Shown here piece by piece: positions 1 through 64,000 of a stretch of DNA of 64,000 bases. The DNA comes from Serratia entomophila (lineage in GTDB: Bacteria; Pseudomonadota; Gammaproteobacteria; Enterobacterales; Enterobacteriaceae), in NCBI RefSeq assembly GCF_021462285.1, contig NZ_CP082787.1:2046001-2110000 (forward strand). The letters run 5' to 3'. The notes under the pieces were generated by a model. It saw only the letters and a list, made by a program, of their open reading frames with translations, was not told where the DNA came from and did no database searches. Position numbers and translations under genes: made by a program. The stretch's first letter is position 1, and each line of letters begins with the position of its first letter.

Positions 1-987
1 CACTTTTGCCAGGTTGGCTTGTTCAGTGCTGAATGCCCGCGCCGCCGCCTGGCGCAGCAGGCTTTGATTGACCAGCAGCAAGCCGTCGATTTGCCCAAGG
101 TTTTCCTGCACGCGGGCCAGGCTGGCTAACGGGGCGCCAAGACTGGCCGGCACCCGTTGCCGCAGCCAGGCGATCAGCCAGCGGCGCGCCGCCTGCGCGA
201 CGCCGTCATAGACGGCCGGCAGCAGGGCGGCATGCGCATTAGCGGCGGCCTGGATCTGCGCCGTATCCGGCGCCGGGGGCCGATCGGCCGGATAAATCTC
301 CACCGCATGGGACAGCGGTACCGGCACGTCTTGTAGTATCACCTCATGGCTGCCGGTGGCGCGCATGCCCAGATGATCCCAGCTGCGTTTGATGGTGATG
401 CCCGGGCTATCGCGCGGAACCAGCCAGGTGCCCACCTGCGGGTTGTCATCATCGCTGCGAGCCCAGATTGCCAGCCAGCTCAGCCCTTCAATTCCGGTGG
501 TATAGAGCTTATGGCCGTTGAGCCGCCAGCCGGCGGAAGTGCGGGCCGCTACGGTGTGGGGCAAACCGCCGCGCGCAGGGGAACCCAGTTCCGGCTCTAC
601 CCGCAGGCTGTTGATTAAGGCCCCGCTCTGCACTGCGCTGCGGCTGACTGCGCCGCGCAGCGATTCTGGCCAACTGGCGTTGGAGGCCAGGCGCAGGTGG
701 TGCAGGTACTGCATGCAGACGATCAGTGCCGTTGACGGCTCGCCCTGTGCGATGGCGCTGACCACCTGCTGCAAAGTGGACAGGTTGGCTTCGGCGCCGC
801 CATAACGCTGCTCGCAGGCCAGGCTCAGCAGCCCATATTCATGCAGCAAGGCCAGATTGGCGTGCGGGAATTCGCCGCTGCGATCCAGCGCCGCCGCCTG
901 CTGCGCCAGTTGCTCGGTGATCTGCTCAAGCGGCGGCTGCATGTGCCGTCGCCGCGCAAGCAGGCGGGTAGACTGGACAGAATTCAT
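1..987 (-). CDS. Acyl-CoA dehydrogenase-family monooxygenase (SfnB/DszC-like), 3' end beyond window
   Basis: Reading the minus strand from an ATG at 985-987 gives about 329 residues without a stop, running off the left edge. The protein begins MNSVQSTRLLARRRHMQPPL. It shows the usual acyl-CoA dehydrogenase middle domain: GWRLNGHKLYTTG, then a TWLVPRDSPG strand and a WDHLGMRATGS turn. The family includes flavin-dependent C-S or S-oxidising monooxygenases (SfnB, DszC) as well as true dehydrogenases. The start lies 24 bases after the SsuD-like gene, with a GGGAGAGG ribosome site ahead, so the two are probably co-transcribed. The neighbouring sulfur genes favour a role in organosulfur scavenging. 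That role is inference, and the substrate cannot be read from the sequence. Confidence 0.72.
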   Translation of the reverse strand, partial: MNSVQSTRLLARRRHMQPPLEQITEQLAQQAAALDRSGEFPHANLALLHEYGLLSLACEQRYGGAEANLSTLQQVVSAIAQGEPSTALIVCMQYLHHLRLASNASWPESLRGAVSRSAVQSGALINSLRVEPELGSPARGGLPHTVAARTSAGWRLNGHKLYTTGIEGLSWLAIWARSDDDNPQVGTWLVPRDSPGITIKRSWDHLGMRATGSHEVILQDVPVPLSHAVEIYPADRPPAPDTAQIQAAANAHAALLPAVYDGVAQAARRWLIAWLRQRVPASLGAPLASLARVQENLGQIDGLLLVNQSLLRQAAARAFSTEQANLAKV

Positions 988-1011
988 ACGTAGTGCCTCT
1001 CCCGTTACCCA

Positions 1012-2094
1012 TCAGGCGCTGTGTTTGGCATCGCGCTGGGCGATTTTGGCACGGGCGATCGGCAACAGTTCTTTACCGTATTCCTGAGCGTCGTTGAGGG
1101 GATCAAAGCCGCGGATCAGGAAGTTGCGCACGCCCAGATCGTAGTAATCAAGCAGGGCATCGGCCACCTGCTCCGGCGTACCCACCAGCGCAGTGGAATT
1201 GTGCCCGCCGCCGACCAATCTGGCGATGCCGGTCCACAGACGTTTATCCACCACATCGCCTTGCGCCACGGTTTGCAGCAGGCGTTGAGCGCCCACGCTG
1301 TTGGGCTTGTTCCTATGGCCAACGTCGGTTTGCGCGGCATGTTCAGTGGCGACATGCAGGATCTCTTTGGCTTTTTCCCAAGCCTGCGTTTCGGTGGCGG
1401 CAATAATCGGTCGGAATGATACGCTAAAGTCGATTTGGCGCAGGTGTTTGGCCGCTTCGGCCCGCACGCGCTGGATGGTTTCCCGGGTTTGCGCCAGCGA
1501 TTCGCCCCACAGGGCAAACACATTGGCATGCTTGCCGGCTACGGCAATCGCCGCGTCGGATGAACCGCCGAAGAAAATCGGGATATGAGGCTGTTGCAGC
1601 GGTTTTATTGCCGAAAAGGCCTGTTCGACCTGATAGAAGTCATTATGGGCGTCGAACGGCCGTTCCTGGGTCCAGACCTGGCGCACGATCTCCAAAAATG
1701 CCTCGGTGCGGGCATAGCGCCGATCGTGGTCGAGATAGTCGCCGTCGCGGCGCTGTTCTGCGTCGTTCCCGCCGCTAATGATATGCACCGCCAGGCGCCC
1801 GCCCAACAGGTGTTCCAGGGTGGCTAATTTACGCGCCGCCAAGGTCGGCGAGACGAAGCCTGGCCGGTGCGCCAGTAAGAAGTTGATTTTTTGAGTGGAT
1901 AGCCCAGCCAGCGCCGTGACTAAAAATCCGTCGGGTTGATCGGACCAATGCCCGACCAGCAGGCGGTCGAAACCGGCGGCTTCGTGGGTTTGCGCAAAGC
2001 GCACAATGTAATCGCGATCAAATATTGGGCCAGCCGGTGGGATGATTTCCGAAGACAGACGGTGCCCGATCATGCCTAAAAATTGGACGCTCAT
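1012..2094 (-). CDS. LLM-class flavin-dependent monooxygenase, SsuD/SfnG-like
   Basis: The 360-residue protein begins MSVQFLGMIGHRLSSEI and has the luciferase-like TIM-barrel pattern of the alkanesulfonate/dimethylsulfone monooxygenase group. Recognisable segments are the early VRFAQTHEAAGFDRLLVGHW, GGRLAVHIISGG (flavin-site region), HIPIFFGGSSDAAIAVAGKH and a C-terminal ALVGTPEQVADALLDYYDLG. Length and motifs fit FMNH2-dependent enzymes that release sulfite from alkylsulfonates or sulfones. No dedicated flavin reductase gene is visible in the window. It is the first gene of a probable two-gene operon with the dehydrogenase-like gene. A LysR gene lies upstream on the same strand after a 173-base AT-rich gap. 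Confidence 0.85.
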   Translation of the reverse strand: MSVQFLGMIGHRLSSEIIPPAGPIFDRDYIVRFAQTHEAAGFDRLLVGHWSDQPDGFLVTALAGLSTQKINFLLAHRPGFVSPTLAARKLATLEHLLGGRLAVHIISGGNDAEQRRDGDYLDHDRRYARTEAFLEIVRQVWTQERPFDAHNDFYQVEQAFSAIKPLQQPHIPIFFGGSSDAAIAVAGKHANVFALWGESLAQTRETIQRVRAEAAKHLRQIDFSVSFRPIIAATETQAWEKAKEILHVATEHAAQTDVGHRNKPNSVGAQRLLQTVAQGDVVDKRLWTGIARLVGGGHNSTALVGTPEQVADALLDYYDLGVRNFLIRGFDPLNDAQEYGKELLPIARAKIAQRDAKHSA

Positions 2095-2197
2095 TAGAAC
2101 TCCTTGTCAGGAATCGTGATAGGGTCTGACTGCCGGCCAAATGTCTGGCGATAAGCAGCAAGGTGTTTATACCCTATACGCGATGTTCTAATGATTT

Positions 2198-2207
2198 AAA
2201 TGCATTT
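2198..2207. promoter_or_regulatory. Palindrome AAATGCATTT upstream of the SsuD-like gene (candidate LysR operator)
   Basis: This perfect 10-base palindrome sits in the AT-rich gap before the monooxygenase operon. Another ATGCAT lies at 2223-2228. The same ten bases recur in the LysR/cysteine dioxygenase divergent promoter at 3199-3208. A motif shared by exactly these two control regions suggests a common operator; binding by the adjacent LysR protein is inferred. Confidence 0.4.
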
Positions 2208-2267
2208 TTATCATATCTTAATATGCATAAAGTTAATTATTTGGCTAACTCCTTATCATTCATTGGC

Positions 2268-3155
2268 TTAAATGCTAAGCCCCCGAACGATCTTTTCGGC
2301 AAAAAAGGTGGTGGGCCTTTGCAGGTTGCCCAGCCCCGGGCTGCTGACCTGCCACAGTTGAACTTTTGGCCGGAAATCGCTCAGCTCAACAATCGCGATG
2401 TCGTCTTGATGCGGGCTGTGCGTTAGCGCTGCCTTCGGCACCAACCCGAGCCCGAGTCCCTGGGCCACCAGGCTGATTTGCAACTGGGTGCCGGTGGTTT
2501 CCACATTGATTTTCAGCCCCAATCCCTGCGCCTGCAGATCGCGGTTTAACCCGGCGCGCAGGCCGCAGCCATCAGGGTTTAATACCCAGCCATAATGAGC
2601 GCAACCGCTGAGCCGGGCGGTGTGGATGCGAAGACGTTGGCCGGCGATCACGACAACCTCTAATGGGCACAGTGCCTTCGTCACCAGGCTGTCATCGAAG
2701 GTTTGCTGCGCCGGCCCCATGGCGAGCAGGCTGTCCAGCTCAACGTTTTCCAGGCGTTTGATCAACTGCCCGCCCCAACCGCAGGTTACCTGCGGGCGCA
2801 ACTGCGGGTAATGCTCACCCAAGGCAATGAGCGCCGGAAGCAGGGCTATCTCGCTCAGGCTTTGCGGAACCCCCAGACGCAGCGGGCCGCTGGGTTCCGC
2901 ATCCTGATTAAGCAAACTTTCCAACCGCTTGGTTTCGCGCTTGATAGTCAGGCACTGTTCATAGACGCGGTGACCGATGGCCGTCAGTTTAAGTGGCTTG
3001 GTTTGGCGATCCAGCAACGTGGCGCCCAGGCTCTGTTCAAAGCTTTGCAGGCGGCGGGTTATGGCGGATTGGCTAATGCCAAGGTATTCCGCGGCCTGGT
3101 TAAGCGAAGCGAATTGCACCACCGCTAGCAGGGCGTCAATATCATCTGTACGCAT
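2268..3155 (-). CDS. LysR-family transcriptional regulator
   Basis: The protein has an N-terminal winged helix-turn-helix (DIDALLAVVQFASLNQAAEY followed by LGISQSAITRRLQSFEQSLG) and a periplasmic-binding-protein-like effector domain to about residue 295. I chose the ATG at 3153-3155 because the HTH of this family starts about five residues in; an earlier in-frame ATG at 3206 adds 17 unlikely residues. It is divergent from the cysteine dioxygenase gene across about 110 AT-rich bases, the usual arrangement for a LysR protein controlling its neighbour. The surrounding sulfur genes suggest it senses a sulfur metabolite, as CysB/Cbl do, but the ligand is unknown. Confidence 0.85.
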   Translation of the reverse strand: MRTDDIDALLAVVQFASLNQAAEYLGISQSAITRRLQSFEQSLGATLLDRQTKPLKLTAIGHRVYEQCLTIKRETKRLESLLNQDAEPSGPLRLGVPQSLSEIALLPALIALGEHYPQLRPQVTCGWGGQLIKRLENVELDSLLAMGPAQQTFDDSLVTKALCPLEVVVIAGQRLRIHTARLSGCAHYGWVLNPDGCGLRAGLNRDLQAQGLGLKINVETTGTQLQISLVAQGLGLGLVPKAALTHSPHQDDIAIVELSDFRPKVQLWQVSSPGLGNLQRPTTFFAEKIVRGLSI

Positions 3156-3198
3156 GGAAATTCTCTTTATGTGTATTCTGCATTTTAGTTTATTACAA

Positions 3199-3208
3199 AA
3201 ATGCATTT
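3199..3208. promoter_or_regulatory. Palindrome AAATGCATTT in the lysR/cysteine dioxygenase divergent promoter
   Basis: Second copy of the palindrome found at 2198-2207. It lies between the divergent starts at 3155 and 3265. A related TGCATTTTA occurs 20 bases to the left (3179-3187), so two half-related sites are spaced about two helical turns apart, typical of LysR control regions. Confidence 0.4.
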
Positions 3209-3264
3209 AAATAATAAAAAGTTCTTTGTTAGCGTGATAAGCAGTCTTTCAGACAGGAATGCTT

Positions 3265-3864
3265 ATGACAACGCCCTTACGCTTAGACCGTTTACGTCAG
3301 TTCATCGAGCGACTGGCCCAATTGCATCAGCAGCCGCTGGGTGAGGCGGCGCGGCTCGATAACGCGGCGCAATTGCTTGCCGAATTGGTCGGCAGGGATG
3401 ACTGGCTGGCTGAGGAGTACTCTCGCCCACACCCTGAACATTATCAGCAGTACCTGCTGCACGTTGATTCCGCCCAGCGTTTTTCCATCGTCAGCTTCGT
3501 TTGGGGGCCGGGGCAGGTCACGCCGATCCATGATCACCGCGTGTGGGGGCTGATTGGCATGCTGCGCGGTGCTGAAATCAACCAGCGTTACCAGCTTGAC
3601 GGCCAGGGCGTGCCCCGGCCTGAAGGTGACGCCGAGCGGTTAACCGCCGGGCAGGTAGCGAAACTGTCCGAACAGGACGGCGATATTCACCAGGTCAGCA
3701 ATGCGTTTAACGATCGCGTGTCAATCAGCATTCATGTGTATGGCGGCAATATCGGCGCCGTTAAGCGTGCTGTGTATGGCGAAAGTGGTGCGGTGAAGCC
3801 CTTTATCTCCGGTTATTCCAATACTCAATTGCCTAATATTTGGGACCTTTCTAAGGAAGTGTAA
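3265..3864 (+). CDS. Cysteine dioxygenase-family cupin protein
   Basis: This 199-residue protein matches bacterial cysteine dioxygenases, which oxidise L-cysteine to cysteine sulfinate using a mononuclear iron. The cupin pair TPIHDHRVWG places His89 and His91. His142 (DIHQVSN) and His157 (SISIHVYGG) fall where the third iron ligand and the catalytic-triad histidine are expected. I start at the second ATG (3265) because AGGA at 3255-3258 is six bases ahead of it but touches the first ATG at 3259. It is followed within two bases by the rhodanese gene, so they form an operon. A 3-mercaptopropionate or related thiol dioxygenase is the main alternative. Confidence 0.85.
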   Translation: MTTPLRLDRLRQFIERLAQLHQQPLGEAARLDNAAQLLAELVGRDDWLAEEYSRPHPEHYQQYLLHVDSAQRFSIVSFVWGPGQVTPIHDHRVWGLIGMLRGAEINQRYQLDGQGVPRPEGDAERLTAGQVAKLSEQDGDIHQVSNAFNDRVSISIHVYGGNIGAVKRAVYGESGAVKPFISGYSNTQLPNIWDLSKEV

Positions 3865-3866
3865 CT

Positions 3867-5447
3867 ATGCCTGCCTTTGTTTACCGTGATTTTTCCACCC
3901 TGCGAGCCGCGCTGTTGGCCCGCCAGGAGTTGGCGCTGATCGATGTGCGTGAAGAAGCCGAATTTGCTGAAAGCCACCCGCTGTTCGCCGTGAACATTCC
4001 GCTGAGCAAGCTGGAGCTGGAAGCCTACCGGCGCATTCCGCGCCGCAGTACCCCTATTACCGTCTATGACAACGGCGATGGGCGGGCTGAACAGGCGGCA
4101 CGGCGGCTACGGCAGTTCGGCTATGGGGATGTCGCTCTGCTGACTGGCGGCCTGGCGGGTTGGCAAGCCGGCGGCGGCGAGCTTTTCCAGGACGTAAATA
4201 CGCCGAGCAAGGCCTTTGGCGAATTGGTGGAAAGCCGTAGGCATACGCCATCGCTGACTGCGCAGCAGGTTAAGGCGCTGATCGATCGGCATGCCGATGT
4301 GGTGATCGTCGATGCACGCCGTTTTGATGAATACCAAACCATGAGTATCCCCACCAGCACCAGCGTGCCGGGGGCGGAGCTGGTGCTGCGGATCAACGCG
4401 CTGGCGCCGGATCCCAATACGCAGGTGATAGTTAACTGCGCCGGGCGTACGCGCAGCATTATCGGTACCCAGTCGTTAATCAACGCCGGCATCAGCAACC
4501 CGGTGGCGGCGCTGCGCAACGGTACAATCGGCTGGGGGCTGGCGGGGTTTGCGCTGGAAAATCAACGGCAGCGGCGCTACACCGAGAATGTGGACAACCT
4601 GGCGCAGGCGCAGCAACGGGCGCGGCGAGTGGCGGACGCGGCCGGCGTACGGCGCATTGACCGCGAGACGCTTGGGTTGTGGCAGCAGGATGCGGCGCGC
4701 ACCACCTATCTGTTTGACGTGCGCAGCCCCGAGGAGTACCGCGCCGGGCATGTGTCGGGCAGTTGCAGTGCGCCCGGCGGGCAACTGGTGCAGGAAACGG
4801 ATCACTATGCCAGCGTGCGCGGCGCCCGCGTGGTGCTGGTGGATGACGACGGCGTGCGTGCCAATATGAGCGCTTCCTGGCTGGCGCAGATGGGCTGGGA
4901 TGCGGCGGTACTCGATGGGCTGGAGGACGCCGACTTTACCGAGCGGGGCGATCCGGCGGCGCAGCTACCGCCGCCGCCGCCGGCCGATGAAGTCACCCCG
5001 GCGCAGTTGGCCGCACTGTTGGGCCAGGAAGGCACGGTGCTGCTGGATTTCACCACCAGCGCCAACTATGTGGCGCGCCATATTCCCGGCGCGCATTGGG
5101 TCCTCCGTTCACAGTTGCCGTTGGCGCTGGAAAACCTGCCGCCGGCAAAATGCTATGTGCTGACCTGCGGCAGTAGCCAGCTGGCGCGCTATGCGGTGCC
5201 GGAAGTGGCCGCGCTGACCGGCAAGCCGGTGCAACTGCTTGCCGGCGGTACCCTGGCGTGGATGGCTGAAAATCGGCCGTTGGAAAAGGGCGAAGGGCGG
5301 TTGGCCGCGCCGCGCATTGACCGTTATCGCCGCCCGTACGAAGGCACGGACAATCCGCGTGAAGCGATGCAAGCCTACCTGGACTGGGAGTTCGGGTTGG
5401 TAGAACAGCTTGAGCGTGATGCAACCCATGGCTTTACCGTGCTTTGA
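3867..5447 (+). CDS. Four-domain rhodanese-like sulfurtransferase
   Basis: The 526-residue protein contains four consecutive rhodanese folds at about residues 5-105, 130-230, 262-350 and 375-470, then a C-terminal tail of about 50 residues. The active-site cysteine is present in domain 2 (NCAGRTRS, Cys191) and domain 4 (LTCGSSQLAR, Cys434). It is replaced by aspartate in domain 1 (VYDNGDGRAE, Asp68) and domain 3 (LVDDDGVRAN). A proline stretch (PPPPPP) links domains 3 and 4. AAGGAAG is a good ribosome site and the gene starts two bases after the dioxygenase stop. It probably moves sulfane sulfur produced during thiol oxidation; the acceptor is unknown. Confidence 0.87.
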   Translation: MPAFVYRDFSTLRAALLARQELALIDVREEAEFAESHPLFAVNIPLSKLELEAYRRIPRRSTPITVYDNGDGRAEQAARRLRQFGYGDVALLTGGLAGWQAGGGELFQDVNTPSKAFGELVESRRHTPSLTAQQVKALIDRHADVVIVDARRFDEYQTMSIPTSTSVPGAELVLRINALAPDPNTQVIVNCAGRTRSIIGTQSLINAGISNPVAALRNGTIGWGLAGFALENQRQRRYTENVDNLAQAQQRARRVADAAGVRRIDRETLGLWQQDAARTTYLFDVRSPEEYRAGHVSGSCSAPGGQLVQETDHYASVRGARVVLVDDDGVRANMSASWLAQMGWDAAVLDGLEDADFTERGDPAAQLPPPPPADEVTPAQLAALLGQEGTVLLDFTTSANYVARHIPGAHWVLRSQLPLALENLPPAKCYVLTCGSSQLARYAVPEVAALTGKPVQLLAGGTLAWMAENRPLEKGEGRLAAPRIDRYRRPYEGTDNPREAMQAYLDWEFGLVEQLERDATHGFTVL

Positions 5448-5492
5448 ATCATCAGACAATACGCATAACCATCACCGGCAAAGAGGGAAAGT

Positions 5493-6449
5493 ATGGCGCA
5501 TTTTTCTGTACTACTTAGGGGCGTGGGGCTGAGCGCCATGTTATTAACGGCGTCGCTGGCACAGGGGGCGATCGGCGATGCCAAACTGGTACTGGGCGAT
5601 CAAGCCCGTGGGCTGCGTAGCCTGGTAGAGGCTGCCGGCGTGATGAAGGATGCGCCCTATCAGTATCAATGGGCCAATTTCCAGGGGGCGGCGCCGTTGT
5701 TTGAAGCGCAGCGCGCAGCCGCTGTAGATACTGCCTATGCCGGGGATTTGCCGGTATTAATGGCGGCGGCGGGCGGGGTGGATTTTAAGCTGATTCAGAC
5801 CAACGTCGGCTATGGCCAGTCTAACGGGATTATTGTGCCGAAGGATTCGCCGTTGCACAGCGTTCAGCAGCTGAAAGGGCAAACGGTGGTGGTTTCCTCA
5901 GCGCGCGGCAGCATCTCGCAAAACTTACTGTACGCGGCGTTGCAGGAGGCTGGGCTGAAGCGGGAAGATGTGAAGATTCAGTTCGTCATGCCCACCGATG
6001 CCAGCGCAGCGTTCAGCACTGGCAAGGTGGCGGCTTGGGCGGTTTTTGATCCCTATTTGGGCGTTGCGGAACAAAGCGGCGCGCGCCTGCTGCGCGATGG
6101 TCGGGGATTAACCCCATCGCTCGGCTTCTTGACCGCCACTACGTCCTCGTTGGCCGATCCGGACAAGCGAGCGGCCATCAAAGACTTTGCCGAACGCATC
6201 GCCAGGGCGCGGCAGTGGGCGATCGATCATCCGCAGGAATACGCCAGGGTATACGCGCAGCTGACGCGTTTGCCGCTGGAAACCGCCCGACAGATTGCGG
6301 ATCGAACGTCAAAGGGCGCGCATAGCGTCAATCAGCAGGACATTAATGTGTTGCAGCCAGTGGCGGATCTGTTTTATCAGTTAAAGATACTGCCGAATCA
6401 GGTGAATGTTAATAACTTGATCGATAAGGATTTTATTCTGGCGAAATGA
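5493..6449 (+). CDS. ABC transporter periplasmic binding protein, sulfonate/SsuA-like
   Basis: The 318-residue protein has a short basic start and a hydrophobic signal segment ending near LTASLAQGA. The body is of the SsuA/TauA type: YAGDLPVLMAAAGGVDFKLI, a GIIVPKDSPL strand, and FSTGKVAAWAVFDPYLG. Members deliver aliphatic sulfonates or taurine to an inner-membrane permease. No permease or ATPase gene follows, so it must use a transporter encoded elsewhere or has lost its partners. It lies 45 bases after the rhodanese gene and is probably in the same transcript. Confidence 0.82.
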   Translation: MAHFSVLLRGVGLSAMLLTASLAQGAIGDAKLVLGDQARGLRSLVEAAGVMKDAPYQYQWANFQGAAPLFEAQRAAAVDTAYAGDLPVLMAAAGGVDFKLIQTNVGYGQSNGIIVPKDSPLHSVQQLKGQTVVVSSARGSISQNLLYAALQEAGLKREDVKIQFVMPTDASAAFSTGKVAAWAVFDPYLGVAEQSGARLLRDGRGLTPSLGFLTATTSSLADPDKRAAIKDFAERIARARQWAIDHPQEYARVYAQLTRLPLETARQIADRTSKGAHSVNQQDINVLQPVADLFYQLKILPNQVNVNNLIDKDFILAK

Positions 6450-6466
6450 ATACTGCACCGGTTTAG

Positions 6467-6607
6467 ATGGTGGCGGTGGCCCTGTCGAGCGATCCCGAAG
6501 ATATCTATAAAACCGACGCAAAGGGCAAGGCGCTACATGCTGATGCCGGCTACGAGCAAACCATTGCCATGGCGAAGAAGTTCGGCTTGAAGCCGCCTAT
6601 GCTTTAA
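6467..6607 (+). pseudogene. 46-codon orphan reading frame, probable gene remnant
   Basis: After a TAG at 6464-6466, an ATG opens 46 codons ending in TAA. The product includes SDPEDIYKTDAKGKALHADA and ends AKKFGLKPPML. It has no clear ribosome site, its codon use is like that of its neighbours, and the product looks like the C-terminal end of a larger soluble protein. I do not recognise the parent family. It may be the last trace of a gene deleted between the binding-protein gene and ychF. Confidence 0.35.
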
Positions 6608-6646
6608 GAGACGGCAGGGAAGCGTTCCGAGCCTATTACCATTCAT

Positions 6647-6675
6647 AAAAAATCCACGCCGAGGCGTGGATTTTT
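6647..6675. terminator. Bidirectional Rho-independent terminator
   Basis: AATCCACGC and GCGTGGATT form a stem with A-runs on the left and T-runs on the right, so it can stop transcripts from both the sulfur operon (+) and ychF (-). Confidence 0.85.
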
Positions 6676-6698
6676 AACCGCAAGAACAACCGTCGCGA

Positions 6699-7790
6699 TT
6701 AGACGTTGAACAAGAAGTTCATCACGTCGCCGTCTTTGACGATGTAGTCCTTACCTTCTGAACGCATCTTGCCGGCTTCTTTGGCGCCTTGCTCACCCTT
6801 GTAGGTGATGAAGTCTTCATAGGCGATGGTTTGCGCGCGGATAAAGCCTTTCTCGAAGTCGGTGTGGATCTTGCCTGCCGCCTGCGGCGCGGTAGCGCCA
6901 ACCGGGATGGTCCAGGCGCGCACTTCCTTGACGCCGGCGGTGAAGTAGGTTTGCAGGTTAAGCAGTTCGTAACCGGCGCGGATCACCCGGTTCAGGCCCG
7001 GCTCTTCCAGGCCCAGCTCGGCCATAAATTCGGCGCGGTCTTCATCTTCCAGTTCGGCGATGTCGGACTCCACCGCGGCGCATACCGCAACCACTACTGA
7101 GCCTTCACCGGCGGCGATTTCACGCACTTTATCCAGGTACGGATTGTTCTCGAAGCCGTCTTCGTTAACGTTGGCGATGTACATGGTCGGTTTCAGCGTC
7201 AGGAAGCTCAGGTATTTGATCGCCGCCTTGTCTTCTTCGCTCAGATCCAGCGCGCGCAGCATGCCGGCATTTTCCAGCTGCGGCAGGCATTTTTCCAGCG
7301 CGGCCAGCTCGGCTTTCGCGTCTTTGTCGCCGCCTTTGGCTTTCTTCTGCACGCGGTGGATAGCGCGTTCACAGGTGTCCAGATCAGACAGCGCCAGCTC
7401 GGTGTTGATCACCTCGATGTCGTCAGCCGGATCGACCTTGTTGTTGACGTGGATGATGTTGTCGTTTTCGAAGCAGCGCACCACGTGGCCGATAGCTTCG
7501 GTTTCACGGATGTTGGTCAGGAACTGGTTGCCCAGGCCTTCGCCTTTGGAAGCGCCTTTCACCAGGCCGGCGATGTCGACGAATTCCATGGTGGTTGGCA
7601 GAATGCGCTGTGGCTTGACGATTTCGGCCAGCTTATCCAGACGCGGATCGGGCATCGGCACCACACCGGTGTTCGGTTCAATGGTGCAGAACGGGAAGTT
7701 GGCTGCTTCGATGCCCGCTTTGGTCAACGCGTTGAACAGGGTGGATTTGCCTACGTTAGGCAGGCCGACGATACCGCATTTGAATCCCAT
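6699..7790 (-). CDS. ychF: Redox-regulated ribosome-binding ATPase YchF
   Basis: The 363-residue Obg-family P-loop protein begins [20 protein letters not shown], with the G1 Walker A motif. [20 protein letters not shown] is the G3/switch region. The C-terminal TGS domain contains [20 protein letters not shown] and ends MNFLFNV. YchF prefers ATP because its G4 motif is altered (here NVNED), binds ribosomes and negatively affects oxidative-stress responses in E. coli. The length equals that of the E. coli protein. In E. coli it follows pth; here a SulP gene on the opposite strand separates them. Confidence 0.97.
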
Positions 7791-8129
7791 GTTGTAATCA
7801 CCTTAAATATCTTAACTATCAGCCGGTTAGGTTTAACAGGCTGCATAAAGGGCAAAATAATGCCGCCATTATACACGTAATGCGCGTTTATCTCGATCTG
7901 ACTTGCTGGGGCGGCAGAAGCAAACTGCCGGCGGCCGGTTTTTGATTGAGATTTGGATCACATTTACACATACTGACACTTCCGATTACCCGACAGGAAA
8001 CGCGCCGGATGTATTTCTTGCCCAGTCCACCCTGAGTGCTCCCCGCCCGATCGTTCGCCGCGCCTTGCGGCCCTCGCTCCCGTTCTGCTCTGCGGGGAGA
8101 CGTTTTCATCTGTCGGAAGTGAATAATCC
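7791..8129. other. Divergent control region between ychF and the SulP transporter gene
   Basis: These 339 bases hold no credible gene. They contain a CRP-like site (7947-7962). A GC-rich potential long-range stem (CTCCCCGC at 8039-8046 with GCGGGGAG at 8092-8099) would lie in the transporter mRNA leader. The rest shows nothing I can name. Confidence 0.6.
7947..7962 (+). promoter_or_regulatory. CRP-like binding site
   Basis: TGAGATTTGGATCACA matches the CRP consensus TGTGA-N6-TCACA at nine of ten conserved positions. It lies 168 bases upstream of the SulP start and 157 bases upstream of the ychF start. Which gene it controls is not evident. No strong -10 stands at the usual class I or class II distance. 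Confidence 0.5.
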
Positions 8130-9659
8130 ATGTTTAACCTGAGCAATATCAGGATCGCGGACGTTAAGAATGAAGTCCTGGCGGGCTTTGTGGTGGCGGT
8201 CTCGATGATCCCCGAGGCGGTCGGTTTTTCGCTGGTCGCCGGGCTTTCGCCGATCGTCGGTTTGCATACCGCGTTTATCATCGGCCTGGTGACCGCGCTG
8301 TTCGGCGGCAAGCCGGGCATGGTGTCCGGCGCGGCCGGCTCGATTGTGGTGGTGTTGATGAGCCTGGCGGCGCAGTACGGCATGGGCTACGTGCTGTGGG
8401 CGACCATTTTTGCCGGCGCCATTCAAATTTTGATTGGCGTATTCCGCCTGGGCAAGTTTATCCGGCTGGTGCCGCTGCCGGCAATCCACGGCTTCGTCAA
8501 CGGCTTGGCTATCGTCATCATGCTGGCGCAGCTGCATATGATCGCCGGGCAGGGGCCGTTGATGTACGGCCTGGTGGCGCTGGCTATTCTGGTGGTGCTG
8601 CTGTTCCCGCGCCTGACCAAGGTCATTCCCTCTTCGCTGGCGGCGTTGCTGGTGGTGTCGGCGTTGGCGATCGGTTTTAATCTGCACACGCTGCGGGTCG
8701 GTGACCTGGCGGACATCTCCGGCTCGCTGCCGCACTTTAGCCTGCCGGTGGCGCCGTTCAATCTGGAGATGCTGAAGGTGGTGCTGCCCTATGCGGTGGT
8801 GATCGCCCTGGTCGGCCTGATTGAATCGCTATTGACCATGACGGTGCTCGATGAAATGGGCGGCAAAAAGGGCAACGGCAACCGCGAAAGCATCGCACAG
8901 GGCGCCGGCAATGCGATTTGCGGCCTGTTCGGCTGCTTTGCCGGCTGCGCGATGATCGGCCAGTCGATCATTAACTTTACCTCGGGCGGACGCGGGCGTA
9001 TTTCCGGCGCTGTCGGCGCCGTGCTGCTGATCCTGTTCGTGGTCAGCCTGTCTCGTTACATCGGCCTGCTGCCGGTGGCGGCGCTGGCGGGGGTGATGCT
9101 GGTGGTATGCTACAACACCTTTGAGTGGAGCTCGCTGCGCCGTCTGCGCCGCATGCCGAAGGCCGATGCGCTGGTGATGGTGATCGTCACCCTGATCACC
9201 ATTTTCACCGATCTGGCGGTGGCGGTGATCGGCGGGGTGATTATCTCGGCGCTGGTGTTTGCCTGGCAGCAGGCGCGCATCCGGGTGCGCCAGCGGCAGG
9301 TGACGGACGATGTGGCGGTGTATCAGCTCGAAGGCCCGCTGTTCTTCGGCTCCACCGCAGCGTTCGCCGAGCTGTTCGAACCGAACGACGATCCGCAGAA
9401 TGTGGTGCTGGATTTCGCCGGCACCCGGGTGATGGATTCCAGCGGCGTGGAGGCGATCGACAAGCTGACGGCGCGTTATCTGGCGGCGGGGAAAAGCATT
9501 CGTCTGCGCCACCTGAGCGGCGACTGCGTGCGTTTGTTAAAGCGGGCCGGGCCGTTCTGCAGCCATGAACTGGACGATCCCGCTTACTACGTTGCGGAAG
9601 AGGGCTACGATACCGACGACCGGCGAGTGGCGGAAGAGACTTTCAATACCCGCACCTAG
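8130..9659 (+). CDS. SulP-family anion transporter with STAS domain
   Basis: The 509-residue integral membrane protein has about ten to twelve hydrophobic segments followed by a cytoplasmic STAS domain at about residues 390-480 (VAVYQLEGPLFFGSTAAFAE, then FAGTRVMDSSGVEAID). The N-terminus carries the SulP signature (SMIPEAVGFSLVAGLSPIVG). SulP proteins move sulfate, bicarbonate or C4-dicarboxylates. This one differs clearly from the DauA protein encoded at 20.6 kb: it lacks the long N-terminal lead and has a different pore region. It sits between ychF and pth, where E. coli has no such gene. The substrate cannot be assigned. Confidence 0.88.
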   Translation: MFNLSNIRIADVKNEVLAGFVVAVSMIPEAVGFSLVAGLSPIVGLHTAFIIGLVTALFGGKPGMVSGAAGSIVVVLMSLAAQYGMGYVLWATIFAGAIQILIGVFRLGKFIRLVPLPAIHGFVNGLAIVIMLAQLHMIAGQGPLMYGLVALAILVVLLFPRLTKVIPSSLAALLVVSALAIGFNLHTLRVGDLADISGSLPHFSLPVAPFNLEMLKVVLPYAVVIALVGLIESLLTMTVLDEMGGKKGNGNRESIAQGAGNAICGLFGCFAGCAMIGQSIINFTSGGRGRISGAVGAVLLILFVVSLSRYIGLLPVAALAGVMLVVCYNTFEWSSLRRLRRMPKADALVMVIVTLITIFTDLAVAVIGGVIISALVFAWQQARIRVRQRQVTDDVAVYQLEGPLFFGSTAAFAELFEPNDDPQNVVLDFAGTRVMDSSGVEAIDKLTARYLAAGKSIRLRHLSGDCVRLLKRAGPFCSHELDDPAYYVAEEGYDTDDRRVAEETFNTRT

Positions 9660-9665
9660 CGGCAA

Positions 9666-9688
9666 GCAGCGGGCGCCACGCCCGCTGC
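9666..9688. terminator. Terminator-like hairpin between SulP gene and pth
   Basis: GCAGCGGGCG and CGCCCGCTGC form a perfect ten-pair stem with a three-base loop between two convergent genes. No T-run follows on either strand, so it may act with Rho or stabilise 3' ends. Confidence 0.55.
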
Positions 9689-9696
9689 GGCAAGAC

Positions 9697-10287
9697 TCAG
9701 GCCTGCGCCTTGAAGCTGTGCAGGCGCTGAACGGTTTTTTCCAGCCCGTCTTTCATCAGCATTTCGGTGCAGCGCAGCGATTCGTCTATCGCTTCATCAA
9801 TCATCTTCTGTTCGCCGGCCGGCGGTTTGCCGAGCACGAAGCCCACCACCTTGTTCTTATCGCCCGGATGGCCGATGCCGATGCGCAGGCGGTAGAAGTT
9901 CGGGTTGTTGCCAAATTTGTTCTGAATGTCCTTCAGGCCGTTGTGGCCGCCGTTGCCGCCACCGAGTTTGATCTTGGCCACGCCCGGCGGCAGATCTAGC
10001 TCGTCATGCGCCACCAGAATTTCGTTCGGCTCGATGCGATAGAAGTTGGCCATCGCCAGCACCGCTTTGCCGCTCAGGTTCATAAAGGTGGTCGGCACCA
10101 GCAGGCGCACGTCGTTGCCCGCCAGGTTCAGCCGCGCGGTATAGCCGAAGAATTTGCTCTCTTCCTTCAATTGCTGGTTGTGGCGCTGGGCCAGTAAATC
10201 GACGTACCAGGCGCCGGCGTTGTGCCGCGTCTGGGCATATTCCGCACCCGGATTCGCCAGGCCGACTATCAATTTAATACTGCTCAC
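9697..10287 (-). CDS. pth: Peptidyl-tRNA hydrolase
   Basis: The 196-residue enzyme releases peptides from peptidyl-tRNA that drops off ribosomes. The family start [20 protein letters not shown] contains the catalytic His and the conserved Asn. The motifs [20 protein letters not shown] and [13 protein letters not shown] (substrate-binding loop) are all intact, and the length is normal. It is transcribed on the minus strand, upstream of and in the same direction as ychF, as in E. coli apart from the inserted SulP gene. Confidence 0.97.
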
Positions 10288-10588
10288 TGGGAGATTCGCT
10301 ATGGTCGAGATAAGGGAAAGGGCAATAGTCTACCTGCCGGGGCCAGGAATGACAAAACTCTGATGCCGTATCGGCGTCCTGCGGGAAAAGATAATTAATT
10401 CATTAGATGAATAATTCAATTTGTTCGCTAACTGTCAGTGCGACGTTAAGAAGTGTCAATCTTTCTTTACCATTTGTGATCGCCTCCGCAATCCCCTCGA
10501 CCGGGCAAGGGCTATACTTAACTTATCAAAGTGGGCTAACAGGTTGCAGCGTTATCCCGGTTGGCACATGGCACTATGGAGGTGGCAT
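10288..10588. other. Divergent pth/ychH intergenic region
   Basis: No gene is visible. The right part carries a CRP-type promoter for ychH (10475-10518). The left part holds the pth promoter region, where I see no convincing consensus. Confidence 0.6.
10475..10518 (+). promoter_or_regulatory. Predicted class II CRP-dependent ychH promoter
   Basis: TGTGATCGCCTCCGCA (10475-10490) has one perfect CRP half-site and three of five matches in the other. Its centre lies 41.5 bases before the start expected from the -10 hexamer TATACT (10513-10518). The -35 position is non-consensus, as expected for CRP dependence. ychH is CRP-activated in E. coli. Confidence 0.5.
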
Positions 10589-10867
10589 ATGAAACGTAGA
10601 AACGCGGACAGAATGGGCAACTTTTTTATGGGGCTGGGGCTGGTCGTGATGATCGGTGGGGTTGGATACTCCATTATTGCTGAAGTATCCCAGTTCAATC
10701 TACCCCAGCTTTTCGCGCACGGCGCAATCATGAGCATCTTCGTCGGCGCGCTGTTGTGGCTGGTAGGCGCACGTATCGGCGGGCGCGAGCAGGTGGCGGA
10801 TCGCTACTGGTGGGTAAAACACTTTGATAAACGCGGCCGAAACGACCAACATCGTTCGTCGCATTGA
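10589..10867 (+). CDS. ychH: Stress-induced inner-membrane protein YchH
   Basis: The 92-residue protein begins MKRRNADRMGNFFMGLGLVV, has two transmembrane helices (about residues 10-32 and 40-62) and a basic, histidine-rich tail (WWVKHFDKRGR). Size and sequence match E. coli YchH, linked to stress resistance and biofilm behaviour, with unknown biochemistry. I chose the ATG at 10589 because GGAGGT stands five bases ahead; the longer frame to 10421 contains promoter sequence. Confidence 0.93.
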   Translation: MKRRNADRMGNFFMGLGLVVMIGGVGYSIIAEVSQFNLPQLFAHGAIMSIFVGALLWLVGARIGGREQVADRYWWVKHFDKRGRNDQHRSSH

Positions 10868-10950
10868 TTAAAAAATCAGAAGGGACACGGCGTTACGGCA
10901 AGGGAGAACTGCCGCGTAACCAGGTCTGAGGTTATGTTTGACTACGAGTA

Positions 10951-10990
10951 GAAAACCCGTTGTTGCTCACGCACCAACGGGTTTTTCTTT
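10951..10990. terminator. Bidirectional terminator between ychH and prs
   Basis: AAACCCGTTG and CAACGGGTTT pair across a 12-base loop. T-rich tracts follow on both strands, so it serves ychH (+) and prs (-). Confidence 0.85.
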
Positions 10991-11053
10991 ATCTGCTGCC
11001 TGGCACAGGCTCCTTTCCGGTGCGGCAGGGCGCCGTACCGGAAAGAACGCGGA

Positions 11054-13037
<1,984 letters not shown>

Positions 13038-13041
<4 letters not shown>

Positions 13042-13661
13042 TTGAGCGTCCAGTTATCCATTTTCAGCTTGATGCGCTGGTCGCCCTGTTTCAGCTCCAG
13101 GCGGTTCGGCAGTTCAGGTTTGGTATCGCTATCGTAGCTTTGGTAATCCACCGCCCAGGTCTGGCCGCCCTGCTGATAGGTCAGCTTGTTCAGGCGATAT
13201 TGATCATCCAGCGCGAAGTCATTGGCTTCGCCCGGCAGGCCGAGCATCCACTGGCGCAGGTTGTCCAGCGGGATCGCCATGCCGGTCAGCTTGCGGATCA
13301 TCTCTTCGGCGTTGTCGCTGACGTAGCGCTTGCCCTGATTGTCGGTCAGCTGCACCACGTTTTGCTGCACGTTCAGGTCAAGCTCGGTGCTGCCCAGCGG
13401 ATTGGTCAGCAGCAGGCGATAGCGTTCCGGCGAATACTGCTGCCAGAAGAAGCGTGCGTAGACCTTTTTTTGGTCAGACAAATAGGCGAAGGAGCCGCGG
13501 GTCTGGTATTGGCTGAGCTGCTGCACCGCCTGCTCGTGGGCGCGCCACTGCGGCGAGGTCGGGCTGGTGGCCGGGCCGGTCGGCCTGGTAGTGGTACAGG
13601 CGGCCAGCACCAGGCTGGCCAGCGGGATCAGACGAAGCAAACTAACTTTGCGGATTGGCAT
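13038..13661 (-). CDS. lolB: Outer-membrane lipoprotein receptor LolB
   Basis: LolB accepts lipoproteins from LolA and inserts them in the outer membrane. I start at [14 protein letters not shown] (ATG at 13661), which puts the lipobox LVLAAC at residues 15-20 as in the family; an upstream ATG adds eleven unlikely residues. The mature part ([40 protein letters not shown]) matches LolB throughout. It works with LolCDE, encoded at 28.6-31.7 kb. Confidence 0.95.
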
Positions 13662-14144
13662 AACTTTCTCTTGTCCTTTTGTCCTTGCGGGCATGCGCGG
13701 CGAAACCCGTTTTCAGCGTTCACGCTAGCGGGGTAACGCGTCAACGTCAACACACCCCCTTGCTGAGCATCAGCGTTTTTTGAAGTGATAACAGGCACTT
13801 TTGCCGCTGGCGGCTGAGCTTTCGGTTGCCATTAAGATTAACACAATCGTCCGTTCGTGCTGCGCCGGCCGTGAGAATATCTTCGGCCGCGGGGTATGCC
13901 GGCATTGCGCCAAAATAGCATTAATTAGCAATTTATTTAATGTTTAATTAACTCGATCATGAATGATTACGCAGTTTTATGCGGATTTCGATGGTTATTG
14001 ATTAGATTTATTTATGTAAATCTTTAAAAGATGTCTATGCTGATAAAGCCAGAAAGATGGCAGGGATAACCTGCTGCCATTCTCGATGCCACGCAGGCGA
14101 TGCGGGCATTTCACCCTACGCATAATGAAAATAAGGTATTTCGT
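13662..14144. other. Long intergenic region between lolB and the AA10-like gene
   Basis: The left part resembles its GC-rich neighbours. Positions about 13915-14045 are strongly AT-rich and end with a weak -10-like TATGCT (14036-14041). I see no gene, tRNA or repeat. The AT-rich tract would suit a silenced (H-NS-type) or inducible promoter for the AA10-like gene, but this is inference. Confidence 0.5.
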
Positions 14145-14897
14145 ATGAAAAAGCGTTTTTCACTGCTGACAGGCGTGCTGTTGGCATTAACAATGCCGGC
14201 GCATGCCGCCGAGAATGCCGAGCCGAAGGCGATCGGGCCAAAGCACGGCGCTACCTTGATTCCCAAGGCGCGTCAGGTAATTTGTGAACATGACGGCGGG
14301 TACAACCATCCGGATGATGGCTCGAAAATTCCGAATGCGGCCTGCAGAAATGCCTTCTTGTACAAAGCGGAGACTATTCCTATTTGGGAACGCCGCCAGA
14401 TGTTTACCGAATGGCCCGCTTATTCGCAAAACCTGCAAGGCACCCAGCATCCGTCAGACAAGGTCCCTGATGGCCAGCTGTGTTCGGCGGGCATTGCCAA
14501 ATTTGAAGGCATCGACCAGCCGCACGCCGACTGGCAGGTGAGCAGCGTCGCGGTAAAAGACGGCCAGGCAACGCTGTACTTCGATGCCACCCAGGTGCAT
14601 GAGCCGAGCAAGTGGACGGTATCGCTCGCCAGGCCGAGCTTCAATGCCGCCACGGATAAGTTGAAGTGGAGCGATCTGACCCCGCTTGAGGTGACTAAAG
14701 TGATAGTGCCGCCGCCGGCCAAAGGCAACCATGTCAAATATGCCGGCGTCTATCAGATTGAAGTCAAGATCCCGGCCGATCGTGCCGACGGGAAGCAAAC
14801 GCTGCTGTATGTGCAGTGGGAACGGGAAGACCCGGCGAGAGAAACCTTTTTCAGCTGCAGCGACGTAAAGTTCAACGGGTTATCCGCAGCTAAATAA
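14145..14897 (+). CDS. Secreted AA10 (lytic polysaccharide monooxygenase)-like protein
   Basis: The 250-residue protein has a clear signal peptide (MKKRFSLLTGVLLALTMPAHA). The body follows the AA10/CBM33 fold: HGATLIPKARQ at the start, VHEPSKWTVSLARPSFN matching the second copper-histidine strand (His152), and LLYVQWEREDPARETFFS at the end with Phe at the axial-site position. Four cysteines (47, 67, 113, 238) could form two disulfides. AA10 enzymes oxidise chitin or cellulose with a copper held by the N-terminal His. Here the candidate His34 would lie about 13 residues after the predicted signal cut, so further trimming or a different function is possible. The ATG at 14145 is chosen for its AAGG and the signal peptide. 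Confidence 0.68.
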   Translation: MKKRFSLLTGVLLALTMPAHAAENAEPKAIGPKHGATLIPKARQVICEHDGGYNHPDDGSKIPNAACRNAFLYKAETIPIWERRQMFTEWPAYSQNLQGTQHPSDKVPDGQLCSAGIAKFEGIDQPHADWQVSSVAVKDGQATLYFDATQVHEPSKWTVSLARPSFNAATDKLKWSDLTPLEVTKVIVPPPAKGNHVKYAGVYQIEVKIPADRADGKQTLLYVQWEREDPARETFFSCSDVKFNGLSAAK

Positions 14898-15226
14898 GCC
14901 GCGGCGGCCCACAGGCGCCGGCGCAGCATGCCGGCGCCATAGCCGGCGGCGCAGAGGCCCCCGCATACTATTTAGCCGGCCATAATCCTTTAATCGGGAT
15001 AACTTATCGACGAATACCGTGCGTATCGTCGCGTTTCAAACTAAAATTTAGTGTGCTTATTGATCTGGATATAATTTAACTTTTTGAATTTATTATTATT
15101 CATTGATTGGCCTCGCCTATATCAGCGATTGAACGGAAGATGCGGTTGTTACTTTTATTGATCCCGCGCATCAAGTAGAATGCCGTTCAACGAGAACCCG
15201 TACCAACAGAAGTATTACTCGAAGCA
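14898..15226. other. Intergenic region upstream of hemA
   Basis: It holds the GC-rich hairpin at 14914-14938, then an AT-rich stretch (about 15040-15110) likely to contain hemA promoter elements. A TAGAAT at 15176-15181 could be a -10, but I see no matching -35. No gene is supported. Confidence 0.5.
14914..14938 (+). terminator. Terminator-like hairpin after the AA10-like gene
   Basis: GGCGCCGGC and GCCGGCGCC form a perfect nine-pair stem around a seven-base loop, 17 bases after the stop codon. It lacks a T-run, so intrinsic termination is not certain. Confidence 0.45.
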
Positions 15227-16489
15227 ATGACCCTGCTGGCGTTAGGTATTAATCACAAAACCGCTCCGGTTTCTCTGCGTGAAAGGGTGACCTTCTCCCC
15301 AGAGTCTATCGATCAGGCGCTTTCCAGCTTGCTCCAACAGCCGTTGGTGCAGGGCGGCGTGGTGTTGTCTACCTGCAACCGCACCGAGCTGTATCTCAGC
15401 GTCGAGCAACAGGAACATATTCACGAACAGCTGGTCGCCTGGCTGTGTGAATACCACCAACTGCGCCCGGAAGAAGTGAGAAAAAGCCTGTACTGGCACC
15501 ACGGCAACGACGCGGTCAGCCATCTGATGCGGGTGGCCAGCGGGCTGGATTCGCTGGTGCTGGGCGAACCCCAAATTCTCGGCCAGGTGAAAAAAGCCTT
15601 CGCCGAATCCCAACGCGGCCAGTCGCTTTCCGGCGAACTTGAGCGCCTGTTCCAGAAATCCTTCTCCGTCGCCAAGCGGGTGCGCACCGAAACCGACATC
15701 GGCGCCAGCGCGGTATCAGTGGCTTTCGCCGCCTGTACGCTGGCGCGGCAAATTTTTGAATCGCTGGCGGATCTGAACGTGCTGTTGGTCGGCGCCGGTG
15801 AAACCATCGAGCTGGTCGCGCGCCATCTGCGCGAGCACAAAGTGCGGCATATGATCATCGCCAACCGCACCCGCGAACGCGCACAGCTGCTGGCGGAAGA
15901 AGTGGGCGCGGAAGTGATTACCCTGCCGGAGATCGACGAACGCCTGGCGGACGCCGACATTATCATCAGTTCTACCGCCAGCCCGCTGCCGATTATCGGT
16001 AAAGGGATGGTGGAGCGGGCGCTGAAAGCGCGCCGCAATCAGCCGATGCTGCTGGTGGATATCGCCGTCCCGCGCGATATCGAACCTGAGGTCGGCAAGC
16101 TGGCCAACGCCTACCTGTACAGCGTGGACGATCTGCACGCCATTATTCAGAATAACCTGGCGCAGCGCAAAGCTGCTGCGGTGCAGGCGGAATCGATCGT
16201 GCAGCAGGAAAGCACCAACTTTATGGCCTGGCTGCGTTCGCAGGGTGCGGTGGAAACCATTCGCGATTACCGTTCGCAGGCCGACCAGATCCGTGCGGAA
16301 ATGGAAGCCAAAGCGATGGCCGCCATTGCGCAGGGCGCCAACGTGGAGCAGGTTATCCACGAGCTGGCCCACAAACTGACCAACCGCCTTATTCATGCCC
16401 CTACCAAATCCCTCCAGCAGGCCGCCGGCGATGGCGACGTGGAGCGGTTGCAATTATTACGCGACAGCCTCGGGCTGGATCAGCATTAG
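15227..16489 (+). CDS. hemA: Glutamyl-tRNA reductase
   Basis: The 420-residue enzyme catalyses the first committed step of C5-pathway haem synthesis, reducing Glu-tRNA to glutamate semialdehyde. The start [20 protein letters not shown] is typical. [13 protein letters not shown] holds the active-site cysteine. [18 protein letters not shown] is the NADPH-binding fold. The C-terminal helical dimerisation domain is complete. The gene leads hemA-prfA-prmC-sirB2-sirB1-kdsA, divergent from lolB as in E. coli except for the intervening AA10-like gene. Confidence 0.97.
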
Positions 16490-16521
16490 TTTTCTCTTAT
16501 TAACAGGGTTTAATACCACGC

Positions 16522-17607
16522 ATGAAGCCTTCTATTGTTGCCAAACTGGAAGCGTTACAAGAGCGCCATGAAGAAGTGCAGGCGCTGCTCGGCGATGCCG
16601 GCGTTATCGCCGAACAGGATCGGTTCCGCGCGCTGTCGCGAGAGTATGCGCAGTTGACCGACGTCAGCCGTTGCTTCCTGGAGTGGCGCCAGGTGCAGGA
16701 AGACCTGGCGACGGCGGAAATGATGCTGGACGATCCGGAAATGCGCGAAATGGCGCAGGAAGAGCTGAAGCAGGCCAGGGCGGCGGCGGAAGAGCTGGAG
16801 CAGCAGCTGCAGGTGCTGTTGCTGCCGAAAGATCCCGACGACGAGCGCGGCTGTTTCCTGGAAGTGCGCGCCGGCACCGGCGGCGATGAGGCGGCGATCT
16901 TCGCCGGCGATCTGTTCCGCATGTACAGCCGCTATGCCGAGACCCGCCGCTGGCGCATCGAGGTGATGAGCGCCAACGAAGGCGAGCACGGCGGTTACAA
17001 AGAGGTGATCGCCAAAGTTTCCGGCGACGGCGTTTACGGCCAGCTGAAGTTCGAGTCCGGCGGCCACCGCGTGCAGCGGGTGCCGGAAACCGAATCGCAG
17101 GGGCGTATCCACACTTCCGCCTGCACCGTCGCGGTGATGCCGGAAGTGCCTGAGGCCGAAATGCCGGAAATTAACGCCGGCGATCTGAAAATAGACACCT
17201 TCCGCTCCTCCGGTGCGGGCGGCCAGCACGTCAACACCACCGACTCGGCGATCCGCATCACCCACCTGCCGACCGGCATCGTGGTGGAGTGCCAGGACGA
17301 GCGTTCGCAACACAAGAACAAAGCCAAGGCGATGTCGGTGCTGGGCGCGCGCATTCGCGCCGCCGAGATGGCCAAGCGGCAACAGGCGGAGGCCTCTACC
17401 CGCCGCAACCTGCTCGGCAGCGGCGATCGCTCCGATCGCAACCGCACCTACAACTTCCCGCAGGGCCGCGTGACCGATCACCGCATCAACCTGACGTTAT
17501 ACCGCCTGGACGAAGTGATGGAAGGCAAACTGGACATGCTGATCCAGCCGATCGTGCAGGAATATCAGGCCGACCAGCTCGCCGCGCTGTCCGCAGAGCT
17601 TGAGTAA
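16522..17607 (+). CDS. prfA: Peptide chain release factor 1
   Basis: RF1 recognises UAA and UAG and triggers peptide release. The 361-residue protein has the GGQ catalytic motif in [18 protein letters not shown]. Its codon-recognition tripeptide region is [20 protein letters not shown]. The tripeptide here is P-E-T, where E. coli has P-A-T; this still fits the P-x-T pattern of RF1. The glutamine of GGQ is the target of the methylase encoded by prmC, which overlaps it by one base. Confidence 0.97.
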
Positions 17608-18440
17608 TGGACTATCAAGGCTGGCTGAAGGCCGCGGCCGCCAGGCTGACGCACAGCGACAGCGCCCGGCGCGATGCGGAAATCTTGCTGGGTTTCGTCA
17701 CCGGCCGCGCCAGAACTTTTCTGATGGCGTTTGGCGAAACCTTGCTGACGCCGCCGCAGCAACAACAGCTGGAGACGCTGCTGGCGCGCCGCGAGCGCGG
17801 TGAACCGGTGGCCTATCTGGTCGGCGAACGCGAGTTCTGGTCGCTGCCGCTGTCGGTGTCACCCGCGACGCTTATCCCGCGTCCCGACACCGAATGCCTG
17901 GTGGAACTGGCGTTGGAGCGTTTACCGGCGCAGCCTTGCCGCATGCTCGATCTCGGCACCGGCACCGGCGCCATCGCGCTGGCGTTGGCCAGCGAGCGGC
18001 CGGCCTGCGCGGTTACCGGCGTCGATCTTCACCCCGAGGCCGTGGCGCTGGCGCAGCACAACGCGCAGAAGCTGAACATCGGCAACGCCCAATTTTTGCA
18101 GGGCAGCTGGTTCGCGCCGCTGGCCGGCCAGACCTTCGCCTTAATCGTCAGCAATCCTCCCTATATCGACGCCGCCGATCCGCATCTGGCGCAGGGCGAC
18201 GTGCGCTTCGAACCGGGCAGCGCATTGGTGGCGGCAGATCGGGGGCTGGCGGATTTGGCCGCCATCGTGCGCCAGGCGCCGCAATATTTGCAGCCGCAGG
18301 GCTGGCTGCTGCTGGAGCATGGCTGGCAGCAGGGCAACAGCGTGCGCGAGCTGCTGCAGGCCGCCGGGTTCAGCGCCGTGGCCACTCACCGCGACTACGG
18401 CGGCAACGATCGCGTCACTCTGGGCCAATGGCCGCAATAA
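17607..18440 (+). CDS. prmC: Release factor glutamine methyltransferase
   Basis: PrmC methylates the GGQ glutamine of RF1 and RF2 with S-adenosylmethionine. The 277-residue protein has an N-terminal helical domain and a Rossmann methylase domain (MLDLGTGTGAIALALA) with the catalytic SNPPYID motif. The start codon shares its A with the prfA stop (TAATG), so translation of the factor and its modifier is coupled. Confidence 0.96.
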   Translation: MDYQGWLKAAAARLTHSDSARRDAEILLGFVTGRARTFLMAFGETLLTPPQQQQLETLLARRERGEPVAYLVGEREFWSLPLSVSPATLIPRPDTECLVELALERLPAQPCRMLDLGTGTGAIALALASERPACAVTGVDLHPEAVALAQHNAQKLNIGNAQFLQGSWFAPLAGQTFALIVSNPPYIDAADPHLAQGDVRFEPGSALVAADRGLADLAAIVRQAPQYLQPQGWLLLEHGWQQGNSVRELLQAAGFSAVATHRDYGGNDRVTLGQWPQ

Positions 18441-18486
18441 CAGAAAACCAATAATAACGAAGCGCAGGCAATTTTAAGGAAGCACT

Positions 18487-18881
18487 ATGACTGCATACAC
18501 CGCGTTGAAACAATTCCATTTGCTGACGGTCGCCATCAGTATTACCTTGTTTGTGCTGCGTTTCTTTTGGCAGTGGCGCAAGTCGGCCATCATGAACCAG
18601 CGCTGGGTCAAGATAGCGCCGCACCTCAACGACACGCTGCTGTTCGTCAGCGGTATTGCGCTGGTGGCGACATTCGGGCTTTATCCGTTGCTGGGTATGG
18701 ACTCGTGGCTGACCGAGAAGCTGTTTGGCGTTATTATCTATATCCTGCTTGGCTACGTCGCACTGGGCAAGAAGACCAAAAGCCGGAAACTGCGCGTAAC
18801 GGCGTTCGTTCTGGCGTTGGGCTGTCTGTACCTGATCATTAAACTTGCCACGACGAAAATACCGTTTCTGATGGGATACCT

Positions 18882-18885
<4 letters not shown>
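18487..18885 (+). CDS. sirB2: SirB2-family membrane protein
   Basis: The 132-residue protein has four hydrophobic segments and the SirB family pattern (LTVAISITLFVLRFFWQWR, then HLNDTLLFVSGIALV). Its biochemical role is not established; the name comes from a Salmonella invasion-gene regulatory screen. It begins 46 bases after prmC and overlaps sirB1 by four bases. Confidence 0.9.
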
Positions 18886-20577
<1,692 letters not shown>

Positions 20578-20594
20578 GCGTTATCGCTGCCATC

Positions 20595-20627
20595 AAAAAG
20601 CCCGACGCGTCGGGCTTTTTGTTTTTT
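20595..20627. terminator. Bidirectional terminator between kdsA and dauA
   Basis: AAAAAGCCCGACG pairs with CGTCGGGCTTTTT. T- and A-runs flank both sides, and the right arm runs into the dauA stop codon, so both convergent genes use it. Confidence 0.9.
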
Positions 20628-22314
20628 AGCTTTCCAGCGCCGCCAACGCCTCCGGCAGCGTCGGATAGAAGTGCAGCTTCCCCTCGATCGGCTGCACCCG
20701 CGCCCGCGCCAGGGTTTTCAGCGGTTGGAACGGAATATCCGTGATCGCCAGCCGCTTACCGGCCGGCAGCTCATCGATAAAACGCTGCAGGGCGCTCAGC
20801 CCACCGGCGTCCAATACCGGCACCGCATCCCACTGCAGCACGATCACCTGATACCCTTCGCTGCGCGCCAGCAACTCGGTAAAGATGCGTTCGGCGGCGG
20901 CGAAGAACAGCGGTCCGTTGACCCGCAGCACCAGGCGGCCGTGCCCGGCGCTCAGTTCGCTCAACCGGGTCATGCGGGCGATGCGCCGCATAAACAGCAG
21001 CGAGGCCAGCACTATGCCGACGGTAATGGCGATCACCATATCGAACAGCACCGTCAGCGACATGCACAGCAGCATCACCAGAATGTCGTCTTTTGGCGCC
21101 CGGCGCAGCAGATACGCCACCTTATGCGCCTCGCTCATGTTCCAGGCCACCATCAGCAGCAGCGAAGCCATCGCCGCCAGCGGCAGATAAGACAGCCAGG
21201 GCGCCAGCACCAGCAGCGCCAACAGCACCAGCAACGCATGGATGACGGCGGACACCGGCGAAGTGGCGCCGGCGCGCACGTTGGCGGCGGAACGAGCGAT
21301 GGCGGCGGTGGCGGTGATGCCGCCAAAGAACGGCGCGATGATATTGCCGGCCCCCTGGCCGATCAGTTCGGTGTTGGAGTGGTGTTTCTTGCCGGTCATG
21401 CCGTCGAGCACTACCGCGCACAGCAAGGATTCAATCGCCCCCAGCATCGCCATCGAGAATGCCGCCGGCAGCAGGGCGGAGAGGGTATGCCAACTGAGGG
21501 AGAACGGCTTGCCGTCGCCGCCCGGCAGCTCCCAGGGCAGCACCAGCTGCGGCAGGATCGGCGGAATGCCCTGGCCGCGGCTGCCGTCGGCCAGCAGATA
21601 GCTGAAGCGGGAGCCGATGGTCGCCACCTGGTGGTCGAACAGCGCCAGCACGCCCATCAGCGCGGTGCCTGCCAGCAGCGCCGGCAGGTGGCCCGGCACC
21701 CGCAGGCCGAGCTTCGGCCAGAAAATCAGGATCGATAGCGTGACCGCGCCGATCAGCGTGTCGCCGATATCCAGCGTCGGCAACGCCTGCAGCAGTGCGA
21801 GCAGTTTGCCGACGTAGTTCTCCGGCTCCTGCGCCAGCTGCAGGCCGAAGAAGTCTTTGATCTGCATGGTGGCGATGGTGATGGCGATGCCGGAGGTAAA
21901 ACCGAGCGTCACCGACAGCGGGATGTATTCAATCAGCCGGCCAAAGCGCGCCAGCCCCATAATCACCAGGAACAGCCCCGAAAGCAGCGTGGCGGTCAAC
22001 AGCCCGGCCAGGCCGAACTGCTGCGATACCGGGTAGAGGATCACCACAAAGGCGGCGGTAGGGCCGGAAACGCTGTAACGCGAGCCGCCGCTGACGGCGA
22101 TGACGATGCCGGCGACGGCCGCGGTGTACAGCCCATACTGCGGCGGTACGCCGCTGGCGATCGCTAATGCCATCGCCAGCGGAATGGCGATGATGCCGAC
22201 CGTGACGCCGGCGATGGCGTCTTTCAGCAGGCGTTGCAGGCTGTAAGGCTCCCGCCAGCAGGCGTCTATCAGCGCGCTGAATGGGCGAATTCTGTTGATT
22301 TCGTGCGTTTTCAT
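20626..22314 (-). CDS. dauA: C4-dicarboxylic acid transporter DauA (SulP family)
   Basis: The 562-residue protein aligns by eye with E. coli DauA (formerly YchM): [60 protein letters not shown], and a C-terminal STAS domain with [20 protein letters not shown]. In E. coli it carries succinate and other C4-dicarboxylates aerobically at acid pH. It lies convergent to kdsA rather than beside prs as in E. coli, and is the second SulP protein in this window. Confidence 0.93.
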
Positions 22315-22545
22315 CTAAGTTGCTAACCAAATCTTTAAAAGAGAAAGGAATGGCGGGCCAGATGAGGTCCGTCTCGTAACGTTAACGGATACCATACGCC
22401 CTTTGTATGGCGGATTACCAGACCTGCATCAATTTGGCGTGGAAAAGGCGAGTGTTGCGGTTTTGCGATCGGGTGAGATTGATTTTATCCAGCATGGCCG
22501 CGCATCCGGCGGCCATGAGGAAAGGGTAATTCTGTTTTTTGGCGC
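22315..22545. other. Intergenic region between dauA and the UPF0303 gene
   Basis: It contains the dauA promoter area and, at 22493-22517, a hairpin (CATGGCCG with CGGCCATG) that may end the UPF0303 transcript. Nothing else is recognisable. Confidence 0.5.
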
Positions 22546-23031
22546 TTAGTGCACCGCAGGTAAGGATAGTCCGAGAAATGCCGCCAGGGTGCTGACCAGC
22601 AGATGATGATCTTCCAGCTGCGGCGCGCCGGAAATACTGACGCTGCCCACGCAGCCGGCGCCGCTCAGGTTGAGCGGGAAGGCACCGCCGTGCACCGAAT
22701 AGTCGCGTACGTTCAGGCCGTATCGTTCTTCCAGCGTGGTTTGCCGCTGCTGCAGCCGCAGGCCGACGGCATAAGAGCTCTTGTGAAAATGGTTCACCAC
22801 ATTGCGTTTGCGTCGCACCCAGTCGGCGATATCCGGCGTGGCGCCGGGCATGGCGTAATAAAACAGCGTTTGCCCAGCCAGCTGGATTTCGATGGCGATC
22901 GACAAATGACGCTGTTCCGCGGCGGCCTTCAACGCCGCGCCCAGCTCCCAGGCGGTGGTGTGGTCAAAGTGGCTAAAGGTCAACGCCGCTTCCTGTTCGC
23001 TCAGCGCACGCAAATCATCATCTATGGTCAT
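22546..23031 (-). CDS. UPF0303 / haem-degrading-domain family protein
   Basis: The 161-residue soluble protein has the UPF0303 pattern: GQTLFYYAMPGATPDIADWV, KSSYAVGLRLQQR, VHGGAFPLNLSGAGCVGSVS. It belongs to the broad fold shared with HbpS- and GlcG-like proteins. The family lacks a firm biochemical role, though related proteins bind haem or small ligands. It stands alone between dauA and mfd on the minus strand. Length and frame are intact. Confidence 0.83.
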   Translation of the reverse strand: MTIDDDLRALSEQEAALTFSHFDHTTAWELGAALKAAAEQRHLSIAIEIQLAGQTLFYYAMPGATPDIADWVRRKRNVVNHFHKSSYAVGLRLQQRQTTLEERYGLNVRDYSVHGGAFPLNLSGAGCVGSVSISGAPQLEDHHLLVSTLAAFLGLSLPAVH

Positions 23032-23139
23032 GATATTCCCCTTGGTTTTGCCTGCGGACAGAGTAGCCCGAACGGAAAATTCGGCATAGACGGCTTGGCG
23101 ATAAGATAGAACGCTCGGGGGGGCGGAGAGATGCAGATA

Positions 23140-23159
23140 CCCCGGCGCGGAGGCCGGGG
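23140..23159 (-). terminator. Hairpin downstream of mfd
   Basis: CCCCGGC and GCCGGGG pair around six bases just past the mfd stop. There is no T-run, so it is only a candidate terminator. Confidence 0.4.
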
Positions 23160-23167
23160 AAAGAGGG

Positions 23168-26100
23168 TCAAACCGCCAATGTGTGTTCGCGGAAGGCGCT
23201 CAGCAGGTCTTCGATGAACTTCAGCCGCTTCTGGCGATCGGTCAGATCGAGCATAAACTTCAGCTTGCTGGGCCCGTCGAGGCGATAAACCTGCGGGTTG
23301 CCCTGCAGCAGACCGATCAGGTAGCTCGGATCGACGCGATTTTTCTCGCCGAACTCGATAAATCCGCCCCGTTCGTTACCTTCAATGCGTTTGATGCCCA
23401 GCTTCTGCGCGTGCTGGCGCAGCGCCGCGCCGTGCAGCAGGTTGCGCGCCGCGTCCGGCAGCAGGCCGAAGCGATCGATCAGCTCCACCTTCAGCTCCTC
23501 CAGCTCGCCGTCGTTTTTTGCGCTGGCGATGCGCTTATAGAACGACAGACGGGTATTGACGTCTGGAATGAAGTCGTCCGGCAGCAGGGCCGGCATGCGC
23601 AGCTCTACCTCGGTCTGGCTGTTGGTGAGGTCTTCCAGCGACGGCTCGCGGCCGTTTTTCAGCGCGTCGACCGCGCTTTCCAGCAGCTCCATATACAATG
23701 AGAAACCGACGGTGGTCATCTGGCCGCTCTGGTCTTCCCCCAGCAGCTCGCCGGCGCCGCGGATCTCCAGATCGTGGGTGGCCAGCGCGAAGCCGGCGCC
23801 CAGGTCTTCCAGCGAAGCGATGGCCTCCAGCCGCTTGTGGGCGTCGGTGCTCATGGCCTTGGGATTCGGCGTCAGCAAATAGGCGTAGGCCTGATGGTGC
23901 GAACGGCCAACGCGGCCGCGCAGCTGGTGCAGCTGCGCCAGCCCGAAGCGGTCGGCGCGCTCGATGATAATGGTGTTGGCGCTGGGAATATCGATGCCGG
24001 TTTCGATAATGGTAGTGCAGACCAGCACGTTGAAGCGCTGGTGATGGAAGTCGTTCATCACCCGTTCCAGATCGCGCTCGCGCATCTGCCCGTGGCCGAT
24101 GGCGATGCGGGCTTCCGGCACCAGCTCCGCCAGCCTCTGTGCCGCCTTCTCGATGTTTTCCACGTCGTTGTACAGATAGTAAACCTGCCCGCCGCGCAAC
24201 ACCTCGCGCAGGATCGCTTCGCGCACCACCAGGCTGTCGTATTCGCGCACGAAGGTCTTCACCGCCAGACGGCGCGCCGGCGGGGTGGCGATGATCGACA
24301 GGTCGCGCATGCCGCTCATCGCCATGTTCAGCGTGCGCGGGATGGGGGTGGCGGTCAGCGTCAGGATGTCCACGTCGGCGCGCATCGCCTTGATGCGTTC
24401 TTTGTGGCGCACGCCGAAGCGGTGTTCTTCATCGACGATCAACAGCCCCAGATCCTTCCAGCGCAGATCGCTCTGCAGCAGCTTGTGGGTGCCGATGATG
24501 ATGTCCACTTTGCCGTCGACGGCCTCGTCCAGCACCTGTTGCTGTTCTTTGGCGCTGCGGAAGCGCGACATCATTTCGATGCGCACCGGCCAGGTGGCGA
24601 AACGATCGCGGAAGTTGTCGAAGTGCTGCTGCGCCAGCAGGGTGGTCGGCACCAGCACCGCCACCTGCTTGCCGTTTTCCACCGCCAGGAAGGCGGCGCG
24701 CATCGCCACTTCGGTTTTGCCGAAGCCGACGTCGCCGCACACCAGGCGATCCATAGCCAGCGGTTGGCACATGTCGCTCAGCACGGCGTTGATCGCCTGC
24801 TCCTGATCGGGGGTGGTCTCGAACGGGAAGGTCTGACAGAACAGCTGATACTGCTCGCGGTCGTGCTTAAAGGCGAAGCCGGTTTTGGCGGCGCGCTGGG
24901 CATAGATGTCCAGCAGTTCGGCCGCCACGTCGCGTACCCGTTCGGCGGCTTTTTGCCGCGCGCGGCTCCAGGCGTCGCCGCCCAGCTTGTGCAGCGGGGC
25001 GTTTTCGTCCGCGCCGCCGGCGTAGCGGCTGATCAGGTGCAGCGAAGACACCGGCACGTACAGTTTGTCTTCACCGGCGTAGGACAGGATCAGGTATTCG
25101 GCCTTGATGCCGCCGGCTTCCAGCGTGGTCAGGCCGACATAGCGCCCGACGCCGTGCTCCAGATGCACCACCGGCTGGCCGGGATGCAGTTCCGCCAGGT
25201 TGCGGATCAGGGTATCGGTGTTGATGGTGCGGCGGTTGTCCTGGCGGCGACGGCTGACGCGTTCGCCCAGCAGATCGCTTTCGCAGATCAGCGCGCGGTT
25301 GCGCATGCCGTCGAGGAAGCCGCGCTCGGAGGCGCCGACCATCATGTAACGGCCGGCCGGCTGCGCCTGATCCAGATGGTGGATCAGCGAGGTGCCGAGC
25401 TTGATGCGGCCGAGCAGATCCTGCAGCGTTTCGCGCCGCCCCTCGCTCTCGACCGAGAAAATCACGCTGCCGTCGAAGCCTTCGATAAAGCGGCGCAGGT
25501 TGTCCAGCGGCGCCTTGTTCTGCGCCTGCACCGCCAGATCCGGCAGGGTGCGGTAGTCCAGATTGGTGTTGCCGGCCTTGGCCGGCAGATCTTCGGTTTT
25601 CAACGCCATGCGCGGCCAGGCTTTCAGCTCGCCGAACAGCGCATCGACGCGCAGCCACAGGGTGTCCGGCGCCAGCAGCGGGCGCATCGGATCGACGCGG
25701 CGGTTTTCGTAGCGCTGGTTGACGTCCAGCCAGAAACGCTCGGCGGCGCTCTCCAGGTTGCCGGTGTTGACGATCAGGGTGTTGGCCGGCAGGTAGCTGA
25801 ACAGCGACGGCAGCGGCTGGCTGAAGAACAGCGGCTGCCAGTATTCGATGCCGGCCGGCCAGGCGCCTTTGCTGACCTGCTGATAAATGTGTTCGGCGTC
25901 GCGGCGCACCTCAAACTGCTCGCGCCACTGGCTGCGGAACAGCTCGATGGCGTTTTTGTCGGTCGGGAATTCATGGGCCGGCAACAGGTTGATGGCTTCC
26001 ACTTCGTTCAGCGTGCGCTGGGTGTCGACGTCGAAGGTGCGCAGGCTGTCGATCTCGTCATCGAAGAAGTCGATGCGGTAGGGCTCTTCGCTGCCCATCG

Positions 26101-26641
26101 GGTACAGATCGAGCAGCGCGCCACGGGTGGCGAACTCGCCGTGCGCCATCACCTGATCGACGCTGCGGTAGCCGGCCTGTTCCAGCTGGGCGCGCAGTTT
26201 GTCGCGCGACAGGCGCTGGCCCTTTTTCATCACCAGCGCGTGGCCGTGCAGGAATTCGTGCGGGCAAACGCGCTGCATCAGGGTGTTGACCGGCAAAATT
26301 ATTACGCCGCGCACCATGGTCGGCAGGTGATACAGGCTCGACAAACGGGCGGAGATGATTTCCTGATGCGGCGAGAAGCTGTCGTACGGCAGGGTTTCCC
26401 AGTCGGACAGCGTGGTCACCATCTGATCGGTGAACTGCTGGATTTCGTCGCGCAGCCGCAGGGCATTCTGCATGTCCGGGGCAATCAGCATTACCGGCCC
26501 GTTATGGCGTTCGACGATCTCGGCGCACTCCACGGCGCAGGCCGAGCCGGTCAACTGGCCTAGCTGGCGCAGGTCGCCCGCGCGTTCAGGCAGGGAATAA
26601 CGGGGGGATGAGGAACGGTTACGGCTATCGGAAGTGCTCAT
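23168..26641 (-). CDS. mfd: Transcription-repair coupling factor Mfd
   Basis: The 1157-residue ATPase removes stalled RNA polymerase and recruits UvrA. An N-terminal UvrB-like module (about residues 20-350) includes SFSPHQEIISARLSSLYHLP. It is followed by the RNA-polymerase-interacting domain (VVHLEHGVGRYVGLTTLEAG), then the RecG-like helicase with Walker A CGDVGFGKTEVAM and DEEH box LLIVDEEHRFGVRHKER. The C-terminal TRCF regulatory domain is complete. It is slightly longer than the E. coli protein because of a Ser/Arg-rich start (MSTSDSRNRSSSPRYSLPER). Confidence 0.97.
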   Translation of the reverse strand: MSTSDSRNRSSSPRYSLPERAGDLRQLGQLTGSACAVECAEIVERHNGPVMLIAPDMQNALRLRDEIQQFTDQMVTTLSDWETLPYDSFSPHQEIISARLSSLYHLPTMVRGVIILPVNTLMQRVCPHEFLHGHALVMKKGQRLSRDKLRAQLEQAGYRSVDQVMAHGEFATRGALLDLYPMGSEEPYRIDFFDDEIDSLRTFDVDTQRTLNEVEAINLLPAHEFPTDKNAIELFRSQWREQFEVRRDAEHIYQQVSKGAWPAGIEYWQPLFFSQPLPSLFSYLPANTLIVNTGNLESAAERFWLDVNQRYENRRVDPMRPLLAPDTLWLRVDALFGELKAWPRMALKTEDLPAKAGNTNLDYRTLPDLAVQAQNKAPLDNLRRFIEGFDGSVIFSVESEGRRETLQDLLGRIKLGTSLIHHLDQAQPAGRYMMVGASERGFLDGMRNRALICESDLLGERVSRRRQDNRRTINTDTLIRNLAELHPGQPVVHLEHGVGRYVGLTTLEAGGIKAEYLILSYAGEDKLYVPVSSLHLISRYAGGADENAPLHKLGGDAWSRARQKAAERVRDVAAELLDIYAQRAAKTGFAFKHDREQYQLFCQTFPFETTPDQEQAINAVLSDMCQPLAMDRLVCGDVGFGKTEVAMRAAFLAVENGKQVAVLVPTTLLAQQHFDNFRDRFATWPVRIEMMSRFRSAKEQQQVLDEAVDGKVDIIIGTHKLLQSDLRWKDLGLLIVDEEHRFGVRHKERIKAMRADVDILTLTATPIPRTLNMAMSGMRDLSIIATPPARRLAVKTFVREYDSLVVREAILREVLRGGQVYYLYNDVENIEKAAQRLAELVPEARIAIGHGQMRERDLERVMNDFHHQRFNVLVCTTIIETGIDIPSANTIIIERADRFGLAQLHQLRGRVGRSHHQAYAYLLTPNPKAMSTDAHKRLEAIASLEDLGAGFALATHDLEIRGAGELLGEDQSGQMTTVGFSLYMELLESAVDALKNGREPSLEDLTNSQTEVELRMPALLPDDFIPDVNTRLSFYKRIASAKNDGELEELKVELIDRFGLLPDAARNLLHGAALRQHAQKLGIKRIEGNERGGFIEFGEKNRVDPSYLIGLLQGNPQVYRLDGPSKLKFMLDLTDRQKRLKFIEDLLSAFREHTLAV

Positions 26642-26783
26642 TCAGGTATCTTTAATCAATGTGTTAGAGTTCGCCCCGGCACAAATAACAAGCGCCTTTA
26701 TCCCGGTTATAGTAGCCCAGCGGCCGCCAAACTGACACAGATAAAAGCGCTACACCTTGATTTTTAGCCTGATATTAACGACG

Positions 26784-27767
26784 TTAATTTTCGCCGGCCA
26801 GAGCCAGGTACTGCCCGATCTTGTCTACGTCGACATTGCCGCCGCTGACGATGACGCCGACCTTTTTACCGCGTAAATCGAGCAGGGCGTTCATCGCCGC
26901 CGCGGCCGCCAGGCAACCGGTCGGTTCGACTACCATTTTCATCCGTTCCATAAAGAAGCGCATTTGCCGACACAGCTGCGCGTCGCTCACCGTCAGGATG
27001 CCTTCGACGTAATCTTGAATAATCGGGAAGGTCAGCCGCCCGACCTGCTGGGTTTGCGCGCCGTCGGCGAGGGTTTTCGGCACTGGGATGCGCACCGGTT
27101 CGCCGCGCAAAAAGGCTTGCTGCACGTCGTTGCCCGCCTCAGGTTCTACGCCATACACGCGGCACCCCGGCGACCAGTGCCGCGCCGCCACCGCGCTGCC
27201 GGCCAGCAGCCCACCGCCGCCGGTACACACCAGCAGCACGTCCAACGGCCCTGCGTCTTCGAACAGCTCTTTGGCCGCGGTGCCCTGGCCGGCGATCACC
27301 TGCGGGTAATCATAGGGCGGCACCAGCGTCAGGCCCTGTTCGGCGGCCAGGCGTTGGGTGATTTCCTCGCGATCTTCACGGTGGCGCTGGTAGATAACCA
27401 CGTTAGCCCCATAGCCCCGCGTTGCCGCCAGCTTGGCCGCCGGGGCGTCGTGGGGCATCACGATGGTGGCGTTAACCCCCAGCTCGCGCGCCGCCAGCGC
27501 CATCGCCTGCGCATGGTTGCCGGAAGAGAAGGCGATCACCCCGGCACGCCGCTGCGCCTCGCTCAGTTGGGCGATGGCGTTATAGGCGCCGCGGAATTTG
27601 AAGGCGCCGACGCGCTGGAAATTCTCGCATTTGAAGAACAGCTCGGCGCCGACAATATGATCCGCCTGACGCGAGGTCATCACCGGGGTACGAACGGCAT
27701 GCCCGGCAATAACCTCGGCGGCGGTGGAAATATCTGCGGCGGTGATGCAATGGAGCGTTGAACTCAT
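26784..27767 (-). CDS. PLP-dependent threonine/serine (or hydroxyaspartate) dehydratase
   Basis: The 327-residue fold-type II enzyme carries the Schiff-base lysine in GAFKFRGAYNAI and the glycine-rich phosphate-binding loop VCTGGGGLLAGSAV; SGGNVDV lies near the end. It has no C-terminal ACT regulatory domain, so it is a catabolic or racemase-type member rather than IlvA. threo-3-Hydroxyaspartate ammonia-lyase, serine/threonine ammonia-lyase and serine racemase are all possible from sequence. It is divergent from a YheO/DauR-type regulator, which likely controls it. Confidence 0.82.
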   Translation of the reverse strand: MSSTLHCITAADISTAAEVIAGHAVRTPVMTSRQADHIVGAELFFKCENFQRVGAFKFRGAYNAIAQLSEAQRRAGVIAFSSGNHAQAMALAARELGVNATIVMPHDAPAAKLAATRGYGANVVIYQRHREDREEITQRLAAEQGLTLVPPYDYPQVIAGQGTAAKELFEDAGPLDVLLVCTGGGGLLAGSAVAARHWSPGCRVYGVEPEAGNDVQQAFLRGEPVRIPVPKTLADGAQTQQVGRLTFPIIQDYVEGILTVSDAQLCRQMRFFMERMKMVVEPTGCLAAAAAMNALLDLRGKKVGVIVSGGNVDVDKIGQYLALAGEN

Positions 27768-27841
27768 AACAACCTCACGAGGGTGAAGGAGGCATTGATT
27801 GCCACGAATTTTTAATTTACTCTTTGTAAAGTTATTGTCAA

Positions 27842-28492
27842 ATGGTTAACTTAATGAGCGATCTCAGGCAGGAAAATGCGCTGTTGCTGCGCGAAGCGGA
27901 AAAAATTGTCCAGGCGCTGGGCGCGATGTTCGCCCCAGGGTGCGAGGTGGTGCTGCACGACCTGACCCAGCCGGATCACGCCATTGTCGCCATCGCCAAT
28001 AACCTGTCCAATCGCCGCATCGGCGACGCCGCGACGGAAATGGGGCTGGAGCGCATCGCTTCGCCGGAGTTCCCCGACGTGGTGCAGAACTACGCCAGCG
28101 CCTTCCCGGACGGCCGCCCGGCCAAAAGCACCTCCATCGGCCTGCGCAACAGCCAAGGCGCCTTTGTGGCGGCGATTTGCCTCAATCTGGATGTCTCTAT
28201 CTTCAACAGCGTCACCGCTATCCTGCAACAGCTGACGGCGGTGGTACAAAGCGCGCCGCAGGCGGTTGAGGGCGTTCGTTCGCTGTCGGACATCGCGGCG
28301 GTGATCAACGCTTTTGCCGCTTCGCATGCCACCCAACCGCGCGCGCTGTCTTCAGAACAGCGTTTTCTGGTGATCCAACAGCTGAAGCAGCAGGGGTATC
28401 TGCAGCTGCGCGGCGCGGCCACCATGGCGGCCGAAGCGCTGGGCATTTCACGGGTGTCGGTCTACAACCTGCTCAAACGCGATGCCGGGTGA
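27842..28492 (+). CDS. YheO/DauR-type transcriptional regulator (PAS-like plus HTH)
   Basis: The 216-residue protein has the YheO-type PAS-like sensor (GAMFAPGCEVVLHDLTQPDH, then GLRNSQGAFVAAICLNLDVS). A C-terminal helix-turn-helix follows (AAEALGISRVSVYNLLKR). DauR of this family represses D-amino-acid catabolism in Pseudomonas. The divergent dehydratase 74 bases away is the obvious target. The start could be ATG 27842 or 27854 (MSDLRQENA); neither has a strong ribosome site, and the second fits family alignments better. Confidence 0.82.
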   Translation: MVNLMSDLRQENALLLREAEKIVQALGAMFAPGCEVVLHDLTQPDHAIVAIANNLSNRRIGDAATEMGLERIASPEFPDVVQNYASAFPDGRPAKSTSIGLRNSQGAFVAAICLNLDVSIFNSVTAILQQLTAVVQSAPQAVEGVRSLSDIAAVINAFAASHATQPRALSSEQRFLVIQQLKQQGYLQLRGAATMAAEALGISRVSVYNLLKRDAG

Positions 28493-28597
28493 GGCGGCGC
28501 CCGGCGCAATAAAAGGCCGCCGGGTGTTCCCTAAACGGGGGAGAGCCTTTATTATCCAAGACTACTTCGCTTAAGCTACGGCAACAAAACGGATTTC

Positions 28598-29800
28598 ATG
28601 TATCAACCTGTCGCGTTATTCATTGGCCTGCGCTACATGCGCGGGCGGGCTTCAGACCGCTTCGGGCGGTTTGTTTCCTGGCTTTCCACCATCGGCATCA
28701 CGCTGGGGGTGATGGCGTTGGTCACCGTGCTTTCGGTGATGAACGGTTTTGAAAAGGATCTGGAGAACAACATTCTCGGCCTGATGCCGCAGGCGCTGAT
28801 CACCGCCAGGCAGGGGTCGGTCAATCCTCAGCAACTGCCGGCCTCGGCCGTTCAGGGGCTGAAGGGCGTCAGCCGCGTCGCGCCGCTGACCACCGGCGAC
28901 GTGGTGCTGCAAAGCGCCCGCAGCGTGGCGGTTGGCGTGATGCTCGGCGTTAACCCGGACGAAGCCGATCCGCTGTCCCCTTATCTGGTCAACGTCAAAC
29001 AGCAGCAGCTGCAGCCGGGCCAGTACAACCTCATCATCGGCGAGCAGCTGGCGGGGCAGCTCGGCGTCAAGCGCGGCGATTCGCTGCGCCTGATGGTGCC
29101 CAGCGCCAGCCAGTTCACGCCGATGGGCCGCATTCCCAGCCAGCGCCTGTTCACCATCGCCGGCACCTTCCACGCCAACAGCGAGGTCGACGGCTATCAA
29201 CTGTTGGTCAATCAGCAGGATGCTTCGCGCCTGATGCGCTATCCGGCCGGCAACGTCACCGGCTGGCGGCTGTTCCTGCAGCAGCCGCTGGCGGTCGACA
29301 CGCTCAGCCAGCAAACCCTGCCGCAGGGCACCGAGTGGAAAGACTGGCGCGAGCGCAAGGGGGAGCTGTTCCAGGCGGTGCGCATGGAGAAAAACATGAT
29401 GGGGCTGCTGCTGAGCCTGATCGTGGCGGTGGCCGCGTTCAACATCATCACCTCGCTCGGCCTGTTGGTGATGGAGAAGCAGGGCGAGGTCGCCATTCTG
29501 CAAACCCAGGGCCTGACCCGCCGGCAGATCATGTCGGTGTTCATGGTGCAGGGCGCCAGCGCCGGCATCATAGGTTCGCTGCTCGGCACGCTGCTCGGCG
29601 TGCTGCTGGCCACCAATCTGAATAACCTGATGCCGATCCTCGGCGCATTGATCGACGGCGCTTCGCTGCCGGTGGCGGTCGACCCGCTGCAGGTGACGGT
29701 CATCGCCGTGGTGGCGATGGCGGTGTCCCTGTTGTCCACGCTTTACCCTTCATGGCGCGCTGCCGCCGTACAACCCGCTGAGGCCTTACGTTATGAGTAA
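28598..29800 (+). CDS. lolC: Lipoprotein-releasing ABC transporter membrane subunit LolC
   Basis: LolC with LolE and LolD extracts outer-membrane lipoproteins from the inner membrane and passes them to LolA. The 400-residue protein has one N-terminal membrane helix ([20 protein letters not shown]), a large periplasmic domain and three C-terminal helices (FtsX-like). The frame overlaps lolD by eight bases. LolB, the final acceptor, is encoded at 13.0 kb. Confidence 0.95.
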
Positions 29801-30497
29801 CCATCTTTTGCTGCAGTGCGACAACCTGTGCAAAACCTATCAGGAAGGCAATCTGCATACCGACGTGCTGCGCAATGTCAGCTTTGCCATGCAGCCGGGC
29901 GAGATGATGGCGATCGTCGGCAGCTCGGGTTCCGGTAAAAGCACCCTGTTGCACCTGCTGGGCGGGCTGGATTCGCCAACCTCCGGCGAGGTTGTCTTCA
30001 AGGGGCAGTCGCTGAACGGGATGTCGTCGGCGGCCAAGGCCGAGCTGCGCAACCGCCAGCTGGGCTTTATCTACCAGTTCCACCACCTGCTGCCGGACTT
30101 TACCGCGCTGGAGAACGCCGCCATGCCGCTGCTGATCGGCGGCGCAAAGCCGGCGCTGGCGCAGGAAAAAGCCATGGAAATGTTGGCGGCGGTCGGGCTG
30201 GAGAAGCGCAGCAAGCACCGCCCCTCCGAGCTGTCGGGCGGCGAGCGTCAGCGGGTGGCGATCGCCCGTGCGCTGGTCAACAGCCCGTCGCTGGTGCTGG
30301 CGGATGAACCGACCGGCAACCTGGACAAACGCACCGCAGACAGCATCTTCGATCTGCTGGGCGAACTGAATGTGCGCCAGGGCACCGCCTTCCTGGTGGT
30401 GACTCACGATCTGCAGCTGGCCAAGCGTTTGAGCCGCCAGTTGGAAATGGCCGACGGCCATCTGCAGGCGCAGCTGACCCTGATGGGGGCCGAGTAA
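29793..30497 (+). CDS. lolD: Lipoprotein-releasing ABC transporter ATPase LolD
   Basis: The 234-residue ATPase powers LolCDE. Walker A is [18 protein letters not shown], the signature is [15 protein letters not shown], and Walker B is [12 protein letters not shown]. The LolD-specific stretch [19 protein letters not shown] contacts the membrane subunits. It overlaps lolC by eight bases and shares one base with the lolE start (TAATG). Confidence 0.96.
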
Positions 30498-31744
30498 TGG
30501 CGGGAGCCTCACTTTCCTTTCTGACGGCCCTGCGTTTTAGCCGCGGCCGCAAACGCGGCGGCATGGTGTCGTTGATTTCGGTGATCTCCACCATCGGCAT
30601 TGCGCTGGGGGTGGCGGTCCTGATCGTCGGCCTGAGCGCGATGAACGGTTTTGAACGCGAGTTGAAAAACCGCATTCTGGCGGTGGTGCCGCACGGCGAG
30701 ATCGAACCGGTGAAGCAGCCGTTTAACGGCTGGCCTTCGATTCTGCAGAGGGTGGAAAAGGTGCCGGGCATTATGGCCGCGGCGCCTTACATCAACTTTA
30801 CCGGGCTGATGGAAAACGGCGCGCAGCTGCGCGCGGTGCAGGTCAAAGGGGTTAACCCGCAGCAGGAAAGCCAGCTCAGTGCGCTGCCGCAGTACGTTCA
30901 GGGCGACGCCTGGGCCAACTTCAGGGCCGGCGAACAGCAGGTGATCCTCGGCAAGGGGGTGGCCGACGCGCTGGGCGTTAAGCAAGGCGCCTATGTCACG
31001 GTCATGATCCCCAACAGCGACCCGGAAATGAAGCTGCTGCAGCCGAAGCGCATTCGTCTGCACGTGACCGGCATTCTGCAGCTCAGCGGCCAGTTGGATC
31101 ACAGCCTGGCGCTGGTGCCGCTGGCCGATGCGCAGCAGTATCTCGATATGGGTGACAGCGTCACAGGCATCGCCATCAAGGTGAGCGACGTGTTCGCCGC
31201 CAACAAGCTGGTGCGCGACGCCGGCGAAGTAACCAATTCCTACGTTTACATCAAAAGCTGGATCGGCACCTACGGCTACATGTACCGCGACATTCAGATG
31301 ATCCGCGCCATCATGTACCTGGCGATGGTGCTGGTGATCGGCGTGGCCTGTTTCAACATCGTTTCCACCCTGGTGATGGCGGTGAAGGACAAGAGCGGCG
31401 ATATCGCGGTGCTGCGCACTCTGGGGGCCAAAGACGGCTTTATCCGCGCCATCTTCATTTGGTACGGTCTGTTGGCCGGGCTGGTGGGCAGCCTCAGCGG
31501 CGTGGTAGTCGGGGTGATCGCCTCGCTGCAGTTGACCAACATCATCAAGGGCATCGAAAAACTGCTCGGGCATTCATTCCTGTCGGGCGACATTTACTTT
31601 ATCGACTTCCTGCCTTCCGAGCTGCACTGGCTGGACGTGGCGATTGTGCTGGCGACCGCCATCGTGCTTAGCCTGTTGGCCAGCTGGTATCCGGCCAGGC
31701 GCGCCAGCCGCATCGATCCGGCGCGGGTGTTGAGCGGACAATAA
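30497..31744 (+). CDS. lolE: Lipoprotein-releasing ABC transporter membrane subunit LolE
   Basis: The 415-residue paralogue of LolC starts with [20 protein letters not shown] as its first helix, has a periplasmic region, and has C-terminal FtsX-type helices ([20 protein letters not shown]). LolE binds the lipoprotein in the E. coli complex. The arrangement lolC-lolD-lolE with overlapping ends is conserved. Confidence 0.95.
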
Positions 31745-31797
31745 TCAAATCGGGGAGGCAGAGATGCCGCCCCATTTTTTTAGCCTGAGGGTGGGTT

Positions 31798-32715
31798 ATG
31801 TACTACGGTTTCGATATGGGCGGCACCAAGATTGAGCTGGGCGTGTTTGACGAAAACCTGCAGCGCATCTGGCAGAAACGGGTGCCGACGCCGCGCGAGG
31901 ATTATTCGCAGCTGCTGGCGACGCTGCGCGATCTGACTCTTGAAGCGGATGCCCGTTGCGGCCGGCGCGGCAGCGTGGGCATCGGCATTCCCGGCTTGCC
32001 CAACGACGACGACGGCACGCTGTTTACCGCCAACGTGCCGGCGGCGATGGGGCAGCCGTTGCCGCGCGACCTGGCCGCACTGATCGGCAGAGAAGTGCGG
32101 GTAGACAACGACGCCAACTGTTTTGCGCTGTCGGAAGCCTGGGACGACGAGTTTCGCCGCTATCCGACGGTGCTGGGCATTATCCTCGGCACCGGCGTGG
32201 GCGGCGGGCTGATCGTCAACGGCAAGACGCTGACCGGGCGTAACTATATCGCCGGCGAGTTCGGCCATTTTCGCCTGCCGGTGGACGCTCTCGAAGTGCT
32301 GGGACGTGACATACCTCGCGTTGCCTGCGGTTGCGGCCACCAGGGTTGCATAGAAAACTACATTTCGGGCCGCGGTTTTGAGTGGATGTACGCGCACTTT
32401 TACGGGCAACGCTTGCCCGCCACGCAGATTATTGCGCATTATCAGGCAGGTGAGCCGCAGGCGGTGGCTCACGTCGAACGCTTTATGGACGTACTGGCGA
32501 TTTGCCTGGGCAATTTGCTGACCATTCTGGATCCGCACCTGGTGGTGATCGGCGGCGGGCTGTCGAATTTTGACGCTATCTATCGCGAACTGCCGCAGCG
32601 CCTGCCGGCGCACCTGCTGCGGGTGGCCAAGCCGCCGCGGATTGAAAAGGCGCGCTATGGCGATGCCGGCGGCGTACGCGGGGCGGCGTTCCTCAATTTG
32701 GTACGCCCGAGCTAA
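31798..32715 (+). CDS. nagK: N-acetyl-D-glucosamine kinase
   Basis: The 305-residue ROK-family kinase phosphorylates GlcNAc recovered from peptidoglycan. [18 protein letters not shown] is the ATP loop, [17 protein letters not shown] holds the catalytic aspartate, and [17 protein letters not shown] is the ROK zinc motif with its cysteines intact. It follows lolE by 53 bases, as in E. coli. Confidence 0.95.
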
Positions 32716-32816
32716 TTGGCGTTGCGGGCATGCGGTTTGCCTCGCTAAGGCAGCCAACAATGCGGCAAGGTCAAGCAAGAAGGGCAGTTGGTTAAGGACA
32801 AGTAAGGAGAGAGTTA

Positions 32817-33653
32817 ATGCACACTCGCCATCGGCTGTGTCAGTTTCGCAAGAGTAAGCATGTGCTGCATCAGCGCTTTCGTTCACGCATTTTTCACCGT
32901 GACACCATGGCGGCGGCCGAGCTGAAAAAGCCGTTTGTCGTGGTGTTGACCGGGGCCGGCATCTCGGCTGAGTCGGGCATCCGCACCTTCCGCGCCGCGG
33001 ACGGGCTGTGGGAAGAGCACCAGGTCGAAGACGTCGCCACGCCGGAAGGTTATCAGCGCGATCCGGCGTTGGTGCAGGAATTTTACAATGCGCGCCGCCG
33101 CCAACTGCAAACGGCGGAGATAGCGCCCAACGCCGCACACCGTGCGCTGGCGGATCTGGAAGAGTGGCTGGGGGACAACTTCCTGCTGGTCACGCAGAAT
33201 ATCGATAACCTGCATGAACGCGCCGGCAGCAAGCGGGTGCTGCACATGCACGGTGAGCTGTTGAAGGTGCGCTGCACCAGCTCCGGCCAGGTGTTCGACT
33301 GGCCGGAAGACCTCAGCGTCGACGACCGCTGCCATTGCTGCCAGTTCCCGGCGCCGCTGCGCCCGCACGTGGTGTGGTTCGGCGAAATGCCACTGGGCAT
33401 GGACGACATTTATCAGGCATTGGCCAAGGCCGACTTTTTCGTCGCCATCGGCACTTCCGGCCACGTTTATCCGGCGGCCGGCTTTGTGCATGAGGCGCGG
33501 TTGGGCGGGGCGTACGCCATGGAGCTGAACCTGGAGCCGAGCCAGGTGGAGAGCCAGTTCGACGAGAAACACTACGGCCCGGCCAGCGAGGTGGTGCCGC
33601 GCTTCGTGCACAAATTCCTGGTGGGCAAGGTGGCGCGGGCGGACCAACCCTAA
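32817..33653 (+). CDS. cobB: NAD-dependent protein deacylase CobB (sirtuin)
   Basis: The 278-residue class III sirtuin has a basic N-terminal extension of about 38 residues, as in the long E. coli form, then [33 protein letters not shown] and the catalytic His in LHMHGELL. Two zinc Cys pairs are replaced in part (VRCTSSGQ and [10 protein letters not shown]). It removes acetyl and succinyl groups from lysines. A shorter product could start at the internal ATG of [11 protein letters not shown]. Confidence 0.94.
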
Positions 33654-33693
33654 CTGAATAGCGGGGCGCAACCTTCTGCGCCCCGCTATTCAG
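33654..33693. terminator. Strong hairpin between cobB and potD
   Basis: CTGAATAGCGGGGCGCA and its exact complement form a 17-pair stem around a six-base loop between convergent genes. It is probably a bidirectional terminator although no T-run follows. Confidence 0.75.
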
Positions 33694-33697
33694 CCGG

Positions 33698-34741
33698 TTA
33701 GCGGCCGGCTTTCAGCTTCTGGAAGTAGCTTTCATACAGCGTGCTGGCGTCGCCGACGTCGTTTTGCCATTCACCGTTGTTGATCACCGACTCGTCTGGA
33801 TACAGCGATTTGTCGTTGGCGATCTCTGGCGACAGCAGCTTTTTCGCCGCCAGGTTAGGCGTTGGATAACCGATAGTTTCCGCCACCTGCACCGCAATTT
33901 CCGGCCGCAGCAGGAAGTCGATCAGCTTCAGCGCGCCTTCGACGTTCTGCGCGTTGGCCGGAATGGCCAGGCTGTCCATCCAGAAAATTCCGCCTTCTTT
34001 GGGCCAAACGATCTCCAATGGCGTACCGGCCTGGCGCGCCACGAAGGCCGAGCCGTTCCACACCATCCCCACGTTGACCTCCCCCTCCATAAACGGGTTG
34101 CCCGGGTTATCGGAGTTGAAGGCCAGCACGTTCGGCATCAGCTTCTGCAGCTCGTGATAGGCGGCTTCGATCTGTTTGGGGTCGGTAGTGTTGCCCGAGT
34201 AGCCCAGCTTGCGCAGCGCCATTTGGAACACTTCGCGTGCGTCGTCGGTCAGCAGCAGCCGCCCCTTGTACTGCGGCTGCCACAGATCGGCCCAGGCGGT
34301 GACCGTGGCCGGCTCCAGCGCGTCGCTGTTGACGCCGATGGCCGTTGCGCCCCAGATATAGGGAATGGAATAGTCGTTGTTGGGATCGAAAGGCTTGTTC
34401 AGCAGGTTAGGATCCAGATCCTTGAAGTGGCTGAGCTTGCTTTTGTCGATCTTTTGCAGCATGCCTTCCTTGCTCATCTTGGCGATGAAATAGGTGGAGG
34501 GCACCACCAGATCGTACGCGCCGTCCTTATAGGTCTTCAGCTTGGCGTACATGCTTTCGTTGGATTCGTAGGTGGAGTAAATCACCTTGATGCCGGTTTC
34601 TTTGGTGAACTGCTCCAGCAGCCCCGGCGGAACGTATTCAGTCCAGTTATAGAAGTACAGTGTCTTGCCGTCAGAGGCGTTTGCAGAGCACATGCCCAGC
34701 GCCATCATCCCGGCTGCGAGCAGATGTGACCACTTTTTCAT
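33698..34741 (-). CDS. potD: Spermidine/putrescine ABC transporter periplasmic binding protein
   Basis: The 347-residue protein has a signal peptide (HLLAAGMMALGMCSANA), then LYFYNWTEYVPPGLLEQFTK, a hallmark of PotD. Polyamine-contacting residues appear in DLVVPSTYFIAKMSKEGML and the later VGMVWNGSAFVAR. In E. coli potD is the last gene of potABCD. Here it is 4.15 kb away from potC, with a PTS/GH4/regulator cassette between, and it has its own good promoter (34823-34851). Confidence 0.95.
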   Translation of the reverse strand: MKKWSHLLAAGMMALGMCSANASDGKTLYFYNWTEYVPPGLLEQFTKETGIKVIYSTYESNESMYAKLKTYKDGAYDLVVPSTYFIAKMSKEGMLQKIDKSKLSHFKDLDPNLLNKPFDPNNDYSIPYIWGATAIGVNSDALEPATVTAWADLWQPQYKGRLLLTDDAREVFQMALRKLGYSGNTTDPKQIEAAYHELQKLMPNVLAFNSDNPGNPFMEGEVNVGMVWNGSAFVARQAGTPLEIVWPKEGGIFWMDSLAIPANAQNVEGALKLIDFLLRPEIAVQVAETIGYPTPNLAAKKLLSPEIANDKSLYPDESVINNGEWQNDVGDASTLYESYFQKLKAGR

Positions 34742-34822
34742 GCAGCGTTTCCTTCAGCAGTATTGAGCCGATCCCGTATGCGCCGCCGCCTGCAGCGGTG
34801 CGCCATACCCCAGAGAGAAGCC

Positions 34823-34851
34823 ATTATAGGTGCCGTGGCCGGGTGGGTAAA
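34823..34851 (-). promoter_or_regulatory. Predicted sigma-70 promoter for separated potD
   Basis: On the minus strand, TATAAT (34823-34828) is a perfect -10. TTTACC (34846-34851) is a four-of-six -35 at exactly 17 bases spacing. It lies about 80 bases upstream of the potD ATG. Confidence 0.65.
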
Positions 34852-34978
34852 GGCGGTTATCCCGTTGGCAAATCAGCGTTTTACTGACTGACAGCGCGTC
34901 ACAGTTTTATCGCTGCCTGCTGGACAGCCGCGCACGCGCGTGAGAAACATAATCTTAGTGAATAAGCAGGGGGTAGCG

Positions 34979-35692
34979 GTGAATTTCAAACAGGTGTTCA
35001 GCCAGGCGGATCTCAGCAAGACGGACCTGGCTATTCTCAACTGTATTCTCGATAACCCGGACGCCTGCATCGACGACGGCATCCGCGCGGTGTCCGCTCG
35101 CTGCTACAGTTCGCCGTCCACCCTGGTGCGTTTGGCCAAGAAGCTGGGCTTCCGCGGTTATCTGGAGCTGGTGTATTTCATCAAATTCAACCTGGCGATG
35201 GCGCCGGCCTATCTGGCGGAGCGGCAGGGGCCTGCGGCGGTCAGCGCGCAGCAGCAGGCGCAGTTTCTCGACCTGCTCGACCAGGGTAAGGTTCTGATCC
35301 ACGGCAGCGGCTTCTCGCAGCTGGTGGCGCAATACATGTACAATAAGTTTATGACGCTGGGCATCGACAGCTACCTGTCGCTGTGGCCGGATTTCGACAT
35401 TCTCGATCGAGAAACGCGCTTTCCTTTCAATATGGTGATCGTGATTTCAAAGTCGGGCAACAGCGGCTCGGCGCTGAGCTGGGGGGAAGCGGTGAAGCGC
35501 AACAATATTCGCCTGGCGGCGTTCTGCGGCGACGGCGACAGCCCGCTGGCGCAGCAGGCCGACATGCGCTTTGTTTATGAAGATCGGCAAAAATATGACC
35601 ATGATATTTATTATCCCAATCCGTTCTTCGGCCATTGCCTGCTCGGATTTGAAAACCTGATCAAGGCCTGGTTTGAACGGCGCAGCCGCTGA
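34979..35692 (+). CDS. MurR/RpiR-family transcriptional regulator
   Basis: The 237-residue protein has an N-terminal RpiR helix-turn-helix (AVSARCYSSPSTLVRLAKKL, then GFRGYLELVYFIKF) and a SIS sugar-phosphate domain (VLIHGSGFSQLVAQYMYNKF, VIVISKSGNSGSALSW). I start at GTG 34979 because AGGGGG (34968-34973) stands five bases ahead; an in-frame ATG at 34940 lacks a site. It points toward, and ends 17 bases from, the convergent GH4 gene, and most likely regulates the EIICB-GH4 pair in response to a phosphorylated sugar. Confidence 0.87.
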   Translation: MNFKQVFSQADLSKTDLAILNCILDNPDACIDDGIRAVSARCYSSPSTLVRLAKKLGFRGYLELVYFIKFNLAMAPAYLAERQGPAAVSAQQQAQFLDLLDQGKVLIHGSGFSQLVAQYMYNKFMTLGIDSYLSLWPDFDILDRETRFPFNMVIVISKSGNSGSALSWGEAVKRNNIRLAAFCGDGDSPLAQQADMRFVYEDRQKYDHDIYYPNPFFGHCLLGFENLIKAWFERRSR

Positions 35693-35709
35693 AAGCCGCG
35701 CCGTTGCCG

Positions 35710-37095
35710 CTAGCGCCAGTGTTCGGCATATTGCCGGTGGGCCTGCAAATACTCCTCCACCAGCGTTTTCGCCAGCGAATAGGAGTTCACCAGCGGGTGC
35801 ACCATCAGCGCCTTGATGGCCTTTTGGCGATCGCCGGTTAAAATCGCCGCCACCGCCAGCCGTTCATACTCCTTCACCCGGGCGATCAGGTTCTTTTGGG
35901 TATCGGGGATGTCGCGCATTTTCACCGGATGGATCCCGGCGCTGCTCAGTTCACAGCTGATTTCAATCACGTCCTCCGGATGCAGAAAATCCAGCGTGTC
36001 GTTGTTCTGCATCGAGACGACGACGCGTTTTTGCTGGCCGCTGTTCACCGCTTCCAGGATGTCGATCGCCACGCCGGCGTAGCCGCCGCTGTCCGGCTGT
36101 TCGATAAACTGCTGCAGCGTCAGCATTTCACGCTCTTTCACCTTGCCCTGGCTGGATTCACGCTGCATATACGAGTTCTCGCGCGCCAGATAATGGCCGA
36201 AATAGACGCTGAAGGCCTGTTCCAACTGGCGGGGAATATCCAGCTGCGCCAGGCTTGCCAGCATCTGTCGGTTGATGGCGGCAATCTGCTCGCCACGGGT
36301 TTCTCCGGCGCTGACGATGGCGGCGATCGCCTGCTCGCGGTAGTAGTAGTAATACAGATACTCGTTGAGCATCAGGTTATCCGACAGCGCCACCAGCTCC
36401 GGCGAGAAATATTTCATGCAGGTGTCGCGGTACAGGCGCGGATCCGCCAGCAGCCTGTCGGTCACCGGTTCGCCATTCACCCGCGCATTGCGGAACCAGG
36501 ACAGATGATTCAGGCCGAAGCAATCGATGCTCAACTCCGTTTCGCGGCAGCCCAGCAGCTCGGCCAGTTCGCGGATAAACTCGCTGGGCGCATCGCAGAT
36601 GCCGTATACCCGGCGCTTGAAGCCGGATTTGATGATAGCCTCGGTGACCATGCCGGAGGGGTTGGTGAAGTTGAACAGCACCGCGTCCGGCGACGACAGC
36701 TGCTCAATCAGGCGGCAGTATTCGACGATTGCCGGGATCGAGCGCATCGCCATGGCGAAGCCGCCGGCGCCGGTGGTTTCCTGCCCCAGCACCTGGTGGT
36801 TGAGCGCAATGCGTTCGTCATGGATGCGTCCTTCCTCACCGCCGATGCGCAGGGTGGTGATGATATAATCGGCGCCGCTCAGTGCCTGGCGCGCGTCGCT
36901 GGTCAGGCTGAAGGCGATATCGCTGCGGATGCGCTGGAACACGCCCTGGGCGATGGCGCCGTAAATCGCCAGCTTGTGCTGGTCGGTGTCCATAAACACC
37001 ACTTCGGTGACGCCGATGCGGTGAGCGTTATAGGCGATGGATTTTGCCAGGAACGGCGAGCGCACGCCGCCGCCGCCCAATACGGTAAGTTTCAT
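35710..37095 (-). CDS. Glycoside hydrolase family 4 phospho-glycosidase
   Basis: The 461-residue NAD- and Mn-dependent enzyme has the N-terminal dinucleotide loop MKLTVLGGGGVRSPF, the GH4 motif LFNFTNPSGMVTEAI, metal-ligand Cys in YGICDAPSEF and metal-ligand His in FGLNHLSWFRN. GH4 enzymes cleave 6-phospho-glucosides by redox-elimination. Alpha versus beta preference cannot be settled by eye. The ATG at 37095 is preceded by GGGAG; an upstream frame start is inside the EIICB gene. The EIICB gene lies 22 bases upstream on the same strand, so imported phospho-sugar is its likely substrate. Confidence 0.88.
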   Translation of the reverse strand: MKLTVLGGGGVRSPFLAKSIAYNAHRIGVTEVVFMDTDQHKLAIYGAIAQGVFQRIRSDIAFSLTSDARQALSGADYIITTLRIGGEEGRIHDERIALNHQVLGQETTGAGGFAMAMRSIPAIVEYCRLIEQLSSPDAVLFNFTNPSGMVTEAIIKSGFKRRVYGICDAPSEFIRELAELLGCRETELSIDCFGLNHLSWFRNARVNGEPVTDRLLADPRLYRDTCMKYFSPELVALSDNLMLNEYLYYYYYREQAIAAIVSAGETRGEQIAAINRQMLASLAQLDIPRQLEQAFSVYFGHYLARENSYMQRESSQGKVKEREMLTLQQFIEQPDSGGYAGVAIDILEAVNSGQQKRVVVSMQNNDTLDFLHPEDVIEISCELSSAGIHPVKMRDIPDTQKNLIARVKEYERLAVAAILTGDRQKAIKALMVHPLVNSYSLAKTLVEEYLQAHRQYAEHWR

Positions 37096-37117
37096 TCGAT
37101 ATCTCCCATTAATCATT

Positions 37118-38677
37118 TCACAGTGCGGCCAAATACTTCTCAACCTGATTTTTAACCTTGCCGACGGTGACGCCATAAATAACCTGCACCTCACGCCGAT
37201 TTTTCACCACCCCTTTGGCGCCGGTGCTTTTTAATGCCGCTTCGTCTACCTGTTGCAGATCTTTTAATTCCACCCGCAGCCGGGTAAAGCAGTTATCGAC
37301 GGAAATAATATTGTCCTTGCCGCCGAGGGCGCGAATAATAATGCCGCTCAGTTCATTCGGTTGATTCTTGCTGTTCTGATAATCCTGTTTGGAATACAGT
37401 TTGACGTCGTCCTGGTCTTCACGGCCCGGCGTTTTCAAATCGAGTTTCAGCACCAGAGTTTTGAACACCAGGTAATAGACCGCGAATTGCACCAGGCCAA
37501 TCACCACGTACAGCGGCCAGCGGGTAAGGGCGACCGGCAGCGGCAGGTTATACACCAAAAACTCGATCAGGCCGCTGGCGCCCCAGGGGCGAACCTCGAG
37601 CAGGTTGCAGGCCACCTGCGACAGCGCGGTCAGCACCGCGTGGATCACCCACAGCAGCGGTGAGATAAACAGGAAGGTGAATTCGATAGGTTCGGTGATG
37701 CCCACCAGAATTGAAGTGGTGATGGCGGGGATCAGGATCGCCTTGGCCAGCGTTTTTTTCTCCGGTTTGGCGGTGCGGTAGAACGCCAGCGCCGCGCCCG
37801 ACAGGCCGAAGATAGTCACCATACCCTGTTGCGAGAAGCGCAGCGCCTCGTTCATCAGCGGTGAGATGCCCGGATCACGCATATAGGCCAGGAAGATCGC
37901 CTGCGAGCCGGAGACGGTGTGGCCATCCTGCACAATGGAACCGCCGATGCTGGTGAGCTGGAACGGCGACCAGATAAAGTGGTGCAGCCCGGTGGGAATA
38001 AGGAATTTCTCGAAGAAGCCGTAAACGAACACCCCGAGCGAACCGGAGCTTTTCATAAAGCCGGTCAGCGAGATCAGGCCGTGCGAAATGGCCGGCCACA
38101 GGTAGCTGAAGGCGATGGCGTATAACAGGATCACCGGCGTCATGGCGATCAGCACCAGCTTGGCGCCGCCGTATACCGAGAACACGCCGCCCAGCTCGAC
38201 GTTGCACAGGCGGTTATGCACCCAGGCGATGGTGACGCCGAGGATCAGGCCGAGGAAGATGCCCATGTCCACCACGGTGAAGCCCAGCAGCTCGGTCTGC
38301 CCGGTGCCGTAATATTCACCGTTGATTTTTTGCGCCACGTGGCCGCTGAGCTGCAGATAGGAGGCGTTAGCGCCGAGAAACATGATAAAGCACATTACCG
38401 CCACCAGCGCCGCTTCGCTTTTTTTATCTTTGGCTAATCCGTAGGTAATGCCGATGCAGAAAATCAGGCCGAGATTGCCGAATAATGGCCAGAAGGTATC
38501 GCCGATCATTTTTCCGACATGAAAAATTCCGGAATTTTCATTAATCAACGTGGGGTTGGTGAGAATAGAACTTAATGCCAGTATCAGGCCGATAACCGGC
38601 AGGAAAAATATCGGCCCCATCATGGCTTTGGAAAAAAGCTGCAGCTTGTTTAAGATATTATCAATAATACCTTTCAT
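37118..38677 (-). CDS. PTS EIICB sugar transporter, glucose/alpha-glucoside type
   Basis: The 519-residue protein is an EIIC channel of the glucose superfamily (MMGPIFFLPVIGLILALSS, PTGLHHFIWSPFQLTSIGGS, GITEPIEFTFLFISPLLWV). It is linked to a C-terminal EIIB domain whose phosphorylated cysteine is in SVDNCFTRLRVELKDL. No EIIA domain is present, so it probably borrows glucose EIIA (Crr), as AglA and MalX types do. AAGGAAC precedes the ATG. With the adjacent GH4 enzyme it forms an uptake-and-hydrolysis unit for a glucoside. Confidence 0.9.
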   Translation of the reverse strand: MKGIIDNILNKLQLFSKAMMGPIFFLPVIGLILALSSILTNPTLINENSGIFHVGKMIGDTFWPLFGNLGLIFCIGITYGLAKDKKSEAALVAVMCFIMFLGANASYLQLSGHVAQKINGEYYGTGQTELLGFTVVDMGIFLGLILGVTIAWVHNRLCNVELGGVFSVYGGAKLVLIAMTPVILLYAIAFSYLWPAISHGLISLTGFMKSSGSLGVFVYGFFEKFLIPTGLHHFIWSPFQLTSIGGSIVQDGHTVSGSQAIFLAYMRDPGISPLMNEALRFSQQGMVTIFGLSGAALAFYRTAKPEKKTLAKAILIPAITTSILVGITEPIEFTFLFISPLLWVIHAVLTALSQVACNLLEVRPWGASGLIEFLVYNLPLPVALTRWPLYVVIGLVQFAVYYLVFKTLVLKLDLKTPGREDQDDVKLYSKQDYQNSKNQPNELSGIIIRALGGKDNIISVDNCFTRLRVELKDLQQVDEAALKSTGAKGVVKNRREVQVIYGVTVGKVKNQVEKYLAAL

Positions 38678-38815
38678 GGCAGTTCCTTTTTTATATTTTA
38701 GTGGATACGACGTTGCTGATCATGCTCCCTGAAAGATGAAAGAGATAATGGCGAACCCTGCCCTGGTTCAGTTATAGGGGGAAAGATCCGGCGAAGCAAT
38801 TGGCGAGAGGAAATA

Positions 38816-38848
38816 GGCACCGGTGCTCAATGAATGACAACCGGTGCC
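38816..38848 (-). terminator. Hairpin after potC
   Basis: GGCACCGGT pairs with ACCGGTGCC around a 15-base loop, downstream of potC on the minus strand. Termination here would confirm that potABC ends before the inserted cassette. The T-run is weak. Confidence 0.45.
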
Positions 38849-38893
38849 GGCCGTGAGGGGGATCACGAAAGGGCGCCGCAGCGCCCAGCGGCG

Positions 38894-39676
38894 TTAGCCG
38901 GCTTTGGGGCTGCGATCGCGCATGATCCACTGGCTGGCGATCACCAGCACCAGCGACAGCAACAGCAGTATGGTGGCCAGGGCATTGACCTCCGGCGATA
39001 CGCCGACCTTCACCATCGAATAGATCTTCAGCGGCAGGATCTCGTAGCTGGGGCCGGTGACGAACGAAGACACCACCACGTCGTCCATCGACAGCGTGAA
39101 GCTCAGCAGCCAGCCGGCCGCCACCGCCGGCATCGCCAGCGGCAGGACTATCTTGCGCAGGATGGTGACCTCGCCGGCGCCGAGATCGCGCGCCGCCTCC
39201 AGCATCTTCACGTCGAAGCCTTTCAGCCGCGAATAGACGGTGACCACCACGAACGGCAGGCAGAAGGTGATGTGCGAGAACAGCAGCGACCAAAAGCCGA
39301 GCGAGATCCCCAGCAGCATAAACAGCACCAGCAGGGAAATGGCCATCACGATATCCGGCGACATCATCACCACAAACAGCATACCGCTGACGAACGGCTT
39401 GCCGCGGAAGCGGTAGCGATACAGCGCCACCGCGGTCAGCGAGCCAATCAGCGTGGCGAAGGTGGCGGACAGCACCGCCATGGTCAGCGAATGGCCCGCG
39501 GCCTGCAGCAGGCTGTCGTTGTTGAACAGCATGCCGTACCAGTGAGCGGTGAACCCCTGCCAGCTGATGCCAAAGCGCGAGGCATTGAAGGAGTTGACGA
39601 TCAGAATGACGATCGGGATATACAGGTAAGCGTATACCAGCGTCATAAAGCCGCCGCGCAGCAAGCGTCCGATCAT
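38894..39676 (-). CDS. potC: Spermidine/putrescine ABC transporter permease PotC
   Basis: The 260-residue permease begins [20 protein letters not shown] and has six membrane helices. The ATPase-contact loop is [21 protein letters not shown] use ATG 39676, matching E. coli PotC; the longer frame to 40300 runs through potB in another phase. The start overlaps the potB stop by four bases (ATGA). Confidence 0.95.
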   Translation of the reverse strand: MIGRLLRGGFMTLVYAYLYIPIVILIVNSFNASRFGISWQGFTAHWYGMLFNNDSLLQAAGHSLTMAVLSATFATLIGSLTAVALYRYRFRGKPFVSGMLFVVMMSPDIVMAISLLVLFMLLGISLGFWSLLFSHITFCLPFVVVTVYSRLKGFDVKMLEAARDLGAGEVTILRKIVLPLAMPAVAAGWLLSFTLSMDDVVVSSFVTGPSYEILPLKIYSMVKVGVSPEVNALATILLLLSLVLVIASQWIMRDRSPKAG

Positions 39677-40533
39677 GCCAGATCCTCCTTCTTGTTCAGC
39701 AGCCGGGCGGCACGGTAGTAGACCAGCAGCAGCAGCCCCATCACCAACGTCAGGCAGATGCTGGTGGCGGCGCCGAACGGCCAGTCGCGAATATTGAGGA
39801 ACTGGCTTTTGATCACGTTGCCGATCAGCAGGTTCTTGGCGCCGCCCATCAGATCGGCGACGAAGAACAGCCCCATGGCCGGCAGCATCACCAGCAGGCA
39901 GCCGGCGATTATGCCCGGCATGGTCAGCGGCACAATGATGCGGATGAAGGTCTGCAGCTTGCCGGCGCCCAGATCGCGCGCCGCTTCCAGGCAGGACTTG
40001 TCGAGTTTTTCGATGCTGGAATAAAGCGGCATCACCATAAACGGCAGCAGGATGTAGACCAGCCCCAGGATCACCGCCTCTGAGGTGTACATGATGCGCA
40101 GCGGCTTGTCGATCAGCCCAATCCACAGCAGCGCGTCGTTGAGGTAGCCGCGGGTGCTGAGGAACAGCTTCAGGCCGTAGATGCGGATCAGCGAGTTGGT
40201 CCAGAAGGGCACAATCAGCAGAAACAGCAGCAGCGGGCGCAGCTTCTGCGGCAGGCGCGCCAGGATGAAGGCGAAAGGATAACCGATCGCCAGGCAGCAC
40301 AGGGTGGCTGTCAGCGCCATGTTCAACGAGTGCAGCAGCACCTGGGCGTACAGCGGGTCGAACAGCCGGCTGTAGTTGTCCAGCGTGAACACCATTTGCA
40401 CCAGGTTGGCGTCGTCGCGTGTCAGGAAGCTGGTGCCGATGATCATCAGGTTCGGCATAAACACGAACAGCAGCAGCCAGACCACCACGCCGACGATCAC
40501 CGTATTCTGGAATACCTTACGCGATTTCTTCAT
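39673..40533 (-). CDS. potB: Spermidine/putrescine ABC transporter permease PotB
   Basis: The 286-residue permease has six helices and the EAA loop [20 protein letters not shown] that docks to PotA. It overlaps potA by 17 bases and potC by four, showing a tightly coupled potA-potB-potC unit. Confidence 0.95.
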
Positions 40534-41632
40534 CGGCCAGCACCACCTCCCAACTTTCGACCCAGGTCACCGCCATTTTCTGGTTCAGCGAGTGATCGAC
40601 GTCCGGATCGTCTTCGTTGAAAAACTCGCTGACCATTACCGTCTTGCCGTTTTCCAACTCGACCACCGACTCCAGCGTCATGCCTTTGTAGTTGCGTTCG
40701 CGCACATAGCCGATCAGGCCGTCCGGCTGCTCGCCGTCGTTCACTTCCTCAACCCGCAGGTCTTCCGGCCGCAGCAGCACTTTCAGCCGCTGGCCCGCGT
40801 CGACCGGCAGCTCGGCATAGATATCGCACTCGCGGCCTTCAACGTCGGCGCGCACCCGCTGCGGATCGAGGCGCTGCAGCACCACGGCGTCGAAGATGTT
40901 GATCTCGCCGATAAAACTGGCGACGAACAGGTTCTTCGGCTCTTCGTAGATTTCACGCGGCGTGCCGTCCTGCTCGATGCGGCCTTCGCGCATCACCACA
41001 ATGCGGTCCGACATGCTCAGCGCCTCTTCCTGATCGTGGGTGACGAACACGAAGGTGATGCCCAGCTTGCGTTGCAACGCCTTCAGCTCGTTCTGCATCT
41101 GCTTGCGCAGCTTGTAGTCCAGCGCCGACAGCGATTCGTCCAGCAGCAGCACCTTCGGTTTGTTGACTACCGCGCGGGCGATGGCCACCCGCTGCTGCTG
41201 GCCGCCGGAAAGCTGGCCGGGGCGGCGTTGGGCGAACTGATCCAACTGCACCATGCGCAACGCCTCTTCGACGCGCGGCGTCAGTTCGGCGGTCGGGATT
41301 TTCTGCATGCGCAGGCCGAAGGCGACGTTTTCAAACACCGTCATGTGGGGGAACAGAGCATAGCTCTGGAAAACGGTGTTGACGTGGCGCTGCTCGGCGG
41401 GGATAGCGGTGATGTCCTGGCCGTCGAGCAGGATGCGCCCCCGATCGGCGTCCTCCAGACCGGCTATCAGGCGCAGCGCGGTGGTTTTGCCACAGCCGGA
41501 AGGGCCGAGAATGGTGAGGAATTCGCCGTGGTTAATCGTCAGATTAAGATCGGCAATGATGGTTTTGCCGTCGAACCCCTTGCTCAGGGCATGCAGTTCA
41601 ACGAGGGGTGTCAGAGAAGGTTTCTCAGTCAT
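40517..41632 (-). CDS. potA: Spermidine/putrescine ABC transporter ATPase PotA
   Basis: The 371-residue ATPase has Walker [19 protein letters not shown], signature [16 protein letters not shown], Walker [14 protein letters not shown] and a C-terminal TOBE-type regulatory domain ([20 protein letters not shown]). It is the first gene of potABC and divergent from pepT, as in E. coli. Confidence 0.96.
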
Positions 41633-41989
41633 TTATAGTGTCACTCTATCCCGTGGGCTAATGCAGATAGAACCGCAACTGGAAAAGACTGCCGGAGCTC
41701 GCGGGGCTAACCCGTTGATCGAATGAAGCTCAAAACCAGCTGCGCCAATGGAAATTTTTAGAGCGCGCATGATAGACGCTGAATGCGTGAATTGAAAGCC
41801 AATCAGGCCCAGATGCTGCGTTTTTCATCATGATAGCGACAAATGACCCTCGTATGACAGCCTAATCAACCGCAGAAACCATCACGGACTTTAATGACTT
41901 TCGTTAAATCTGGTTAAAAATGACCTGACTCAATATTTGATCCGGATCGGTTCCGCATAATGAAACGCGATATTCTGAGGGCCGCAACC
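41633..41989. other. Divergent potA/pepT control region
   Basis: This 357-base AT-rich gap contains no gene. The pepT-proximal part holds FNR-like sites and a -10 candidate; the potA-proximal part has no element I can name. Confidence 0.6.
41920..41961 (+). promoter_or_regulatory. FNR-like pepT promoter
   Basis: ATGACCTGACTCAA (41920-41933) matches the FNR consensus TTGAT-N4-ATCAA at seven of ten positions. It is centred 41.5 bases before the start predicted from -10 CATAAT (41956-41961). A second, better-left-arm site TTGATCCGGATCGG lies at 41937-41950. pepT is FNR-activated in Salmonella and E. coli. Confidence 0.42.
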
Positions 41990-43219
41990 ATGGATAAACT
42001 ACTTGATCGCTTTTTTAACTACGTCTCTTTCGACACCCAATCTAAAGCGAACGTCAAGCATGTGCCGAGTACCGACGGGCAGCTGAAGCTGGCGCGTGCG
42101 CTGCAACAGGAAATGATCGAACTGGGATTTGAGCGGGTATCGCTCAGCGAGCATGGCTGCGTGATGGGCACCTGGCCGGGCAACGTTGCCTGGCCGGTGC
42201 CGGCGATCGGTTTTATCGCCCATCTGGATACTTCGCCTGATTTCAGCGGCAAGCACGTTAACCCGCAAATCGTCGAAAATTATCGCGGCGGCGACATTGC
42301 GCTGGGCATTGGCGACGAAGTGCTGTCGCCGGTGATGTTCCCGATCTTGCATCAGATGCTGGGCCAGACGCTGATCACCGCCGACGGCAAAACGCTGCTC
42401 GGCGCCGACGACAAGGCCGGCATCGCCGAGATCCTCACCGCCATGGTGCGCCTGCGCCAGCGCAAGATCCCGCACGGCGACATTCGCGTGGCCTTTACGC
42501 CGGACGAAGAGGTGGGCAAAGGCGCGCAGCTGTTCGACGTGGCGGCGTTCGACGCCGAGTGGGCTTATACCGTGGACGGCGGCGGCGTGGGCGAGCTGGA
42601 ATGCGAAAATTTCAACGCCGCCTCGGTAACGGTGAAAATCGTCGGCAACGGCGTTCACCCCGGCAGCGCCAAGGGGGTAATGGTCAACGCGCTGTCGCTG
42701 GCCACCCGCATTCACCAGGCGCTGCCCGCCGACCAGGCACCGGAAACCACCGAAGGATATCAGGGTTTTTATCACCTGAGCAGCATCAAGGGGCAGGTGG
42801 AGCGTGCCGAAATGCACTACATTCTGCGCGATTTTGAACGAGAAGGGTTTGAGGCGCGCAAACGCAAGATGCTGGAGGTGGCCCGCCAGGCAGGCCAGGG
42901 CCTGCCGCGTGATTGCTATATCGAAGTGACCATCGAAGACAGCTATTACAATATGCGCGAGCAGGTGGCGGAACACCCGCACGTGATTGCGCTGGCGCAG
43001 CAGGCGATGCGCGATTGCGACATCGAGCCGGTGATGAAACCGATCCGCGGCGGCACCGACGGCGCGCAGCTGTCGTTCCGCGGGCTGCCGTGCCCGAACC
43101 TGTTTACCGGCGGCTATAACTACCACGGCAAGCACGAGTTTATCACGCTGGAGGGCATGGAACAGGCGGTGGCGGTGATCATGCGTATCGCCGCGCTGAC
43201 CGCGGAGCGGGCCAGGTAA
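41990..43219 (+). CDS. pepT: Peptidase T (aminotripeptidase)
   Basis: The 409-residue M20 zinc peptidase removes N-terminal residues from tripeptides. Metal ligands are visible in [45 protein letters not shown], and [14 protein letters not shown] near the end. I start at ATG 41990 ([13 protein letters not shown]) to match E. coli PepT, with GAGGG ahead; ATG 41960 would add ten residues through the promoter. Confidence 0.95.
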
Positions 43220-43309
43220 CGGGTGGTTGCAATCGGCATAATTGCTTGCCGCAACAATGCGTTGCTCATAATGTGGATAAGCGATTTTTACCCATAAAGG
43301 AAGCGCCCC

Positions 43310-44398
43310 ATGAGTAGCGAATACCGTATCGACAGCCAAAGCCTCGGGCAGTTCGTTCAGGCTATCTGGCGCCAGGCCGGCAGCACGGCGCGCGAAGCCG
43401 AGCTGGTGGCGGAGCATTTGGTTGCGGCCAACCTGGCCGGGCACGACTCTCACGGCGTGGGTATGATCCCCAGCTATATGGCCTCGCTGGCGGAAGGGCA
43501 GCTGCAGCTCAATCAGCATGCTGAAGTGGTGCGCGACGCCGGGGCGGTATTGACCCTTAACGGCGGCGGCGGTTTCGGCCAGGTGGTGGCCAGCGAAGCG
43601 ATGGCGCAGGGCATTGAACGCGCCGGGCAGCTGGGGCTGGCGGCGGTGGCGTTGCACAACGCGCATCATATCGGCCGCATCGGCCATTGGGCCGAACAGT
43701 GCGCGCGCGCCGGGTTTGTTTCCATTCACTTCGTCAACGTGGTGGGCGATCCCATGGTGGCGCCGTTCGGCGGCAGCGATCGCCGTTTCGGCACCAATCC
43801 GTTTTGCGCCATTTTCCCGCGGCCGGGCCAGGCGCCGCTGCTGCTGGATTTCGCCACCAGCGGCATCGCCTTCGGCAAAACCCGCGTGGCTTACAATAAA
43901 GGGCTGAACGTCGCGCCGGGCTATCTGATTGACCAGCGTGGCCAGCCAACCACCGAACCCAGGGTGATGCACGAACCGCCGTTCGGTTCGCTGCTACCGT
44001 TTGGCGCGCATAAGGGCTATGCGCTGGCGGCGATGTGCGAAATCCTCGGCGGCGCGCTGTCCGGCGGCCGCACTACCCATAACGCGACCTTAAAGGCCGG
44101 CAGCGAGGCGATCTTCAACTGCATGACCACCCTGATCCTCAATCCGCAGGCTTTCGACGCGCCGGCGATGCAGGCTGAGGCCGAGGCGTTTATCGACTGG
44201 GTCAAGGCTTCGCCGCCAAGCGACGGCCAGCCGATTGCGGTGCCGGGCGAATGGGAGCAGGCCAACCGTGCGGCGCGGCTCGCGCAGGGTATCCCGGTGG
44301 ACGCCAATACCTGGCGGCAGATTTGCGCCGCCGCGCAGCAGGCCGGCATGGCGGATGCCGAGCTGGAGGGGTATCGGGCGCAGGCACGGCAGGCGTAA
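43310..44398 (+). CDS. hcxB: Hydroxycarboxylate dehydrogenase B (Ldh/malate dehydrogenase family)
   Basis: The 362-residue NAD(P)-dependent oxidoreductase closely resembles E. coli HcxB (YbiC), with LVAANLAGHDSHGVGMIPSY, the His-containing VALHNAHHIGRIGHWAEQC, and FGTNPFCAIFPR. HcxB reduces 2-oxo acids such as phenylpyruvate. AAGGAAG precedes the ATG. In E. coli ybiC is elsewhere; here it lies between pepT and the bacteriocin locus. Confidence 0.9.
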   Translation: MSSEYRIDSQSLGQFVQAIWRQAGSTAREAELVAEHLVAANLAGHDSHGVGMIPSYMASLAEGQLQLNQHAEVVRDAGAVLTLNGGGGFGQVVASEAMAQGIERAGQLGLAAVALHNAHHIGRIGHWAEQCARAGFVSIHFVNVVGDPMVAPFGGSDRRFGTNPFCAIFPRPGQAPLLLDFATSGIAFGKTRVAYNKGLNVAPGYLIDQRGQPTTEPRVMHEPPFGSLLPFGAHKGYALAAMCEILGGALSGGRTTHNATLKAGSEAIFNCMTTLILNPQAFDAPAMQAEAEAFIDWVKASPPSDGQPIAVPGEWEQANRAARLAQGIPVDANTWRQICAAAQQAGMADAELEGYRAQARQA

Positions 44399-44749
44399 AA
44401 ATCTGCTGACTGTTATCGACTAGTCCAGATCCTCTCACCTAAGGATCGCCGTTATGCAAGAGCCTCAGGGATGCCGCTAACGCGGGTTTCTCCTGAGGCT
44501 GCTGTTCTGGCATATCTCAAATCCACCTGCATTTTGTATCAGCCGCCACACAACCGGCAATTTCGAGCATCGGTTGCTTCCTGGGTGCCTCAGAAGTAAT
44601 TTACTGTGCATGCATACAGTGTTATTTCGTATGTTATCACGGGTTTTACAGCATCGCAGATGAGCGTTCCTGCTCTTGCTCGTCAGGCTTGCCGGGAGGA
44701 TCTGGCGCTGTAAACCGCCACAAAACAGGACGTAGAGAGGGTAACAATC
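44399..44749. other. Intergenic region with SOS box before the bacteriocin locus
   Basis: This 351-base gap contains an inverted repeat at 44461-44500 (AGCCTCAGG with CCTGAGGCT), perhaps ending hcxB transcription. It also holds the LexA box at 44602-44621, followed by a -10-like TATGTT at 44630-44635. No gene is supported in either strand. Confidence 0.6.
44602..44621 (+). promoter_or_regulatory. LexA (SOS) box
   Basis: TACTGTGCATGCATACAGTG has the full CTGT-N8-ACAG core and 15 of 20 matches to the canonical TACTGTATATATATACAGTA. It lies about 130 bases upstream of the fibre gene, the first gene of the bacteriocin locus. Colicin and S-pyocin operons are typically held by LexA in this way. 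No second overlapping box as in many colicin operons is clear. Confidence 0.82.
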
Positions 44750-45904
44750 ATGGCAGAGGAAAAGAAAAGCGCGCAGGTACTTAACGGCGTCAATGACGAC
44801 ATCACCGAGCTCAAATCGCTCACCAGGCTGCGCAAGCGTGTCGTCAGCGACGGTGAAATCGTCTCCACATCGGCTAACGGCTTCCGCCTGGCCACCGGCA
44901 AAACCGGCGTGATGCTGCGTAACGACGGTCAGAACTTTTATATGATGACCACGCCTGAAGGCCAGGCTCAGGACGGTTCGTGGAACGCCTTGCGTCCTTT
45001 CGTCTTCAACCTCGCTTCTGGCAGGGTCGGGTTGCTCAATGGCGTTGATATCTCTGGCGGTGCGATGGTCTCGCATAATGCCGGCATTTCTACGGCCACG
45101 ACCGGCCCGGCGCAGCTTATCAACGGACAAATTTATAACTCCGCACCGGTGCATAGCGATTTCACCAGCGGTAACGTCACCACGACCATGCTGATGGGCA
45201 CCCGTGTTATTCCCGGAAAAGATAATTTTGGGTTGATTTCTTACCGAGACTGGCAGGGAAATTGGAACGAACTCCAGGTCAGAGCCAATGCCGAGCTTTC
45301 GGTGGGGCAATTAACCAAGCGCAATCCCGATGGATGGATTTCAGCACAGGGCAACAAAAGTGTTGATAGCAATACCGGGCGTGTCACCAATGGGTTGCAT
45401 CTGCAAGGCCACCAGGACCGGTATGTCAGCGTATACCACCATGAAATCGTCGGCTCTCATCACAAGCTCGTCTTCCGCGTCGCTAACACCGGGGCAGACG
45501 GCTGGTTCGCTTTCCATAACGACGGTAACGCTTTTGCCAACGGCGCCTGGCATAGCAGTTCCGATGCCCGCATGAAAACCGACATCGAAAAAATTGATGG
45601 CGCATTGGAAAAATTAACCAAAATAAGCGGTTACACCTACCTCAAACAGGGCATTCCCGAAGCCGGGGTGATTGCCCAGGAAGTGGAAGGCGTCTTGCCA
45701 CAGTCGGTGATGCAAACCGAATTGAAGCTGAAAGACGGCAGCGAACTGAAAGATGCCCGCAGCATCAATATCAATGGGGTGGTGGCGCTGCTGGTCGAGG
45801 CGCTTAAGGAAGAGCGAGAGGCCCGGCTTGAAGTCGAGTCCCGGTTGGCCGTGTTGGAAAAAATATTCCCAGCAAATGACGATAATAAACCGACGATTTA
45901 TTAA
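44750..45904 (+). CDS. Fibre-like protein with C-terminal S74 intramolecular chaperone
   Basis: The 384-residue protein has a beta-rich body without a family I can name. A C-terminal S74 self-cleaving chaperone follows: SSDARMKTDIEKIDGALEKL, GYTYLKQGIPEAGVIAQEVE, and a final helical coil (VALLVEALKEEREARLEVES). Ser271 and Lys276 have the spacing of the catalytic dyad of phage endosialidase chaperones, so cutting before Ser271 would leave a 270-residue trimeric product. Phage tail spikes use this domain, yet no other phage genes lie here. It is the first gene after the LexA box and 122 bases ahead of the bacteriocin, so it probably works with that toxin; its role is unknown. Confidence 0.8.
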   Translation: MAEEKKSAQVLNGVNDDITELKSLTRLRKRVVSDGEIVSTSANGFRLATGKTGVMLRNDGQNFYMMTTPEGQAQDGSWNALRPFVFNLASGRVGLLNGVDISGGAMVSHNAGISTATTGPAQLINGQIYNSAPVHSDFTSGNVTTTMLMGTRVIPGKDNFGLISYRDWQGNWNELQVRANAELSVGQLTKRNPDGWISAQGNKSVDSNTGRVTNGLHLQGHQDRYVSVYHHEIVGSHHKLVFRVANTGADGWFAFHNDGNAFANGAWHSSSDARMKTDIEKIDGALEKLTKISGYTYLKQGIPEAGVIAQEVEGVLPQSVMQTELKLKDGSELKDARSININGVVALLVEALKEEREARLEVESRLAVLEKIFPANDDNKPTIY

Positions 45905-46026
45905 ACCTCTCTGAATCGGAAATTAAAGCGCGAATTTAAAATCGCGGGGATTTCCCTGCGTATCGACGCCTATTCGATAGGTAATAATAATTTCTGGTAA
46001 AATTATCATATGAAGGAATCAATAAT

Positions 46027-48090
46027 ATGCCACAGGAACTGAATGGCCATGGCCCGACGGCCGGCGATCCGATGGGCGGAACCGGCGCTAACCTTAATGA
46101 ACGACCCGATAGCGCTACGCCAGGTGGCTCGAACGGTAATGGCGGGCGCGACAGCGGTAATGACAATTCTCAATCGGCCGCATTTCAACGCCAGATGACC
46201 GCCGTGCTGAATGATCCGGCGATTAAAAACATGCTGGCGGATTTGCAAAAGCGAGCTCTGCGCATTAGTCCATCGGCGAAAGTCGAATTAGTCAGTGTAG
46301 ATGCCCGCGGTAAGTTGAGTATAAGCCTTTCGGGTATGCGTCGTGAGCAGTCTCTCGCCGTAGAGATGGCTTTTCAGTCAGTGCGACCGCAAATAGAAAG
46401 AGATTTAATATTTTCATTTACCGCCAGCGAGGGCACAGTAAATGAAAATACGTTTTATTTAGGAAAGATTGAAACCGGCTACCGACTCGGTGATTACGAG
46501 CGAGGACCCAGCGGTAACAATGGTGATGCCAATACGGTGGCTGAAAACAACGTCACGTTTAGTGCTTATTCCTCTGTTCTGCAAGGGAAGATACCACCGG
46601 GCTATTGGCTGGATAACAATAAAGTCATGACTGAGGTTGTGATTGAATATGAGATTAACGGTGGGGGGAAAGGAGACAGTCGGACGGGGTACCGAAAAAC
46701 CACAGTAGAAGTTCCTTCGCTCACCCGTGCTTACCAACAGTGGCAACAGATGCTCAGAGACGTCGCTGAGGAGCAACGTAAAGCCGAAGAGGCCCGCAAA
46801 GCTGAGGAAGCCCGCAAGGCAGAAGAGGCCCGTAAAGCCGAGGAGGCCCGCAAAGCTGAGGAAGCCCGCAAGGCAGAAGAGGCCCGTAAAGCCGAAGAGG
46901 CTCGTAAGGCCGAAGAAGCCCGCAAGGCCGAGCAAGCCCGCAAGGCAGAAGAGGCCAGAAAAGCCCTGTTTGCCAAGGCGGGTATTTTGGACGCCCCGGC
47001 TTACACGCCTGAAAAGGCGAAAGCGGCCACTGCGGCGCTGGCTGCTACAGGTGCCATGGTACTCAACCGCGCCCCAGCGATGCTACAGATGTCGACGGCT
47101 GCACAAGGTGTTATGACGACATCGAGCGAACTGGCCGGCTGGGTATCGAGTGCGTTGTGGCGGGGGGCAACTGAAGTTGGCAGTATACGTTCCGGCACCG
47201 TGGTCGCTGCAGGGTCGGTTCTGGGGGCCTTTGCTCTCGGTTTCTACCCAACTGAAGCCGGAGCGGGCAGTGGCCAGGTTCCAGGGCGTGACGTCAATCT
47301 GTTTGCCCTTCAGGCGAGCCTGGCGGCGGCAGGCACAACGACAATCCAGCCCGGAATGGCCACGGTCGATTTGCCGGTGCGCGGATTTATCACTACTGAC
47401 GATGACGGCAAGCAGAGCGTCAACTTTGTCCGGACGGGCGTTGGCGGCGTATCGCCGAGCGTGCCGGTATTCAGACCGGTTCGTGACGAGCAAACGGGGC
47501 TGGATAAAATCACGCTGCCCGCGATGGCGGGCGTGCCGGCCAGGACGATCCTGATCAATCCGGTGCCGAGCGGGCCGGCCGCGCCGACGCATACCGGCAA
47601 CGGTTCACCGGTGCCCAGCACCCCGGTACATACCGGCACCGGCGTCAGGCAGGCGGACAGCATCGTGGTCACCACCTTCCCGGCGGATGTGGTGCAGGAG
47701 CTGCAAGATTTTATCTTGTGGCAACCGGATGCGCTGGAAACCGGGGTTGAAGCTATCTATGTGATGGCCAGTGATCCGTTGGACTCGGGGCGTTTTACTC
47801 GTCAGCAACTGGATAAAAAGTACAAGCACGCTAGTGATTTTGGTGTTGCGGACACCAGGAAAAACAGAGAGACTCTGACTAAATATCGCGATGCGCTCGA
47901 GGCTCATTTGAAAGATAAGGATACGGTAGAAAAAGGGACTTATAGACGAGAGAAAGGATCTAAGGTGTTTTTCAACTCAAAGACAAATAATGTCGTTGCG
48001 CTTGATAAGAATGGGGTATTTATATCTGGGTGGCATTTAACCCCAGGAACACCACAGTATAATAGCTATATAAGTACAGGGGTTTTATAA
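46027..48090 (+). CDS. Bacteriocin with colicin D-type tRNase domain
   Basis: The 687-residue protein has a Gly/Asn-rich flexible start (residues 1-50), a beta-rich region (about 55-235) and a charged coil of ten KAEEAR units (252-311). A pyocin-S-type central/translocation domain (about 320-580) includes RDVNLFALQASLAAAGTTT and QELQDFILWQPDALETGVEA. The C-terminal domain (about 590-687) matches colicin D nuclease: QLDKKYKHASDFGVADTRKN, EKGTYRREKGSKVFF. His601 corresponds to the catalytic His of colicin D, which cuts tRNA-Arg anticodon loops. The last 300 bases become AT-rich, unlike the rest, suggesting a swapped tip. The stop overlaps the immunity start by one base (TAATG). The receptor and import route are not evident. 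Confidence 0.88.
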   Translation: MPQELNGHGPTAGDPMGGTGANLNERPDSATPGGSNGNGGRDSGNDNSQSAAFQRQMTAVLNDPAIKNMLADLQKRALRISPSAKVELVSVDARGKLSISLSGMRREQSLAVEMAFQSVRPQIERDLIFSFTASEGTVNENTFYLGKIETGYRLGDYERGPSGNNGDANTVAENNVTFSAYSSVLQGKIPPGYWLDNNKVMTEVVIEYEINGGGKGDSRTGYRKTTVEVPSLTRAYQQWQQMLRDVAEEQRKAEEARKAEEARKAEEARKAEEARKAEEARKAEEARKAEEARKAEEARKAEQARKAEEARKALFAKAGILDAPAYTPEKAKAATAALAATGAMVLNRAPAMLQMSTAAQGVMTTSSELAGWVSSALWRGATEVGSIRSGTVVAAGSVLGAFALGFYPTEAGAGSGQVPGRDVNLFALQASLAAAGTTTIQPGMATVDLPVRGFITTDDDGKQSVNFVRTGVGGVSPSVPVFRPVRDEQTGLDKITLPAMAGVPARTILINPVPSGPAAPTHTGNGSPVPSTPVHTGTGVRQADSIVVTTFPADVVQELQDFILWQPDALETGVEAIYVMASDPLDSGRFTRQQLDKKYKHASDFGVADTRKNRETLTKYRDALEAHLKDKDTVEKGTYRREKGSKVFFNSKTNNVVALDKNGVFISGWHLTPGTPQYNSYISTGVL
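46780..46959 (+). repeat. Ten 18-base tandem repeats encoding KAEEAR
   Basis: Ten consecutive 18-base units encode KAEEAR, one reading KAEQAR. Units 1-3 (46780-46833) and 4-6 (46834-46887) are identical except for one base, showing a recent 54-base duplication. The product would be a long charged helix or coiled coil, resembling the TolA stalk. Confidence 0.92.
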
Positions 48091-48362
48091 TGAGTATGAA
48101 ATTAATAGAAATAGCAAGGGATCTTGTAAGCTCAAAGTTAACTGCCGATGATTTTGAGTTGCAGTTCTTTACAATATGGAGGGAGGAAAGCGACTCAGGA
48201 CAGCTAGCGAAGGATAGCCAGCATGTTGGCGAATGCGCGTCAGAGCTTTTTATTCTTGCTGACTGTTATACATCACAGTCGAATCGTAGAGAAAGTGAAC
48301 TAGACGCTGATGGATTAAAAAAGGAAGTGAAAGACACTCTAGAGCGTTTCCATCTTCTTTGA
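48090..48362 (+). CDS. Colicin D-type immunity protein
   Basis: The 90-residue acidic protein resembles colicin D immunity protein (ImmD): IEIARDLVSSKLTADDFELQ, ECASELFILADCY, and a final DGLKKEVKDTLERFHLL. ImmD binds and masks the nuclease active site. The start ATG overlaps the toxin stop, which ensures that toxin and antidote are made together. The gene is AT-rich like the toxin tip. Confidence 0.86.
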   Translation: MSMKLIEIARDLVSSKLTADDFELQFFTIWREESDSGQLAKDSQHVGECASELFILADCYTSQSNRRESELDADGLKKEVKDTLERFHLL

Positions 48363-48486
48363 TTTTTAATTCTAAGATTAGCGACATACGCTAAGCAGTT
48401 TTTTATTGATAGTGTTTTCATCTCCGAATGGAGGATGGATCCAAAAGAATAAAATGGAAATATATATTTTGTTTCGGGGGAGTGGA

Positions 48487-48739
48487 ATGATATTTATTGA
48501 GCTTGAGAAGAAATTCGTGGAAAAATAATAAGCGCGGAGGGTTTTTCTGAGGGCGTTACGATAGGGTGACGTAAATTATATGGTTATGAAGAAAAGATAA
48601 GCAGGTTGATAAATGCAGCGTGTGGGGTATTCTTGCAGACTGTTATAATCCTGTTTCTGATCGATCAGAGTCTGAACTGGACAGAGTGGAGTTAAAGAAA
48701 GAAGTAGTGGCTGTTCTTAATAAATTTAATTTTATCTGA
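48487..48739 (+). pseudogene. Decayed second colicin D-type immunity gene
   Basis: An ATG at 48487 opens MIFIELEKKFVEK and stops. Shifting frame gives KIISAEGFSEGVTIG, which matches the ImmD segment KITAIEFSERI. After another shift, GILADCYNPVSDRSESELDR and VELKKEVVAVLNKFNFI parallel the end of the intact immunity protein. At least two frameshifts and internal loss make it inactive. It is a diverged paralogue rather than a copy of the neighbouring gene. Confidence 0.78.
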
Positions 48740-48899
48740 GTATGGGTTTAACGAGTAGTAAAAATAGTTATCCATTTTTTTATTGAAAATAACACTTGTG
48801 TCCAATAGACGTGAGTCTATTGGGCATTTTCTTTTTCGTAACGATGATAAGGAAGTGAAGAGCTAATTTAATAACGGTTACTCGGCTGCCCTTCAAGGT

Positions 48900-49072
48900 C
48901 CGGCGCCAGGCAGGCGGACAGCATCGTGGTCACCACCTTCCCGGCGGATGCACTGGAAACCGGGGTTGAAGCTATCTATGTGATGGTGCGCAGTCCGAGA
49001 TATACTCCGGGTAAAGTGAGCGGCGAAGGACAGCAAGTGGGGGACAGCTGGTTGAATAATAAAAAATCATAG
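48900..49072 (+). pseudogene. Relic of a second bacteriocin: pyocin-S end joined to a DNase-domain start
   Basis: 48900-48950 repeats 47639-47689 with one mismatch. 48950-48986 repeats 47731-47767 with one mismatch. The 42 bases between are missing, an in-frame deletion between GGATG repeats. The reading continues as VMVRSPRYTPGKVSGEGQQV, then GDSWLNNKKS and a stop. PGK-(x)-GEGQ-x-V-x-x-x-WLNN is the entry into E2/E9-type HNH DNase domains of colicins and S-pyocins. There is no start codon and no catalytic part, so it is a fossil cassette. Confidence 0.75.
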
Positions 49073-49157
49073 GCGCATTCTTTTTGTGGATAAATTGCTG
49101 TCTTGGTAGAAACGTATTGCTGCGCTGTAGAGGCGTTGCCAGCTTTTTGCCCACCCT

Positions 49158-49186
49158 AAAAAAACGGCCCGCATTAGCGGGCCGTT
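49158..49186 (-). terminator. Rho-independent terminator of roxA
   Basis: On the minus strand AACGGCCCGC and GCGGGCCGTT form a stem followed by seven T residues, 35 bases past the roxA stop. Confidence 0.88.
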
Positions 49187-49220
49187 ATGCATGTTCAACA
49201 AAGGCTATAGCCCCGGCAAC

Positions 49221-50342
49221 TTAGTCGTTAAAGTACCAGTAGCCGCTGTTGACCAGCGCGGTGAGCAGCGCCAGGAACGAGGGATCGTCCACCGCGTCGC
49301 CCAGCAGGGCGGCGTCGACGCTGAAGTGCTGGCACAGCGCGTCTGCGGCCTGCAGATGTTCGGTGTCGATCAGTTCGCCGTTGACGAAGCACTGGTCGCC
49401 GACGCGCAGCACGCGCAGGCCGCCAAGGCGCTGTAGCGCTTCGCCTTGCTGCAGCAGCTCGTAAATTTCACCGGCCTGGTATGGCGGTTCCGGCGGCGCG
49501 ACGTCCAGCTCGTGGCGCGACTGGGAGATAAACTCGCCGAACCAGTGCTGGAAGTGCTGCGGCTGCTGCACCAGATCCAACATCATCTGGCGCAGGGCGT
49601 CGACCTCTTGCGGCAGCACTTCGGCCGGATGCTCGCGCAGCTTGATGTCCGGGTCGCTGTAGCGCTTGCTGCCCAGCTCGCGCGCCAGCACGTAGTCGGC
49701 GAAGCCACTCACCAGCTCGCGGCCGTTCGGCGCGCGGAAGCCCACCGAGTAGTTCAGCGCGTTTTCCAGCGCGTAGCCTTCGTGCGGGAAGCCCGGCGGG
49801 ATATACAGGATATCGCCCGGTTCCATTTCTTCGTCGATGATGGCGTCGAAGGGTTCCACCTGCAGCAGGTCCGGATGCGGGCTGTGCTGCTTCATCGGCA
49901 GCTTTTCGCCCACGCGCCAGCGACGGCGGCCGGTGCCCTGAATAATAAAGACGTCGTACTGGTCCAGGTGCGGGCCAACGCCGCCGCCCGGCACCGAGAA
50001 GGAGATCATCAGGTCGTCCATCCGCCAGTCCGGCAGTTGCCGGAACGGGCGCATCAGCGCGCTGGAAGGCTCATGCCAGTGATCCACCGCCTGCACCAGC
50101 AGCGACCAGTTATTTTCGCCAAGGTGGTCAAAGCTCTCGAAGGGGCCGTGCGCAACCTGCCAGCGGCCGTCCTGGTGGCTGACCAGGCGGCTGTCCACTT
50201 CGTTTTCCATCGCCAGCCCGGCCAGCTCATCCGGGGAGATCGGATCGATAAAGTTTTTGAAGCCGCGCTTCAGAATCACCGGACGCTTTTGCCAATAGCG
50301 TTGCAAAAAATCGTTCCAGTCCAGATCTAATTGATAATCCAT
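49221..50342 (-). CDS. roxA: 50S ribosomal protein L16 arginine 3-hydroxylase (RoxA/YcfD)
   Basis: The 373-residue JmjC-fold, iron- and 2-oxoglutarate-dependent oxygenase hydroxylates an arginine of L16. The iron site is HLDQYDVF (HxD) with the distal His in IPPGFPHEGYALEN. The C-terminal dimerisation and winged-helix regions are complete. Its chromosomal partners phoQ and phoP follow upstream, as in E. coli, while the bacteriocin locus has been added on its other side. Confidence 0.95.
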   Translation of the reverse strand: MDYQLDLDWNDFLQRYWQKRPVILKRGFKNFIDPISPDELAGLAMENEVDSRLVSHQDGRWQVAHGPFESFDHLGENNWSLLVQAVDHWHEPSSALMRPFRQLPDWRMDDLMISFSVPGGGVGPHLDQYDVFIIQGTGRRRWRVGEKLPMKQHSPHPDLLQVEPFDAIIDEEMEPGDILYIPPGFPHEGYALENALNYSVGFRAPNGRELVSGFADYVLARELGSKRYSDPDIKLREHPAEVLPQEVDALRQMMLDLVQQPQHFQHWFGEFISQSRHELDVAPPEPPYQAGEIYELLQQGEALQRLGGLRVLRVGDQCFVNGELIDTEHLQAADALCQHFSVDAALLGDAVDDPSFLALLTALVNSGYWYFND

Positions 50343-50380
50343 GTTCTATTCCAGGAGAGAGGAGTGAGCCTGAGTGCGAT

Positions 50381-50506
50381 TATACTCGTCATGCTTCAAA
50401 CTGCATCTTTGTTGGCTACGTTTGCTCAGCCGAATCACTGACTTCAGCAGGCTCATCGGGCTTGCTCGCTTGCCGCCGCAATGCAATTCGAATCATGTAG
50501 AGTATA
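50381..50506. repeat. 126-base imperfect palindromic intergenic repeat (YPAL/ERIC-like)
   Basis: The outer 26 bases on each side match as inverted repeats at 21 positions, starting TATACTC..CATG and ending with its complement. The inner part contains GCTTGCCGCCGCAATGC. Size, position between genes and arm sequence resemble the palindromic repeats scattered in Yersinia and Serratia genomes. RNA from it would fold into a long hairpin between roxA and phoQ. I found no second copy in this window. Confidence 0.65.
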
Positions 50507-50550
50507 TAGCTGAGGTTTGGCCCCGTGGATCGGGGCCTGAACGACAGAAT

Positions 50551-52017
50551 TCACTCGTTGTGATGGGGGTCGTGTTGGCGGGCGAAGGTCACCTGCATGC
50601 GCGCGCCGCCGAGCGGGCTGTCGCTGATGGTGATCTGGCCGTCGTACTGCTCGATGATTTCCGCCGCCACCGATAGCCCAAGGCCCTGGCCGGGGCGCAG
50701 CGTATCGACGCGTTGGCCGCGCTGGAAGATCAGCGCACGCTTGCTTTCCGGGATGCCAGGGCCGTCGTCGTCGATGACGATGGTCAGGTATTTATCGGAG
50801 TGCAGCGAAGTGATTTCCACGAACTCCAGGCAGTATTTGCAGGCGTTTTCCAACACGTTGCCCATCACTTCCATAAAGTCGTTCTTCTCGCCCATAAAGG
50901 TCACTTCCGGCGAGATGTCCAACGTCATCACCACGCCTTTGCGCTGATAAACCTTGTTCAGCGCCACCGTCAGGCCGTCGAGCAGCGCGGGCACCGAGTG
51001 GATCTCGCGCGTCAGCACCGTTTGCCCCGAGTTGATGCTGGCCCGGTGCAGGTAATAACCGATCTGTTGCGAGATGCGGCCGATCTGATCCAGCATGATT
51101 GGCTCGGCCTCTTCGATGGTGGTCTGCTTGCCGGAACGCAGCGAACGCAGGGTGGTCTGCAATACCGCCAGCGGCGTTTTCAGGCTGTGGGTGAGGTCCG
51201 AAAGCGTGGTGCGGTACTTGGTGTAGCGCTGGCGTTCATTGCGCACCAAAATATTCAGGTTACGCACCAGCCCGCGCAGCTCGCTGGGGGGATTTTCGTC
51301 CAGCTGTTCTCGCTCGCCGTTTTCCAATTCGCCGACCTGATTGACCAGCGCCTTGATCGGCCGCAGGCTCCAATAGGCCGCCAGCCACAGCAGCGGCACC
51401 ACCAGCAGCAGGTTGGCCAACAACACATAGCTGAACCATTCCCATACGACGTCCGAGCGCTGCAGCTCCTGCGGAATGGTGTCGACCACCACGATGGTCA
51501 GCGCCGGCAGGCGCGCCGTAGCGGCATAGGTGTTGACCGCCACCGAGTGGGTCAGCGCATTTTGATCGGTGTCGTCATAGTCTTTCAACTGGTCCTGGGC
51601 CTTGGGGTTGTTGCCCAGCACTTCGCTACTGATGCGGGTGTCGGTGTCGATCTCGTAGAAGCCGGACTCTTCGAGCCACTCCTTGTTGATCAGCTTCTCC
51701 AGCTCCGGCACCTTGCGCTGGCTCCACAACAGATTGCCTTTATCGTCGTAGATGAACACCAGGGTAGGGAAATTGAGATCGATATCGGGGGGAATGGCGA
51801 TGGTGAGGCGGTTGTCTTTCCACTGCGCCAGGCTAAAGAAGAGATTGCTTTCACCGCGCAGCAGGCGGAACGCGGTTTTATCGAAGCTGACGATATAGCC
51901 CACCACCGCCACCAGGCCATAAGACAGCGACAACGCCAGGATCACCCCGGCGGTCGCCATCAGGAAGCGGGCGCGCAGCGAAAACGGCTTTTTATCCTTG
52001 TTGAACATGGCGTTCAT
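50551..52017 (-). CDS. phoQ: Sensor histidine kinase PhoQ
   Basis: The 488-residue sensor responds to low Mg2+, acid and cationic peptides. It has two membrane helices around a periplasmic domain. [17 protein letters not shown] near its start and [11 protein letters not shown] later are family hallmarks. A HAMP linker follows, then the phosphorylated His in [19 protein letters not shown] and the ATPase boxes ([22 protein letters not shown]). The acidic patch is weaker than the E. coli EDDDD run (KDYDDTDQ). The start overlaps the phoP stop by four bases (ATGA). Confidence 0.95.
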
Positions 52018-52685
52018 TTCGCGTCAAAACGATAACCCTGCCCGCGCACCGTGGTGATCACTTCCTGCGGATATTCCGCCTGCAGTTTTTTACGCAGGCG
52101 CCCCATCAACACGTCGATAGTGTGGCTTTCGCGCAGCTCGGCGTCCGGATACAGCTGCAGCATCAGAGAATCTTTGCTGACCACTTTGCCGGCGTTGCGG
52201 ATCAGCGTCTCGATAATGGTGTATTCAAAGGCGGTCAATTTAATCTGTTGCTCGTTCACGCTCAGTTCGCGGCGCGACAGGTCTATCTGGAACGGCGGCA
52301 GCACGATAACCTGCGAGGCCAGGCCGCTGTTGCGGCGCATCAGCGCCTGCATGCGGGCGATCACTTCTTCCAGATGGAACGGTTTGGTGACATAGTCGTC
52401 GGCGCCGGCTTCCAGCACCGCCACTTTGTCCTGCCAGCTTTCGCGTGCGGTCAGCACCAGGATCGGCAGCTTCATCTGGTGCGCGCGCCAGCGGCGGATC
52501 AGGCTCAGGCCGTCTTCGCCCGGCAGGCCGAGATCGACAATCGCGATATCCGGCGCGTGCTCTTGCAGGAAGTAATCGGCTTCCTTGGCGTCTTCTGCGG
52601 CATCAACCTGATGGCCCATTTCGCGCATTTGAACGGAAAGGTGGTGGCGCAGCAACCCATTATCTTCAACAACCAGTACTCGCAT
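52014..52685 (-). CDS. phoP: Response regulator PhoP
   Basis: The 223-residue OmpR-type regulator has an N-terminal receiver with phospho-acceptor Asp51 ([13 protein letters not shown]) and a conserved Lys ([10 protein letters not shown]). The winged-helix DNA-binding domain includes [19 protein letters not shown]. It is the first gene of phoPQ. A PhoP box with a -10 stands about 190 bases upstream (52878-52912), consistent with autoregulation. Confidence 0.96.
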
Positions 52686-53051
52686 GGCGGACTCCTGTGG
52701 CTATGCGGGTGAACATCCTGTCACCCACGCTATAAAGGTAACACGCTTTCCGGCGTGCCGAGGGATAACGCGCGGCCACCTTATCATTCAAAATCAATGC
52801 TGACGTTATGGTAGGTATAACCCGCTCGGGCCGCAAGGGAACCGGAAAATAAGCGCTATCAATTTGTGTTCGCACTTATTATCGGCAATGGCTGGTAAAC
52901 GCTGAATAAACAACGGCGGGGCAAAGCTAAACGAAACATAAACGCTATTGGCCTCGGCCGGTGGCATATGACAGGCGACGTGACGGCTTGCCGGTGGGCG
53001 CCGGCGTGAAATAAGGTACCATAGCGGCACCGCACTCCACCGCAGGATCCC
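52686..53051. other. Divergent phoP/MocR control region
   Basis: This 366-base gap has no gene. It holds the PhoP-dependent promoter described separately. The MocR-proximal part shows nothing specific that I can identify. Confidence 0.55.
52878..52912 (-). promoter_or_regulatory. PhoP box and -10 of the phoPQ operon
   Basis: On the minus strand TGTTTA-N5-CGTTTA (52896-52912) matches the PhoP direct repeat (T/G)GTTTA-N5-(T/G)GTTTA at 11 of 12 positions. Exactly 12 bases downstream is GATAAT (52878-52883), a five-of-six -10. Box-to--10 spacing like this is typical of PhoP-activated promoters. Confidence 0.65.
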
Positions 53052-54557
53052 ATGAACAACAGCAAATCCGCCGACGCCGAGCAGGCGATACAGCGTGAAT
53101 TTACCGCACATGTGCAGCGTGGCATGACGCTGAAGGGCGCGTTGCATCAGGCGCTCAGGCAGCTGGTGGCGGCGGGTGCGCTGCCCTGCTTGGCCAGGCT
53201 GCCGCCCAGCCGCGGGCTGGCGCTGCGGCTTGGGGTGTCGCGCGATACCGTTGAACAAACCTATGCGCGCCTGGAGGCCGAGGGCTATATCGCGCGTGCG
53301 GTTGGCCGCGGCAGCTTTATCTGCTATCAGCCCAATCCGTTGATCGGCCGCGAGCTGCTGGCGGCGGGCGGCGCAACCGAGGCATTGCTGACGGAGCGGG
53401 AGCTGAGCGAGCACGGGCGGGCTCTGCTGACCGTGAGCCACGCGCCGCATATCGATCGCAGCCTTTCACTCACTCCCTCGCTGCCCGATCTGCGGGTATT
53501 CCCCATCGACAGCTGGCTGCAGCTGGAAAAGCAGGCGGTCAGGCAGCATGGCGAACGGATGCTCGGCTATGTTGCGGCGCAGGGGCTGCCGGAGCTGAGA
53601 AGCGAAATCGCCGGCTATTTGCAGCGGGAGCGCGGGGTAACAGCGACGGCGGAACAGGTGATCGTGGTAACCAGCTCACAGCAGGCGCTGTCGCTGTGCA
53701 CCCAGGTGCTGTTCAATCCCGGCGAGACGGTTTTCGTCGAGGAGCCGGGCTACCAGGGCGCCAAAAAGCTGGTGCAGTCGGCGGGCGTGATCGCCCGGCC
53801 GATCGCCGTCGATAGCGCCGGCCTGGAGGTGGAGCGGCTGATCAACGCGCCCGGCGGCGGGCGGGGCGTTTACATCACGCCTTCGCACCACTATCCGCTG
53901 GGGCATTCGCTCAGCCTCGAACGCCGGCTGCGGCTGCTGGACTGGGCGCAGCGCGAAAGGGCCTGGATCATCGAAGACGACTACGACGCCGAATTCAACT
54001 ACGACCGCCAGACCAAGGCCGCGTTGCAGGGGCTGGATAACGGCCGGCGCACGCTGTATATCGGCACCTTCAGTAAAACGCTGTTCCCGGGCCTGCGCCT
54101 GGGTTTTATGATTGCCCCGCCGCCGCTAATCAAACCGCTGGTCGCCGCCAAACAGTTTCAGGACGGCTACACCTCCGCACTGGCGCAAATGACGCTGTTC
54201 AGCTTCCTGCACGGCGGTTTTTACGCCGAGCATCTCAGGAACATGCGTGCGCTTTATCAGGCCCGGCTGGCCATTTTGCATGCCGCAGTGCATCAACATC
54301 TCGGTGAATGGACGCAGCCGGTATTGCCGCAGGGCGGGTTGCAGCTGGTGTGCCCGCTGGCGGACGCGGCAACGGAGCGGCGGCTGGTGCAGGCGGCTGC
54401 AGCGCAGCAGATAAAGGTCTACGGGCTGGCGGACTTTTACACCGACCTGCCGCAACAGGGGGCGCTGGTGCTGGGGTTTTCCGCCTATACGCCGGATGAA
54501 ATCGTGCAATTCGTCAGCAAGCTGGCGCGCATTTTCAGCGCCTTGCCGGCCGGTTAA
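53052..54557 (+). CDS. MocR/PdxR-type regulator (GntR HTH plus aminotransferase-like domain)
   Basis: The 501-residue chimera has an N-terminal GntR winged helix (PPSRGLALRLGVSRDTVEQT) and a fold-type I aminotransferase-like domain. The PLP lysine is in IGTFSKTLFPGLRLGF and the cofactor Asp region in WIIEDDYDAEFNYDR. Such proteins sense PLP or amino-acid aldimines; PdxR-like members activate pyridoxal synthase genes. No pdxS/pdxT genes are nearby. The following GNAT gene lies 116 bases downstream on the same strand and may be a target. Confidence 0.87.
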   Translation: MNNSKSADAEQAIQREFTAHVQRGMTLKGALHQALRQLVAAGALPCLARLPPSRGLALRLGVSRDTVEQTYARLEAEGYIARAVGRGSFICYQPNPLIGRELLAAGGATEALLTERELSEHGRALLTVSHAPHIDRSLSLTPSLPDLRVFPIDSWLQLEKQAVRQHGERMLGYVAAQGLPELRSEIAGYLQRERGVTATAEQVIVVTSSQQALSLCTQVLFNPGETVFVEEPGYQGAKKLVQSAGVIARPIAVDSAGLEVERLINAPGGGRGVYITPSHHYPLGHSLSLERRLRLLDWAQRERAWIIEDDYDAEFNYDRQTKAALQGLDNGRRTLYIGTFSKTLFPGLRLGFMIAPPPLIKPLVAAKQFQDGYTSALAQMTLFSFLHGGFYAEHLRNMRALYQARLAILHAAVHQHLGEWTQPVLPQGGLQLVCPLADAATERRLVQAAAAQQIKVYGLADFYTDLPQQGALVLGFSAYTPDEIVQFVSKLARIFSALPAG

Positions 54558-54673
54558 AATTGGTCTGCTCACCCTGGCTGATTGGTCTGTACACCAGCGC
54601 CCGGCGCCGGTGTATGCTGCAGGTATCGGTTATTTCCCTAATGGAAATAATATCTTACTACCCGCGAGGCGCC

Positions 54674-55126
54674 ATGTTCCCATCAAATACCGAAGTAACC
54701 ATTCGCAGAATTACCGCCGACGATAAGCCCCAATGGTTGGCGCTGTGGCAGGGATATCTGCATTTTTACCGTGCGGACATCGCGCCGCAGGTGAGCGAGC
54801 TGACCTTTGAACGGCTGGGCAACGACCAGCAGGTGTATGGCCTGGTGGCGGAAGGGCCGGATGGCCAACTGCTGGGGCTGATGAACCTGGTTTTCCATCC
54901 GTCCACCTGGAGTGCGTCTGGCTACTGCTACATCGAAGATCTCTACGTATCGCCGCTGGCGCGGGGCAAAAAAGTGTCTGAAAAATTATTCGAGCAGGCC
55001 TACCGGTTGGCTGAAACGCGCGGCAGCGACCGGGTGTACTGGATGACGCAGGAATACAACGCGCCGGCGCGGTCGCTGTACGACAAGATAGGCAGAAGAA
55101 GTTCGTTTATCGTTTATACCCGTTAA
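54674..55126 (+). CDS. GNAT-family N-acetyltransferase
   Basis: The 150-residue protein has the GNAT fold: RRITADDKPQWLALWQGYL at the start, IEDLYVSPLARGKKVSEKLF as the acetyl-CoA loop (motif A), and YNAPARSLYDKIGRR as motif B. I start at ATG 54674, with GAGG five bases before it; the longer frame to 54560 overlaps the end of the MocR gene region. Substrate is unknown. Confidence 0.85.
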   Translation: MFPSNTEVTIRRITADDKPQWLALWQGYLHFYRADIAPQVSELTFERLGNDQQVYGLVAEGPDGQLLGLMNLVFHPSTWSASGYCYIEDLYVSPLARGKKVSEKLFEQAYRLAETRGSDRVYWMTQEYNAPARSLYDKIGRRSSFIVYTR

Positions 55127-55147
55127 CCCTACTCACCGGAGCAGGCT

Positions 55148-55849
55148 ATGACGTTTAATCAATTCGGCCAGCCGGTGGGTGAACCCCTGCCGGATTGGCA
55201 GCCGGCGCGCCGCCCGGGCAGCGTTACGCTTAACGGCCGCTTCTGCCGCCTGGAGCCGCTCGATCCGCAGCGGCATCATGCGGCGCTATTCGCCGCTTTC
55301 CGGCAGGCGCCGGATGGACGCGACTGGACCTATCTGTCGATCGAACGGCCGGATAACCCGGCCCAGATGCTGCAACACCTGAACAATCTGCAGGCCAATG
55401 GCGCGCTGGTAAACCTGACGGTCTTCGACGGCGCCAGCGGTGAACCCGTGGGTACGGTGGCCTTTATGCGCATCGACGAGGCCAATGGGGTGCTGGAGAT
55501 TGGGCACGTCAGCTGGTCGCCGGCGATGAAGCGGCGTTCGAGCGCCACCGAAGCCATTGCGTTGATGTTGCGCCATGCCTTCGATGAGCTGGGCTATCGC
55601 CGCTGCGAATGGAAATGCGATAGCCACAATGCACCCTCCAGGCAGGCCGCGCTGCGCTTTGGCTTCAACTACGAGGGCCGTTTCCGCTATGCGGCGATAG
55701 CCAAGGGGCGCAGCCGCGACACCGACTGGTTCGCCATAACCCAGGATCGCTGGCCGGCAATCGGCGCGGCCTTCGAACGTTGGCTAAGGGCGGATAACTT
55801 CGACGCGCAAGGGCGGCAGAAACGGCGGCTGCAGGCGTTGAGAAACTAA
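55148..55849 (+). CDS. GNAT-family acetyltransferase, RimJ/RimL-like
   Basis: The 233-residue protein has the RimL-like pattern LNGRFCRLEPLDPQRH, GVLEIGHVSWSPAMKRRSSA, then ELGYRRCEWKCDSHNAPSRQ and AALRFGFNYEGRFR. Members acetylate ribosomal protein N-termini or small amines. It follows the first GNAT gene by 21 bases (GGAG ribosome site), so the two are co-transcribed. Its 3' terminator has been split by an IS element. Confidence 0.86.
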   Translation: MTFNQFGQPVGEPLPDWQPARRPGSVTLNGRFCRLEPLDPQRHHAALFAAFRQAPDGRDWTYLSIERPDNPAQMLQHLNNLQANGALVNLTVFDGASGEPVGTVAFMRIDEANGVLEIGHVSWSPAMKRRSSATEAIALMLRHAFDELGYRRCEWKCDSHNAPSRQAALRFGFNYEGRFRYAAIAKGRSRDTDWFAITQDRWPAIGAAFERWLRADNFDAQGRQKRRLQALRN

Positions 55850-55850
55850 C

Positions 55851-55869
55851 AAAAAGGCGGCCCGCAGGC
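55851..55869 (+). terminator. Left half of the GNAT/purB terminator, broken by IS insertion
   Basis: AAAAAGGCGGCCCGCAGGC is the left arm and loop of a hairpin whose right arm CGCCTTTTT lies at 57295-57303 beyond the IS. Without the IS it is a 12-pair stem with a CGCA loop and A/T tails, a textbook bidirectional terminator. Confidence 0.8.
55860..55869. repeat. IS target duplication, left copy
   Basis: GCCCGCAGGC directly precedes the IS end TAACACCG and is repeated at 57285-57294. Confidence 0.9.
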
Positions 55870-57284
55870 TAACACCGTTCACTTAAGATGTTTTGAGTGA
55901 ACGGGATACTGGGTTTTTGAGATTCGAACGGTCCTCTTTTTGGGCCGTTTTCTCTTTTCTGGCAGGATAAATTGCTTCACATTCTCCCGCATTTTCTTCA
56001 GCTTCGTCGGGATCGTCCCTGGTTTACTCAGTGAACACCAGATGAGTTCATCCTGGATCAGTCTCATCGCCATCACGAAGCTTATCCGCAGTGGCGGCAC
56101 TTTTGCTTCCCGTGCTATCTGACTCATCTCCATTCTGACCAGATTATAGGCCGTCAACAGACCCCAGATTTCCTGGTAAATCCCGCTCACTTTCTGGCTG
56201 CGCAGCAACGTCGCTGTGCTCAGCTGGAACTGTTTCAGCTCTCCGTAGCCATTTTCTATGCTCCACCGCTCCTGATACACATAACGCAGCGAGTCTGCCG
56301 GATACAGCTCCGGCTCGCTCAAAGAGCTGATAAAACCTTTGTAATGGCCTGATTCATCTTCACATTCTATTAGCCGGGCCTGCCAGTATTCAGGCAGCGA
56401 GCTGTCCTGTTTTCGGGCCTGCGGTGAGACCTGCATCTCCACCAGATGGTCTCCTTCTCCGAACGTTTCCACTACACGGTATTTCGTGTTTCCCTTCAGG
56501 GGAACCAGCCAGTGCGCATCGTTCTGTCTGCGTTGCCAGTTAATCAGTAACTCTGCGGATAAATAGCAGCGGTCAAACAGCGTCAGGCTTTTCGCCTGCG
56601 GCGATAATTGCTTCGCGTAACTGACTTCGCCGGTATTTGCCGGCCCGAATTTCACGTCATGGATCAACCGGCTGCGCAGCGACATCATGGCGCACAGCCT
56701 GACCATCGGGTACTCAGTGTGTCTGTCCGGACGATGCTTTATGTACTCAAAATGGTCTGCAAGTTCGGGCGTATCGGGTGTGCGAAAAAGGGTGCCATCA
56801 ACGGCGAACAGCCGCAGTCCGTGCCAGAGGTCATCCTTATCTTCCTGTTGAGTCCAGTGGCTGGCCGTCAGGGTGAAGAGCTCCCGAAGCGGTTCATCGC
56901 TCAACCGCTGGCGTGCCTGGGCAATGGAGCTGGCAGCGAGAGTCTCACCTTCCTGCGAACTCAGGACGAGGTCGAGTTTTGTCACAACGTCCGTGATGGA
57001 GCGGTCGCGGTACAGGCCCATGCCCACAATCAGCCAGACCACGAGTTCTGCGGGGAGTTTACGTTTACGGATACTGGCTTTATTCGTGGAATCAAGGACC
57101 TGAGAAATCCACTCAAGGGGAATGGCACGCTGAAAACAGGAAAGTGAAACGGGTTCAGCCCAGGTCTGGGTATCGTCAAGCCAGGTTGAAAGCATAAAAA
57201 AGCCCCATCAGAGAATTGATGAGGCTATTGTCGTCTACCCACCGGATCGTTCAACCGATCATTTTGCTTAACCGATCGGTGTTA
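55870..57284 (-). mobile_element. IS4-family insertion sequence, complete (1415 bp)
   Basis: The ends TAACACCGTTCACTTAAG and (inverted) TAACACCGATCGGTTAAG match at 15 of 18 positions. A perfect ten-base target duplication flanks the element. It carries one intact transposase gene, so it may be active. The exact ISfinder name is not known to me. Confidence 0.9.
55879..57195 (-). CDS. IS4-family transposase
   Basis: The 438-residue DDE transposase has the first Asp in LRLFAVDGTLFRTPD, the second in SLTLFDRCYLSAEL, and the Glu within a perfect YREK signature, YQERWSIENGYGELK (Y-2-R-3-E-6-K). The N-terminal region (LRKRKL-type segment IRKRKLPAELVVWLIVGMGL) is that of IS4 itself. The stop codon lies inside the left terminal repeat. 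No frameshift is seen. Confidence 0.93.
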   Translation of the reverse strand: MLSTWLDDTQTWAEPVSLSCFQRAIPLEWISQVLDSTNKASIRKRKLPAELVVWLIVGMGLYRDRSITDVVTKLDLVLSSQEGETLAASSIAQARQRLSDEPLRELFTLTASHWTQQEDKDDLWHGLRLFAVDGTLFRTPDTPELADHFEYIKHRPDRHTEYPMVRLCAMMSLRSRLIHDVKFGPANTGEVSYAKQLSPQAKSLTLFDRCYLSAELLINWQRRQNDAHWLVPLKGNTKYRVVETFGEGDHLVEMQVSPQARKQDSSLPEYWQARLIECEDESGHYKGFISSLSEPELYPADSLRYVYQERWSIENGYGELKQFQLSTATLLRSQKVSGIYQEIWGLLTAYNLVRMEMSQIAREAKVPPLRISFVMAMRLIQDELIWCSLSKPGTIPTKLKKMRENVKQFILPEKRKRPKKRTVRISKTQYPVHSKHLK

Positions 57285-57294
57285 GCCCGCAGGC
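57285..57294. repeat. IS target duplication, right copy
   Basis: GCCCGCAGGC follows the IS end CGGTGTTA and equals the left copy at 55860-55869. Confidence 0.9.
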
Positions 57295-57319
57295 CGCCTT
57301 TTTATCGGGCAGAGAAGGC

Positions 57320-59339
<2,020 letters not shown>

Positions 59340-59671
59340 GATTGCTCCTGTAAACGCTGTTAACGGTACATGGCTTACTGCGTAAAGTTGTGTGTATCGA
59401 AAGGGTAACGGCGGCGGCCGCGGATCGGCGACGATCGGGCGTGGCAGTGACAACGACGACAACGAATGTTACAGATCATGCCACAAAATCGGGGCTAAAC
59501 CCAGCGTCTAATACACCCGCGGCGGGGCGGATTCGCCGTGTGGCGCAGAACTGCGCAAACATGCAGCGAAAATCGCCGGAGTGGGAGGGTGAACTTATTG
59601 TTGCGGCAATGAATAAAGTTTCCCGGCGGCATCTATACTGCCAACGTGAGCCCTCAAATAAAGACTTCTCT
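59340..59671. other. Divergent hflD/kup control region
   Basis: This 332-base gap has a -10-like TATACT (59634-59639) 33 bases ahead of the kup start but no convincing -35. An in-frame upstream extension of the kup frame (94 codons to 59390) exists but lacks family similarity. I see no other gene. Confidence 0.5.
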
Positions 59672-61540
59672 ATGCATGTAAAAAACAAGCAGCCGCTGCC
59701 GGCGGTGACGCTGGCGGCTATCGGCGTGGTGTATGGCGACATCGGCACCAGCCCGCTGTATACCCTGCGCGAGTGTTTGACCGCGGAAGAAGGCATCACC
59801 ATGACGCCCGCGTCGATTTACGGCTTTTTGTCGCTGATTTTCTGGCTGCTGACGTTGGTGGTTTCAGTCAAATACATTTGTTTCGTGATGCGCGCCGACA
59901 GCGGCGGTGAAGGCGGCATTCTCACGCTGATGTCGCTGGCGGTGCGGCGGCTGGACTCGCGCTGGCTGCCGGCGGCGATATTTATCGGCCTGGTGGGCGC
60001 CAGCTTTTTCTATGGCGACGGGGTGATCACCCCGGCCATTTCGGTGATCTCGGCCATTGAAGGGCTGCAGATTATCGCGCCTGAGCTGGACCGCTTTATC
60101 ATCCCGCTGTCGCTGTTGGTGCTGGCCGCGCTGTTCGCGATCCAAAAACGCGGTACCGGCAGCGTCGGCAAACTGTTCGCGCCGGCGATGGTTGTTTGGT
60201 TTGTGACGCTGGCGCTGTTGGGCATCGGCGGCATTCTGCGGCACCCGCAAGTGTTGCAGGCGCTCAACCCCTATTGGGCGCTGAATTTCTTTATGGAATA
60301 CAAGGGGGTGTCGTTTTTTGCGCTCGGCATGGTGGTGCTGTCGGTGACCGGCGCCGAGGCGCTGTACGCCGATATGGGGCACTTCGGCAAAAAACCGATA
60401 CGCCTCGCCTGGTTTACCCTGGTGGCGCCGTCGCTGGTGCTGAACTATTTTGGCCAGGGGGCGCTGCTGCTGGTCAATCCGGCGGCGATCAATAACCCGT
60501 TCTTCCTGTTGGCGCCGGGCTGGGCGTTGATCCCGCTGTTGGTGATCGCCACGCTGGCGACGGTGATCGCGTCGCAGGCGGTGATCTCCGGCGTATTTTC
60601 CATCACGCGGCAGGCGGTGCGCCTGGGATACCTGCCGCCGATGCGCATTATCTATACCTCCGATCAGGAGTCCGGGCAGATTTATATTCCGGTGGTCAAC
60701 TGGCTGCTGTTCGCCGCCGTGCTGATCGTGATTATCAGCTTTAAACACTCCAGCAACCTGGCCTCGGCCTACGGGATTGTCGTGACCGGCACCATGCTGC
60801 TGTCTTCTGTCCTGCTGAGTATCGTCGCGGTGAAAAACTGGGGCTGGCCGCGCTACTGGGGCCTGGCGATGCTGCTGGTGATGATGGCGATCGACATTCC
60901 GCTGTTCAGCGCCAATTTGATTAAGCTGCTGTCCGGCGGCTGGCTGCCGGTGGCGCTGGGGTTGGCGATTTTGCTGGTCATGCTCACCTGGAAGACCGAG
61001 CGTTCGCGCCTGATCCGCCGGCTGCGCGACGACCAGGAAGGCCTGACCGCGCTGATTGAATCGCTGGAGAAAGCGCCGCCGAAGCGGGTGCCCGGCACGG
61101 CGGTATTTATGGAGCGCACGCCTCATGCGGTGCCGTTGGTGTTGCTGCATAACCTGAAGCACAACAAGGTATTGCATGAACGGATAGTGCTGTTGACCAT
61201 CACCACCCTCGACATGCCCTATGTGCACAACGTGCAGCGGGTGACCATCGAGCGGCTGTCGTCGAGCTTCTGGCGGGTGGTGGCCAACTACGGCTGGCGC
61301 GAGACGCCCAACGTCACGGATATCCTTTACCGCTGCGGGCTGGAGGGGATGAGCTTCACCATGAATGAAACCTCGTTCTTCATGTCGCGCGATACGCTGG
61401 TATTGGGCAAACGGCCCTGGTATCTGCGCATTCGCGGCAAGGTGTTTCAGCTGCTGCAGCGCAATGCGCTGCGCGCGCCGGATCTGTTTGAGATCCCGCC
61501 CAATCGGGTGATTGAGCTGGGCGCGCAGGTCGAGTTCTGA
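59672..61540 (+). CDS. kup: Low-affinity potassium transporter, Kup family
   Basis: The 622-residue protein, the same length as E. coli Kup, has about twelve membrane helices and a C-terminal cytoplasmic domain. The start [20 protein letters not shown] is the Kup signature; [20 protein letters not shown] and [19 protein letters not shown] follow, and the end is [14 protein letters not shown]. Kup proteins take up K+ (and Cs+) with protons. The location between mnmA and hflD is unlike E. coli, so it may be an extra paralogue of the standard kup gene. Confidence 0.9.
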
Positions 61541-61542
61541 AT

Positions 61543-61577
61543 AAAAAAGGCGCTGCAGTGATGAACTGCCGCGCCTT
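61543..61577 (-). terminator. Rho-independent terminator of mnmA
   Basis: On the minus strand AAGGCGC..GCGCCTT arms with an inner CAGT/ACTG pair form a hairpin followed by six T residues. It lies between convergent kup and mnmA; the kup side lacks a T-run. Confidence 0.75.
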
Positions 61578-61595
61578 CAGCCTGAGATGGGGCGA

Positions 61596-62696
61596 TTACT
61601 GCAGACGCTGCTCGATAATGCCGCCGCCGAGGCAGATTTCACCCTGATAGAATACCGCGGACTGGCCCGGCGTCACCGCGGCGACCGGTTCGTCGAAACG
61701 CACTTCGATGCGTTGGTCGTCGATCGGCGTAACGGTGCAGGGGATGTCCTGCTGGCGATAACGGGTCTTCACCGTGCAGCGGAACGGCCCGCCGAGCGGC
61801 AGACGGTCAACCCAGTGCAGCTGCTGCGCAATCAGGCCGACCGACATCAGGCGCGGATGGTCGTGCCCCTGCGCCACCACCAGCACGTTGTTGGCCACGT
61901 CTTTATCCACCACGTACCACGGATCTTCGCTGCTGTCTTTCATGCCGCCGATGCCCAGCCCCTTGCGCTGGCCCAGGGTGTGATACATCAGCCCCTGATG
62001 CTCGCCGAGGGTCTGGCCGTCGACGCTGACGATCGGGCCAGGCTGTGCCGGCAGGTAGCGGCCGAGGAAGTCGCGGAACTTGCGTTCGCCGATAAAGCAG
62101 ATGCCGGTGGAGTCTTTCTTCTTGGCGGTGACCAGCTCCAGCTGTTCGGCGATGCGGCGCACCTCCGGTTTTTCCAGCTCGCCGACCGGGAACAGGCTTT
62201 GCGCTACCTGCTCGTGCCCCAGGGTGTACAGGAAGTAGCTCTGGTCTTTATTGCCGTCGACGCCGCGCAGCAGGCGGCTTTTGCCGTCTACGTCCTGGCG
62301 GCGCACGTAGTGGCCGGTGGCGATAAAGTCCGCCCCCAGGTCTTCTGCGGCGAATTCCAGGAAGGCTTTGAATTTGATTTCTTTATTGCACAGGATGTCC
62401 GGGTTCGGCGTGCGGCCGGCCTTATACTCTTCAAGGAACAGCTCAAACACGTTGTCCCAGTATTCCGCCGCGAAGTTCACCGTATGCAGTTCGATACCCA
62501 GCTTGTCGCATACCGCCTGCGCGTCGGCCAGATCGGTCGCGGCGGAGCAGTATTCTTCGTCGTCGTCTTCTTCCCAGTTCTTCATAAACAGCCCAGCGAC
62601 CTGATAGCCCTGTTGCTGTAACAGATAGGCAGTAACGGAGGAGTCGACGCCGCCGGACATTCCGACGATTACTTTTTTCTGGCTGTTGTCTGACAT
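61596..62696 (-). CDS. mnmA: tRNA-specific 2-thiouridylase MnmA
   Basis: MnmA adds sulfur to the wobble uridine of Lys, Glu and Gln tRNAs. The 366-residue protein begins with the PP-loop [20 protein letters not shown], the catalytic cysteines lie in [15 protein letters not shown] and [17 protein letters not shown], and [17 protein letters not shown] is present. Expected downstream partner hflD is separated by the kup gene. Confidence 0.96.
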
Positions 62697-62796
62697 GGGA
62701 TTCTCACGAGCTTGAACACGAACCGTGCTGATAAAAACAAGCGCAGGATTTTATCACGTTGGGCCAGCCCGCGCACTGCTCTTATTGTGCTGAGGT

Positions 62797-63243
62797 TCAG
62801 AACGGCCAGGCATAGCTGCCGACCAGCGACAGCGGGTAGCGCTCCGGCTGCTGATAGCTGCGGATACTTTCCGCCACCAGCCCGGAACGCAGGTTGGGCG
62901 CCTGCAAAATCTCTTCGGCGCTCAGCCACAGGCAACGGTCGATGTCGCTGTCGTGCGGCTCGGTCGGCAACGGTTGTGCCAGTTCGATCGCGAAGCAAAA
63001 GCGCAGGAAGGGCGTGCGGTCCGGCGCGATCCACTGGTGCAGCCGCAGGAACGACTGCGGCGCGGCGCGGATGCCGGTCTCTTCCCACAGCTCGCGCTCG
63101 GCGGCCTGCACCAGCGTTTCGTCGGCCTCAAGGTGGCCGGCCGGCTGGTTCCACAGGGCTTTGTTATTGATGGTCTCTTCGACGATCAGGAATTTGCCGG
63201 CGGCGTGCACCACGCAGGCGACGGTGACGTGCGGTTTGAACAT
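62797..63243 (-). CDS. nudJ: Nudix phosphatase NudJ
   Basis: The 148-residue Nudix hydrolase has the box [20 protein letters not shown] followed by TGI, with the metal-binding REXXEE core. E. coli NudJ (YmfB) hydrolyses thiamine pyrophosphate precursors and nucleoside di/triphosphates. It precedes mnmA on the same strand by about 100 bases, as in E. coli. Confidence 0.93.
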
Positions 63244-63252
63244 AGCGGCCCC

Positions 63253-63591
63253 TTACAGCGGTTTGTCGATGCGTTGGTAGATGTCATCCAGCTCGGCAAT
63301 GCGGGTTTTGTAGCTCTGCGACAGGCAATTGGCGTCGCTGCCGCACAGCTTGCGCTGCTCCAGCCAGCTTTGCTGGCGATCCTGCATCGCGCCGCGGGCG
63401 CCCATGGCGAACAGGCCGCGCAGGAATTGGTATTTGGTGACCATTTCCACGTCCTTGTCGCTCAGCGAACGGCTGGCGCAAACCGCTTTTTCATCGGCGT
63501 TGACCGCTTTGGCGCAGTCGAAGCTGGCGGCCTGCGCCGCAGAGGCCGACAGCAGGCCGGTAAATACTAGCGCGGTTAATGCTTTTTTCAT
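63253..63591 (-). CDS. Small secreted LprI/DUF1311-like protein
   Basis: The 112-residue protein has a signal peptide (MKKALTALVFTGLLSASAAQA) and a mature part with cysteines in FDCAKAVNADEKAVCAS, LCGSDANCLSQSYKTRI and a final ELDDIYQRI, the LprI/DUF1311 pattern found in lysozyme-inhibitor-like periplasmic proteins. I start at ATG 63591 because AAGGAG stands seven bases ahead and the signal peptide begins there. It sits between rluE and nudJ, where E. coli has no such gene. Confidence 0.8.
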   Translation of the reverse strand: MKKALTALVFTGLLSASAAQAASFDCAKAVNADEKAVCASRSLSDKDVEMVTKYQFLRGLFAMGARGAMQDRQQSWLEQRKLCGSDANCLSQSYKTRIAELDDIYQRIDKPL

Positions 63592-63607
63592 GACGGCTCC
63601 TTGCAGA

Positions 63608-64000
63608 CTACAGGGAATCAAGGGTTTTCCATTCACCGGGTTGCAGTTCACCCAATGAAAGATTACCCATACTGTAGCGAATCAGGCGCAGGGTAGGGAA
63701 CCCGATATGCGCAGTCATGCGACGCACCTGGCGATTTCGCCCTTCGAACAGGGTGATCTTCAGCCAGGCGGTGGGGATGGATTTGCGCTCGCGAATTGGC
63801 GGGTTGCGCGGCCACAGCCACTGCGGCTCGGCCACCAGCTCCACCCCGGCGGGCAAGGTGGGGCCGTCTTTCAGCGTGACGCCGCTGCGCAGTGGCGCCA
63901 GATCGCTTTCCTGCGGCGCGCCTTCCACCTGCACGAAGTACACCTTGCCGGTGCGTTTGCCCGGCTGGGTGAGCTGCGCCTGCAGCTTGCCGTCGTTGGT
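63608..64000 (-). CDS. rluE: 23S rRNA pseudouridine(2457) synthase RluE, 5' end beyond window
   Basis: The 130 visible C-terminal residues match E. coli Rlu[57 protein letters not shown], and [20 protein letters not shown]. This is the RsuA/RluB/E/F family catalytic domain's later half; the catalytic Asp lies off the right edge. The frame is open to base 64000. Confidence 0.94.

What the first reader, a model, noticed from the sequence alone, without database searches (positions are those of the whole stretch)
44602..48362. SOS-controlled locus joining an S74 fibre-like protein, a colicin D-type bacteriocin and its immunity gene
A 15/20 LexA box precedes a fibre-like gene, which is followed by a 687-residue bacteriocin with a colicin D tRNase tip and an overlapping ImmD-like gene, all on one strand. 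Ordinary colicin operons have toxin, immunity and lysis genes. Here no lysis gene is seen, and a self-cleaving fibre protein occupies the promoter-proximal position instead. I know of no described bacteriocin system with this composition. The fibre could aid export, stability or target binding of the toxin. The operon membership of all three genes is inferred from spacing and the absence of a strong terminator between them.
Basis: partly seen in the sequence, partly recalled or inferred. Interest (0 to 1): 0.85.

Follow-up and report, generated by a model that had tools for sequence, protein, structure and literature searches.

The report
Klebicin-type fibre-plus-toxin bacteriocin locus
This Serratia locus makes a phage-fibre-like protein together with a tRNA-cutting antibacterial toxin and its antidote; the arrangement is real and conserved, but it was already described in Klebsiella in 2005, and what the fibre does is still unknown.

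Summary
A LexA-like box (44602-44621) precedes an S74 fibre gene (44750-45904), a colicin D-type toxin gene (46027-48090) and an overlapping ImmD-like gene (48090-48362).

The novelty claim does not. The same order (phage-associated fibre gene, nuclease gene, immunity gene) is published as the klebicin C and klebicin D clusters, and a 2013 paper reports it in Serratia marcescens WW4. The fibre is 70% identical to a Klebsiella plasmid protein annotated "klebicin C phage associated protein".

In 30 genomes of the window's genus, all 17 fibre loci have a Pyocin_S toxin downstream on the same strand.

Added here: the S74 Ser/Lys pair is present in 26 of 26 fibres compared; residues 190-264, just before the cleavage site, are hypervariable, look exchanged by recombination and do not follow toxin type; the fibre is constant while 23 toxins fall into 5 N-terminal and 4 C-terminal groups; several relatives carry orphan toxin-tip/immunity cassettes, and the window keeps decayed relics.

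Best reading: a Serratia klebicin C/D-type cluster whose fibre is an accessory receptor-binding fibre. Published work on purified KlebC suggests the fibre is not essential for killing.

The parts
44602..44621 (+). LexA-like (SOS) box, 15/20, intact CTGT-N8-ACAG core
   Evidence: conserved position upstream of the fibre in related loci; none of 1000 shuffles reached 15
44750..45904 (+). Fibre gene, 384 aa, kcp/kdp-like phage-associated protein: conserved N-terminal part with Gp34_trimer match (residues 28-85), variable part 121-264, Peptidase_S74 match (271-320) with Ser271/Lys276
   Evidence: best PDB matches 5yvq, 4uxe and 6f45 tail-fibre proteins
45317..45541 (+). Fibre residues 190-264: hypervariable segment just before the presumed cleavage site, the presumed mature tip
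46027..48090 (+). Toxin gene, 687 aa: Gly-rich colicin S4-like N-terminus (1-73), unassigned domain, KAEEAR coiled-coil repeat, colicin D-like central/Pyocin_S region (304-580), tRNase domain (about 594-687)
48090..48362 (+). ImmD-like immunity gene, 90 aa; its ATG begins at the last base of the toxin stop codon
48378..48394 (+). weak terminator-like hairpin after the immunity gene
   Evidence: consensus match only
48629..48736 (+). relic of a second ImmD-like gene (36 residues, 56% identical to the immunity protein's C-terminus, no full ORF)
48798..48827 (+). strong terminator-like hairpin (13 pairs)
48802..49058 (+). relic of an orphan toxin cassette: two blocks, each 93% identical in DNA to orphan-cassette DNA of locus L058, with an internal deletion

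Best explanation
The locus is a chromosomal Serratia member of the klebicin C/D kind of phage-associated bacteriocin cluster. DNA damage would release LexA from the box at 44602 and transcribe fibre, toxin and immunity together (inferred). The toxin carries a colicin S4-like Tol-type N-terminus, a central domain used for inner-membrane passage in colicin D, and a tRNase tip that would cleave tRNA in the target; the immunity protein masks the tip in the producer (by homology). The fibre would form a trimer, cut off its own S74 chaperone domain in front of Ser271, and bind the surface of target cells through its variable tip (residues about 190-264), giving a second, exchangeable layer of recognition beside the toxin's own receptor domain. 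It is probably helpful but not essential for killing. Release probably relies on SOS-triggered lysis from elsewhere in the genome (inferred). Odds: cluster identity 0.93; tRNase toxin/immunity pair 0.95; SOS control 0.85; fibre as accessory receptor-binding protein 0.5.
For: Fibre 65-76% identical to nine plasmid proteins that cover at least 80% of it, one annotated 'klebicin C phage associated protein'; 7 of these 9 have a Pyocin_S-like toxin downstream, the other 2 have Tn5403 or IS26 there instead. PMC10269471 (passages): klebicin C and D clusters = phage-associated gene, activity gene, immunity gene. All 17 fibre loci in 30 genus genomes have a Pyocin_S domain 1249-1505 bp downstream on the same strand. 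Toxin 304-686 vs colicin D 5znm E 1.4e-116; immunity vs ImmD 1tfk E 3e-7. LexA-like box conserved. Fibre: S74 Ser/Lys pair in 26 of 26; mean pairwise identity 82% (1-120), 53% (190-264), 85% (265-360) among 22 fibres; in the 12 closest of 276 pairs, chosen by low synonymous difference in residues 1-120, synonymous difference is 0.74 in the tip against 0.26 on both sides, as expected if tips are swapped by recombination. Tip similarity does not follow toxin N-type (1538 of 2000 permutations reach the observed difference).
Against: No functional data on this locus. A KlebC-based toxin purified as a toxin-immunity complex killed Klebsiella, and its authors conclude that the KlebC domains hold all the import information (PMC8324772 passages), so a targeting role for the fibre is not needed for killing. 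Tip pN/pS medians (0.345) stay well below 1, so positive selection is not shown. Identity of the fibre's N-terminal and S74 regions is higher within than between toxin N-groups (permutations reaching it: 40 and 0 of 2000), not corrected for descent. The fibre lacks close phage relatives (all best places under 60% identity). The structure predictions were too poor to use (mean pLDDT 35 and 45).
Confidence: 0.88

Rival explanations
1. The fibre works inside the producer or during release (chaperone, carrier or stabiliser of the toxin) and binds the shared central domain of the toxins rather than target cells.
For: The fibre is constant while toxin N- and C-termini vary; the central domain is the only toxin part common to all 23 toxins compared. 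The fibre gene comes first in the cluster.
Against: It does not predict a hypervariable, apparently exchanged segment directly before the cleavage site, unrelated to toxin type. KlebC toxin with its immunity protein could be made and used without mention of the fibre (the word 'phage' does not occur in that text).
Confidence: 0.2
2. The fibre gene is a passenger: a captured or relic phage gene kept by linkage to the promoter and leader, with no role in killing.
For: KlebC kills without it. Broken fibre genes exist: the own second locus (L011) and L044.
Against: 26 full-length fibres with an intact S74 Ser/Lys pair and strong constraint (pN/pS medians 0.168 and 0.158 in the conserved regions). 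In L011 the toxin gene beside the broken fibre is interrupted too. Two Klebsiella plasmids keep the fibre after losing the toxin.
Confidence: 0.2
3. The fibre acts on its own after release, for example by covering surface receptors and so interfering with phages or kin bacteriocins, in parallel with the toxin.
For: Tip diversity independent of toxin type; fibre kept without toxin in L042 and L043.
Against: No direct evidence; every one of the 17 loci in the genus keeps the toxin beside it.
Confidence: 0.08
4. The fibre belongs to a prophage or tailocin remnant and sits beside the toxin by accident.
For: The fibre resembles T4-like long tail fibres.
Against: No other phage structural gene was recognised among the ORFs listed around it (my reading of the ORFs); association conserved in 17 of 17 genus loci and 7 of 9 plasmids.
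Confidence: 0.02

Closest known systems
Klebicin D cluster (kdp-kda-kdi), Klebsiella oxytoca; Chavan et al. 2005, seen only as cited in PMC10269471, PMC3120645, PMC9990079
   Same: Fibre-like phage-associated gene, colicin D-type tRNase gene and immunity gene in this order on one strand; K. oxytoca plasmid NZ_CP029127 has fibre + colicin tRNase + immunity.
   Different: Host genus and chromosomal site; the N-terminus of the window's toxin is colicin S4-like, whereas the plasmid's toxin matches the Cloacin domain PF03515 there.
Klebicin C cluster (kcp-kca-kci)
   Same: Same three-gene composition (PMC10269471 passages); a 70% identical fibre is annotated with its name.
   Different: Klebicin C has an rRNase tip and a TolC-binding hairpin (PMC8324772 and PMC12927319 passages).
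Serratia marcescens WW4 bacteriocin region SMWW4_v1c20330-20390 (PMC3717176 passages)
   Same: Same genus; 'klebicin C phage-associated protein' homologue beside Pyocin_S toxin and immunity genes.
   Different: DNase-type toxins and further Pyocin_S/immunity genes downstream; the WW4 DNA was not compared here.
Colicin D / ImmD of E. coli
   Same: Central domain and tRNase (51% identity over toxin residues 314-687 in plasmid hits), immunity family.
   Different: The plasmid colicin D hits shown cover only residues 314-687; a different N-terminus here and a fibre gene in front.

Membership tests
Klebicin C/D-type phage-associated bacteriocin cluster | Fibre-like phage-associated gene homologous to kcp/kdp, first in the cluster | tested here: met
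   70% identity to CP011634 'klebicin C phage associated protein' and 65-76% to nine plasmid proteins; AY578792/AY578793 themselves were not compared
Klebicin C/D-type phage-associated bacteriocin cluster | Nuclease bacteriocin gene directly downstream on the same strand | tested here: met
   Pyocin_S + Colicin_D; 122 bp gap
Klebicin C/D-type phage-associated bacteriocin cluster | Cognate immunity gene after the toxin | tested here: met
   PF09204 E 7.2e-16; ImmD match
Klebicin C/D-type phage-associated bacteriocin cluster | SOS-type promoter | tested here: met
   LexA-like box conserved in place; induction itself not testable with these tools
Klebicin C/D-type phage-associated bacteriocin cluster | Killing of related bacteria | not testable with these tools
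   needs a bench assay
Colicin D family toxin | Colicin_D tRNase domain with colicin D-like central domain | tested here: met
   5znm 304-686, E 1.4e-116
Colicin D family toxin | Colicin D-type N-terminal receptor/translocation domain | tested here: not met
   colicin D plasmid hits listed stop at residue 314; N-terminus resembles colicin S4 instead
Classical colicin operon (toxin, immunity, lysis) | Linked lysis lipoprotein gene | tested here: inconclusive
   no lipobox small ORF on the + strand; PF02402 search had no positive control
S74 self-cleaving fibre | Peptidase_S74 domain with Ser/Lys pair | tested here: met
   Ser271/Lys276 in 26 of 26 full-length fibres; catalytic role of the pair recalled; cleavage itself untested

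The most novel reading that the evidence does not exclude
The fibre is an autonomous, exchangeable targeting module for a freely diffusing protein toxin: a trimeric self-maturing fibre whose tips are swapped by recombination independently of toxin entry domain and warhead, while the toxin's C-terminal warheads are swapped from arrays of orphan toxin-tip/immunity cassettes kept downstream. The locus would then be a two-ended, polymorphic-toxin-like bacteriocin, with aiming and killing parts evolving separately.
Probability: 0.3. Interest if true: 0.6.

Novelty: new member of a known kind. Interest (0 to 1): 0.32.

Why it matters
The role of the phage-associated protein of klebicins has been open since 2005 (as cited in PMC10269471). 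The Serratia loci give a natural set for testing it: one fibre family with intact autocleavage residues, variable tips and five toxin entry types in one genus plus Klebsiella and Erwinia. If the fibre binds targets, simple protein bacteriocins would have a second recognition layer borrowed from phages; if not, a strongly conserved gene in bacteriocin clusters has another job still to be found.

Tried and rejected
Prophage or tailocin remnant: rejected because the fibre-toxin pair is conserved in 17 of 17 genus loci. Recent transfer from a known phage: not supported, all best places in 1295 phage records are under 60% identity and only one record covers at least 80% of the query. Presence in E. 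coli: megablast of the locus found none (distant matches not searched). Structured RNA: no Rfam family at gathering threshold. Structure prediction: fibre mean pLDDT 35.2, toxin 45.1, from alignments of 7 sequences each; not usable, so no fold search was made. Lysis gene search inconclusive. An unidentified C-terminal domain found in 8 of 23 toxins gave no family match in the two of these toxins scanned (Pfam and NCBIfam) and no PDB match better than E 0.7. Chavan et al. 2005 is not held; what I say of it comes from papers that cite it and from recall. An earlier count said 19 of 28 intact LexA cores; the recount is 18 of 28. The same entry says 6 orphan cassettes in L054; one search lists five truncated Pyocin_S matches there.

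Full report
What is there. The three ORFs stand as described. Pfam places a Gp34_trimer and a Peptidase_S74 domain in the first protein, Pyocin_S and Colicin_D in the second and Colicin_immun in the third. The toxin aligns with colicin D (5znm) over residues 304-686 at E 1.4e-116, and the last about 105 residues with the colicin D tRNase domain; the third protein matches ImmD at E 3e-7. Residues 1-73 of the toxin resemble the colicin S4 N-terminus (E 1.6e-5); that this means Tol-dependent entry is recalled, not tested.

The SOS box. The 20-mer at 44602 scores 15/20 with an intact core. In 1000 mononucleotide shuffles of the 400 nt upstream the best score never exceeded 14; elsewhere in the window no 20-mer exceeds 12. 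Of 28 loci (window, own second locus, 17 loci from relatives, 9 plasmid loci), 18 have an intact core, 8 a CTGG-N8-ACAG variant, one a short spacer and one none. Some of the 28 are near-duplicates (for example L041 and L045). The box lies 133-157 nt before the fibre in most Serratia loci and 59-72 nt before it in the Klebsiella and Erwinia plasmid loci that have one.

It is a known kind. [quoted passage not shown] 2005 for the likeness of Kcp/Kdp to tail-fibre C-termini and for the idea that they act like receptor-binding domains. [quoted passage not shown] marcescens WW4. In the plasmid collection 442 records match the fibre; nine cover at least 80% of it, at 65-76% identity: seven Klebsiella, one Erwinia tasmaniensis, one S. 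marcescens. Seven of the nine have a Pyocin_S-like toxin downstream; in two the toxin is missing and Tn5403 or IS26 lies there. In the S. marcescens plasmid the toxin region is annotated as two ORFs, and in L044 the fibre frame is broken.

Distribution. The nearest named matches are six Serratia loci. Among 30 genomes of the window's genus, 15 carry the fibre, in 16 full-length copies plus the window genome's own split copy. All 17 have a Pyocin_S domain 1249-1505 bp downstream on the same strand, in frames of 585-783 aa; seven other long Pyocin_S matches (frames of 579-864 aa) have no such fibre. In the window the cluster lies between the ORF ending at 44398 and the ORF whose stop is at 49221; in 23 genomes where both neighbours are found, 19 have a gap of 46-355 bp, and four have larger gaps (2638, 2660, 3039 and 4828 bp, the last being the window). 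In five other genomes (G001, G008, G009, G014, G021) a fibre locus lies within 10 kb of the same right-hand neighbour. So this is a favoured insertion site.

Modularity. Of 28 loci, 23 gave a toxin ORF over 600 aa. By BLAST single linkage (E <= 1e-4, at least 45 residues) their first 230 residues form five groups, their last 100 residues four groups, and the region between one group. In nine toxins scanned, the tips are Colicin_D (5), rRNase PF09000 (1), DNase PF21431 (1) or unidentified (2). The fibre stays one family throughout.

The fibre. All 26 full-length fibres have Ser271 and Lys276 (that these form the S74 catalytic pair is recalled). Among 22 fibres, mean pairwise identity is 82% at residues 1-120, 66% at 121-189, 53% (minimum 25%) at 190-264 and 85% at 265-360. 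Among 24 fibres (L042 and L045 left out), median pN/pS is 0.17, 0.30, 0.35 and 0.16 in those regions. In the 12 of 276 pairs with the lowest synonymous difference in residues 1-120, synonymous difference is 0.74 in the tip but 0.26 in residues 1-120 and in the S74 region: the tip looks exchanged by recombination. The pairs were picked on the first region, so only the S74 comparison is unbiased. Tip similarity is unrelated to toxin N-group (0.508 within, 0.535 between; 1538 of 2000 permutations). Similarity of residues 1-120 and of S74 is related to N-group (40 and 0 of 2000 permutations), which may be shared descent, not corrected for.

Mechanism. For klebicin C, a hybrid of the toxin with the colicin E9 DNase, purified with Im9, killed three Klebsiella species, and the authors concluded that the remaining KlebC domains hold all import information; the word 'phage' does not occur in that text (PMC8324772 passages). 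That their KlebC is the toxin of the kcp cluster is by name; I did not compare sequences. Klebicin D uses LepB for import, as colicin D does (PMC6455109 passage). So the fibre is probably not essential for toxin entry. The intact autoprotease pair, the constraint on both ends and the exchanged tip are most simply explained by an accessory receptor-binding fibre; I put this at about one in two. Carrier or chaperone, passenger, and independent-action readings remain.

Orphan cassettes. One search lists truncated Pyocin_S matches in short frames in six of 30 genomes, five of which carry the fibre (five matches in G007, two in G014, one each in G004, G006, G008). In the loci read (L046, L050, L054, L055, L058) they are toxin-tip cassettes, many followed directly by an immunity-like ORF. 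The window keeps relics of such a cassette: 36 residues of an ImmD-like C-terminus at 48629-48736, and DNA at 48802-49058 that is 93% identical in two blocks to orphan-cassette DNA of L058. PMC3717176 (passages) reports that a transposon insertion at such a downstream Pyocin_S gene in WW4 abolished inhibition of P. aeruginosa, so some may be active; I did not check that gene's length.

Own second locus. G000:C1 about 497-502 kb carries a related cluster with a 19/20 LexA-like box, a fibre in two overlapping frames, a toxin whose N-terminal part lies in a separate frame, an intact 90-aa Colicin_immun gene and a further small toxin-tip-like/immunity-like pair. It was described only.

Verdict. 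The interest lies in the unsolved role of the fibre, for which tip exchange and tip/toxin independence are new, testable leads. In my paper searches I noticed no experimental test of the fibre; subscription papers are mostly not held.

Noticed in passing
L011 (G000:C1:495000-506000), about 2375-6750, minus strand: A second fibre/toxin/immunity cluster in the same genome with a stronger LexA-like box (19/20), a broken fibre, an interrupted toxin N-terminus, an intact immunity gene, and next to it a small toxin-tip-like ORF with a possible immunity ORF.
   Followed up: partly
L054 about 5285-10178 (G007); also L058, L046, L050, L055: Arrays of orphan Pyocin_S toxin-tip cassettes, many followed by an immunity-like gene, downstream of the main toxin, as in CDI/Rhs polymorphic toxins (that comparison is recalled).
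   Followed up: partly
C-termini of toxins in L049, L053, L054, L057, L059, L060, L061, L062 (8 of 23): An unidentified toxin-tip domain (conserved YTHE.RELERYR ... W..HTATLEDY) without a C-terminal Pfam or NCBIfam match in the two of these toxins scanned, and no PDB match better than E 0.7.
   Followed up: partly
window 44398-49221: Insertion hot spot: the neighbours are 46-355 bp apart in 19 of 23 genomes compared; two others have inserts of about 2.6 kb and one of 3.0 kb of unknown content.
   Followed up: partly
8 related loci, e.g. L050-L053, L055, L058-L060: LexA-like box with one half-site changed from CTGT to CTGG, possibly weaker repression or altered SOS control.
   Followed up: no
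window 44622-44749: Long leader (128 nt) between the LexA-like box and the fibre start, also long in most Serratia loci but short in the Klebsiella/Erwinia plasmid loci; no Rfam match.
   Followed up: no
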